From NCBI GenBank assembly GCA_003223875.1, contig QHWY01000005.1, positions 1 through 42,085 of the forward strand: DNA of 42,085 bases, read 5' to 3'. The first letter of the stretch is position 1. Each line of letters begins with the position of its first letter. The DNA comes from Acidobacteriota bacterium. GTDB taxonomy: Bacteria; Acidobacteriota; Terriglobia; 20CM-2-55-15. The notes under the pieces were generated by a model. The model ran no database searches. It saw only the letters and a list, made by a program, of their open reading frames with translations, and had not been told where the DNA came from. Of this stretch, positions 1-42,085 are shown piece after piece. A program made the position numbers and the translations under genes.

Positions 1-27
1 CTTTAAACCGCATGCGAAGATATTGTA

Positions 28-1056
28 CTAGGTCCGCGAAACCGAAGCCGATTCGAAAGTTGCCATTTCTTGGTAGAGCCGAACGGAAGCCGTGATGATG
101 TCGATTGCAATGGCAGCTCCGGTTCCCTCCCCCAAACACATGTCCAGATCGAGAATGGGACGTGCGTCGAAAAATTCCATCATTCTTCGGTGGCCTCGTT
201 CTCGTGATAAATGCGAGAAGAACAGATACGCCCTTGATTCGGGTGCCAGTTTCGTGGCGATCATCGCACCTGCACCGGAAATGAACCCATCGACGACGAC
301 CGGGATGCGCCGGGCGGCGGCCCCGAGGATCAATCCCGCGATGGCACTGATCTCCAATCCTCCGATTTTTGCCAGCACATCCAGAGCGTTTTGTGGATCG
401 GGTTCTCGCCGCTCGAGTGCATCCCTAACGACGTTGGTCTTGTGCCGCAGCCGTTGGTCATCGATACCGGTACCTCGGCCGACAACGTCTTCAACCGGCA
501 AGCCCGCCAGCACCGCAAGTATGGCGGAACTCGACGTGGTATTGCCGATACCCATGTCTCCGGTGCCAATCAAGTCGTAACCTTCGGCGCACGCCATGCC
601 GACCTGAATGGCTTCGATCGCTTCTTCTTCGGTCATGGCCGGCCTATCCGCAAAATTCTCTGTGCCTCGTCTTATCTTTTTCGAAACGAGACCGGGTAAG
701 TCCGGGAATTCGTAGTCCACACCGACATCAACGACGAGATTCTGAATGCCATAGTGACGGCACAACACGTTGATGGCCGCGCCCCCGCGCAGGAAGTTGA
801 ATACCATCTGGGCCGTCACTTCACGAGGGTAGGCGCTGACGCCGCTTCGGGAGATACCGTGGTCGGCGGCGAAGGTGAAGATGACGCGCTTTCTTAAATT
901 GAGATCCATCGAGCCGCGCATCAGGCCAAACTCGCGGGCGAATTCTTCCAGCCGCCCAAGACTGCGGGGAGGTTTCGTGAGATTATCGAGATGCTGTTGC
1001 AATACAGAATGCAATTGAAAATCGGGGCGCTGGATTTTAGGTAAGGAAAGCGGCAT
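28..1056 (-). CDS. cobT: Nicotinate-nucleotide--dimethylbenzimidazole phosphoribosyltransferase CobT
   Basis: CobT moves phosphoribose from nicotinate mononucleotide to a lower-ligand base such as dimethylbenzimidazole, giving the alpha-ribazole phosphate used by CobS. The 342-residue product has the family length. It keeps the family's C-terminal GEGTGAA motif, whose Glu (about residue 310) corresponds to the catalytic base known from Salmonella CobT. It also has the GIGNTTSSSA and VVVDGFISGAGA stretches. The frame stays open to 1176, but I place the start at the ATG at 1056 (MPLSLPKIQ) because the extra 40 residues are unlike the family and lie inside cobS. With this start it overlaps cobS by 20 bp, so the two are probably translationally coupled. 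It is the last gene of the riboswitch-headed operon. Function is near certain; the base actually used cannot be read from sequence. Confidence 0.95.
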   Translation of the reverse strand: MPLSLPKIQRPDFQLHSVLQQHLDNLTKPPRSLGRLEEFAREFGLMRGSMDLNLRKRVIFTFAADHGISRSGVSAYPREVTAQMVFNFLRGGAAINVLCRHYGIQNLVVDVGVDYEFPDLPGLVSKKIRRGTENFADRPAMTEEEAIEAIQVGMACAEGYDLIGTGDMGIGNTTSSSAILAVLAGLPVEDVVGRGTGIDDQRLRHKTNVVRDALERREPDPQNALDVLAKIGGLEISAIAGLILGAAARRIPVVVDGFISGAGAMIATKLAPESRAYLFFSHLSRERGHRRMMEFFDARPILDLDMCLGEGTGAAIAIDIITASVRLYQEMATFESASVSRT

Positions 1057-1765
1057 ACGTTGCGATCTCCACAAACTGAAAGGTTGCGCCAAAACAATCG
1101 CCGGTAACTCCGCCGATCCGACGGCGAAAATATCTCGCGGCGCTGGCGACGATGATGATCGCGACGCAAAATGCAAGAGCGCCGAAAATGCGCGACATCA
1201 GGATCACCACGGCGCCACTGAATACAGTTGTCACGACGACTGTATTGGCATCTATTCTTTTTGCGAATTCCGATCCAAGACCCTCATGGGCATTTACACT
1301 GAAATATCCCAGAGGAAGAAAAGCCCACCGACCAAGAATCTGGGCGGTCACGATTGCGGCATCGAGGCGAGGAGGATTCATGGAAGTCAGAGCCGCATAT
1401 TTGGCGAGCGTGCAGAGAGCCACTACCACGGCGGCGAATGCTCCAATGCGCGCGTCCTTCATGATTCGAAGTCGTTCTTCACGCGTCCAGCCGCCACCCA
1501 TTCCATCGGCCACGTCGGCCAAACCATCTTCGTGAAGACCGCCGGTTACCCACACGAGGAACGCCATTATCAGAACGATTGAAAAGGAATCCGGAAACGC
1601 CACCATCACTGCGTGTCTCAGGATGACGGCCGCCAAACCGATAGCGCACCCGATTGCGGGATAGAAGTAGTAAGCAACTGCCGCGTCGCGTGCTGTGGCC
1701 CCTTCTGTGTGAACCTGCAACCTCGTCAGGAATTGCAATGCAAGACGAAATCCCTCCCACATCAC
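1037..1765 (-). CDS. cobS: Adenosylcobinamide-GDP ribazoletransferase CobS (cobalamin-5'-phosphate synthase)
   Basis: CobS is an integral inner-membrane enzyme that joins adenosylcobinamide-GDP to alpha-ribazole (phosphate), the last main step of cobalamin assembly. The product has 242 residues and several hydrophobic helices. It shows the hallmark acidic motif GGLHEDGLADVADGMGGG around residues 70-88, which binds metal and substrate in this family. The start is either GTG at 1765, which overlaps the cobU stop by three bases, or the next codon, an ATG at 1762. The end overlaps cobT by 20 bp. It sits between cobU and cobT, which make its two substrates, so the three nucleotide-loop enzymes are made together. 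Confidence 0.95.
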   Translation of the reverse strand: MMWEGFRLALQFLTRLQVHTEGATARDAAVAYYFYPAIGCAIGLAAVILRHAVMVAFPDSFSIVLIMAFLVWVTGGLHEDGLADVADGMGGGWTREERLRIMKDARIGAFAAVVVALCTLAKYAALTSMNPPRLDAAIVTAQILGRWAFLPLGYFSVNAHEGLGSEFAKRIDANTVVVTTVFSGAVVILMSRIFGALAFCVAIIIVASAARYFRRRIGGVTGDCFGATFQFVEIATYAAFLT

Positions 1766-2256
1766 TTCACCTGCACTGAAATACCGCAGACCATTAGCAC
1801 CACGTGGTCCGCAATTTTAGCCACACGCTGGTTCATCAGCCCGGAATAATCGCGGAACCGGCGAGCTAGCGCATTGTCCGGAACAATGGACCACCCCAGT
1901 TCGTTCGTAACGGCCACGATGTCTGCTTCAGTGACACGCAAGGCACTACATAACGATTCAATCTGTCTCCCGGCTTGCTCTTCGGCGCGCAGAACCCAAT
2001 TGGACAGCCAAAGAGTCAGACAATCGACGACGACAACACCTCGCAATCTCAACAGATGTTTCGACACGTCGTAGGCTTCTTCGATCGTTTCCCACCGAAC
2101 ACCTCGTTCCAAGCGATGGCGTTCGGCCCGCTGCCGCATCTCTTCGTCCAACAGTTCAGCCGTAGCGATGTAAGTTTTCGGATTTTTTGCGCCGGCATAT
2201 GTGAGCGCGTGACGCGTCTTGCCGCTGCGCGCTCCTCCAGTGATAAGGATAATCAT
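1762..2256 (-). CDS. cobU: Bifunctional adenosylcobinamide kinase / adenosylcobinamide-phosphate guanylyltransferase CobU
   Basis: CobU phosphorylates adenosylcobinamide and then transfers GMP to it, making adenosylcobinamide-GDP for CobS. The 164-residue protein matches the compact CobU/CobP family. It has an N-terminal P-loop GGARSGKT (residues 7-14), a His in AERHRLERG (His47) corresponding to the guanylylated His of Salmonella CobU, the Walker-B-like VVVVDCLTLWLSN, and the C-terminal NQRVAKIADHVVLMVCGI stretch. The start ATG overlaps the btuF stop as ATGA, which supports 2256. The stop overlaps the start of cobS. The kinase activity allows salvage of imported cobinamide, in line with the transport genes in the same operon. 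Confidence 0.95.
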   Translation of the reverse strand: MIILITGGARSGKTRHALTYAGAKNPKTYIATAELLDEEMRQRAERHRLERGVRWETIEEAYDVSKHLLRLRGVVVVDCLTLWLSNWVLRAEEQAGRQIESLCSALRVTEADIVAVTNELGWSIVPDNALARRFRDYSGLMNQRVAKIADHVVLMVCGISVQVK

Positions 2257-3065
2257 CGCGAGAAGATCTTCCGCAACTCGCGCACGGCCTGACCGACACG
2301 CGGACCTGGCGTTACAAAATATTCGCCGGATATCGGAAATACGGCGTCGTAGCGAACCGCGCGAAGGAAGGAATACCTTTGCCAGAGTCCCTTCACCGCC
2401 CGCTTCTCGGATTCGGTGACGATGTGGTCGTGCCCCATATCCAAAATGATGTCCGGATCCCGGTGAATGACTTCTTCAAAGGAGAATCGCGGGTATTGCA
2501 CGCCAGCATCAGCTGCGACATTGATGCCGCCGGCCAAATCGATCACCTCACTCAGGTAACTGCCCTGACCAACGACGACGAGGCCCGCGACAGTGCCCGG
2601 TGTGCGGCCGACCACAAACAGCACCTTGGGTTTGGGAGTTCGGTTCGAGCTATCGGTAGTTTGGTGGATCTCGTTGTCGATGGATTGAACCAGCCTCTCA
2701 CCTCGGTCCGGTATTCCGAGCTTTGCAGCGATGGTTTGGATCGATTGATAAATGCCGTAAACACTGTCGGGATGCAGACTAATGACCTCGATGCGACGCG
2801 TCTGCCGGAGCGCCTCCACAACGTTTGGGCGGCTGTCGTTGACGAAAACAAGGTCGGGATTCAGCGCGAGAATCAACTCGATATTTGGTGTCGCATAGCC
2901 GCCGATTTTCGGCTTGCGTTTCGCAGCCTCCGGGTAATTGCAATATGCCGTGTCACCAACAACCTGATCGCCGGCGCCGAGCGCAAAAAGAATCTCGGTA
3001 ATACTTGGAGCCGCGGAAACGATCCGATAATGTGAGAGCGCGAGCAGCAACACCAACCAATGCAT
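2253..3065 (-). CDS. btuF: BtuF-like periplasmic corrinoid-binding protein
   Basis: This is a periplasmic substrate-binding protein of the Fe/B12 type, expected to pass cobalamin or cobinamide from the outer-membrane receptor to an inner-membrane ABC importer. The 270 residues begin with a hydrophobic signal-like segment ending near SAAPS. The two-lobed binding-protein motifs follow: PSITEILFALGAGDQVVG, then KIGGYATPNIELILALNPDLVF. The segment is unusually short, with no lipobox Cys and no clear basic N-region, so the export mode is uncertain. The gene abuts the decarboxylase gene (TAG immediately followed by ATG) and overlaps cobU. BtuC and BtuD are not in the window, so the importer must be encoded elsewhere. 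The corrinoid specificity is inferred from the operon. Confidence 0.88.
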   Translation of the reverse strand: MHWLVLLLALSHYRIVSAAPSITEILFALGAGDQVVGDTAYCNYPEAAKRKPKIGGYATPNIELILALNPDLVFVNDSRPNVVEALRQTRRIEVISLHPDSVYGIYQSIQTIAAKLGIPDRGERLVQSIDNEIHQTTDSSNRTPKPKVLFVVGRTPGTVAGLVVVGQGSYLSEVIDLAGGINVAADAGVQYPRFSFEEVIHRDPDIILDMGHDHIVTESEKRAVKGLWQRYSFLRAVRYDAVFPISGEYFVTPGPRVGQAVRELRKIFSR

Positions 3066-4109
3066 CTAAATTCTCCTCAGGTAATTCAACAGACGAATGT
3101 TTTCGGCGCGTTTCCTAATGGCAAATCGAAAACACGGGCCGTCAACACCTTCGACGCTGCGGCAATCGCGAATCAAGATGCGCTCTTCGGCGAGAGTTGC
3201 TATTAATTCGTCCAACATCCGATCGGAGTCACAACCCGCGAAGAAAAAGTTAGCAGCCGTGGGAAATGCGCGAACATGAGCGAGCGCGTGAAGTTCTTTC
3301 CAGAGCCAGATCCTCTCCCGCTGCACGAGCTGAAGGCTAGCCTCTCGATACGAGAGATCAGCCAGGCTTGTTAGACCGGCAATTTCAGCAAGGTTGTTGA
3401 CCTGCCAGGGTTCGCGGGACTGTGTAAGCGATGGCACACCTTGCCCGACGAGGTATCCAAGCCGCAGACCGGGAATGGCGTAAAACTTCGTCATCGAGCG
3501 CAAAACCCAGAGATTCGGAAATTTTTCGATGTATCGGACCATTGACGGTTGGCCTGTAAATTCAATGAAAGCCTCATCCAGTAAAATCTGCGTTGACACG
3601 GAAATTTGTTCGAGCCACTCCAGGAGCGGTTCAGGCGGAACGTATGCACCGGTCGGGTTGTTCGGATTCGTTAGGATCACAACATCGCCAACCGGTTGGA
3701 TTGTCGGTAGTCGAAAATGATGGTCCGGCCGCAAGGTAGTTACCTTGATTGCAGTTCCCGAACTCTCCAGCGCCCGCCGGTATTCGGAAAAGGTGGGTAC
3801 GATCAGCGTCGCAGTTTGCGGGCGCTTCGTTCTCAGCCAAAAATAAATCAGTTCCGTAGCGCCATTGCCCGGCAGGATTTTATTGGCAGGTATGCACAGT
3901 TGATCGGATAGGCACTGCGCAAACCGCGTTGGAATCTCTTCCGGATAAACCGCTGCTGTGTGCAAACATTCTCGAAGAGCGGCAACGGCAATTGGCGACG
4001 GTCCGAGTGGATTGATGTTGGCGCTGAAATCTAAGATATCGCGGTAATCCAGATTGCGCTCACGTGCGAACGCGAGCGCGCGACCGCCATGATTTAGAAC
4101 TGAAGCCAT
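3066..4109 (-). CDS. cobD: L-threonine-O-3-phosphate decarboxylase CobD (PLP-dependent)
   Basis: This fold-type I PLP enzyme is related to histidinol-phosphate aminotransferase. In a cobalamin operon it is best read as CobD, which decarboxylates threonine phosphate to (R)-1-amino-2-propanol phosphate, the arm CbiB attaches. The 347 residues contain NINPLGPSP near residue 31, NPNNPTGAY near 149, the PLP-binding Asp in LLDEAFIEF (about 179), and the Schiff-base lysine in SMTKFYAIPGLRLGY (Lys208). The 5' end overlaps cbiB by 16 bp. Sequence alone cannot fully exclude a histidinol-phosphate aminotransferase, but position between cbiB and btuF makes CobD much more likely. Confidence 0.9.
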   Translation of the reverse strand: MASVLNHGGRALAFARERNLDYRDILDFSANINPLGPSPIAVAALRECLHTAAVYPEEIPTRFAQCLSDQLCIPANKILPGNGATELIYFWLRTKRPQTATLIVPTFSEYRRALESSGTAIKVTTLRPDHHFRLPTIQPVGDVVILTNPNNPTGAYVPPEPLLEWLEQISVSTQILLDEAFIEFTGQPSMVRYIEKFPNLWVLRSMTKFYAIPGLRLGYLVGQGVPSLTQSREPWQVNNLAEIAGLTSLADLSYREASLQLVQRERIWLWKELHALAHVRAFPTAANFFFAGCDSDRMLDELIATLAEERILIRDCRSVEGVDGPCFRFAIRKRAENIRLLNYLRRI

Positions 4110-5017
4110 ATTCCCACCGCCAGATAAGAGAAGCCCGCGACGCTATACATTAACGACCGGACAGTTGCGAAACGATTCCATTGCAGTTCGTAAATCGGAT
4201 CGCCGAGGAATGGCTTTTGCGAGGGATGACCGAAGTAGTAGTTCAAGCCACCGAGTCGCACACCTAAAGCCCCGGCGAGCGCGGCTTCCGGATATCCAGC
4301 ATTTGGAGAAGGCTGTAACCGGGCGTCTCGTAAAATTGTGGCGGCGGCACTTCGCCATCGAAGCCGTAACAGCACTGCAGCAAGCACGATGATTCCAGCC
4401 GTTATCCGGGCCGGTATGTAATTCGCTACATCATCCAACCGTGCGGCCGCCCAACCGAACCGAAGGTAATGTTCGTTCTTATAACCGATCATGGAATCCA
4501 TCGTGTTGATCGCCTTATAAATGACCATCCCCGGAATGCCTAAAACGGCGAGAAAAAATAAGGGCGCAACGATACCGTCGCTCAGGTTCTCCGCGACGGT
4601 TTCAAAAACAGCGCGCGTGATTTCGCTTTCGCACAAACCCTGTGTGTCTCGTCCAACGATTTGTCCGACCAGATCTCGGGCGCGGTTGAGATGTCCAGAA
4701 CGCAAGGCTTCGATGACTCGAACGGCGTGCTGATCGAGACTGCGCAACGCGAGGCAACTGAAGATCCAATACACCGCAAGAGGAAATCCGCCCCATCGCA
4801 ATGTGGCGGTAGTGAAGCCCAATGTAACGAACAGAACAATGACTACCAGTACCGAGCCTCCCGTTTGCTCGTGAGGGAAGATTCGCCGCAAAAATGATTC
4901 GAACCGGCGAACGAGGAAGCCGACACCTTCAACCGGATGGGGCAACCATCGAGGATCTCCGATCATGAGATCCAGGACGGCCGCCATGGCAAATTCGGCC
5001 GTATTCGCTTCGATCAT
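4094..5017 (-). CDS. cbiB: Adenosylcobinamide-phosphate synthase CbiB
   Basis: CbiB is a membrane enzyme that attaches aminopropanol (phosphate) to adenosylcobyric acid. The 307-residue product is the family length and has several hydrophobic helices. It shows the family's N-terminal motif DLMIGDPRWLPHPVEGVG (residues 16-33) and the conserved NTMDSMIGYKNEHYLRFGWAAARLDD region in the middle, a CbiB signature. The start ATG overlaps the cobQ stop as ATGA. The 3' end overlaps the decarboxylase gene that supplies its co-substrate, so the two are likely made in step. In some naming schemes this protein is called CobD; here CbiB is used to avoid confusion with the decarboxylase. Confidence 0.95.
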   Translation of the reverse strand: MIEANTAEFAMAAVLDLMIGDPRWLPHPVEGVGFLVRRFESFLRRIFPHEQTGGSVLVVIVLFVTLGFTTATLRWGGFPLAVYWIFSCLALRSLDQHAVRVIEALRSGHLNRARDLVGQIVGRDTQGLCESEITRAVFETVAENLSDGIVAPLFFLAVLGIPGMVIYKAINTMDSMIGYKNEHYLRFGWAAARLDDVANYIPARITAGIIVLAAVLLRLRWRSAAATILRDARLQPSPNAGYPEAALAGALGVRLGGLNYYFGHPSQKPFLGDPIYELQWNRFATVRSLMYSVAGFSYLAVGIWLQF

Positions 5018-6456
5018 TGGAGCAACTCGTAAATCCGTTCAATATCGAGATGGGTTTTTGCTGTCGCGGCCAGCCGGTCGTACTCCTGATCCTTCGAATA
5101 GCGAAATTTCGCAGGGCGCCAGTTGAGCCGGCGGCTCTCTGCGACGATCGATAAAAACTCTCGCGTAAATTCCGGATTGTCAAAAAGCCCATGAAAGTAC
5201 GTGCCCGCGATCCTGCCGCACACGATTCCATCGGAGGCTCCGTCTTCCTTTTGAATAAAGTGATCGACAGGTTCCAGCGGCTCGGTTCTGCCCATGTGGA
5301 TCTCGTATCCGGAAACCCTTGTGCCAAGGAAGGAGCGGCCCTGGGATTGAACGGTCAGCTTCTCGCGGCCGAGTTCGGTTTCGGCAGGCAACAATTGAAG
5401 TCCTTCCAGGCATCCGCCCTCTTCCACCCCAAATGGATCGGATATGTTTCGGCCCAGCATTTGATATCCGCCGCAGATTCCGAGAACCCATCCGCCATGT
5501 TCCAGCGTGTCGAACAACAGTGCCTTGAAGCCTCGCTCGTATAGCCACCGCAGGTCACTGATCGTATTTTTCGTTCCAGGAATAATTAAGAGGTCCACGG
5601 TGGAGGCCGGTTCGGTGAGATATTCCACAGCGACATCGGGGATCGTTTCGAGCGCATTGAAGTCGGTGTAGTTCGAAATATGCGGCAGCCGGATGACGCC
5701 GACGCGAAAGGCTCCTTGACGTTTCGCTCGATCGTCGAGCGAAACGCTGTCCTCCTGATCGATACGGAGAGATTCAATGTAGGGCAACACACCGAAGCAT
5801 GGACGCTTCGTGCGCTGTTCCAATAATGCGGGGCCTCCATCGAACAAGCGCAGGTCGCCGCGAAAGCGATTGATGATGAACCCTCGAACAAGGTCGCGCT
5901 CGTCATCATCCAAGAGAGCAAACGTACCTATAATCGATGCGAACACCCCGCCGCGATCAATGTCGGCCACCAGCAAAGCCCGGCTGCCCGCCGCTTTCGC
6001 AAACGGCAGATTGACAATATCGCGATCTTTGAGGTTTAACTCCACGGCGCTTCCGGCGCCTTCGAGTAAGATGCAGTCAAATTTCTGTGCAAGGCGATGG
6101 AAACTCTCCAAGACTTCCTTAAAGAAGAACGATTTCTGCTCGTAGTACTCCGTGGCTGTCATCGTTCCATAAACCCGGCCGTGCAGTACAACCTGAATCT
6201 TACGATCCGTGTTTGGCTTGAGCAGAATCGGATTCATGTCCGATTCCGGTTCAATGCCCGCGGCTTCGGCCTGGGCGACTTGAGCGCGTCCTATTTCACT
6301 GCCGTCCCGGCAGACGAATGAATTTAGGGCCATGTTCTGTGACTTAAAAGGAGCCACTCGCAAGCCGTGTTGACGAAATATTCGGCAAAGGGCGGTGACC
6401 ATAATGCTTTTCCCCACATGCGATGCCGTTCCAATAACCATCAAGCTCTTGCTCAT
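5014..6456 (-). CDS. cobQ: Cobyric acid synthase CobQ/CbiP
   Basis: CobQ amidates four side chains of adenosylcobyrinic acid a,c-diamide using glutamine and ATP, giving adenosylcobyric acid. From the ATG at 6456 it has 480 residues. The N-terminal DTB-synthetase-like ATPase domain starts with VIGTASHVGKS and contains FKSQNMALNS and EGAGSAVELNLKDRD. The C-terminal class I glutamine amidotransferase domain has IIPGTKNTISDL and the nucleophile Cys in GICGGYQMLG (about residue 328), with GTYFHGLFDN near the end. I prefer 6456 over the open upstream codons because this ATG overlaps the receptor stop as ATGA. The enzyme acts on a late corrinoid precursor, yet no ring-synthesis genes are nearby. Confidence 0.95.
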   Translation of the reverse strand: MSKSLMVIGTASHVGKSIMVTALCRIFRQHGLRVAPFKSQNMALNSFVCRDGSEIGRAQVAQAEAAGIEPESDMNPILLKPNTDRKIQVVLHGRVYGTMTATEYYEQKSFFFKEVLESFHRLAQKFDCILLEGAGSAVELNLKDRDIVNLPFAKAAGSRALLVADIDRGGVFASIIGTFALLDDDERDLVRGFIINRFRGDLRLFDGGPALLEQRTKRPCFGVLPYIESLRIDQEDSVSLDDRAKRQGAFRVGVIRLPHISNYTDFNALETIPDVAVEYLTEPASTVDLLIIPGTKNTISDLRWLYERGFKALLFDTLEHGGWVLGICGGYQMLGRNISDPFGVEEGGCLEGLQLLPAETELGREKLTVQSQGRSFLGTRVSGYEIHMGRTEPLEPVDHFIQKEDGASDGIVCGRIAGTYFHGLFDNPEFTREFLSIVAESRRLNWRPAKFRYSKDQEYDRLAATAKTHLDIERIYELLQ

Positions 6457-8693
6457 CGATGTCTCCATCGGAAGGTCACGCCCGCAAGCACACTGCGAGA
6501 GAGAGCCGTGTAGCCAAGCACCTCTTCATATCGGCGATTCAAAAGATTCTGGGCGCGGACGAACAAATCGAGATATGGCCGCAAAGAATAACTAACGCCA
6601 AGATCCGTTCTTTGATATCCGGGATTGCGCACAATTCCAAAGCCCACACCATCCGAATCCTGACGTTCGCCTACAAAGGTCGTGTTCAGCGTGATGAAGC
6701 CTCGCCGAAAGATGGCCGTGACATCGATTGCTCCGGAGTGCCGCGGCCGGCGGGGCAATTCCTGTCCGATTCCTGTCATTGCAGTTGCAGAAGATGCGGC
6801 GGAAGTCACACGGGTATCGAGAAACGTGTATTCGCCGCGAAGCCGCAACCGCGACAATTCGAGACGTGTGCTCCATTCGATCCCTCGGGCGCGGCTTGCC
6901 TCCAGATTGACCCAAGTGCCCGGTTGAGGCGCCGGTAAAGACACAAAAACAATAAGGTCGCGAAAACGATTAGCAAACAGCGTCGCTTCCGTCACTACAC
7001 GCGAGCCAAAGAACCGCCGCTCGATTCCAGTTTCTACGCTTTGGGAACGTTCCGGGCGGAGATTGCGATTGCCGACGAACATTGGATCATGCGCAAAATT
7101 CTGCTGGAAACTCGGCTCCGAAATTCCCGTACCAGCACCGGCCTTCAATCGAGTTGTAGAGGTGACAAGGTATGACGCTGCAAATCGCGGTGTGACCTTC
7201 TTGTAAAATACCGAGTTGTCTTCAAGTCTGACACTCTCCGTCAGAAAAATTCTGGAACCCGCGCTGTGCTGGTGATTCGCGAACAGTCCATGACTGTTTC
7301 GAAGTGGCCGAGCGGCGTTGGCGATGCCGCGCTCCTGCTCGAAGTCATAGCCAGCGATGATGGAGCTATGGGACGAGTAGCTCCAGTTTGCCTGATATCC
7401 CGCCGATCGTCGTTCGGTAATGGTTTTCGACGGAGCCGAAGCGCTGATCAATAGGGTCCGCCGAACGACTCGGGCGTCTTTTGGAACGACATAATTTGAG
7501 GACGATAGCTCCAGACCGGAGAGAAGGCGCACCAGGCGCACACCCTCATTTCCGCGCGCGCCTGGCGTACCGGTCACAATCGCTGCAAGGTTGAACGGAC
7601 CCTCTGCCTCATTGTCTTGAAAGTAGTCGCGAAATCGGGTGAAGCCGAGTAGGAGCCGCTGCGACAATTTCTGCGTATTCTGCTCATAGCGGAAGCCACT
7701 AATGATATTCGTGCCTCTGCGAGAGGCATCAGAATCAAGAAGACCATATCCGACCTTGTTAGGAACGCCAGTCCAGGTTCCGATGGTCCGTAATGTGAAT
7801 CGTACTTGAGACGCGCCATTGAACCGGTAGCCGAGGTTTCCAGCCAGCGTCAGATTACGGTACGAGTCATTGATGTATGCGCCTTGAGTTCCTATGCGCT
7901 CTGCTGCCAAAGAATAATCAAACATCTTCATGGCGCCGGACACACCCGCGCGGTATCGATAAGTCGAAAAATTTCCACCTTCAAAGGAGCCAAACCCGCT
8001 TGCCATTCCATCTTCTGCGGTGCCCTGGCGACTGACGACCTGAATCACCGAAGCAGCGGCGTTGGAGCCATAAACCGCGCTCTGCGGACCGCGAACAGTT
8101 TCCACGCGAACGATATTTGTCGATGTGAGATGAGCGAAGTTGAAATCGCCCCCGGGATCGTTCACCTGGATACCGTCCACCAACAGCAGATTGGCGTTCT
8201 TCCCGCCGCCCCTTGTATAGATCGCTGTCGTACCGCCGCGTCGGCTTGTCTGGGCAACCGCCATGCCGGGAATTTCCCGCAGCAGTTCGTAAAGGGGTGG
8301 CGACTGTTGTTGAGCGATGTGATCCTGATCGAAGGCGGTAGCAGAAACTCCCAGCATGCTCAGTGGAGTCTCTACCCGAGTCGCCGTAACCAGAACATCC
8401 TCACCGTGCGGTGTGATGCCCAGCATGAACGTGATGAAGCCTGAGGGCAGGCTAATCGAAGAGAAGTGAGGAGCAAATCCGGCGGCGGTAACGGCAATCG
8501 AATAATCGCCCGCTGGTGCTTCGTCAAAGATGAACTGTCCGCTGTTGTCGGTATAGGTTTCGCGGACGAAGGCCGGACGAGATATTCGGACCTTTGCACC
8601 CGCGATTACACCACCGCTCGGATCTTCAACGGTGCCCTTGAACGGCTCGGACGCGGACAAAAGCAGAAAGAACAGGAGGCTGAGAGTAGACAT
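6453..8693 (-). CDS. btuB: TonB-dependent outer-membrane receptor, BtuB-like, with N-terminal carboxypeptidase-regulatory domain
   Basis: This is a 746-residue outer-membrane beta-barrel receptor. Residues 1 to about 15 are a signal peptide. Residues 17-90 form a carboxypeptidase-regulatory-like beta domain (GTVEDPSGGVIAGAKVRIS, then DNSGQFIFDEAPAGDYSI). A TonB-box-like EDVLVTATR follows near residue 98. The plug domain contains LREIPGMAV, YTRGGGKNANLLLVDGIQV and VRGPQSAVYGSNAAASVIQV. The rest is barrel, ending in the aromatic-terminated strand VLAGVTFRWRHR. It is the first gene after the cobalamin riboswitch and overlaps cobQ, so corrinoid uptake is the obvious role. The Shine-Dalgarno sequence lies within a small hairpin at 8697-8715. 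The BtuB label rests on context; the receptor family is broad. Confidence 0.9.
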   Translation of the reverse strand: MSTLSLLFFLLLSASEPFKGTVEDPSGGVIAGAKVRISRPAFVRETYTDNSGQFIFDEAPAGDYSIAVTAAGFAPHFSSISLPSGFITFMLGITPHGEDVLVTATRVETPLSMLGVSATAFDQDHIAQQQSPPLYELLREIPGMAVAQTSRRGGTTAIYTRGGGKNANLLLVDGIQVNDPGGDFNFAHLTSTNIVRVETVRGPQSAVYGSNAAASVIQVVSRQGTAEDGMASGFGSFEGGNFSTYRYRAGVSGAMKMFDYSLAAERIGTQGAYINDSYRNLTLAGNLGYRFNGASQVRFTLRTIGTWTGVPNKVGYGLLDSDASRRGTNIISGFRYEQNTQKLSQRLLLGFTRFRDYFQDNEAEGPFNLAAIVTGTPGARGNEGVRLVRLLSGLELSSSNYVVPKDARVVRRTLLISASAPSKTITERRSAGYQANWSYSSHSSIIAGYDFEQERGIANAARPLRNSHGLFANHQHSAGSRIFLTESVRLEDNSVFYKKVTPRFAASYLVTSTTRLKAGAGTGISEPSFQQNFAHDPMFVGNRNLRPERSQSVETGIERRFFGSRVVTEATLFANRFRDLIVFVSLPAPQPGTWVNLEASRARGIEWSTRLELSRLRLRGEYTFLDTRVTSAASSATAMTGIGQELPRRPRHSGAIDVTAIFRRGFITLNTTFVGERQDSDGVGFGIVRNPGYQRTDLGVSYSLRPYLDLFVRAQNLLNRRYEEVLGYTALSRSVLAGVTFRWRHR

Positions 8694-8696
8694 GAT

Positions 8697-8715
8697 CTTT
8701 TCCCCCTCGGAAAAG
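8697..8715 (-). promoter_or_regulatory. Hairpin holding the Shine-Dalgarno sequence of the receptor gene
   Basis: Read on the minus strand, a 7-bp perfect stem (CTTTTCC / GGAAAAG) closes a GAGGG loop, ending three bases before the ATG at 8693. The purine-rich ribosome-binding sequence GAGGGGG lies in the loop and 3' arm. Being directly downstream of the riboswitch B12 box, it is a plausible expression platform that controls ribosome access. No poly-U tract follows it, which argues against transcription termination. The pairing is seen; the regulatory role is inferred. Confidence 0.55.
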
Positions 8716-8729
8716 AGTTCCCATGTTTT

Positions 8730-8882
8730 TCGCTGAACCGGTCTCCTGACTTCGCGGTCCTATATCGCGCCCGCCTTCCCACATGCGTTTTTCGCTGCAG
8801 TGGCGCGCGCTCGGCTGCTTATACCGCTTACAGTTGCGGGGCAGTGGCGGATTTTCACCGCCTTCCCGTGCATTCAGCGTCT
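8730..8882 (-). promoter_or_regulatory. Cobalamin (adenosylcobalamin-class) riboswitch
   Basis: Reading the minus strand, this leader has the conserved cobalamin riboswitch parts in order. A GGGAAGGCGGTGAAAATCCG segment comes first, then ACTGCCCCGCAACTGTAAGC, then the GCCACTG ... GTGGGAAGGC pair, and finally a B12 box matching the AGTCAGGAGACCGG pattern at about 8736-8752. It starts a few bases after the cobO stop and ends about 40 nt before the receptor ATG. It should lower expression of the whole receptor-to-cobT operon when cobalamin is plentiful. CobO lies upstream of it and would not be controlled by this element. Confidence 0.95.
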
Positions 8883-8886
8883 TTGT

Positions 8887-9408
8887 TTAGTAGTCGATGC
8901 CTTTCTGGGCTGGTATCCCGTTGCGGTAAGGATGCTTGATCTCGCGCATCTCGGTAACGCAATCCGCAATCGAAATGACTTCTTCCGGAGCGTTACGACC
9001 CGTGAGCACAACGTGAACACGTGTTGGACGGTTCAGCAAACACCGGATCACGTCATCAACCGGAAGATAGCCGTAGCCCAAAACGTAATTTAACTCGTCG
9101 AGAATAATTAAATCGTACTGGCCTGACAAGATTTTTTCCGAAGCCAAGGTCCAAGCGTCGCGCATGAGAGACTTGTCTTCTTCCGGGTTTGCGCTCTCCC
9201 AGGTAAATCCCTTTCCCATCGGAATCATTTCAAGACCGACACGCTCGGCGCTTTGAAGCTCGCCGGTCTTCCACTTGCCTTTGATGAATTGAACGATCGA
9301 GACTTTGAGGCCTTGCCCAAGAGCGCGAAACGCAATGCCGAAAGCAGCAGTCGACTTGCCCTTGCCGTTGCCGGTATTCACTATAAGCAAGCCCCGTCGA
9401 TCTCTCAT
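8887..9408 (-). CDS. cobO: Corrinoid adenosyltransferase CobO/BtuR
   Basis: This cytoplasmic enzyme adenosylates reduced corrinoids (cob(I)yrinic acid a,c-diamide, cobinamide or cobalamin) with ATP. The 173 residues match the CobA/CobO/BtuR family. They carry the unusual P-loop TGNGKGKSTAAFGIA at residues 12-26, VQFIKGKWKTGE near 39, LIILDELNYVLGYGY in the middle, and a C-terminal HPYRNGIPAQKGIDY tail typical of the family. It lies just upstream of the riboswitch on the same strand, so its transcript may continue into the riboswitch, but its own translation is outside that control. No separate riboswitch is visible in its leader. Confidence 0.95.
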   Translation of the reverse strand: MRDRRGLLIVNTGNGKGKSTAAFGIAFRALGQGLKVSIVQFIKGKWKTGELQSAERVGLEMIPMGKGFTWESANPEEDKSLMRDAWTLASEKILSGQYDLIILDELNYVLGYGYLPVDDVIRCLLNRPTRVHVVLTGRNAPEEVISIADCVTEMREIKHPYRNGIPAQKGIDY

Positions 9409-9477
9409 GAGCGGTTCTCTGACCCTCGGCAGGACGACCCCGGCCTAAGACGGGGTACGCCCCAGAATCGAGAAGAA

Positions 9478-11019
9478 CTAGCGCGCGGCCAAAGCCGGGC
9501 CGATCTCGGCCTGTTTAGCGAGGGCGCCATGGCCGCCGGCTATCGTAGCGCCGGTGATGCCGTATTTCCTCAGGACCTCGCCAACGGCAACTGTGGCTTC
9601 CGAACGGTCGATGGGACCGCGCGGCGAGATGAGGTCCGTTACGTACAGAATGTTACTCGCGGGAAGATGCGCGAGGAGAAAGCCTTGGACGTGCGGATTC
9701 GGAATGTTATATAGCCGAATTTCGCCGGTCTCGTCTTTGAGTGTCATCTGGTCCTTTACCTCGATGATCTCGGTCGACCGCGGCTTTCTCTGCAAATCGT
9801 CCGAAACGACGGTTCGAGGCGCTTTGATATCCTTTTCGAAATAGGCCTTGTCCGGACTCGGAACGATCACCTTTGCGCCTTCGGCCACGTAGGTTCGCAT
9901 GCCGCCGGTGTGGTCCATATGATGATGGGTCAGGACCAAATACCGGATCGGCTTGCCGGGATACTTCGCTTTTGCCGCGTCGATTACCCAGCGCGATTGC
10001 AGCTCGCCATACGGCGCATCGATGATGACGAGGTGATCTTTCATCGCGATGATGAGATTATTCGCCGTTCCACCTTGGACATGCTGCACGTTAGGCGCAA
10101 GCTCGACCAGCTTGAGGGCGCCCCCGTTGGGGAAAATAATATTGTCGCTGTCGGTGAACCGCGTCAGGAAAAGCCGACGCAGGACCCATTGATACGGCAC
10201 GTTGCCGGTTGCGGGTGGTTTGGCTCCGGCCTTCACTGCTTCGGGTACGTTAAAAGTATCCGCTGCGATCGGCGCGTTAGCTGTGACGTCACGATAGGTG
10301 AGTTTTGCCACTTCGATGTCGTTGACGCGGTACGACAGCGAATGCGCGACCTGCGCGCGACCCACAGGTTTCCAGTCCGCTAACACGAGATCGAAATTCG
10401 AATCGCCGTTGATGTTGTCGTCGTCGCGCGTGCGTACCGCAGCGGGCAAGTGAGTCTTCGGATCAAACAGGATAGTGAAGGTCGTCGGACCGTCAGCATA
10501 TGCTACTGCCGGCAGCGATTGCTGGCCGAGCCGCTGGGATCCAGCGGCTCGCACTTTACCCGATTCGTCCATCGCTTTCACCAGCAACCACGGCGAGGCG
10601 CGTTCGAGCTCGCGCTGATGCGTAGCGACACGGATGCCGGACATCGGCTGGCTGCTCTTCTCATCGGTGACGTAGCCGAGCGTCGGCAGCACCGTCTCGG
10701 TGTACTTGATCTTCACGGCCGGCTCCGGATACTTCTGATCGCGGTCCCAAGCCGTGCGGGCCCTGCCGTTGGCGAGATCCCAGGTTGTCGCGAACGTTGC
10801 ATCGCCTAGGAAGCGCGGCTCTGAGCTGGCTAGGAATGACTGCCCGGGTTCCCAGAACTTCGCATCACCTTTGATCGCCAAACTCTTCAATTGGCGCAGC
10901 GCGTCGCCGCCTTCGGCAGCGACCGCCTGCTTCAAGAGGTCGTTACCTCCTTGACCTAACGCCGGCTGCTGCTGGCTGATCGTCAGCAGCAATGCGACTA
11001 CGGACAGACTGTATTTCAT
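9478..11019 (-). CDS. Exported metallo-beta-lactamase-fold hydrolase
   Basis: A 513-residue secreted protein. Residues 1-22 are a signal peptide ending near ALGQG. Residues 25-290 form a region rich in beta strands that resembles outer-membrane lipoprotein-type sensor folds and has no catalytic motif I recognise. Residues about 300-513 are a metallo-beta-lactamase domain. It has the zinc motif THHHMDHTGG (365-373), a later His in NPHVQG, an Asp in YVTDLISPRGP and a terminal GGHG. This is a complete set of likely dinuclear-zinc ligands. The start has a strong ribosome-binding site (taggagg). Family members hydrolyse very different substrates, so none is assigned. It lies 69 bp upstream of cobO on the same strand but shows no link to B12. 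Confidence 0.85.
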   Translation of the reverse strand: MKYSLSVVALLLTISQQQPALGQGGNDLLKQAVAAEGGDALRQLKSLAIKGDAKFWEPGQSFLASSEPRFLGDATFATTWDLANGRARTAWDRDQKYPEPAVKIKYTETVLPTLGYVTDEKSSQPMSGIRVATHQRELERASPWLLVKAMDESGKVRAAGSQRLGQQSLPAVAYADGPTTFTILFDPKTHLPAAVRTRDDDNINGDSNFDLVLADWKPVGRAQVAHSLSYRVNDIEVAKLTYRDVTANAPIAADTFNVPEAVKAGAKPPATGNVPYQWVLRRLFLTRFTDSDNIIFPNGGALKLVELAPNVQHVQGGTANNLIIAMKDHLVIIDAPYGELQSRWVIDAAKAKYPGKPIRYLVLTHHHMDHTGGMRTYVAEGAKVIVPSPDKAYFEKDIKAPRTVVSDDLQRKPRSTEIIEVKDQMTLKDETGEIRLYNIPNPHVQGFLLAHLPASNILYVTDLISPRGPIDRSEATVAVGEVLRKYGITGATIAGGHGALAKQAEIGPALAAR

Positions 11020-11110
11020 GGCACTCCTCCTATGTCGCTGTAGGCTAACACCGTTTTCGTAAGACTGCGATTAGAAAGACAACTATCACGCTGTCCAACT
11101 GTAGCGGCGA

Positions 11111-11157
11111 TCTATGACCGCGACAATAGAGCGTACGACATCGCCGGCGGTCATAGA
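11111..11157. promoter_or_regulatory. Inverted repeat upstream of the metallo-hydrolase gene
   Basis: Two perfect 11-bp arms, TCTATGACCGC and GCGGTCATAGA, are separated by 25 bp. They end about 92 bp before the ATG of the minus-strand metallo-hydrolase. The spacing would suit a looped DNA-binding site or an RNA stem. No T-tract or nearby gene end supports a terminator. Function is unknown. Confidence 0.4.
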
Positions 11158-11548
11158 ACGCCACTCCAGACAAATTTGGTCAGTAAATTGCGTTGTGATT
11201 GCTCTGACCGCGTTCTCAACCCCAGTGGATGCCGGGAATTCCGCGGGACGTCAGGTCTGACTGCCCCGGTCTTGCAGTGGTTTCCTGATCGCTTAATTCT
11301 GCCAACCGTCCCGTATGGCATCAGGAACGATCACATTGAGTGTCGCTTAAATGATTGATTTATTAAATTCTGTGGAGTTTATCGCAGCGGCTTCGGGATT
11401 CCATTACGGGTTCAGATGGCATCAGGAACTTTTGGAGAGAAATGAAATCGCCGGTGACTCCAGGCCAAATCGATCGGCGGCGGACGGGCTGTTCAGAAAA
11501 ACGTGGCCTTCGCAACCCGACAATTGGGAAATGAAGCCCCGCAATCGC
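11158..11548. other. Stretch without a recognisable gene
   Basis: No open frame here has a credible start, ribosome-binding site or family resemblance on either strand. The plus-strand frame opening at 11351 runs into the tandem repeat and changes character there. The sequence lies between a hook-IN fragment and the metallo-hydrolase, and probably represents decayed flagellar or repeat DNA. Confidence 0.5.
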
Positions 11549-11712
11549 GATTGCAAGTCTGCAAACGCCGATTGTCAGGCTGCATTCACGATTGCAGCGC
11601 GGCAAACGCCAATTGTCACGCTGCACTCCCGATTGCAGCGCGGCAAACGCCAATTGTCACGCTGCACTCCCGATTGCAGCGCGGCAAACGCCAATTGTCA
11701 CGCTGCAGCTAC
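11549..11712. repeat. Tandem repeat, four copies of a 41-bp unit
   Basis: Units begin at 11549, 11590, 11631 and 11672, giving an exact 41-bp period. Copies two to four are nearly identical; the first is diverged, and a still weaker relic may lie at about 11508-11548. Each full unit contains the inverted pair TGCAGCG ... CGCTGCA (7 bp) around a loop with GGCAAACGCC and the palindrome CAATTG, so each unit can fold into a hairpin. The period is not a multiple of three, so it does not encode a repeated peptide in one frame. Repeat units are adjacent with no spacers, unlike CRISPR. Confidence 0.9.
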
Positions 11713-11832
11713 AACCGGTAATCGATGTCCGCAATCCCCATGTAGTGCCCCCAAATTCGTGAGACAACACATTGCAATCGTAATGACCGCAATCGCGCGG
11801 CCGGTCTTGTCTTTGGATGTGAGCTTTATGGT

Positions 11833-12549
11833 CTAAGCAGTTTCGTCGAAGGCTGCAGTGACGCCGGCCGATGATGATGTAATCTTGGCAACCACTGATG
11901 CGATGCTGTCATCGGCCGCTACTTCAATCCTGACGCCGTTCACCTTAAATGAGCCGGCGCGCACAGACTTTCCCGGATCGAATAGCGCGGCGTTCGCTCC
12001 ACTCCCGTTGAATGCTGCATTCGGATTGATCTTGCGGCTGACTTTGGCAGCGGTCAGAAAGCCGCTGGTATCGCTGCCGACGGATACTGGTGTTCCGTTG
12101 TTGGAGGTTAAAACGAGTCTGTCGGTCTCGGCGTCATATCCAGCGGTGACACCGGCCGCGGAAGCATTGATCTTCGCGATCAGCGACTGCAACGTGTCGT
12201 GGCTTGCATCGACATCAATGGAGACTCCGTTGATGTTGAACGACCCATTCGCCACGCCGGCAAATTGCGAAAGATTCGACACCACGTTTTGGTTGTCCGC
12301 TAACCTGCCGCGTATCGTGTTGTTCGAGTCGAGGCCTGCTGCGGAAAGGAAACCTGTGCTGTCGGCGGTGACGTCGATAAGGTCAGGGCCGATAGCCGTC
12401 GCTTGGAGATTCAGACGGTCGCTTAAGGGATCATAGCTTGCAGTAATCCCGGCATTCGCCCCATTGATTTTACCGATCAAACCTTCGACCGTGTCGTGAT
12501 CGACGTCGATCGCAATCTCGTGCCCGTTGATAGAGATCAACACGAACAC
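11833..12549 (-). pseudogene. Fragment with flagellin hook-IN repeats (FliD/hook-associated relic)
   Basis: The 238-residue frame consists of two and a half copies of a roughly 95-residue unit. Each has a hook-IN type core (for example GSFNINGVSIDVDASHDTLQ near residue 102, and GSFKVNGVRIEVAADDSIAS near 198), followed by KINxxxAGVTAxYDxxxDRLxL and a TGFLSAA turn. Such cores occur in FliD and other filament-associated proteins. The first copy lacks its beginning, the last stops inside the core, and the only start (GTG at 12549) falls inside a hairpin. There are no D0 coiled-coil ends needed for filament assembly. I read it as a fragment cut at both ends, possibly the lost middle of fliD. An intact small protein is less likely. 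Confidence 0.6.
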
Positions 12550-12568
12550 CCAGCGCTCGCGCGCTGGG
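12549..12568. terminator. GC-rich hairpin after the fliT-like gene
   Basis: A perfect 8-bp stem, CCCAGCGC / GCGCTGGG, closes a four-base loop; on the minus strand the loop reads GCGA, a stable GNRA tetraloop. It lies 28 bases past the fliT-like stop. On the plus strand it is followed by ctattttct. It could act as a terminator in either direction, but the T-run is poor on the minus strand. Confidence 0.45.
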
Positions 12569-12595
12569 CTATTTTCTCACGCCGCTTCGAGGCTG

Positions 12596-13012
12596 TTACA
12601 CCTTGCGCTTGTATGGATCCGAATACAGGTGTAGTGGCTGTCTCGTGCGGTCGGAATTCTCGATGTCCCGTCTGGTCCTCTCCTTCATCATATCGAGCCG
12701 GGCGTGCGTCTGCTCGTCGATTTCCACGATGTGATTGGCCATGCTTACGATCTCGTCGTTCACGGCCCGAAACTCTCTCATCATTTCGGATGTCACGGAA
12801 GGGTCGTTGCGGATTTGGGAAATCCAGGTACCCAACGTGGTTTCAATCGCCGTCAATTCCATCATCAAGTCGGCTCGCTTCTGTAGAAGCGAGTTTACGG
12901 CATCGATGTCTTCGTCTTCCAGCAACAGTAGTTGCTCTTCGGACAGGCAGATAAAATCTTCAAGCAGGGCGCGTTCTCTTTCCAGGGCTTTGAGTATTTC
13001 ATTCGAATCCAT
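12596..13012 (-). CDS. FliT/FlgN-like flagellar export chaperone
   Basis: A 138-residue, largely alpha-helical and acidic protein with long heptad-like stretches (for example LEDEDIDAVNSLLQKRADLM and NDEIVSMANHIVEIDEQTHA). This is the usual look of FlgN and FliT chaperones, which hold hook-associated proteins or the filament cap before export. It follows fliS by 15 bp on the same strand in the flagellin-fliD-fliS order, the usual place for fliT. These families are weakly conserved, so the assignment rests on size, helicity and position. If fliD is truly broken here, its client must be encoded elsewhere. Confidence 0.65.
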   Translation of the reverse strand: MDSNEILKALERERALLEDFICLSEEQLLLLEDEDIDAVNSLLQKRADLMMELTAIETTLGTWISQIRNDPSVTSEMMREFRAVNDEIVSMANHIVEIDEQTHARLDMMKERTRRDIENSDRTRQPLHLYSDPYKRKV

Positions 13013-13027
13013 GTTCTTCTCCCGCCG

Positions 13028-13471
13028 CTACACGTGCAATCGGAATCGCCCGGTGTTTGGCAGCCTGCCCGGCGAGCAGAGTCGTTGGAACCGCGTGTTG
13101 TTCTTCCCTTTAGCGGCCTCTTCCCAGCCCGAGAGCAAAACGGTTAGCAGTTTAATTGCCTCTTCGAGAGGGGCAATCTGAAGTTGAGTTGAGCCTTCCA
13201 AAATCTTGGAATGGATGTAACTGTAGAGTTTATCGAGCTCTGCGGCGACCTCGCCCCCGCGATTCATATCCAGCGTGCTCTGCAAGTGTTGAATCACCGC
13301 CACTGCGCGGTCAACGGCTTGGCGTTTTCGATCGAGATCATTCGACTCGATTGCCGAGATCGATTGCTGCAGAAACAGGATGGTGCCCTCATAGAGCATG
13401 ACCACAAGTTTAGTCGGGCTCGAGGTTTGCACCGCGATTTCCTGATATGTATTCGATCGTTTGTACATCAT
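13028..13471 (-). CDS. fliS: Flagellar secretion chaperone FliS
   Basis: FliS binds the C-terminal helices of flagellin in the cytoplasm and prevents early polymerisation. The 147-residue protein starts with the family signature YKRSNTYQEIAVQTSSPTKLVVMLYEGTILFL. A four-helix-bundle pattern follows, including RAVAVIQHLQSTLDMNRGGEVAAELDKLY and an LLSGWEEA near residue 115. The tail after about residue 120 is basic and less conserved. Two consecutive ATG codons open the gene at 13471; either could be used. It lies between the fliD remnant and the fliT-like gene. Confidence 0.9.
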   Translation of the reverse strand: MMYKRSNTYQEIAVQTSSPTKLVVMLYEGTILFLQQSISAIESNDLDRKRQAVDRAVAVIQHLQSTLDMNRGGEVAAELDKLYSYIHSKILEGSTQLQIAPLEEAIKLLTVLLSGWEEAAKGKNNTRFQRLCSPGRLPNTGRFRLHV

Positions 13472-13496
13472 TATTCCTGATTAGGTTCCACGCCTT

Positions 13497-13624
13497 TTAA
13501 AAAAGATTGCCGTTGTTGGTTTGCGCATTGGATGATGCAAAGGTTGACTCTCGGATTGCATGATCGCGGTGATGATTGTATTGAAGTCAATTCCGTTGAA
13601 AGCTGAAAGCGTGACTGCGGCCAT
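13497..13624 (-). pseudogene. fliD: fliD remnant: N-terminus joined to C-terminus, middle lost
   Basis: From the ATG at 13624 the first 29 codons read as the conserved FliD start (VTLSAFNGIDFNTIITAIM, then QSESQPL), the D0 helix of the filament cap. Directly after, in the next frame, comes ASSNAQTNNGNLF and a stop at 13497, the style of ending seen at FliD C-termini. So the two ends of the gene survive but roughly 400 or more codons between them are gone, and the joint is out of frame. The original frame reads on for 18 unrelated codons to a stop at 13481. A cap protein cannot be made from this locus. An assembly error is the main alternative. Confidence 0.7.
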
Positions 13625-13666
13625 GATTACCTCTAAGAAAATCGTCGAACTTCGTGACCCTCTACT

Positions 13667-13701
13667 CTTGAGGCTTCGCCCTGACGGGCTCGCGCTCCGC
13701 A
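13667..13701 (-). repeat. 35-bp GC-rich interspersed repeat, copy 1
   Basis: This intergenic stretch downstream of flagellin matches 28831-28865 in opposite orientation at 33 of 35 positions. It is an imperfect palindrome built around GCGCGAGCCC ... GGGCGAAGCC. The second copy lies inside a glycosyltransferase gene. Its form resembles REP-type elements; no transposase gene is present in the window. Confidence 0.8.
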
Positions 13702-13723
13702 CCCTCTCCCAGAGGGAGAGGGT
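13701..13723. terminator. Perfect 10-bp stem hairpin downstream of flagellin
   Basis: ACCCTCTCCC and GGGAGAGGGT pair perfectly around an AGA loop, starting 13 bases after the flagellin stop. A hairpin here could end or stabilise the flagellin mRNA. No T-run follows on the minus strand, so it may instead be part of the adjacent repeat. Confidence 0.5.
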
Positions 13724-13736
13724 GGAGAAGTTTCTA

Positions 13737-14564
13737 CTACCGGAGCAGTGACAGAACGCTCGATGAGCTCTGGTTCGCTTGCGCCAGCGCGGCAAGGCCG
13801 CTCTGGTTGAGGATGTTGAACTTCGTCAGGTTCGCCGCTTCCTCGGCGATGTTCGCATCGCGGATGCGGGATTCCGACGCCGCAACTGCGACCGACATCG
13901 ACTGTGCCTGAGCAATGGCGTACTGCAACCGGTTCATCGCTGATCCGATTTCGCCCTGAACTGTACCCAATGTGCCCACTGCCGTCTGAAGCGCCGCGAC
14001 TGCGGCAACCGCATTGGCTTGGTTCGTGATGTTCTGGGTGCTGATGCCAAGACCCTGGGAATCGATCGCATTCGATAGCGCGAATGACACGTAAGTCGCG
14101 CTTTTGGCTGTCGAAATCGAGGTGTTGCCTACGAAAACCGACCGGGTGTTCAAGTTGGTATTGCTCGTTTCAAGGCCGGACGATGTCGCTTCTCTGGTGA
14201 TTTCAGAGAGCACCGACTGGAATTCCGTGTCGAGCGTCGCCCGGCTGCCCAAAAACGTTGTGGATGCGGCCTGGGCGGCCAGTGTCAGAGCCCGGTCCAG
14301 CAAAGACGAAATGTTGTTTGCCGTGCCATCTTCAATTTGAAGCCGGCTGACGGCGTCATTCGCACTGCGGATACCCACATGCAGTCCGGCATTATCCATC
14401 CGAAAGCGGTTCGCAACAGCTAGACCCGCTGCATCGTCACTGGCACTGTTGATCCGCAGACCGGATGACAACCGTGTAAGGGTCTGTTGCAGTCCAAAGC
14501 CGGTTTTGTCCAACTGGGCCTCTGCATTTAAAGACGAAAGGTTTGTTACTACTGAAAAACTCAT
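13737..14564 (-). CDS. fliC: Flagellin
   Basis: Flagellin is the main filament subunit, exported by the flagellar type III apparatus. The 275-residue protein has the conserved N-terminal D0/D1 helices (SFSVVTNLSSLNAEAQLDKT, then LTRLSSGLRINSASDDAAGLAVANR) and the matching C-terminal helices (MNRLQYAIAQ, ESRIRDANIAEEAANLTKFNILNQSGLAALAQANQ, ending SVLSLLR). The central domain is very short, so this is a minimal flagellin; surface Ser/Thr in residues about 120-190 could be glycosylated. I chose the ATG at 14564 because it carries a strong GGAGGAG site and begins at the family N-terminus; the frame is open further upstream. Divergent sugar genes across the promoter region suggest glycosylation. 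Confidence 0.97.
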   Translation of the reverse strand: MSFSVVTNLSSLNAEAQLDKTGFGLQQTLTRLSSGLRINSASDDAAGLAVANRFRMDNAGLHVGIRSANDAVSRLQIEDGTANNISSLLDRALTLAAQAASTTFLGSRATLDTEFQSVLSEITREATSSGLETSNTNLNTRSVFVGNTSISTAKSATYVSFALSNAIDSQGLGISTQNITNQANAVAAVAALQTAVGTLGTVQGEIGSAMNRLQYAIAQAQSMSVAVAASESRIRDANIAEEAANLTKFNILNQSGLAALAQANQSSSSVLSLLR

Positions 14565-14592
14565 TGGATTTCTCCTCCGTGATCTATTTATT

Positions 14593-14611
14593 GCCGACAT
14601 CCTTTGTCGGC
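14593..14611 (-). promoter_or_regulatory. Hairpin in the flagellin leader
   Basis: On the minus strand GCCGACA and TGTCGGC form a perfect 7-bp stem with an AAGGA loop, 28 nt before the flagellin ATG. It lies between the candidate promoter and the ribosome-binding site, so it would be in the 5' leader, where it could stabilise this abundant mRNA. Confidence 0.5.
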
Positions 14612-14664
14612 GCTTTCCATCTTCCGTCCTGGTTAGATGGCCCACCATGGCCCACTCAAGCCTT

Positions 14665-14692
14665 GTATCGAGTATGCGGCTAGGGGACTTTA
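14665..14692 (-). promoter_or_regulatory. Candidate sigma-28 (FliA) promoter for flagellin
   Basis: The minus strand has TAAAGTCC, then 12 nt, then CTCGATAC. This resembles the FliA pattern TAAAGTTT-N11-GCCGATAA, with a good -35 half and a CGATA core at -10. It lies about 100 bp upstream of the flagellin start. The match is partial and the spacing is one base longer than the consensus. Confidence 0.45.
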
Positions 14693-14727
14693 GAAGATTC
14701 TCGAAATAGCCCGTGATTGGTTCCAAG

Positions 14728-14746
14728 GTTGCCTTACCAAGGCAAC
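14728..14746 (+). promoter_or_regulatory. Hairpin at the translation start of the GT2 gene
   Basis: GTTGCCTT and AAGGCAAC form a perfect 8-bp stem with a three-base loop, ending one base before the ATG at 14748. The only visible ribosome-binding sequence (AAGG) is in its 3' arm, so the fold would hide it. Confidence 0.45.
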
Positions 14747-14747
14747 T

Positions 14748-15524
14748 ATGGGGATCTCACTGTGCATGATCGTTAAAAATGAAGAGGATTGGGTCGACGG
14801 AGCCGTCCAGAGTGTCAGATCCATTGTTAATGAAGTCATAATTGTGGACACCGGCTCTACCGACGCTACCCTGGAATGCATCCAAGCTCTTGGCGTTAAC
14901 TCATTCAAAATTCTATGGAAAGACTCGTTCGCCGAGGCCCGTAATGCGTCGCTTGCCCAGGCCACCCAGCCATGGATTTTGGTCCTGGATGCGGATGAGA
15001 GAATCGCCTCAAAAGACTTGCCGCTCATTTTGGATCGAACGAGCCGCAGCGCCGCTGATGGTTATCAGTTAATACAACGCAATTATGTCTTTGGAAACCA
15101 GATCCTGGGCTGGGTCCCCAATGGAGGCGATTACGAAGAAGGCGCGAATTATTCCGGATATGTCGACAACCCGCTCATCCGGTTGTTTAGAAACTCGCCA
15201 GAGATTCGCTTCGATGGAGCCGTTCACGAAATCACCTTCGACATACATCTGGAACTCGGTAACATCCGGCTCGCCACGAGAGCGCATCAGCACTACACCT
15301 GGGCCAACATCGCTGCGGAATGGATCGATATCTTCGAAGCCATGCCCGTCAAAACAGGGCACCGCCGCTGGTCTGAACCGCTGAGGCTCCTGCAAAAGAC
15401 GCACGATTATTTACGGAAAGGCAACGTAAGTGCTGCTACGCGTGTGCTCGCAGCATTGGAGCAAAGCCCGTTCTTGGAGAACGAGGTCCGAGTAGTGAAA
15501 GGACAAATAAGCACATGGATGTGA
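14748..15524 (+). CDS. GT2-family glycosyltransferase
   Basis: A 258-residue cytoplasmic glycosyltransferase of the GT-A fold. It starts with the family motif ISLCMIVKNEEDW, followed by IIVDTGSTDATLE (nucleotide-sugar binding) and the DxD-type LVLDADERIASKD (Asp81-Asp83). The later DNPLIRLFRN and FDGAVHEI stretches are typical of GT2 enzymes that often carry TPR-like C-terminal helices; here residues 200-258 form a short helical tail. It is the first gene of a plus-strand operon that diverges from flagellin and leads into nonulosonate genes, so transfer of a sugar to flagellin is a fair inference. The donor and acceptor are not known. Its start follows a hairpin at 14728-14746. Confidence 0.85.
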   Translation: MGISLCMIVKNEEDWVDGAVQSVRSIVNEVIIVDTGSTDATLECIQALGVNSFKILWKDSFAEARNASLAQATQPWILVLDADERIASKDLPLILDRTSRSAADGYQLIQRNYVFGNQILGWVPNGGDYEEGANYSGYVDNPLIRLFRNSPEIRFDGAVHEITFDIHLELGNIRLATRAHQHYTWANIAAEWIDIFEAMPVKTGHRRWSEPLRLLQKTHDYLRKGNVSAATRVLAALEQSPFLENEVRVVKGQISTWM

Positions 15525-16108
15525 AGATCAACGATAGTCAGATCACCGTTCCTGTCGAAATGTCGACATGGGGCGACCTCCTGGACTGGATTGAAACCGA
15601 TTACCTCAAGGCTGGCCAATGCATCACGCATGTCTATCTCGGTGGAAATGAAAGCCTCAACTACCGCGATTCTCTGGTTTGCGGCAAAGAAATCGAGGAA
15701 GTGACACCGGTCGCAATCAAGAGTGGCGATTTTGACAGCGTTGTGCGCGAATCGATGGAGGAACTCGATCAGGAGATCAAAGCATCCCTGGCATCGGTAA
15801 GCCAAATCGTCCATTTACTCGAGAACCGCAAAGAAGAGGATGCCTACCGGCGCCTCGGGCATCTTCTCGATTCAATTCGAATCTTCTTCACAATCTTTTC
15901 TGAAGATCTGGGCTGGATTGAGGCACCCGACGCAGAAATTTCCCGAAAGGAAAGTTCTGCTGCATTGGAGCGCGCTCTAACGCAATTGGTCAAAGCTCAG
16001 GAGAACCACTACTGGGTTTCCATTTGCGACGTTCTGGAATACGAAATCGTTCCGATCCTTGAATCCTGGCAAAAGTTGGTCGAAGAAACCCGTGAGTGCA
16101 TCGCTTAA
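15515..16108 (+). CDS. Unknown protein of the flagellar glycosylation operon
   Basis: A 197-residue soluble, acidic protein that I do not recognise. Residues 1-70 look like a small alpha/beta domain (VPVEMSTWGDLLDWIETD, then HVYLGGNESLNYRDS). Residues 70-197 are almost all helix with repeated hydrophobic heptads. There is no signal peptide, membrane segment or cysteine cluster. It starts inside the end of the GT2 gene (10-bp overlap) and its end overlaps the next gene. It is therefore translated in step with a glycosyltransferase and a PseG-like enzyme. A role as a helper or chaperone in flagellin modification fits the position but nothing in the sequence proves it. Confidence 0.7.
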   Translation: MDVKINDSQITVPVEMSTWGDLLDWIETDYLKAGQCITHVYLGGNESLNYRDSLVCGKEIEEVTPVAIKSGDFDSVVRESMEELDQEIKASLASVSQIVHLLENRKEEDAYRRLGHLLDSIRIFFTIFSEDLGWIEAPDAEISRKESSAALERALTQLVKAQENHYWVSICDVLEYEIVPILESWQKLVEETRECIA

Positions 16109-17066
16109 ACCCGAGAGTCCGGGAGCCGGCTCTCGAATCGGAATCATTGTGGACGCTAATCCCAGCCTAGGCTATGGACATGTCGTCCGTTGTTTGCGAC
16201 TCGCAAACGCGCTGACCGCCGACACTGCCGTCACCTTTTATCCGCTCTCGGAAAGCTGCCAGGACTTTCTCGTAAACGCAAATTCGGCTGGAAAATTAGA
16301 AATCTGCAAACCGGATTTTGAAACGAGCGTATTTCCGCCGCTGGTGATTACTGATCTCCGCGAAACTCATGGAATCACTGCAGCCATTCACCGTAACGGA
16401 TCCACACACATCAGCATTCACGACCTCGGGTTGGCGCAGTGCCGCTCAGATGTGGTCATCGACGGCAGCGTGACCACACTATTCCCATACGCGCCGGACA
16501 AAAATCGCACTCTGTTTCTGGGCCCGCAGTACATGGTGACGCGAGAGCCAGTCACGCGGGGCGACATAACGGATACGGTGCTGCTCACCTTTGGCGGTGG
16601 GACGACTTCCAAGTTCGCGTTGAAGGCTTCTGAGGAAGCGTGGAACTGCGGCTTGATGCCGGTTACGACCGGGGGATTCATCGGGTCGTCTCCAATGACA
16701 GATCAGGAATTCGCTCGGACCCTGGCCACTTGCCGCTTCGCGATCTCCGGATCCGGAGTCACACTTTACGATCTGCTGGCGTCAGGAGTCCCCACTATAG
16801 CGGTGGCGTTTGATCGAATCCAATTACGCACCGCCGACGCTTTTTATGAACGCGGCGCCGTACTCAGCGCCGGATTGGTCGAGCGGCTGGCACCGGCCGC
16901 ACTTCTGCGCTGTTGCATCGAGATGCTTGAAAACCGCTCAATGGCCCAGCGTCTCAGCCAGATCGGACAAATGCTGGTCGATGGCAAAGGATTGTCACGA
17001 GTCGTTGAAATTGTAAGGAGGCAGTTATGGCTGACAAGCCAAGTGAAAACCTATTCAGTTTGCTAA
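16092..17066 (+). CDS. PseG/SpsG-like nucleotide-sugar hydrolase or glycosyltransferase
   Basis: A MurG-like (GT-B fold) protein related to PseG, which removes UDP from a 2,4-diacetamido sugar before NeuB-type condensation, and to SpsG of Bacillus. The N-terminal motif IGIIVDANPSLGYGHVVRCLRLANAL includes the GYGHVVRC signature with the His used in PseG. A C-terminal nucleotide-binding half has LLTFGGG and ISGSGVTLYDLLASGVPTIAVA. I favour the GTG at 16092 (324 residues), though an ATG at 16059 is also in frame. It overlaps the previous gene and runs 40 bp into neuB. The pairing with NeuB-like and SpsF-like genes supports the nonulosonate role, but PseB, PseC and PseH partners are not in the window. 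Confidence 0.8.
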   Translation: MSASLKPESPGAGSRIGIIVDANPSLGYGHVVRCLRLANALTADTAVTFYPLSESCQDFLVNANSAGKLEICKPDFETSVFPPLVITDLRETHGITAAIHRNGSTHISIHDLGLAQCRSDVVIDGSVTTLFPYAPDKNRTLFLGPQYMVTREPVTRGDITDTVLLTFGGGTTSKFALKASEEAWNCGLMPVTTGGFIGSSPMTDQEFARTLATCRFAISGSGVTLYDLLASGVPTIAVAFDRIQLRTADAFYERGAVLSAGLVERLAPAALLRCCIEMLENRSMAQRLSQIGQMLVDGKGLSRVVEIVRRQLWLTSQVKTYSVC

Positions 17067-18073
17067 CAAGTGACCTCAACCGTATTTATGTGATCGCCGA
17101 AGCAGGCCTGAACCACGGAGGGAAAAAAGAAAGGGCGCTGGCACTCGTTCGCGCCGCCAAATGGGCGGGAGCTGACGCAGTAAAGTTCCAAACCTTTCGC
17201 GCTGATCGGTTGGCTTCTACGCAGCCGGCGGCTTTGGGGCACAGCAAGAACCAGCCGAACCCCCAGGAATTATTTAAGAAGCTCGAGCTGCCCTTCGACA
17301 CATTCCGGGCATTGCATAAGGAAGCCATTAGGATAGGAATAGAGTTCCTGTCCACGCCCTTTGACGAAGAGAGCGCGGACTTCCTCGATGAGCTCGGCGT
17401 GAATGCATTCAAGATCGCTTCCGGAGACATTACGCATCGGCCTTTGATTGAGCACGTCGCTCGGAAAGGCAAGCCGGTCCTTCTTTCCACCGGAATGAGC
17501 GCACTGGAAGAGATCGAGAAAGCTATTGACGGGATGCATACACAGTCAAACGAACAGATTGTGCTGTTGCATTGTGTCTCCTCATATCCGGCGAAGCTGG
17601 AAGAACTGAATCTGAAATCCGTACAGTACCTCCGGGACCGGTTCGGCTTACCGGTTGGTTTCTCCGACCATAGCGTGGGAACGCTGGGTTCGGTGGTTGC
17701 AAGGTCGCTTGGCGCGCAGGTTATCGAACGGCATTTCATGATCGAGAGTCGAGGTGAAACTCCGGATCAAGCCGTCTCGATGGATGCCAAGGTACTCAAG
17801 ACCCATATCGAAGAATTACGCATGATCGGAACTGTACTCGGCGAACGCGGCAAATTTGCCACGGAGACTGAAAGCCAGAACAAGACAGCCTCTCGCCGTG
17901 CGTTGCATGCACGACGGCCCATCGCAGTGGGTGAAACGATCGATGCCGATATGCTCTATGCGCTTAGACCGGCGACCGGAATTTCGCCGGAATTCTTCGA
18001 CTCCGTCATTGGCAAGCAGGCGCTTACGCCCATCGAAGCTGGCGCTCCGGTTCAGTGGGAGTCGATTCAATGA
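17027..18073 (+). CDS. NeuB/PseI/SpsE-family nonulosonic acid synthase
   Basis: This family condenses phosphoenolpyruvate with a six-carbon amino sugar to make sialic-acid-like nine-carbon acids. The 348 residues comprise the TIM barrel (VIAEAGLNHGGKKERALALV, GADAVKFQTFRADRL, FLSTPFDEESADFLDELGV, KIASGDITH, LSTGMSALEEIE, LHCVSSYPAK, GFSDHSVG, ERHFM) and a C-terminal SAF/antifreeze-like domain from about 285 (RRALHARRPIAVGETI). Catalytic and metal-binding motifs all look intact. The start has a good aaggagg site. Whether the product is neuraminic, pseudaminic, legionaminic or another acid cannot be told. It overlaps genes on both sides. Confidence 0.93.
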   Translation: MADKPSENLFSLLTSDLNRIYVIAEAGLNHGGKKERALALVRAAKWAGADAVKFQTFRADRLASTQPAALGHSKNQPNPQELFKKLELPFDTFRALHKEAIRIGIEFLSTPFDEESADFLDELGVNAFKIASGDITHRPLIEHVARKGKPVLLSTGMSALEEIEKAIDGMHTQSNEQIVLLHCVSSYPAKLEELNLKSVQYLRDRFGLPVGFSDHSVGTLGSVVARSLGAQVIERHFMIESRGETPDQAVSMDAKVLKTHIEELRMIGTVLGERGKFATETESQNKTASRRALHARRPIAVGETIDADMLYALRPATGISPEFFDSVIGKQALTPIEAGAPVQWESIQ

Positions 18074-19098
18074 AGAGAATCAACGTTCTGATTACGGCGG
18101 CTTCCCGGCGCGTCCCTCTGGTGAGGGCATTTCGCAATGCCGTTGAAAACTTTGGACGGGGTCGCATAATTACGACCGACATTAATCCATTATCGCCGGC
18201 GCTTTACTTCGCCCACAAACATCACATTGTTCCTCTGACCACAGATCGCTATTACATACCCATCCTCGAAGGCGTCTGCGACGCAGAGGAGGTGGACCTC
18301 ATCATTCCAACAATCGACGATGAATTGGCCATTTTCGGTCGCGTTATCGGTCGCTTTGCTCAACTGGGAGTCACAGTGGCGGTATCAAGCGAACAGACCA
18401 GCATCACCTGCAACGATAAATACGAGACTTACTTGTTCTGTGAAAGGAATGGAATCCGGACGCCGGCCACCCGGCTCGCCAATGATGTGAAATTCGGGGA
18501 TCTGAATTATCCGGTTTACGTGAAGCCGCGTTTTGGCCGGGGCAGCGTCAACGTTTTCGCCGTCCACAATGAAGCTCAACTTCGGTTGTTTCTTGACTAC
18601 GTTCCTGATGCCATCGTTCAGGACCACCTTGCGGGAACGAAATTCACCGTCGACGTGCTGTCGGACTTTGAGGGACGCGTCTTGTCCATCGTTCCTCGAG
18701 AACGCCTGGTCATTCGTGCCGGCATCAGTGATAAAGGTATCACCCGCAAACACGCCGAAGTCATCGCTTTCGCGAAAGAAATCGCCGAGAAACTTCAGAT
18801 CGTGGGACCAGCGAACATTCAGTGTAAATGGGATGGCCGCGATGTGAGCCTCATCGAAGTAAACCCGCGGTTTTCGGGCGGTATTCCGCTCACGATCGCC
18901 GCGGGCGCCGATTTTCCGGCTTGGCTCGTCCAGCTTGCGGCTGGGATGAAACTCAAGGCCCAAATTGGAAATTTCCAGGACAGTCTTGCCATGATGAGTT
19001 TCGAAGAGAGCATATTTGCGACCGAGAGCGAACTAAAAATGGCACACGCGCAAAAGCCGCGAATGCTTTCCAAGACCCGTGCTGCCTACGTGAATTAG
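18070..19098 (+). CDS. ATP-grasp protein
   Basis: A 342-residue ATP-grasp enzyme of the type related to carbamoyl-phosphate synthase large subunit and PylC. The N-terminal pre-ATP-grasp domain begins MKRINVLITAASRRVPLVRA. The ATP-grasp core has CNDKYETYLFCERNGIRTP, YVKPRFGRGSVNVF and the metal-binding SLIEVNPRFSGGIPLT near residue 260. The ATG at 18070 overlaps the neuB stop as ATGA. ATP-grasp enzymes ligate a carboxylate to an amine or thiol. In this operon it may add an acyl or amino-acid group to the sugar precursor, but this is inference; the substrate is unknown. Confidence 0.85.
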   Translation: MKRINVLITAASRRVPLVRAFRNAVENFGRGRIITTDINPLSPALYFAHKHHIVPLTTDRYYIPILEGVCDAEEVDLIIPTIDDELAIFGRVIGRFAQLGVTVAVSSEQTSITCNDKYETYLFCERNGIRTPATRLANDVKFGDLNYPVYVKPRFGRGSVNVFAVHNEAQLRLFLDYVPDAIVQDHLAGTKFTVDVLSDFEGRVLSIVPRERLVIRAGISDKGITRKHAEVIAFAKEIAEKLQIVGPANIQCKWDGRDVSLIEVNPRFSGGIPLTIAAGADFPAWLVQLAAGMKLKAQIGNFQDSLAMMSFEESIFATESELKMAHAQKPRMLSKTRAAYVN

Positions 19099-19133
19099 GG
19101 ACTCAAACCTAAAGTGATAACACCACTGCTCCG

Positions 19134-20255
19134 ATGAATACGTTTGTCATGGACCAGCAACGCGCGCAGCTCATCCAGACTGAAAAGATGTCGGCAGCCG
19201 GCAACCTTTTGGCGGGAATCGTTCACGAGCTGAACAACCCGCTAACGACGATTTTGGGTTTTTCGGAACTGCTGCTTCGCGACGGCAAAGTATCGGACGC
19301 CCCACGCCTCGAGAAGATTCGCGCGGAAGCCGAGCGAAGCGTAAGAATCATCCAAAACGTTCTCAGACTTGCCCGTGCGGACGATAGCGCCCCGCAAATT
19401 ATCGACATTAATGAATCGATCCGCAGAACCGCAGAGCTTGCGCAATATCAGATCCGGCTGAATCGAATTGAACTGGATTTAAATTTATCGGAAAGATCCC
19501 CAAAAGTGCTCGCTCATTCAGGCGAGATGACACAAGTATTGCTGAATCTCATTACGAATGCGATTCAGTCGATTTCGATGGTTCGAGCGTCGGGAAAAAT
19601 TCAAATTTCCAGCGTTGTGATCGGCGATCGTATCCGTATCACAGTCACTGATGATGGCCGGGGCATCCGGCCGTCCGACATGCCCCGCATTTTCGAATCG
19701 TTCTTCACCACCAAACCTACCGGAACAGGTCTGGGCTTGAATCTATCGCGAAGGATTGTCCGTGAGATCGGCGGTGAGATGTCGGTGTCCAACAACAAGG
19801 CCTGCGGCGCAACCTTCACGATCGAACTTCCTATCGTGGCCAACACCGTCGGCGAGAATGCCGAGTGCTCGATCGACGACCTCGATTTGCTGCCGCCGGA
19901 CCGATCGGTGTTGATTGTCGATGATGAGGATCACATCACCGAATTGATCGAGACCGTCCTTCGAGATTGTGGCTATCGTACCGATCGTCTTAACGACGGT
20001 GCTCCGGCGATCGAACTCATGCAGCGCAATCAATACGACATCCTTATTTGCGATCTCCACATGCCCGGTGTGAGTGGACGCGATCTGATCGAGTGGGCCC
20101 GGGTGAATCGGCAAAATATGCGTGTGCTCCTTCTTTCCGGCGACGTCGCTCGCACCGATGTGAACGATTACGCCAGAACATACGGAATTCATTTCTTATC
20201 CAAACCATTCAGCGTTTCAGAATTAACCAAGGCAGTGCAAAGGCTCTCTTCATGA
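19134..20255 (+). CDS. Soluble hybrid histidine kinase (HisKA-HATPase-REC)
   Basis: A 373-residue signalling protein without any sensor or membrane domain. The H-box AGIVHELNNPLTTILGF places the phospho-accepting His at residue 31. The ATPase domain follows with NLITNAIQS (N-box), VTDDGRGIRPSD (G1) and TGLGLNLSRRIV (G2). Residues about 257-373 are a receiver domain with SVLIVDDEDHI, the phospho-acceptor Asp307 in LICDLHMPG, the Thr/Ser position in LLLSGD and Lys in FLSKPF. It lies inside the sugar operon and its stop overlaps the next gene as ATGA. It might control flagellar genes or motility output. No DNA-binding partner is encoded beside it. Confidence 0.9.
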   Translation: MNTFVMDQQRAQLIQTEKMSAAGNLLAGIVHELNNPLTTILGFSELLLRDGKVSDAPRLEKIRAEAERSVRIIQNVLRLARADDSAPQIIDINESIRRTAELAQYQIRLNRIELDLNLSERSPKVLAHSGEMTQVLLNLITNAIQSISMVRASGKIQISSVVIGDRIRITVTDDGRGIRPSDMPRIFESFFTTKPTGTGLGLNLSRRIVREIGGEMSVSNNKACGATFTIELPIVANTVGENAECSIDDLDLLPPDRSVLIVDDEDHITELIETVLRDCGYRTDRLNDGAPAIELMQRNQYDILICDLHMPGVSGRDLIEWARVNRQNMRVLLLSGDVARTDVNDYARTYGIHFLSKPFSVSELTKAVQRLSS

Positions 20256-20953
20256 ACAAACCAAGGACGGTTGCCATTGTCCAGGCGCGGATGGGGTCAC
20301 GCCGGCTTCCCGGCAAAGTGATGATGAAAATCGGACGGCAGCCGCTTCTCGTTTATCTCGTTGAACGCATCTCGAAAGCGAGCGCGCTCGATGCGATTGT
20401 TGTCGCAACAACAACCAACCCGCGGGACAACATCATTATTGAGGAGTGCGAACGGCGCGGCATTCCGAACTTTCGCGGTAGCGAAGACGATGTTCTGAGC
20501 CGGTATGTTTCGGCCGCCCGAGCATGTGAGGCGGACATCATCGTTCGCGTCACCGCCGACAATCCCTTTACCGACCCCAACAGCATCAACCGTGTTGTTG
20601 ATGCGATCGGTTCAAACGGAGCGGGATACGCAATCGAAGAGAATTTGCCCGTTGGCACCACGGGTGAAGCATTGACATGGAATGCGTTGGCGTTCATTGA
20701 TTCCGTTGCCTATTCCTCGCATTGGCGCGAACACGTCACGTTGTATGCCAAAGAAAACCCGCAGACACTCCAGTGCGCTTTCCTCGATGCCCGCCCGGGC
20801 TGCAATCGGCCGGACTTGAGTTTTACAATAGATGACTTGCCGGAATACCTGTATGTGCGCAGAATCGCGGAGTGTTTCAACACTATCGATTTTGGACTCA
20901 AGAACTTAATTGAAGTTGCCGATGAGCTACTCGTAAGGACTGTAGCGGTATGA
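20252..20953 (+). CDS. SpsF-like cytidylyltransferase
   Basis: A 233-residue nucleotidyltransferase of the CMP-sugar type. The N-terminal VAIVQARMGSRRLPGKVMM motif binds the nucleotide. The LLVYLVERI, VVATTTNPRDN and VRVTADNPFTDP stretches are those of the SpsF / CMP-KDO synthetase-like group. It would activate the nonulosonic acid with CTP so that a transferase can use it. The ATG at 20252 overlaps the kinase stop and is preferred over the long upstream extension that lies within the kinase gene. With the PseG-like and NeuB-like genes this recreates the spsE-spsF-spsG set known from Bacillus spore coat polysaccharide loci. Confidence 0.88.
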   Translation: MNKPRTVAIVQARMGSRRLPGKVMMKIGRQPLLVYLVERISKASALDAIVVATTTNPRDNIIIEECERRGIPNFRGSEDDVLSRYVSAARACEADIIVRVTADNPFTDPNSINRVVDAIGSNGAGYAIEENLPVGTTGEALTWNALAFIDSVAYSSHWREHVTLYAKENPQTLQCAFLDARPGCNRPDLSFTIDDLPEYLYVRRIAECFNTIDFGLKNLIEVADELLVRTVAV

Positions 20954-21156
20954 TCGTGGTCAAGAAAATCAACGGGCAAGAGATCGTCGTCAACTGTGAA
21001 CTGATTGAGACGATTGAGTTTACGCCGCACGCCCTTCTGTCCTTAACCACTGGTGAGAAGCTGATCGTCGATGAAACACGCGATGAACTCCTGAAGAAGA
21101 TCATCGATTACAAACGCACTATCCATCAGGGACCGGAGACCGTAGTATGGACCTAG
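20950..21156 (+). CDS. flbD: FlbD family flagellar protein
   Basis: A 68-residue protein of the small FlbD (SwrD) family found beside motA in many flagellar loci. It shows the family pattern MIVVKKINGQEIVVNCELIE, followed by TIEFTPHALLSLTTGEKLIV and DELLKKIIDYKR. SwrD of Bacillus subtilis raises swarming motor power, so a link with MotA/MotB is likely. The ATG overlaps the cytidylyltransferase stop as ATGA and its end overlaps motA by 10 bp. Confidence 0.9.
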   Translation: MIVVKKINGQEIVVNCELIETIEFTPHALLSLTTGEKLIVDETRDELLKKIIDYKRTIHQGPETVVWT

Positions 21157-21947
21157 GCACACTGCTGGGCATCGTTGTTGCGTTAGCCGGAATCCTCGTT
21201 GGGCAGGCTATAGAGGGAGGATCTGTGTTGCAGATTCTCCAGCCGACGGCTGCAATGATCGTTTTTGGCGGAACACTTGGAGCGACGATGATTTCCTTTC
21301 CAATGTCGGTGCTCAAACAGGCGGCAGCAGATCTGCTCCACGTTTTCAAAGAAGACCAAGTCCGTCCAAACGAAGTCATCGATCAGGTCATCAAGTTCAC
21401 CAGCAAAGCCCGCCGCGAAGGAATCATTTCCTTGGAAAAGGAAGCGAGCGAGGTAAAGGACGAGTTCTTCAAGAAATGTCTGATGATGGCCATTGACGGC
21501 AGCGAACTCAAAGAACTCCGCCAGACGATGGAAGTCGAACTCCAATATATGGACGAACGCGGGGAGCACTCGGCGAGAGTTTACGAGGCTGCCGGAGGGT
21601 ACTCACCGACAATCGGAATCCTCGGCGCGGTCCTTGGCCTGATCCAGGTCATGCAGCACCTCGACAATATTAACGAAGTCGGAAAAGGAATCGCTGTGGC
21701 CTTCGTTGCAACGATCTACGGTGTGGCATCGGCGAACATCTTCTTTCTTCCCGCTGCGGGCAAATTGAAGTTCAAGCACCGGAAGAGAATGATCATTAAA
21801 GAAATGATGCTCGAGGGCACGCTGGGAATTCTGGAAGGTCAGAACCCCAGATTGATCGAAGGCAAGCTCACATCTTTCCTCGACGAAGAATATCAGAAAC
21901 TGCGTGAGCAGGAAGCAGCGCTCAAGTCGAAGAAGAAAGCGGCCTAA
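21147..21947 (+). CDS. motA: Flagellar motor stator protein MotA
   Basis: MotA and MotB form the inner-membrane ion channel that drives flagellar rotation. The 266-residue protein has four predicted membrane helices: two near residues 4-55, and two near 150-205 with AAGGYSPTIGILGAVLGLIQVM and VAFVATIYGVASANIFFLPAAG. The conserved prolines of these helices are present. The large cytoplasmic loop carries the charged stretches that contact the rotor protein FliG. The C-terminus is a charged helix rich in lysine. The stop TAA shares one base with the motB ATG. Confidence 0.95.
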   Translation: MDLGTLLGIVVALAGILVGQAIEGGSVLQILQPTAAMIVFGGTLGATMISFPMSVLKQAAADLLHVFKEDQVRPNEVIDQVIKFTSKARREGIISLEKEASEVKDEFFKKCLMMAIDGSELKELRQTMEVELQYMDERGEHSARVYEAAGGYSPTIGILGAVLGLIQVMQHLDNINEVGKGIAVAFVATIYGVASANIFFLPAAGKLKFKHRKRMIIKEMMLEGTLGILEGQNPRLIEGKLTSFLDEEYQKLREQEAALKSKKKAA

Positions 21948-22750
21948 TGGCCAGAAAAAAAAACCATCCCGAACCCGTGAATCACGAGCGCTGGCTGGTA
22001 TCCTACGCCGATTTCATTACACTGCTGTTTGCCTTCTTTGTAGTGCTGTTTGCCGCCTCGAACTCCGATCAGAGAAAAGCAGGCCAGATCGCCAAAGCTG
22101 TACAAGTCGCTTTCACGGAGATGGCTGTATTCGCTCCCGCGGGGAAGGTCGTCCCGCTCTACGATTCCGGTGGCCTGCCCACCGACAGCAACAGTGTCAT
22201 CGGCAACACGCATTCGGCATTTGATGCGACGCAGTTGGTCAATTCTACGAAGCCCGGTGAAGGTGGGAACGCAAAAATTAGTGACGTGAAGGCACAGCTC
22301 GAAACAATCCTTAAAAACGAAATCTCGAACCGCAGTATTCATCTTTCCGAAAATTCTCGTGGATTGATCATCAGTCTGGCTGAAGCCGGATTTTTCGAGC
22401 CGGGATCGGCCGTGATGAACGCCAAAGGACTAGCTTCCGTTGAGAGCATTGCCGCAACGCTACGGCCGTTGGCTTATAGCATCCGCGTCGAGGGCCACAC
22501 CGACAACACTCCAATCCACACGGCTCAATTCCCTTCAAACTGGGAACTCTCAACTACTCGCGCCACGTTTTTGCTGGAGTATTTGATTTCCACTGGCAAG
22601 ATTTCGCCGCAGCGGCTGTCCGCCGTGGGTTATGGCGAATATCATCCCATCGCGCCCAACAACACTTCAGAAGGCCGGGCTTCTAATCGCCGCGTCGATG
22701 TTGTCGTTCTTGGCCCGGCGGCCGAGAAACAAGAACCGGAATTGCGATAA
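21947..22750 (+). CDS. motB: Flagellar motor stator protein MotB
   Basis: MotB has an N-terminal cytoplasmic stretch, one membrane helix (VSYADFITLLFAFFVVLFAAS) with the ion-binding Asp22, and a periplasmic OmpA-like peptidoglycan-binding domain (RVEGHTDNTPIHT near 184, then NWELSTTRATFLLEYLI and RLSAVGYGEYHPI). The 267 residues are a normal length and all key parts look intact. The start codon shares a base with the motA stop, so the two stator subunits are translated together. The sequence does not tell whether protons or sodium are used. Confidence 0.95.
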   Translation: MARKKNHPEPVNHERWLVSYADFITLLFAFFVVLFAASNSDQRKAGQIAKAVQVAFTEMAVFAPAGKVVPLYDSGGLPTDSNSVIGNTHSAFDATQLVNSTKPGEGGNAKISDVKAQLETILKNEISNRSIHLSENSRGLIISLAEAGFFEPGSAVMNAKGLASVESIAATLRPLAYSIRVEGHTDNTPIHTAQFPSNWELSTTRATFLLEYLISTGKISPQRLSAVGYGEYHPIAPNNTSEGRASNRRVDVVVLGPAAEKQEPELR

Positions 22751-22761
22751 AATGCGGTTCG

Positions 22762-22896
22762 ATGAAGTGTGATCTTTGCACCGAAGATGACGGAGACGGT
22801 ATCCACTACCACGCCTTCATCGAAGGAAAACACCACTGGGTTTGCGAATCCTGTAAGAAAAAGCTGAAGATCGAAGCTGAGCACGTCGACGAGTAA
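22762..22896 (+). CDS. Small zinc-ribbon protein (44 residues)
   Basis: This short gene begins at the ATG at 22762, 12 bp after motB. It encodes 44 residues with two cysteine pairs, C3-x2-C6 and C28-x2-C31, together with several histidines between them (HYHAF, KHHWV), a four-ligand zinc-ribbon pattern. The C-terminus is a charged helix. It is too short for most gene callers, but the regular cysteine spacing, the position directly behind motB and the stop just before the converging gene all support it. Function is not known; it may be a motility accessory or only co-located. Confidence 0.65.
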   Translation: MKCDLCTEDDGDGIHYHAFIEGKHHWVCESCKKKLKIEAEHVDE

Positions 22897-22903
22897 ATTT
22901 TTA

Positions 22904-23434
22904 TCAAATACCATCTGCCAACGTAAACACCCGCGTATACGTGCGCTGGTACGGTTCGTATATCGGCTCTTGAACCGAATACAGGAAGCTGTTTTCGAGC
23001 GGTCCGAGATAGAAGTGCAGCGAGATCAGATTCGCCGCATCTTCAAGATTTGAAACCTGGTGGATTTCTGTTGTCTGGATGGTTAGCACCGATCCAGGCC
23101 CGAAATCCTCGGCATAGTCCGCTCGGATGTGGCCGTTAGCGGTCTTGCGATAATTGTCAGCGCAAAGTTTTCCCTCTACGGTGTAGACGGCGCAAATTGA
23201 TTGGCCATGGTCATGGATCGGACTCCTTTGGCCGGGCCGCCAGCACAATACAAGGCATTCAAAATCTTCCGTTTTATAAATGAGGTTACGCGCATAGCGA
23301 TTTTCTGCGAATTGAATATAGCGTTCGATCTCTTCTTTTTTTGGTTTAAGGGCGGAGATGAATCGGCGCAAGTCTGGAAGTTTCATCTCACGCGCTTTGT
23401 GCTTTAGCTCTTCAATTGCCGCGGAGAGGTCCAC
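22904..23434 (-). CDS. Cysteine dioxygenase family protein
   Basis: A 176-residue cupin of the cysteine dioxygenase family, which oxidises cysteine to cysteine sulfinate with a non-haem iron. The first metal motif is SPIHDHGQSICAVYTVEG (His pair near residues 74-76). The second is TTEIHQVSNLED, with the third His near residue 126. The Arg in CWRPGQRSPIHDH and the C-terminal Tyr stretch (YEPYQRTYTRV) are also as in the family. The mammalian Cys-Tyr crosslink cysteine is not obvious, as is usual for bacteria. The start codon appears to be GTG. Last gene of a minus-strand operon; a related thiol substrate such as mercaptopropionate is possible. Confidence 0.88.
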   Translation of the reverse strand: MDLSAAIEELKHKAREMKLPDLRRFISALKPKKEEIERYIQFAENRYARNLIYKTEDFECLVLCWRPGQRSPIHDHGQSICAVYTVEGKLCADNYRKTANGHIRADYAEDFGPGSVLTIQTTEIHQVSNLEDAANLISLHFYLGPLENSFLYSVQEPIYEPYQRTYTRVFTLADGI

Positions 23435-23466
23435 AGATCTACCTTATGATCAACGGCGGCGCCGAA

Positions 23467-24474
23467 TCAAGCCGCTCGGAGCGCGCGAGTCAGGAATCGG
23501 AGAATTCTATAGCCGGCGACAGCATTGAACGGAAATCGGCCCATCGTGTAATGACCACACGGCAGCCACGCAATTTCACATGGCACTCCGCACCGGTGGA
23601 ATTCATCGTAAGCGTGCCGCGAGAGTTCTGGAAGAAACGACAGATCATAGCAGCCCGAGATCATCAGACAACGCCGGTTGGTGCCGCGAAGTTTCTTGAT
23701 AAAAGGATATGGGCTGATCGGCGACCAAAGATACCGCAGTTGCTGAAGGTCAATCGCGCCTTCAAGTGACTGGCGGACGTGCCTCGTCGATAGACCAGTC
23801 CAAACCACATCCGCGAAAAAACTCGCTACGTGAATGAAAACGCCGATAGAGAAACGTTCGTCGTGAGCGAAAGCCAGGAACCCGATGCACGAGCCTATGC
23901 TGGTTCCCAAAATTCCTACTCGGTCATAACCGCGGCTGAACAACCAGTCCGCCGCGCGGCGTGAATCCAAGACAGCCTGCCGGACGGCCGCAACTGTTCG
24001 GCCAACATTCGGCGAGACCAAATATTCGGACCGCTCGAGATGGGGGGGCCGCCGATAGTGGTGATAGGGCAAGCTGAGGCGCAATGAAGTAATACCGGCG
24101 CCTTGCAGCACGCGGCATAAGATGATCTGGCTGTCCCATTTGCAATTCCATTGCGGAAGCACAATGACGGCAAGGTCCGATGTCCCTGCAAAGAATCTTC
24201 CCCAGACCACGTTATTTTCCGGATAAGGACTTTCAATCGCGCTTGGCAGCCTCAGGAGGCTTCCATCGAATTCGTATTGCTTTGTGGGTGTGTGTGCATA
24301 GAAAGATGAACTGTCCAACAGAACCCGCGAAACGAAATCGTGCAAAGGTTTTTCGAAATTGCCGTTTGCTGGCAATCCGAGATGTTCAATGCCCCATTCA
24401 AACGGAAGGCAGATGCGGTTATCGTCGCAGCCGTGAAAAAACCGTTCACGGCTTTCGATGTACTTTTGAAGCAT
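23467..24474 (-). CDS. Alpha/beta hydrolase family protein
   Basis: A 335-residue cytoplasmic protein with the alpha/beta hydrolase fold. The nucleophile elbow is GILGTSIGSCIGFLA (Ser near residue 192). The acid could be the Asp in SGCYDLSFLPE and the base His is in LPCGHYTMGRF near 307. The N-terminal 100 residues, before the AVIVLPQWN strand, are an extension of unknown role. There is no signal peptide. Its start is eight bases after the FAD-FeS stop, so the two are co-transcribed. Substrate unknown. Confidence 0.8.
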   Translation of the reverse strand: MLQKYIESRERFFHGCDDNRICLPFEWGIEHLGLPANGNFEKPLHDFVSRVLLDSSSFYAHTPTKQYEFDGSLLRLPSAIESPYPENNVVWGRFFAGTSDLAVIVLPQWNCKWDSQIILCRVLQGAGITSLRLSLPYHHYRRPPHLERSEYLVSPNVGRTVAAVRQAVLDSRRAADWLFSRGYDRVGILGTSIGSCIGFLAFAHDERFSIGVFIHVASFFADVVWTGLSTRHVRQSLEGAIDLQQLRYLWSPISPYPFIKKLRGTNRRCLMISGCYDLSFLPELSRHAYDEFHRCGVPCEIAWLPCGHYTMGRFPFNAVAGYRILRFLTRALRAA

Positions 24475-24481
24475 GCCCGAG

Positions 24482-27334
24482 CTAGAGCGCTCGAATCAAA
24501 GCTTCCGCGGGATGTAGGGGACGCCGGCCCGTGGCGTGTTCGACCTGCTGCCTGCACGAGATGCCCGGCGCGACCACAATGGCGTTCGGGTTGTTTTCCA
24601 CGGCAGGAAAGAGACGGCGGCGGCCTATGGCAATAGAAATGTCGTAATGTTCCTTTTCGTAGCCGAACGAGCCGGCCATGCCGCAGCAGCCGGAATCGAT
24701 TTCTTCGACTGGATAAGCAAGCGCAATGGCTTCCTTCAAATAACGAGAGCCGATAAGCGCCTTCTCGTGACAATGTCCGTGGATAAGAGCTTTCGTTTGC
24801 TGCCGCTTGAATTCAAGCTTCCATCGTCCCGCTTGTTTCTCTTTTACGATGAATTCTTCGAGTAGAAACGACATTTTCGCCACATCTTTTGCGTACTGAC
24901 TTTTGACAAGATCCGGATACTCGTCTCTAAACGTGAGAATACAGCTGGGCTCGCAACCGATAATCGAGTAGCCGTTTTCAACAAATGAATAGAGTTGCCG
25001 GACGTTGAATTCCGCGTTCTCCCCTGCAGCTTTCGGAAGACCTTTCGAAATCATCGGACGGCCGCAACACTTTCGCTCCGCGAGACGAACCTCGTAGCCG
25101 GCCGCTTCGAGCAGTTGGACGGTCGCTTTCCCGATGTCCGGATAGTTGTAGTTCACGAACGTGTCGTGAAAAAAAACCACCCTGCCATTGGAAATTTGAG
25201 ATTTCGAATTTCCATTTTGAGATTTATGGCGCTTCGCAAACCACGATTCAAAGGTTTCCGGCGCGAAGAGCGGCAGCTTGCGCCGAGCATCAATTCCTAC
25301 AAACCGATCGAGCGCGCGGCGGATGGCCGCGCGGGTCAGCGTCCAATTCGCGATTGAGGGCCAGATCGCGGCCGCTTTACTCATTGCATGAATGTTGGCA
25401 AACATCCGCGCGCGCAACGGCGTGCCTTTGACTTCATTGTAATGTGCGAGAAATTCGTATTTCAGCTTGGCCATGTCCACGTTGGAAGGACACTCGGCCT
25501 TACAACCTTTACATTCGAGGCAGAGGTCAAGTGTCTCGTAAAGATCCTTGCCGGTGAATTCTTCGGGTGGCAACTTTCCCGACAAGATCTCACGCATTAG
25601 GTTCGCACGGCCGCGCGTGGAGTGCTTGTCTTCAAGGGTAACCATGTACGAAGGACACATCGTCCCTTCGTTTTTCTTGCGGCAAACGCCCGCCCCGTTG
25701 CACAGCTCAACAGCTGTGGCAAATCCCCCCTCGCGGGAGAAGTCGTAGTGCGTGTCGATCGTTATCGTGCGGTACTGTGCTCCATAGCGCAGATTTTCTG
25801 TCATCGGCGGCGCGTCGACGATCTTCCCGGGATTCATTCGGTGATCCGGATCGAAAGCCGCCTTTACCTGCCGGAATGCGTTGTAGAGTTGCGCGCCAAA
25901 AAGTTTCTCGTTGAGATGGCTACGCGCCAGTCCGTCACCGTGTTCGCCACTCATACCGCCGCCAAACGCGATAACAAGGTCCGCGATTTCGTTCGTCATC
26001 TCCTTCATGACCTGAATATCCCGCGCGTCCTTTGTATTGATGAGCGGCCGGATATGCAAACACCCGACACTGGCGTGGCCGTAGTATCCAGCGCTGGTTT
26101 TATATTTCTGAATCACGTCGCGGAATTTCACGAAGAATTCCGGCAGCTTTGCAGGTTCGACTGCGCAATCCTCGACAAATGCGATCGGCTTGCGCTCCCC
26201 TTTCATGCCGAGCAGCAATCCCAGACCGGCTTTTCTGACTTTCCAGATATTGGTTTGGTCGATCTGGTCGAACGCTCGAACGTAGGCATACCCCGCTTTG
26301 TCGCGCTTCAATACCGCTTCCATCTCGTCCAGCTTTGAACACAGCTCTGCCTGATTTTCGCCGTAGAACTCGACGATCAGAACAGCAGCGGGATTTCCCT
26401 GAATAAATCCCATCAGCCGAGAGATTTCCAGAGAATTCCGGCCGAGCTGGATAATCATGTCATCGATCAGTTCGATCGCTGCAGGTTTGAAGGGCAGGAT
26501 CACGTCGCTCGCGCGAATGGACTCCACGATGTCCGCGAAATGCACAACACAAACGGCTGTCGCCGGCGGACGCGGTTCGATGCGCACTTTGGCTTGATGC
26601 ACCGCCGCGAGCGTGCCTTCGGACCCCACGACGAGTTTGACGAGATTGAATTTTCCGTTTCGAACAAATTCATCAAGGTTGTATCCACTGACGCGTCGCA
26701 TGATCTTTGGATATCGGCGTTCGATTTCATCGCGATTGGCTCGCACGATTTCCGCGATACGCCCTTCGAGACCACCTCTCGCGACCGCCTCTTCACATTT
26801 CATTTCGCGCAGGGTTCGTCCTTCACCCGATGACAGGATGACATCCATCTCGAGAATGTGATCGATCGTTTTTCCGTAAAGGATGGAATGCGAACCGGCG
26901 GAATTATTGCCCATCATTCCGCCCAGCGTGGCCCGGTTGGCGGTGGATGTGTCCGGACCAAACAGGAATCCCATGGGCCGCAGATGAAGATTGAGTTGTT
27001 CCTGAACTACCCCCGGCTCGACAATCGCCCACCGCTCCTCGGTATTCGCCTCGAGAACGCGGTTGAGATACTTCGACATGTCTATGACGACCGCATCACC
27101 GACAGTTTGTCCTGCGAGGCTAGTTCCTGCACCACGCGGAAGCACAGGGACCTTGAAATCCCGCGCAATTTCCATCGTGGCGAAAACATCCTCATGGGTT
27201 CGTGGGATAACAACGCCGATGGGCTCTATTTCATAGATACTGGCGTCGGTGCTGTACATCAGGCGCGAGGCACGGTCAAAGCGGACTTCGCCACTGACAC
27301 GGGATTTCAGAGAGCGATAAAGATCTTGGTTCAT
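24482..27334 (-). CDS. FAD-linked oxidase / Fe-S / CCG-domain fusion (GlcD-GlpC-like dehydrogenase)
   Basis: A 950-residue fusion. Residues 35-210 are the FAD-binding-4 domain (GVVIPRTHEDVFATMEIA, LPRGAGTSLAGQTVGD, MGNNSAGSHSI). Residues 210-510 are the FAD-oxidase C domain with GGGMSGEHGDGLARS. Two Fe-S motif regions follow (GAGVCRKKNEGTMCPSY and CLECKGCKAECPSNVDMAK), then two CCG-type domains (ERKCCGRPMISKGLPKA; HCHEKALIG; GCCGMAGSFGYEKE). The layout matches D-lactate / glycolate / 2-hydroxyacid dehydrogenases that feed electrons to quinones. The ATG at 27334 is preferred to a TTG two codons earlier. Between the Fe-S and CCG parts there is an AT-rich insert at 25186-25227 encoding a KSQNGNSKSQISNG linker. 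Confidence 0.88.
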   Translation of the reverse strand: MNQDLYRSLKSRVSGEVRFDRASRLMYSTDASIYEIEPIGVVIPRTHEDVFATMEIARDFKVPVLPRGAGTSLAGQTVGDAVVIDMSKYLNRVLEANTEERWAIVEPGVVQEQLNLHLRPMGFLFGPDTSTANRATLGGMMGNNSAGSHSILYGKTIDHILEMDVILSSGEGRTLREMKCEEAVARGGLEGRIAEIVRANRDEIERRYPKIMRRVSGYNLDEFVRNGKFNLVKLVVGSEGTLAAVHQAKVRIEPRPPATAVCVVHFADIVESIRASDVILPFKPAAIELIDDMIIQLGRNSLEISRLMGFIQGNPAAVLIVEFYGENQAELCSKLDEMEAVLKRDKAGYAYVRAFDQIDQTNIWKVRKAGLGLLLGMKGERKPIAFVEDCAVEPAKLPEFFVKFRDVIQKYKTSAGYYGHASVGCLHIRPLINTKDARDIQVMKEMTNEIADLVIAFGGGMSGEHGDGLARSHLNEKLFGAQLYNAFRQVKAAFDPDHRMNPGKIVDAPPMTENLRYGAQYRTITIDTHYDFSREGGFATAVELCNGAGVCRKKNEGTMCPSYMVTLEDKHSTRGRANLMREILSGKLPPEEFTGKDLYETLDLCLECKGCKAECPSNVDMAKLKYEFLAHYNEVKGTPLRARMFANIHAMSKAAAIWPSIANWTLTRAAIRRALDRFVGIDARRKLPLFAPETFESWFAKRHKSQNGNSKSQISNGRVVFFHDTFVNYNYPDIGKATVQLLEAAGYEVRLAERKCCGRPMISKGLPKAAGENAEFNVRQLYSFVENGYSIIGCEPSCILTFRDEYPDLVKSQYAKDVAKMSFLLEEFIVKEKQAGRWKLEFKRQQTKALIHGHCHEKALIGSRYLKEAIALAYPVEEIDSGCCGMAGSFGYEKEHYDISIAIGRRRLFPAVENNPNAIVVAPGISCRQQVEHATGRRPLHPAEALIRAL
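25186..25227 (-). repeat. AT-rich repeat-like insert in the FAD-FeS gene
   Basis: This 42-bp stretch contains the word TTTGAGATTT twice and a GGAAAT ... ATTTCC inverted pair. It is much richer in A+T than the gene around it. It keeps the frame and encodes a Ser/Asn/Lys-rich linker in front of the conserved FFHDTFVNYN strand. Its character is that of intergenic simple repeats rather than of coding DNA. Confidence 0.5.
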
Positions 27335-27381
27335 AAACAATTCACGGGGAGTTTAGCAAACCCAAAAAAGAGAACTAGCCA

Positions 27382-27443
27382 CAAAAAGGCACATAAAACA
27401 CAAATTTTTTCGGCCTGTCTGTTGTGTCTTATGTGCCTCTTTG
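27382..27443. repeat. Long inverted repeat between rpsU and the FAD-FeS gene
   Basis: Two 22-bp arms, matching at 20 positions (AGGCACATAA ... TTATGTGCCT at the core), are separated by an 18-bp loop that holds a six-T run. It lies 12 bp after the rpsU stop on the minus strand, so it may terminate or protect the rpsU transcript. The A-rich wording resembles dispersed intergenic palindromes known from many genomes. Confidence 0.7.
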
Positions 27444-27455
27444 TCGTTAAATTTT

Positions 27456-27656
27456 TTATTCTACCGGCTCCCGGCGAACTTTCTTTCGGCTGCGTTTGCG
27501 CGCCAATGCTTGCTTGATCCGTTTCTTTTCACCAGGTTTCAGGTAAAAGGAATGTTTTTTCACTTCCTTGATTATGTCTTCCTGTTGGACCTTTCGCTTG
27601 AATCGCCGCAGCGCATTTTCGATGGATTCACCATCTTGAATCCGAACCTCGGCCAA
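27456..27656 (-). CDS. rpsU: 30S ribosomal protein S21
   Basis: A 66-residue basic protein matching S21 along its length: VRIQDGESIENALRRFKRKVQQEDI at the start, then KKHSFYLKPGEKKRIKQALARKR. S21 helps the small subunit recognise mRNA starts. The start codon appears to be TTG at 27656 with a G-rich ribosome-binding site upstream; no better ATG is in frame. It is divergent from the next gene and not part of a visible ribosomal operon. Confidence 0.93.
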   Translation of the reverse strand: MAEVRIQDGESIENALRRFKRKVQQEDIIKEVKKHSFYLKPGEKKRIKQALARKRSRKKVRREPVE

Positions 27657-27714
27657 TCAACCCACCCCCATTCCGGTTGCGATAGACTTTTGATTATCAC
27701 ATACTTCGGGAATT

Positions 27715-28347
27715 ATGGCGATCTGTCCATTGTGTTCTCATAGGCAGGGGAAGCGGTATTGTCCCGCAGTAGCCGAGCAGATATGCGCGGTTTGTTGTGG
27801 CACCAAGCGGGAAATCGAAATCGACTGTCCATCTTCGTGTTCTTACCTGAAAGCAAGCCGTACATACGAATTGGAAAAACCAATACCTTACCCACAGGTT
27901 GCCGACAAAGTTCACAATTATGACGAACGCTTTATTCAGCGCTATCAGCAGATATTGGACGCGGTTACCGGCTCCGTTTTGGAAGAACGGCTGACCTCGG
28001 CGTGGCTTGTCGACAATGATGTCATCGAGGTTTTCAAAAGTCTCAATGCCACAATGAAGACGCTGTCCAGCGGCATTTACTACGAATCATTGCCTGAGAC
28101 ACCCGTACGGCTTTCCTTGTTCCGCCGATTGAAATCTGTGCTTGATGAGTTCATGAAGCCGGATCCGGGCGCAGCCCGTAATGCGCTAAAAGTAACGGAA
28201 GCCATCGAAGTTTTAGATTTCCTGGCTCTGGTGGCTCAGGCGAATTCAAGCGTCCGCCCTAAGAGCCGAAGGTATTTGGATTGGTTGGCCGACAGGTTCG
28301 GGGTTTTGCCGCCGGCAGTGCAATCCAGTGGCATTATTCTTCCTTAG
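27715..28347 (+). CDS. Cysteine-rich N-terminal protein of unknown function
   Basis: A 210-residue soluble protein with no family I can name. The first 42 residues hold eight cysteines (C4, C7, C16, C24, C27, C28, C38, C42) in a pattern suited to one or two zinc sites, with the SYL turn that follows ending the cluster. Residues 60-210 are mainly helical (for example YDERFIQRYQQILDAVTGS and RLSLFRRLKSVLDEFM). There is no signal or membrane segment. The gene diverges from rpsU and is followed by a GT9 gene six bases later, so the two are co-transcribed. The cysteine cluster suggests a nucleic-acid- or protein-binding role; this is a guess. Confidence 0.75.
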   Translation: MAICPLCSHRQGKRYCPAVAEQICAVCCGTKREIEIDCPSSCSYLKASRTYELEKPIPYPQVADKVHNYDERFIQRYQQILDAVTGSVLEERLTSAWLVDNDVIEVFKSLNATMKTLSSGIYYESLPETPVRLSLFRRLKSVLDEFMKPDPGAARNALKVTEAIEVLDFLALVAQANSSVRPKSRRYLDWLADRFGVLPPAVQSSGIILP

Positions 28348-28353
28348 CGCTTC

Positions 28354-29418
28354 GTGAAGGTCCTAGCGATCCGGTTCGCTCGTCTGGGAGATGTGGTCCT
28401 TTTGCTGCCTGCTCTTTCTTCGCTCAAACACGCCTTTCCCGATATCCGGCTGACACTGCTAACAGGCAACCTCTGCGCGCCGCTTGCGGAAATGTGTCCG
28501 GCTATAGACGAGGTGCTCGCCGTCGATCGCGTTGCGATGCGTGACGGGCCCGTACGGACGGCACTGCGAGACATGCATCGACTCGTTCGCGACGTACGGC
28601 GACGCCGGTTTGATCTGGTCATCGATTTTCATAGTTTCAGAGAAACCAATCTTCTGACTTGGCTGTCGGGTGCGCCGGTGAGAATTGGCATGAAAAAGTA
28701 CAAATCGCCATATCTGAGGTTCTGTTTTAACAAGCCTCCTGTGTCTGAAGACAAGTCGTTGCATGTTTCAGCAATGTTCGAAAAAGTCGTTGAAGCGACA
28801 ATTTCCCTCCTCGCCGACGAGAGCTGGCGATGCGAAGCGCGAGCCCGGCAGGGCGAAGCCTCAAGGGAAGCGCCGGGATGGTCAGTTCGGCGACAAACTA
28901 AGTCTTTGTCTATTCCAGATGAAATGCTGCAGTGGGCGAACGAGCTTTCATCAAACAAACTGAGGCTCGCGTTGTATGTTGATGCGCCCGTGACTGAGAG
29001 GATCTGGCCGCCGGAACGCTTTGCGGCGATCGCCGATTTTGCCATCGAACGGTGGGCTGCGCTGCCAATCGTCATGTCCGGTCAGCGACGGCAGGATCTG
29101 ATTCAGCGCGTAAAGCGCGCGAGCAGAAACGCCGACCAGCTTGCCGTATTCAGCGATATTACAATCCCGCAACTCGCTGCTTTGATCGCCTCGGCGCGTA
29201 TTTTCATCAGTAACGATACCGGACCAATGCATATCGGCCCGGCTGTGGGCGTTCGCACTTTGGGACTCTTCAGTGTGGGTTATCCCGAGCATTTTCGGCC
29301 CATGGGGCTGAATGACTCCGTTCTGAGAGGGAATCCGATTGAAAAAATTCAAACGACAGACGTGATTGCGATCGCGAATGAAATGTGGATTACTGCTGGT
29401 CCAAATCTTCGATGCTGA
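28354..29418 (+). CDS. GT9-family heptosyltransferase-like glycosyltransferase
   Basis: A 354-residue GT-B glycosyltransferase of family 9, like the ADP-heptose:LPS heptosyltransferases that build the core of lipopolysaccharide at the inner membrane. The N-terminal motif is VLAIRFARLGDVVLLLPALSSLKHAFP and the C-terminal donor-binding motif is SNDTGPMHIGPAVGVRTLGLF. GTG at 28354 is the start. Residues about 160-171 (CEARARQGEASR) are encoded by a 35-bp interspersed repeat that is also found between genes; this sits in the linker between the two Rossmann domains and leaves the frame open. The 3' end overlaps a converging gene by 29 bp. Confidence 0.85.
   Translation: MKVLAIRFARLGDVVLLLPALSSLKHAFPDIRLTLLTGNLCAPLAEMCPAIDEVLAVDRVAMRDGPVRTALRDMHRLVRDVRRRRFDLVIDFHSFRETNLLTWLSGAPVRIGMKKYKSPYLRFCFNKPPVSEDKSLHVSAMFEKVVEATISLLADESWRCEARARQGEASREAPGWSVRRQTKSLSIPDEMLQWANELSSNKLRLALYVDAPVTERIWPPERFAAIADFAIERWAALPIVMSGQRRQDLIQRVKRASRNADQLAVFSDITIPQLAALIASARIFISNDTGPMHIGPAVGVRTLGLFSVGYPEHFRPMGLNDSVLRGNPIEKIQTTDVIAIANEMWITAGPNLRC
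28831..28865 (+). repeat. 35-bp GC-rich interspersed repeat, copy 2, inside the GT9 gene
   Basis: This stretch equals copy 1 (13667-13701, opposite strand) at 33 of 35 positions. It is read through in the GT9 frame as CEARARQGEASR, between the N-terminal domain and KSLSIPDEM. Its presence both between genes and inside a gene marks it as a mobile or dispersed element. Confidence 0.8.
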
Positions 29419-29701
29419 TTTTTAGCGAGCGAAGAAACTTTAGATCCTGAGCGGTGACCTTCAACTTCATCTCGCCGCTTTTCAGTCCATTCACTCCTGC
29501 TACTTCTTCTCCGCCGTCCGTTTTTGAACGCTTGTTGAAGCCAATGGTGGCTTCCAAGACTAGGAATACATCGTAGCCGGCGTTTCGAACGTTCTGGATC
29601 GCTTCACTGATTTCTTCGGATTCAGAAAGCGCATCATTGATCGCAGCGCCGAGTTCCTTCATAAGCTGCTTCAGATTGTCATCCAATTGCATTCGGACCA
29701 T
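29390..29701 (-). CDS. Small unknown protein
   Basis: A 103-residue protein from the ATG at 29701 (an upstream ATG at 29710 is also in frame). The first half is helical (LKQLMKELGAAINDALSESEEISEAIQNV), followed by GYDVFLVLEATIGFNKR and a C-terminal LKVTAQDLKFLRSLKISIEDL. There is no membrane segment or cysteine. The composition and length look like a real cytoplasmic protein, but I do not recognise the family. It converges on and overlaps the GT9 gene by 29 bp at their 3' ends. Confidence 0.6.
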   Translation of the reverse strand: MVRMQLDDNLKQLMKELGAAINDALSESEEISEAIQNVRNAGYDVFLVLEATIGFNKRSKTDGGEEVAGVNGLKSGEMKLKVTAQDLKFLRSLKISIEDLDQQ

Positions 29702-29826
29702 CCTACGCACAATGCTTGAATTTGGTCAATTCACAATTTAACCGCTTCAGTGTCTGACTTGGTGATAGTCTAGGCGGTTCAAGTCACAGCTATTGATGAG
29801 CACGTTTATAGCCGTTAAGATGACGG

Positions 29827-30084
29827 ATGCCCACCATGCCGGGAAAGCTCAAACTCATTTTTGGCCACTTTCTCAGAACCTTGCGCCAGCTCTGGTTAGA
29901 GTTCATTGGGGGAATTTTTCTGGCGTTGGGCGTTCTGTTTGTCTTCGCGGCAATACAGGAATACCGAAAATACATCCGGGCTCCCGAACTGGGCACCGGC
30001 CGGTTCCTGATGGTGCTTCTCTCCTCCATCGTCATGCTGTTCTTCGCGCTCGAGAGCTTCTGGAAATCGAGGAAGCCCTGGTAG
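29827..30084 (+). CDS. Small two-helix membrane protein upstream of the sigma factor
   Basis: An 85-residue protein with a basic N-terminus (KLKLIFGHFLRTLRQ), a membrane helix at about 24-43 (LEFIGGIFLALGVLFVFAAI), a polar loop (QEYRKYIRAPELGTGR) and a second helix at about 60-78 (FLMVLLSSIVMLFFALESF), ending in a basic tail. The start could be ATG 29827 or 29836. Its stop TAG shares a base with the GTG start of the sigma factor gene, which indicates coupled translation. A membrane anchor or signal-input role for the downstream module is possible; nothing in the sequence says what it senses. Confidence 0.7.
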   Translation: MPTMPGKLKLIFGHFLRTLRQLWLEFIGGIFLALGVLFVFAAIQEYRKYIRAPELGTGRFLMVLLSSIVMLFFALESFWKSRKPW

Positions 30085-30647
30085 TGAGCACTTCCACGTA
30101 TAATGACGCGGAATTGGTTGCGATGTGTCTCACGGGGGACGCCGCGGCGTGGGAGACCTTGCTCCGCCGCTATCGCCGTTTCATCTACTCCATTCCGGTA
30201 AAGTTTGGCTTGCAGCCTGACGACGCGGCGGATATCTTTCAGACGGTGTGCGTGAAATGGATCGAACATCTTCATGAACTTAGGGATGAAAGAAAGCTCA
30301 AGCCGTGGCTGTTCACCACAACAACGCGACAGTGCCTCACTTGGGGTTTAGCCAAGCAACGAGAGGTCACGGCAACAGACGAGCAGTTCGAGGAGTTGTT
30401 CGGGCCGGCAAACGACTTGGACGAGATGAAAATTTTTGTCGAAAGGCAACAGGCAATTCGAGACAGCGTTGAGGAACTGCCGTCCCGGTGCAGGTCCCTG
30501 ATTGACATGCTATACTTGGACGGGCGTTTGCGGTCCTATCAGGAAATTGGCCAGCTTGTTGGAATGTCGGCGGCCAGCATCGGTGCAAATCGAGCACGCT
30601 GTCTGGAGAAACTGAGGAAGATCCTTCAGAAGCGGGGTCTGAACTAA
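30084..30647 (+). CDS. ECF-type RNA polymerase sigma factor
   Basis: A 187-residue sigma-70 family protein with only regions 2 and 4. Region 2 (about residues 22-85) reads LLRRYRRFIYSIPVKFGL, DDAADIFQTVCVKWIEHL and RKLKPWLFTTTTRQCL. Region 4 (about 130-185) is LPSRCRSLIDMLYLDGR, SYQEIGQLVGMSAASIGANRARCLEKLRKIL, the helix-turn-helix that reads the -35 box. GTG at 30084 is chosen because it overlaps the upstream stop; the longer frame to 29793 is the shadow of the membrane protein gene. The next gene encodes a zinc-finger protein and then a TPR-CHAT protein, so it probably directs a response triggered through those. Confidence 0.92.
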   Translation: MSTSTYNDAELVAMCLTGDAAAWETLLRRYRRFIYSIPVKFGLQPDDAADIFQTVCVKWIEHLHELRDERKLKPWLFTTTTRQCLTWGLAKQREVTATDEQFEELFGPANDLDEMKIFVERQQAIRDSVEELPSRCRSLIDMLYLDGRLRSYQEIGQLVGMSAASIGANRARCLEKLRKILQKRGLN

Positions 30648-30680
30648 AAAATTTACGAAGAGTTCAAAATTTTTGTATTT

Positions 30681-30709
30681 TTGACCCTGTCTCGTCTGTC
30701 TTATAGATA
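30681..30709 (+). promoter_or_regulatory. Candidate sigma-70-like promoter before the zinc-finger gene
   Basis: TTGACC at 30681 is followed at 15-17 bp by TATAGATA (30702-30709), about 60 bp upstream of the zinc-finger gene. The -35 is near consensus while the -10 is fair. This would allow the zinc-finger and CHAT genes to be expressed apart from the sigma gene. Confidence 0.4.
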
Positions 30710-30769
30710 GAGGGACTTTTAATCCCGAGCGGATTGCCCTCCAAGGATGACAGCGAAAGGAGCTAGGGA

Positions 30770-31384
30770 ATGCGACACGTAACTGTTGAGAATCTAATCG
30801 ATTACATCGAACATCGGACTTCCAATGTCGAAAAATCGACATTGGAGGATCATCTGGCAAACTGCAGTGACTGTGGAGAATTAAATCAGGAATTTCAGGT
30901 TGTGATCGCTCGACTCCGGGAAGACGCTTCTTTCGAACCGCCCGCTGAGCTGCTTCAGTGGGGTATCAATCTATTCCAACCTGTTGCGCAACCCAAGGGC
31001 GTCGCTTCCGGTCTGAGGAAATTCATCGCTTCTCTGGTATTCGATACTTATGATCAGCCCATGATGGCCGGCGTACGCCGCGTCGGAGCGCCGCCGCGGC
31101 AGCTATTGTTTCGCGCCGGCGATGTGGACGTGGATGTGAAGATCGAATCGATGGAAGCCAACGATCGCATCACCCTTGTTGGACAGGTCTTGTCCAGCAA
31201 TGCCAAATTCTTCGATAATACTCCAGTTAAACTGGAGTCCCACGGTATCGTCCGTTACCGCACCCGAACCAACGTGGTCGGTGAGTTCTCGTTCGACGAA
31301 GTGCCGAAGGATACTTATCATCTTTCGGTGGATTTGCCCGAAGGGCAGATCACGCTGTTTTGCGTCCACCGCGGCAACTCTTAG
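30770..31384 (+). CDS. Zinc-finger putative anti-sigma protein with C-terminal beta domain
   Basis: A 204-residue soluble protein. Residues 1-40 are a zf-HC2-like anti-sigma domain with the ligand pattern EDHLANCSDC (His-x3-Cys-x2-Cys). Residues 85-135 contain FDTYDQPMMAGVRRVGAPPR and LLFRAGDVDVDVKIES. Residues 140-204 are a beta domain like the carboxypeptidase-regulatory fold (LVGQVLSSNAK, NVVGEFSFDEVPKDTYHLSV). No membrane segment is present, unlike many anti-sigma factors. Between a sigma gene and a CHAT protease gene it is the natural candidate for the sigma-binding switch and perhaps a protease substrate. That role is inference. Confidence 0.8.
   Translation: MRHVTVENLIDYIEHRTSNVEKSTLEDHLANCSDCGELNQEFQVVIARLREDASFEPPAELLQWGINLFQPVAQPKGVASGLRKFIASLVFDTYDQPMMAGVRRVGAPPRQLLFRAGDVDVDVKIESMEANDRITLVGQVLSSNAKFFDNTPVKLESHGIVRYRTRTNVVGEFSFDEVPKDTYHLSVDLPEGQITLFCVHRGNS
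30821..30846. repeat. 11-bp-arm palindrome inside the zinc-finger gene
   Basis: TCCAATGTCGA and TCGACATTGGA flank a four-A loop, 51 bp into the gene. The encoded peptide (SNVEKSTLE) fits the normal spacing of the zinc-finger helix, so it is not an obvious insertion. It could be a binding site or an mRNA hairpin near the start of translation. Confidence 0.5.
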
Positions 31385-31410
31385 TTTAAAATTCAAATCT
31401 TGAGTCCGCT

Positions 31411-31510
31411 GTGGACCTGGTTTACTCCACGGGATGGCCCCGTGGAGTAAACGTCATTCGTGCTGGAAGTTTAACAAAAGACTTTCGGACGTGCAGGAAA
31501 CGAGGTCCAC
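31411..31510 (+). promoter_or_regulatory. Structured leader upstream of the CHAT gene
   Basis: An inner perfect 14-bp stem (31420-31433 with 31439-31452, core TTTACTCCACGG / CCGTGGAGTAAA) closes a five-base loop. An outer pair, GTGGACCT at 31411 and AGGTCCAC at 31503, can enclose it. The CHAT GTG start follows 19 nt later. There is no T-run, so simple termination is unlikely; RNA processing, attenuation or translational control are options. Confidence 0.55.
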
Positions 31511-31528
31511 GTAGGAAGCGTTGGAGTC

Positions 31529-34372
31529 GTGACTGTTACGAATGCCGAAGATTTTCTGGCCGGTTTGGTCCAGATTCGGGATACTGCCCAGCAACGGGCT
31601 TTCATCTCGAACGCTTCCGGTTTGCCTAGCCAGGCGCTTGTCGAATCTATTTCAACAAAAATCCGCGAACTGTTGCCGCGCGACCCGGAATTGGCTCAGA
31701 TCCTTGCCGAGACCAATCTCTATGTCGCGTCATTGCTCGACCAACCGTTAGCCTGGGCTCACGCTAACCGCTCGCTAGCACAGGTTCTATACACCATGCG
31801 GAAGTCGACCGAAGCTGATTCCTATTTTGAGAAAGCTGTCGAGCTTTTCGAAAAGGCGCAACTCCGTGGGGAAGTTGGTCGGACACTCGTCGGACAGATG
31901 GATAATTTGATGTACCTGAGCCGGTATAGCGAAGCGCTCGATCTGGCCGAGCGCGCACGCGTCGCGCTGGAAGAAGCACAGGACGTCTCGTACCTCTCCA
32001 CATTGGAGATCGCGCTCGGTAACGTCTATTACCGGCTCAATCGATATCCCGAATCTCTGAGCCATTACGACCGCGCTCAACAATTGCTGGAAAACACCGA
32101 CAACACACTGGCGCACGCGTCGCTCGCCTCGATCGGTCTGAACCGCGCCTATGTACTGACCGAAATGAACCGGTTTGACGAGGCGGTCCAATCGTTCGAG
32201 ATAACCAAAAAACATTGCGAACGTCACGGTCTTGCACTGTGGGCGGCGATTGCGGATCGCGGTATATCGCAGATGCACTTCCGGCGCGGTAATTATTCAA
32301 CCGCGTTGCGCATTCTCGAACAGGTGCGGCGGCGCCATGTGGAACTCGACGACGCACGTCGTGTCGGCCTGTGCGACATGGATCGCGCCGAAATTTATCT
32401 GGAGCTGAATCTGTTTGATGATGCGGCCAATATCGCAGCGCGCGCCTACGACATTTTCCAGCGGCTCGGTAATCGGTACGAAGCGGCAAAGTGCCTGACC
32501 TACCAAGGCATCGCATATTTCAAGACATTGCAGGACAAGGATGCGGAAAAAGCCCTATTTGCCGCCCGTGAAATTTTCGTTAAAGAAGGAAACGATCTGT
32601 GGGTGGCTGTCGTCGACTTGTGGCGGGCTCAGCTTCTCACCCGCCAGCAGCAATTCTCGACAGCTCAGGAATTGGCCCAACGTTCGGCTGAAATTTTCGA
32701 GAGCCAGCAGGCTCCGGCGCGCGCAGCGAATGCTCGGGTACTTTCGGCCCAAAGCTTTCTGGAATTAGAAGAGAGGACTCCGGCTTTACGAGAGGCCCAG
32801 AAGGCCCTCGATAGAATCGAAGGATACCATGCGCCGTGGGTTTCCTATCAGTGCTACAACACGCTGGGTCGATTGAAGGAACTCAACGGGGCGATCGATG
32901 AAGCCGAGCAGCTTTATATGAAGGCGATCGATCAAATGGAATCGTTGCGAGGCAATATTCGGTTAGACGAAATGCGGATGTCGTTCGGCCGCGACAAATA
33001 TCAGGTCTACGAAAATATTGTGAATCTGAAATTGACGAAGGGCGACGCCCGCGCCGCTTTCCAGTTTGTCGAGCGATCGAAGTCCCGAACGTTAATCGAC
33101 CTGCTCGAGAAAAATCTCGAAACGGTATGGGACACTGGTGTCGATGATTCTCCCAGGTTGCAGCGCATCCGCAAAATCCGTGAAGAACTCAATATCTTCT
33201 ACAGCCGGCTCAACGACGTCGGCACCACGGCACGGCCCGACGCCAACACGGTCACGCAAGAAGAGATCGCGCGGCGCGAGCAAGAATTGGTGGAACTGCT
33301 CAGAGAGGTAGGATCGGAAAAGTCCGGGTGGGCGACCTTGCAAAGCATGAAAATTCCGGACGTCGAAGAAGTCCAGGCCATGCTTCAGCCGGATGAAGTG
33401 ATGGTCGAATACTACACCATTGCCGATCGCGTTCAGGCGTTCATCATTACCCGCAACAAATTCGAGGTGGCCCGGAATTTAACGACAACGAGCACCGTAC
33501 GAACGGCGCTGAAGGGCTTTACATTTCAACTCTCGAAGTTTCATCTCCAACCTGCATACTTGGAATCGCATGCGCCGATGCTCTTGAAGGGCATTCAATA
33601 TCATCTTCGCGAGCTCCATCGCCATCTGATCGAGCCGATCCAAGAGAAGATTACCCGGCCTTCGTTGATTTTTGTTCCTCATCATCTTCTGCATTACGTG
33701 CCATTTCACGCCTTGTACAACGGCACAAATTACCTCATCGATTCGCAAGCCGTGAGCCGCGGCGCCAGCGCGTCGGTGCTAAAGATATGCCACGAGAAGA
33801 AGATACAAAAAACCGAACAAGATCTGGTCTTGGCTGTTGCCGACGAGATGACACCTCACATTAATGAAGAGGTCGCTGCACTCCGCGCCCTTCTTCCCAA
33901 AGGCCTTTTCTTTGTCGGGCGCGAAGCCCGGGAAGACAAGCTGCGCCGATATGGTCCGACTGCCGGCAAACTGCATATCGCGGCGCATGGAATCTTTCGC
34001 GCCGACAATCCGATGTTTTCTTCATTGAAGTTGGGTGATAGCTGGCTAAACCTCTTCGATATATTCAACCTGCAGCTCGGGGCAGAACTGACCGTGTTGA
34101 GCGCCTGCGAAACCGGGATGAGCGCCGTCTGGGAAGGAGATGAACTGCTAGGGCTGGCCCGAGGCTTCCTTTACGCGGGAACTCCATCGCTTGTCGTGAG
34201 TCTTTGGACGGTAAACGATCGCTCGACAGCTCAACTGATGCGCCGTTTCTATGAGGCTCTCCACCGCGGAGTTTCGAAAGCGCGGGCTCTACAGGAAGCC
34301 ATCTTGGATGTAAAAGCCGCGTTCCCTCACCCCTACCACTGGGCGCCGTTCATCTTGATGGGAAAGTCATGA
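31529..34372 (+). CDS. TPR-CHAT protein (caspase-like peptidase)
   Basis: A 947-residue cytoplasmic protein. Residues about 60-490 form an array of TPR helices (units such as LDLAERARVALEEAQDV, GNVYYRLNRYPESLSHYDRA, LGRLKELNGAIDEAEQLYMKA). Residues 490-620 are a helical linker. Residues about 640-947 are a CHAT peptidase domain with FVPHHLLHYVPFHAL, the catalytic His820 in LHIAAHGIF and Cys860 in LSACETG, then GFLYAGTPSLVVSLWTV and the typical ending YHWAPFILMG. Both catalytic residues are intact, so it is probably an active cysteine protease. The GTG start has a GGAG site. TPRs likely bind a partner that turns the protease on. Located after the sigma and zinc-finger genes. Confidence 0.93.
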   Translation: MTVTNAEDFLAGLVQIRDTAQQRAFISNASGLPSQALVESISTKIRELLPRDPELAQILAETNLYVASLLDQPLAWAHANRSLAQVLYTMRKSTEADSYFEKAVELFEKAQLRGEVGRTLVGQMDNLMYLSRYSEALDLAERARVALEEAQDVSYLSTLEIALGNVYYRLNRYPESLSHYDRAQQLLENTDNTLAHASLASIGLNRAYVLTEMNRFDEAVQSFEITKKHCERHGLALWAAIADRGISQMHFRRGNYSTALRILEQVRRRHVELDDARRVGLCDMDRAEIYLELNLFDDAANIAARAYDIFQRLGNRYEAAKCLTYQGIAYFKTLQDKDAEKALFAAREIFVKEGNDLWVAVVDLWRAQLLTRQQQFSTAQELAQRSAEIFESQQAPARAANARVLSAQSFLELEERTPALREAQKALDRIEGYHAPWVSYQCYNTLGRLKELNGAIDEAEQLYMKAIDQMESLRGNIRLDEMRMSFGRDKYQVYENIVNLKLTKGDARAAFQFVERSKSRTLIDLLEKNLETVWDTGVDDSPRLQRIRKIREELNIFYSRLNDVGTTARPDANTVTQEEIARREQELVELLREVGSEKSGWATLQSMKIPDVEEVQAMLQPDEVMVEYYTIADRVQAFIITRNKFEVARNLTTTSTVRTALKGFTFQLSKFHLQPAYLESHAPMLLKGIQYHLRELHRHLIEPIQEKITRPSLIFVPHHLLHYVPFHALYNGTNYLIDSQAVSRGASASVLKICHEKKIQKTEQDLVLAVADEMTPHINEEVAALRALLPKGLFFVGREAREDKLRRYGPTAGKLHIAAHGIFRADNPMFSSLKLGDSWLNLFDIFNLQLGAELTVLSACETGMSAVWEGDELLGLARGFLYAGTPSLVVSLWTVNDRSTAQLMRRFYEALHRGVSKARALQEAILDVKAAFPHPYHWAPFILMGKS

Positions 34373-34373
34373 T

Positions 34374-34442
34374 GGAGAAATTCGGGGACAGTGAGCAATT
34401 TCTTGCCGTTTCAGAAATTGCTCACTGTCCCCGAATTTCTCC
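34374..34442. repeat. 69-bp perfect palindromic element between CHAT and mutase genes
   Basis: Two perfect 29-bp arms (core GGGGACAGTGAGCAATTTC and its complement) flank an 11-bp loop. It starts one base after the CHAT stop and ends 19 bp before the mutase ATG. GGGGACAGT-type palindromes are of the sort associated with REP/RAYT elements. As RNA it would form a very strong hairpin at the CHAT mRNA end. Confidence 0.85.
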
Positions 34443-34461
34443 TTTGCGGTAATCTAGTGTC

Positions 34462-36039
34462 ATGCGTGACTTGAAATCCCTCCGGCAGACCGATTCCGGT
34501 ATCGAGTGGGAGTCTTTCTACCGGCCTAATAAGGAAACGCGCAATGATTTGCCCGGCGAATATCCCTACACACGAGGCATTCAGCCGAACATGTATCGCG
34601 GCCGGCTCTGGACGATGCGCCAGTATGCTGGGTTCGGATCGGCTGCGGAAACCAATCAACGATTCAAATACCTTCTTGCCCACGGACAAACGGGTCTTTC
34701 CGTCGCTTTCGACCTGCCGACACAGATGGGATTGGATTCGGATCATACGCTTGCGGCCGGTGAAGTTGGAAAAGTCGGTGTAGCCATTGATACCCTTCGC
34801 GACATGGAAACGGTGTTTGAGGGTATTCCGCTGGATCAAGTCTCGACTTCAATGACTATTAACGCGACCGCCGCAATCCTGCTCGCGATGTACATCGCCG
34901 TCGCGAAGAAGCAGGGTCTGTCACCGCTGGTCATCAACGGCACGGTTCAAAACGACATTCTGAAGGAATACATTGCTCGCGGTTTGTACATTTATCCGCC
35001 GCGGTTCTCACTCCGGCTGGTCACCGATGTTTTTGATTATTGCCGCGAGAACGTACCCAATTGGAATACGATTTCGATTAGCGGCTACCACATTCGAGAG
35101 GCCGGCTCGACTGCGATACAGGAGCTCGCTTTCACGTTCGCGAACGCGATTATGTATGTGCAAGCGGCAGTCGATTCGGGCTTGGACATTGATTCCTTTG
35201 CGCCGCGGCTATCGTTTTTCTTCGATACCCATAATGATTTTCTGGAAGAGATCTCGAAATTCCGCGCCGCCCGACGCATATGGGCGAAGATCACCAAGGA
35301 ACGGTTTGGCGCCAGGAACCCAAAGTCATGGATGCTTCGATTCCATGCGCAAACCGCCGGCTCATCACTCACAGCACAACAGCCGGACAACAACGTCATT
35401 CGTGTTGCTATACAGGCGTTGGCGGCGGTACTGGGCGGTACCCAATCCTTACATACAAATTCGAAAGACGAAGCACTTGCGATCCCCACCGAAGAGGCTG
35501 CGCGGCTAGCCCTTCGAACTCAGCAGATCATTGCATACGAATCCGGCGTCACAAGCACAGTTGATCCGGTTGGTGGGTCTTATGCCATCGAAACGCTCAC
35601 TGAAAAGATCGAAGCCGGCGTCGGACAATTGCTCGAAAAGATCGATGGTCTTGGAGGTATGCTGACCGCAATCGAAAGCGGTTGGATACAGTGCCAGATT
35701 CAAGAGGCGGCATACCGATACCAGCGATCGATCGAGGAGAAAGATCGAATTATTGTAGGAGTCAACCAGTTTCAGACCGAAGAGGAACAGAAAATTCCGA
35801 TCCACATTTCGGATCCCGCACTTGAAGCAGCTCAAATTGAAAATCTTTCCCAGACCCGGGCTAACCGTAACGAGTCTGCGGCGCGCGGCGCGCTCGACCG
35901 TCTAGAAAATGCCGCAAGGGGTTCGCAAAACCTGATGCCGTACATACTTGAAGCCGTTGAAGCCTACGCGACCGTGGGGGAAATTTCGGATGCTTTCCGT
36001 AGAGCCCACGGCGAATACCGGGAGGCTTTGACGATTTGA
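34462..36039 (+). CDS. Methylmalonyl-CoA mutase large (catalytic) subunit, separate-domain type
   Basis: A 525-residue acyl-CoA mutase barrel domain: [26 protein letters not shown] near residue 34, [16 protein letters not shown] near 80, [11 protein letters not shown] with active-site His210, and [18 protein letters not shown] near 295. The enzyme interconverts methylmalonyl-CoA and succinyl-CoA using adenosylcobalamin. The usual C-terminal B12-binding domain (DxHxxG motif) is missing, so this is the heteromeric form that needs a separate small subunit, not found in the window. A different CoA mutase such as isobutyryl- or ethylmalonyl-type cannot be ruled out. It fits with the cobalamin operon at the other end. 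The stop overlaps oppD. Confidence 0.88.
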
Positions 36040-37004
36040 CCAGCGTTCTCGAAGTCAAAAATCTCAAAACTTATTTTTTCACTGAGCAAGGAATCATCAA
36101 AGCCGTCGACGACGTTTCCTTCAGTGTTCCCAAAGGCGCTACTCTTGGCCTAGTAGGAGAAAGCGGCTGCGGGAAGAGCGTAACGGCTATGTCGATTACT
36201 CGCCTCGTCAGCGCTCCGGGGCGAATCGTCGGCGGCGAGGTTCTCTTGAACGGCTGCGATCTTCTTTCGAAGTCAGATAAGGAGATGAGGCAAGTTCGAG
36301 GCGCGCAGATTGCGATGATCTTCCAGGAGCCGATGACCGCGTTAAATCCAGTTTTTGAAGTCGGTTTTCAGATCGCTGAGGCGGTCCTTGCCCATGAAAA
36401 GGTTTCCAAGCGCGAAGCCTGGTCGCGCGCCGTGGAAGCGATGAAAGCCGTTTCGATTCCGGACCCGGAGAAACGAGCTAAGGATTATCCGCACCGGCTT
36501 TCTGGGGGTATGCGCCAGCGCATCATGATTGCGATGGCGCTGGTTTGCCATCCGGCTCTCGTCATTGCCGACGAACCGACAACGGCCCTCGATGTTACGA
36601 TTCAGGCACAGATTATCGAGTTGCTGGACAAGCTTCGCGAAGAATATCACCTCTCGTTGATTTTGATTTCACATGACTTGGGTGTGGTCGCCGAAGTCGC
36701 GGAAACCGTCGCCGTGATGTATGCAGGCAAAATTGTCGAAATCGGTCGCGCAATCGATATTTTTCACAATCCGAAGCATCCATACACAGAAGGGCTTCTT
36801 CGATCCGTCCCGCGTCTTGGTTCTAGCGTTCAAAAAAAGGACCGGCTCGAGGTGATCGAAGGCATGGTTCCGGATTTATTGCGCCTTCCCGATGGATGCT
36901 CGTTCGCCCCGCGCTGTTATAAAAGAACTGTCGAATGCACGCTCTCTCCGATTCCGCTGGAGCACGTGTCCGAAAACCATGAGGTCCGCTGCATTCATGC
37001 CTGA
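36036..37004 (+). CDS. Opp/Dpp-type peptide ABC transporter ATPase (OppD-like)
   Basis: A 322-residue ABC ATPase with Walker [15 protein letters not shown] (residue about 39), Q-loop [11 protein letters not shown], signature [15 protein letters not shown], Walker [15 protein letters not shown] and H-loop LISHDLGVV. The C-terminal oligo_HPY region includes [13 protein letters not shown] and the cysteine-bearing [15 protein letters not shown]. The start is TTG at 36036, overlapping the mutase stop. It powers a di/oligopeptide or related importer at the inner membrane. No permease or binding protein is adjacent. Substrate unknown. Confidence 0.9.
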
Positions 37005-37971
37005 TGGAGCCGAGCCCCTGCTGAGGGTTCGAAATCTTAAGAAATATTTTCCCATCCGGCGGGGTCTTCTCTCACACATTGCTGGACACGTAAAAGCTGT
37101 TGACGACATCAGTTTCGACATCAATAAAGGAGAAACATTCGGCCTGGTCGGCGAATCTGGCTGTGGCAAAACTACAGCCGGCCGTGCCATTCTGCGTCTC
37201 ATTGAGCCGGATGCCGGGACTGTACGATTCGATAGCATCGATCTTCTCCAATTGCGGAAGCAAGAATTGCGCCGCAAACGGCGCGATATGCAAATCATCT
37301 TTCAGGATCCATACGCATCATTGAATCCTCGCATGACGATCCGAACAATCGTCGGCGAACCCTTTGCGATTCACCGGCTCGCCGCGGGTTTGGAGCGAGA
37401 GCACCGCGTCGCTGATCTTTTGAAGACTGTTGGCCTTGATCCCGTCATGATGAACCGGTATCCGCACGAGTTCAGTGGCGGACAGCGACAAAGAATCGGT
37501 ATCGCGCGAGCGTTGGCGCTTAAACCAAAACTTGTTGTTGCGGACGAACCGGTGTCGGCGCTGGATGTCTCGATCCAAGCGCAGATCATCAATCTGTTGG
37601 CCGATCTACAACAGCAGTTTGGATTGACTTACTTATTTATTTCGCACGCGATTCCTGTTATCGAACACATTTCAACGCGTATTGGCGTCATGTATCTGGG
37701 CGAACTAGTGGAAGTGGGGACAAGCGCCCAGATCTGTTTGGCTCCGAAGCATCCTTATACACAAGCTCTGCTCAGCGCCGTACCGATACCTGATCCCGCC
37801 GCAAAAAAACAGCGTATCGTGCTGCATGGTGACGTGCCGACTCCGATCAATCCGCCAAGCGGATGCCGATTCCATACCCGTTGTCCCATTGCCGTGGAAC
37901 GCTGCAAAACAGAAGAACCACCATTACGGCAGATCGAGGACGGCCGGGATGTGTCCTGTCATCTGGTTTGA
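36997..37971 (+). CDS. Opp/Dpp-type peptide ABC transporter ATPase (OppF-like)
   Basis: A 324-residue partner ATPase. Walker A is [15 protein letters not shown]-loop [14 protein letters not shown], signature [15 protein letters not shown], Walker [15 protein letters not shown], and the C-terminus holds [15 protein letters not shown] and [15 protein letters not shown]. The H-loop reads FISHAIPVI instead of the usual SHDL; the His is kept and only the following Asp is changed. The ATG at 36997 overlaps the oppD-like gene by 8 bp and is preferred to the upstream-open frame. With the neighbour it forms the normal heterodimer. Confidence 0.9.
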
Positions 37972-39137
<1,166 letters not shown>

Positions 39138-39138
<1 letters not shown>

Positions 39139-39443
39139 TGATTAAGGTGTTCTTTCAGCAACAGACGCAGGCTCCCGGTGGTATCGTTTCTTTCCTACCG
39201 CTGATTTTGATCCTTGGAATCTTTTATCTGATTGTGTTTCTTCCGGCCCGCCGGCGCCAGAAGAAGCTCCAGATGATGATTGATAATCTCAAGGCAGGAG
39301 ATAAGGTCATCACTTCGGGCGGGATTTACGGTACGATTGTGGGATTCAAAGACGACCGCATTCAACTCCGCATAGCGGAAAACGTCAAGATCGAGCTTTC
39401 CCGCAATGCTGTTACTGCGTTGCAGGGATCGGAACAAGAGTAA
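39138..39443 (+). CDS. yajC: Preprotein translocase subunit YajC
   Basis: A 101-residue membrane protein associated with SecDF. It has one membrane helix (FLPLILILGIFYLIVFLPARRRQKK, residues about 19-43) followed by the family signature LKAGDKVITSGGIYGTIVGF and a short KIELSRNAV strand. Start at ATG 39138 (or a TTG one codon earlier, 39135) overlaps the tgt stop. It lies three bases before secD, the normal tgt-yajC-secD-secF order. Confidence 0.93.
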
Positions 39444-39446
39444 GGT

Positions 39447-41054
39447 ATGAATAAACGAGTTCGCGCACGGTTTTTGATCATTCTTGGTGTGACTGTCTTG
39501 TCGATCGCATTGTTCGCAGGATTTCCTCCGACCATCGCCAAGATGAAACAAAAGGTCCAACTTGGTTTGGACCTTAGGGGCGGCACACATTTGGTGTTGC
39601 AGGTTGTCACCGATGATGCGATCCGTGCGGAGACGGACCAGGCTATTGAGAGTCTTCGGCAGCAGTTGCAACGCGACAACATCATTTTCCGTCAGCTCAC
39701 TCGCACTCAGAACAATACGTTTCAGGCGGTGGGCGTTGATCCGGCTAAGGATTCCGATTTTCGGCGAATTTTGAATGAACGTTTTACGGAATGGGACCTG
39801 ATATCGACAGCGGGCGAAGTGCCGAACACCTACACGATACGACTCAAACCTGCTCAGGAACAGGCGTATCGTGATCAATCGGTCGATCAGGCAATCAATA
39901 CGATCCGCAATCGAATCGATGCAATGGGTGTCGGTGAGACTGTCATTCAAAAGCACGGCGGTCCCGGCGAGAACGAAATCCTGGTTCAGCTCCCGGGTGT
40001 TGATGATCCGGCCCGCGTCAAGAACATCATGCAGTCGACAGCATTGCTGGAACTGAAACTTGTCGACAGCGGACCCTTCCCGAGCGCGGCCGCGGCGGCG
40101 CAGAACTATGGCGGCATTGTTCCGGCAAATCTGGAAGTGCTACCTTCGGTGGAGCGTGGAGTGCCCTCGGGCGGGGAAGGCTCCTTCTACGTCGTTCAGC
40201 GCGTGGCATCGATTTCCGGGCGCGATCTGAAAGGTGCATATCCTTCGCGCGATGAGAATGGACGTCCTGCCGTCAGCTTCAACCTCAATGCGGACGGGGC
40301 GCAGCGCTTTGGACGAGTCACAGAGGAAAATATTGGAAAGATGCTCGCTATCGTACTGGACGGACGAATTCAGTCCGCGCCTCGTATCAACGGCCGTATC
40401 ACCGACTCTGGAATCATAACGGGAGGCGCTACAGGTTTTGCGCCTCAAGCGGCTCAAGACCTCTCACTCGTGCTGCGCTCGGGCGCATTGCCCGCCTCAA
40501 TTAAGTATCTGGATGAAGAAGTTGTCGGGCCGACGCTTGGTGCGGATTCTATCCGGGCTGGTTTGACGGCCGCTATCGTGGCGCTGGTCTCAGTCGTCGT
40601 TTTCATGCTCTTTTATTACAGGTTGGCCGGGGTGAATGCGACGATCGCGATGATTCTGAATCTAGTTATTCTTTTTGGGGCTTTGGCGTATTTTGGCGCG
40701 GCGTTGACCTTACCGGGAATCGCGGGTGTGATTCTGACCATCGGTGTTGGTATCGATTCGAATGTTCTCATCTTCGAGCGTATCCGTGAGGAGTTGCGCG
40801 CCGGCAAGACGGCGGTATCGGCTGTCGTCACAAGCTTCAGCAGAGTCTTTATTACTCTGGTTGACACACATCTGGCGGCGTTGATTTCGGCCGTCTTCCT
40901 GTTCCTGTTCGGAACGGGTCCCGTAAAAGGTTTCGCGGTCACGCTGGTCATCGGCCTGATTTCCAATATGTTCACCGCCGTTTTCGTGTCGCGGACCTTG
41001 TTTGAATGGGTATTGAATCGGAAACAGCGCGCGGAGATCGCGCTTAGTATTTGA
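39447..41054 (+). CDS. secD: Protein translocase subunit SecD
   Basis: SecD and SecF use the proton gradient to help proteins leave the Sec channel on the periplasmic side. The 535-residue protein has a first membrane helix (FLIILGVTVLSIALFAGF), the LGLDLRGGTHLVLQV motif at about residue 37, a large periplasmic domain, and five more helices after about residue 365. The TIGVGIDSNVLIFERIREEL motif near 430 and the FGTGPVKGFAVTLVIGLISN stretch are the SecD hallmarks. It is intact and followed after 129 bp by secF. Confidence 0.96.
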   Translation: MNKRVRARFLIILGVTVLSIALFAGFPPTIAKMKQKVQLGLDLRGGTHLVLQVVTDDAIRAETDQAIESLRQQLQRDNIIFRQLTRTQNNTFQAVGVDPAKDSDFRRILNERFTEWDLISTAGEVPNTYTIRLKPAQEQAYRDQSVDQAINTIRNRIDAMGVGETVIQKHGGPGENEILVQLPGVDDPARVKNIMQSTALLELKLVDSGPFPSAAAAAQNYGGIVPANLEVLPSVERGVPSGGEGSFYVVQRVASISGRDLKGAYPSRDENGRPAVSFNLNADGAQRFGRVTEENIGKMLAIVLDGRIQSAPRINGRITDSGIITGGATGFAPQAAQDLSLVLRSGALPASIKYLDEEVVGPTLGADSIRAGLTAAIVALVSVVVFMLFYYRLAGVNATIAMILNLVILFGALAYFGAALTLPGIAGVILTIGVGIDSNVLIFERIREELRAGKTAVSAVVTSFSRVFITLVDTHLAALISAVFLFLFGTGPVKGFAVTLVIGLISNMFTAVFVSRTLFEWVLNRKQRAEIALSI

Positions 41055-41183
41055 AATTGAGCAGGGGGTACCCCGCGCTGCGGGCGGTGTACCGAAGTAA
41101 TCCGGGCGGTGGGTCCCGACGCCAAATAGGCGCTAAATAGTTGGAACAACGGACAACACCCGGTGTCTAAAAGGTAGTTTCGG

Positions 41184-42085
41184 ATGATTGAAATTTTCAG
41201 GGATGTCAAAGTTAACTGGCTGGGCAGACGAAAGCTCTATCTGGCCATTTCCGGCTCGATAATGCTGCTTGGGCTGGTGTCACTGGTCGTCAAGCACGGG
41301 TTTCGATACGGTGTTGATTTTAGGGGCGGCACGATCGTCACTGTTCGATTCCAGCAGAAACCCGAGATTGAAAAAATCCGTCAGTTGCTGCGTGAAAACG
41401 GGGCACCGGATAGCCAGCCGCAAGAACTTGCCGGACGCAACGATGTGCTGATCGAATTCCAGGGCGCGAAAGAGGAAGACGCAAGTGCCGGCAGGAGCAC
41501 GATTATTAACGCCTTAAATAAAGGTTTTCAGGGACAATTCGATGTGCTTAGCGCAACCTCGATCGGCCCGAAAGTCGGCGACGACCTAAAACGTCAAGCT
41601 GTTCTGGCGACCCTGTACGCGTTGGGCGGGATGCTGATCTACATAGCATTCCGCTTCGACTCGTGGATTTACGGCGCGGCCGCAGTTTTTGCAGTCTTCC
41701 ACGACACGCTAGTGACGCTAGGGTTGTTCTCGATCTTCAATCGCGAAATCAACTTGACGGTGATTGCGGCCCTGTTAACGCTGGTCGGCTATTCCGTGAA
41801 CGACACGATCGTGGTCTTTGACCGGATCCGCGAAAATTTGAAGCTACGGCGCCGCGATAGCCTCGAGACAGTGATGAACGATAGTATCAACCAGACGTTG
41901 AGCCGAACGATTCTCACCTCGGGACTGACATTCTTAACAGTCGTCGCCCTGTTCTTGTTCGGCGGAGAAATCATCAATCACTTTGCATTCGCAATGGTCA
42001 TCGGAATCATCATAGGGACGTACTCGTCCATCGCAATTGCGGCTCCATTGGTCCTTGTTTACACGAATATTCATGGACGAGCTGT
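41184..42085 (+). CDS. secF: Protein translocase subunit SecF (3' end beyond the window)
   Basis: The first 300 residues of SecF start at the ATG at 41184 with MIEIFRDVKVNWLGRRKLYL, a first membrane helix (AISGSIMLLGLVSLVV), the YGVDFRGGTIVTVRF motif, a periplasmic domain, and membrane helices that include VGYSVNDTIVVFDRIRENLK and LTFLTVVALFLFGGEIINHF. The coding frame remains open to the window end, near the usual SecF C-terminus. The 129-bp gap from secD is longer than in most species and contains GC-rich palindromic bits (GGGGTACCCC at about 41066) but no gene. Confidence 0.95.
   Translation, partial: MIEIFRDVKVNWLGRRKLYLAISGSIMLLGLVSLVVKHGFRYGVDFRGGTIVTVRFQQKPEIEKIRQLLRENGAPDSQPQELAGRNDVLIEFQGAKEEDASAGRSTIINALNKGFQGQFDVLSATSIGPKVGDDLKRQAVLATLYALGGMLIYIAFRFDSWIYGAAAVFAVFHDTLVTLGLFSIFNREINLTVIAALLTLVGYSVNDTIVVFDRIRENLKLRRRDSLETVMNDSINQTLSRTILTSGLTFLTVVALFLFGGEIINHFAFAMVIGIIIGTYSSIAIAAPLVLVYTNIHGRA

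Follow-up and report, generated by a model that had tools for sequence, protein, structure and literature searches.

A four-gene module on the forward strand of the window (the whole stretch of DNA analyzed, 42,085 nucleotides) may form a cytoplasmic, CRISPR-free signaling switch composed of a protease, an anti-sigma factor and a sigma factor, in which putative cleavage frees the sigma factor. We regard this model as the likeliest reading, at roughly even odds. In the window's own family, the module opens with a gene for an 85-amino-acid protein with two predicted transmembrane helices (29827–30084, + strand). This is followed by an ECF sigma factor gene with a GTG start (30084–30647, +), a gene for a 204-amino-acid ZAS/beta protein, the soluble anti-sigma candidate (30770–31384, +; assigned by open reading frame, Pfam, profile and fold), and a gene for a 947-amino-acid TPR-CHAT protein (31529–34372, +; assigned by open reading frame, Pfam and alignment). 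The first-pass annotation had described four genes in a row on one strand, with the stop of the membrane protein overlapping the start of the sigma factor. All four open reading frames were confirmed, and the stop (TAG, 30082–30084) and the GTG start have one base in common; the sigma and ZAS/beta genes are separated by a gap of 122 nt. The neighboring genes encode a glycosyltransferase, a mutase, ABC ATPases and tgt, and are conserved in relatives. There is no repeat array in positions 26000–38000 of the window, in agreement with the earlier description of a module without CRISPR parts.

The TPR-CHAT protein is a predicted protease in which the CHAT histidine and cysteine are kept. It matches the Pfam CHAT family (PF12770) at 4e-59, with 201 bits against a cut-off of 24, and TPRs are also matched. 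The catalytic residues His820 and Cys860, previously noted as intact, are invariant in an alignment of 17 module CHAT proteins, and both are present in every sigma-bearing module copy for which the catalytic region is covered. L016 is the only copy without both residues. An apparent loss of the cysteine in many copies was an artifact of the motif pattern (LSGC instead of LSAC) and was ruled out by alignment.

The sigma factor retains regions 2 and 4, as first described, with Pfam matches at 4e-11 and 6e-5, respectively, the latter slightly under the gathering score. Its adjacency to CHAT is not due to chance, because 5 of the 20 sigma genes in this genome adjoin one of its 11 CHAT genes. A scan with the sigma sequence only identified 21 strongly similar loci, 17 of which have a CHAT gene alongside.

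The middle protein is most likely an anti-sigma factor, as judged by profile and predicted fold. Its N terminus (about residues 1–70) is a ZAS domain with the motif H28-x3-C32-x2-C35 and a possible fourth ligand, H3, and its C-terminal part (about residues 83–204) is a β sandwich. The zf-HC2 family is matched at 6e-5, above the cut-off, CarboxypepD_reg is matched weakly and under the cut-off, and hydropathy reveals no transmembrane segment (maximum 0.69), bearing out the zf-HC2-like motif and the lack of a membrane helix reported previously. In profile comparisons the ZAS domain matches RsiW (E=7e-8) and, more weakly, RslA, DdvA and ChrR. The predicted model has a four-helix N terminus, with ChrR as the best fold match, and both results favor the earlier proposal that this protein inhibits the sigma factor. 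The sigma and anti-sigma genes of one relative were also co-folded in a single frame, reading through the stops as a tether (pTM 0.67), and the nine best fold matches are sigma chains of anti-sigma complexes. As indirect support, this co-fold, suggested previously as a check on contact between the two proteins, places the sigma factor nearer to anti-sigma complexes (rmsd 13–16 Å) than to RNAP-bound forms (about 23–27 Å), but close to neither.

The β domain of this protein (residues 80–204; 31007–31381, +) is nearly invariant in orthologs and is the constant partner of CHAT. Seven of the eight strong β domains in the genome adjoin CHAT, and the divergence of the domain tracks that of TPR/CHAT (r 0.65–0.76) above that of its own ZAS (0.47–0.62), the jackknife difference between the two correlations being 0.18 with a standard error of 0.10. 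At CHAT loci lacking a sigma factor, the β domain is fused to a NusG or SH3-like part: at L012 it occurs with a NusG-like factor, and at L013 its partner is an SH3/KOW-like part, with a sigma-54 activator alongside. We tentatively suggest that the β domain might be an interchangeable receiver coupling TPR-CHAT to factors that act on RNA polymerase, mostly ZAS anti-sigma factors, with the NusG-like and SH3/KOW-like parts as the other cases. If this is true, bacterial transcription would in general take input from caspase-like proteases, independently of CRISPR, and type III-E would be one special case.

Relatives from at least three genera carry the four genes in this order and at the same site in the chromosome. 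In several genera the flanking genes encode a heptosyltransferase-like protein and methylmalonyl-CoA mutase; the locus is fixed and vertically inherited. Modules of sigma factor, zinc-finger/β protein and CHAT, in most cases accompanied by a secreted S8 subtilase, are found in Acidobacteriota, Armatimonadota and one Ideonella, and Chloroflexota and Zixibacteria have sigma-CHAT pairs as well. In the window's own family the module lacks the subtilase. The synteny anticipated by the first-pass annotation is thus present both in close relatives and over several phyla. Its statement that such triads occur in several phyla with no known function stands with respect to the phyla, but the ECF54 context had already been described (PMC8999054).

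Several loci depart from this arrangement. L027, L029, L034, L083, L085 and L087 retain sigma and CHAT, with a ZAS domain that is largely missing or has lost its zinc ligands. No β protein was recognized in Armatimonadota L036–L038, Chloroflexota L024 or the partly covered Zixibacteria L039. ZAS/beta is found with sigma and without CHAT in L031, with S8 only in L072 and L075, and with neither sigma nor CHAT nearby in L074. Modules with a degraded ZAS domain, those with no recognized β protein, and ZAS/beta genes without CHAT all count against the switch model.

The sigma-CHAT-subtilase neighborhood is already known as ECF54, and the new element here is the candidate ZAS anti-sigma factor. The ECF54 context includes CHAT, subtilase and “carboxypeptidase” genes, and proteolytic control without an anti-sigma factor has been proposed for it (PMC8999054, after Casas-Pastor et al., 2021). 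Likened by gene context, ECF54 and the wider module set share CHAT, subtilase and CarboxypepD_reg genes around the sigma gene. In contrast to the review, which gives ECF54 no anti-sigma factor, the modules described here fuse ZAS to a carboxypeptidase-regulatory-like β domain, and the window subtype differs further in having a small membrane protein and no subtilase. The switch model, if true, would supply the inhibitor that the ECF54-type context has so far lacked.

Type III-E Craspase (Csx29/Csx30/CASP-sigma) resembles the module in combining a TPR-CHAT protease, a two-domain sigma inhibitor and an ECF sigma factor. Among structures, the TPR-CHAT protein matches the CHAT parts of Csx29 (E 4e-10), and it scores 55.8 bits against the Csx29 NCBIfam model, under its 300-bit cut-off. 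The module differs in having no Cas7-11 (gRAMP), crRNA or repeat array, and the Csx30 cleavage site, residues 427–429 (PMC10028731), lies beyond the 204-residue length of ZAS/beta. If the switch model is correct, a stable cellular circuit outside CRISPR works by the same protease/anti-sigma/sigma logic as Craspase. ZAS/beta also resembles ChrR (Rhodobacter), RsiW, RslA and RsrA in its N-terminal ZAS domain with H-x3-C-x2-C. Like ChrR it is soluble with a C-terminal β domain, but this domain is a cupin in ChrR and a CarboxypepD_reg-like sandwich in ZAS/beta, which is moreover linked to a CHAT protease. In the CalpL/CalpT/CalpS system of type III CRISPR, protease, anti-sigma and sigma are encoded in one operon, as in the module; this system is set apart by description, with a SAVED-Lon protease and a CRISPR signal. 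The cyanobacterial CHAT protease HetF functions in cellular regulation, not defense, and we know of no sigma or anti-sigma partner for it.

The gap between the sigma and ZAS/beta genes contains a promoter-like element, TTGTATTTTT-N16-TCTTATAG (30673–30706, +), with GTATTTTT at 30675–30682 and TC at 30699–30700. Both GTATTTTT and TC are invariant in all eight window-family members. The bipartite GTATTTTT-N16-TC element recurs at a minority of distant modules and was not found in modules where CHAT directly overlaps sigma.

In the proposed mechanism, the ECF sigma factor would be held by the adjoining soluble anti-sigma factor via the ZAS domain, with the β domain as the docking or receiver part for TPR-CHAT. 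Upon activation by a signal, TPR-CHAT would cut or unseat the anti-sigma factor, freeing the sigma factor. The disordered linker at residues 69–82 of ZAS/beta is a possible cut site, a guess that may be wrong because Csx29 cuts Csx30 within a loop and not in the interdomain linker (PMC10028731). From the GTATTTTT-N16-TC promoter, the freed sigma factor would drive expression of ZAS/beta and CHAT; in other lineages, the secreted subtilase would also be among its targets. Inhibitor and protease would be raised together, and this joint rise would produce a self-limiting pulse.

The CHAT genes and, in some lineages, the S8 genes lie downstream of the promoter-like element, an arrangement that would also suit CHAT as an output of the circuit. 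The anti-sigma factor would then sense the signal itself, through its ZAS domain (zinc or thiol state) or through a ligand bound by its β domain, as in ChrR, and release a sigma factor that raises CHAT (and subtilase); the substrates of these proteases would lie elsewhere, for instance in the cell envelope or in cell death. In its fold the middle protein comes nearest to ChrR, a sensor anti-sigma factor, and the β domain shows the degree of conservation expected of a domain that binds a ligand. However, several lineages lack the zinc ligands, and the β domain stays with CHAT after sigma and ZAS are lost, fused to other transcription parts, so that CHAT acting on the β protein fits better. We consider this account, including its downstream targets, possible but rather unlikely. 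Proteolysis could instead dispense with an anti-sigma factor, with CHAT or the subtilase cutting the sigma factor itself or another factor, as proposed for ECF54 from gene context (PMC8999054). This is improbable given that most modules encode, next to the sigma gene, a ZAS domain homologous to RsiW, RslA and ChrR, and that the “carboxypeptidase” of the ECF54 context is probably a CarboxypepD_reg β fold, not an enzyme.

The protease family and logic shared with Csx29/Csx30/sigma (PMC10028731), together with the match to the CHAT parts of Csx29, could also point to an anti-phage defense system akin to Craspase, in which a different sensor replaces CRISPR. Such a defense role, which the first-pass annotation had entertained, is not supported and appears very improbable, because the locus is vertically inherited, lies fixed amid metabolic genes in several genera, and has no defense-family match. 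PADLOC defense profiles returned nothing specific for the window proteins beyond a generic TPR match, no repeat array lies near the genes, and a plasmid search with the ZAS/beta protein gave no match. That the genes are chance neighbors without a common function is scarcely credible: the synteny data contradict it, with the genes linked repeatedly and independently across several phyla and in several gene orders, and no point in its support was found.

Bacteria have many caspase-like CHAT proteins, but substrates are known for only a few of them. The present locus supplies candidates for a substrate and a promoter, together with a target sigma factor, in a gene set small enough to be moved to a laboratory host. 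A 14-nt perfect inverted repeat, GTTTACTCCACGGG/CCCGTGGAGTAAAC, which is absent from aligned relatives, can be read between the ZAS/beta and CHAT genes (31420–31452, +). The 85-amino-acid protein matched no Pfam family; its two transmembrane segments are predicted by hydropathy, and it is found at the same position in window-family relatives with 43–84% identity.

The module is real and conserved, and is most likely a CRISPR-free switch of caspase-like protease, anti-sigma factor and sigma factor; the same logic has been described in a CRISPR setting (PMC10028731). Its four genes lie on the forward strand where the first-pass annotation placed them: an 85-residue protein with two hydrophobic segments (29827–30084), whose TAG stop overlaps the GTG start of an ECF sigma factor gene (30084–30647) by one base, a 204-residue protein termed ZAS/beta (30770–31384), and a TPR-CHAT protein (31529–34372; its CHAT domain scores 201 bits, the cut-off being 24). 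The CHAT catalytic pair is retained, as had been proposed, with His820 and Cys860 invariant in an alignment of 17 relatives. ZAS/beta likewise has the expected zf-HC2-like part, exceeding the curated cut-off, and no membrane segment; its CarboxypepD_reg match is weak.

A profile of ZAS/beta from 17 relatives matches the anti-sigma factor RsiW (7e-8) in a region covering the zinc motif and the helix after it, with weaker matches to RslA, DdvA and ChrR. The AlphaFold2 model (pLDDT 83) comprises four helices followed by a β sandwich, and ChrR is its top fold match, with no match passing an E value of 0.001. The spacing H3-x24-H28-x3-C32-x2-C35 presumably fits ZAS domains such as that of ChrR. Several lineages have lost the zinc ligands or the first helices, so the module does not depend on the zinc itself. 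Sigma and anti-sigma domain from L019, a locus from the sigma scan, were co-folded as a single chain read through the stops (pLDDT 79, pTM 0.67). The top nine PDB matches of this chain are all sigma subunits of anti-sigma complexes (rmsd 13–16 Å), with RNAP-bound ECF sigmas ranking next at about 23–27 Å; the model supports, without proving, a sigma/anti-sigma pairing.

Conserved synteny of sigma, ZAS/beta and CHAT emerges from two separate searches and spans several phyla. A scan of GTDB genomes by sigma sequence only gave 21 strongly similar loci (L019–L039), 17 of which have a CHAT gene (16 on the locus stretch, and L019 on the same contig in its genome). Searching 198 other genomes of the phylum by beta domain only gave 20 loci in 11 genomes, with CHAT alongside at 17 and sigma as well at 16; L072 and L075 have subtilase only, L074 adjoins a sigma-54 activator, and L068 and L032 are one and the same contig. 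Gene order varies (sigma-ZAS/beta-CHAT, with or without subtilase S8; sigma-CHAT-ZAS/beta-S8; others). Modules are represented in Acidobacteriota, in Armatimonadota/Chthonomonadales and in one Ideonella, and single Anaerolineae and Zixibacteria records have sigma and CHAT only. The source genome has 11 CHAT and 20 sigma genes, five of the latter adjoining CHAT.

Between the window and locus L020, identity is 53% for sigma, 40% for ZAS and 93% for the beta domain. Because four-fold degenerate sites in the same genes differ at 0.62–0.72, the beta-domain identity points to purifying selection rather than recent transfer. Across eight orthologues, most ZAS/beta blocks beyond residue 100 are 65–95% invariant and the first 60 residues about 15–20%; the mutase, for comparison, is 62% invariant (four genomes). 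Beta-domain distances track the neighbour's TPR and CHAT parts at 0.65–0.76 versus 0.47–0.62 for their own ZAS (23–30 loci), a preference that is only suggestive (jackknife difference 0.18, SE 0.10). Seven of the eight strong beta domains of the source genome adjoin CHAT. Where sigma is missing, the N-terminal part fused to the beta domain differs: it is NusG in L012 (5.5e-16), and in L013 and L067 we read it as SH3/KOW-like, with no Pfam match to that part. The L013 gene adjoins a sigma-54 activator, and its L067 counterpart is without CHAT. In L012 (3822–4796, reverse strand), CHAT and S8 genes adjoin the gene for the NusG-like N terminus and CHAT-linked beta domain.

In the sigma-to-ZAS/beta gap, GTATTTTT is invariant in 8/8 family members, followed after 15–16 bases by TC, within an alignment of 38% mean column identity. 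Upstream of module genes, the pattern GTATTTT-N15..18-TC(A/T) has 8 occurrences in 40 kb, versus 5 in the 1.15 Mb taken as background (44 module loci; binomial 1.8e-9, some sites having been known before the test). In relative G157, a tighter form has five matches genome-wide, four of them at the module locus, ahead of ZAS/beta, of S8 and of two genes in between; a reverse-pattern control gave 0–2 matches per genome. The natural reading is that the promoter-like element would mediate autoregulation by the module's sigma. With one mismatch allowed, the sole other site in the source genome (L104, 4556–4581) precedes an FHA-GAF-sigma-54 activator gene (2680–4509, reverse strand), as also in relative G199, and about 45 bases there are nearly identical to the window module's. 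Upstream of this activator gene lies a tandem-repeat array (L104, about 4620–5060) of units with GCATCGGCGTTTCCTGGACAGCATCTGACTTTGCTGTCCAGCATCCGCCGTTGCTG; G199 has a similar array in the same place.

The locus is fixed in family relatives of at least three genera (some contigs end within the stretch), in the order u210, glycosyltransferase 9, u106 (opposite strand), TM protein, sigma, ZAS/beta, CHAT, methylmalonyl-CoA mutase, two ABC ATPases and tgt, with subtilase absent. PADLOC returned a generic TPR match and nothing else among the window proteins. The suggested defence role thus finds no support, and the locus looks like an old cellular one rather than a mobile defence island. In gene context the module resembles ECF54, whose neighbours include carboxypeptidase, subtilase and CHAT genes and whose control is proposed to be proteolytic and anti-sigma-free (PMC8999054). 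Since only 27–47 bases separate CHAT from the mutase gene in L020, L088, L089 and L090, read-through into the latter is possible. In the window this gap holds a perfect 30-nt inverted repeat (GGAGAAATTCGGGGACAGTGAGCAATTTCT...; 34374–34442), which, given the short gap in relatives, may be an inserted palindromic element. Directly upstream of the module, a divergent gene (29390–29710, reverse strand) encodes a 106-residue protein with no Pfam family and 82–97% identity to the window copy across the family.

The source genome also carries a different triad (L009, 3432–7725, reverse strand) of sigma, a protein that combines a Cys/His-rich N terminus with a single TM segment and TPRs, and a CHAT protein that probably bears a signal peptide. 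At L016 (2–3064), a CHAT paralogue adjoining a subtilase has Glu at the catalytic His position and Leu at that of the Cys, and is likely a pseudo-protease. One group of module subtilases (L010, 8303–9634; L011, 6224–7531; L012, 1–800; L016, 3369–4679; L030, 11539–12795) reads ADIN versus IDTG elsewhere, so that Asn may stand where the catalytic Asp is expected; Ser is retained wherever the sequence is complete.
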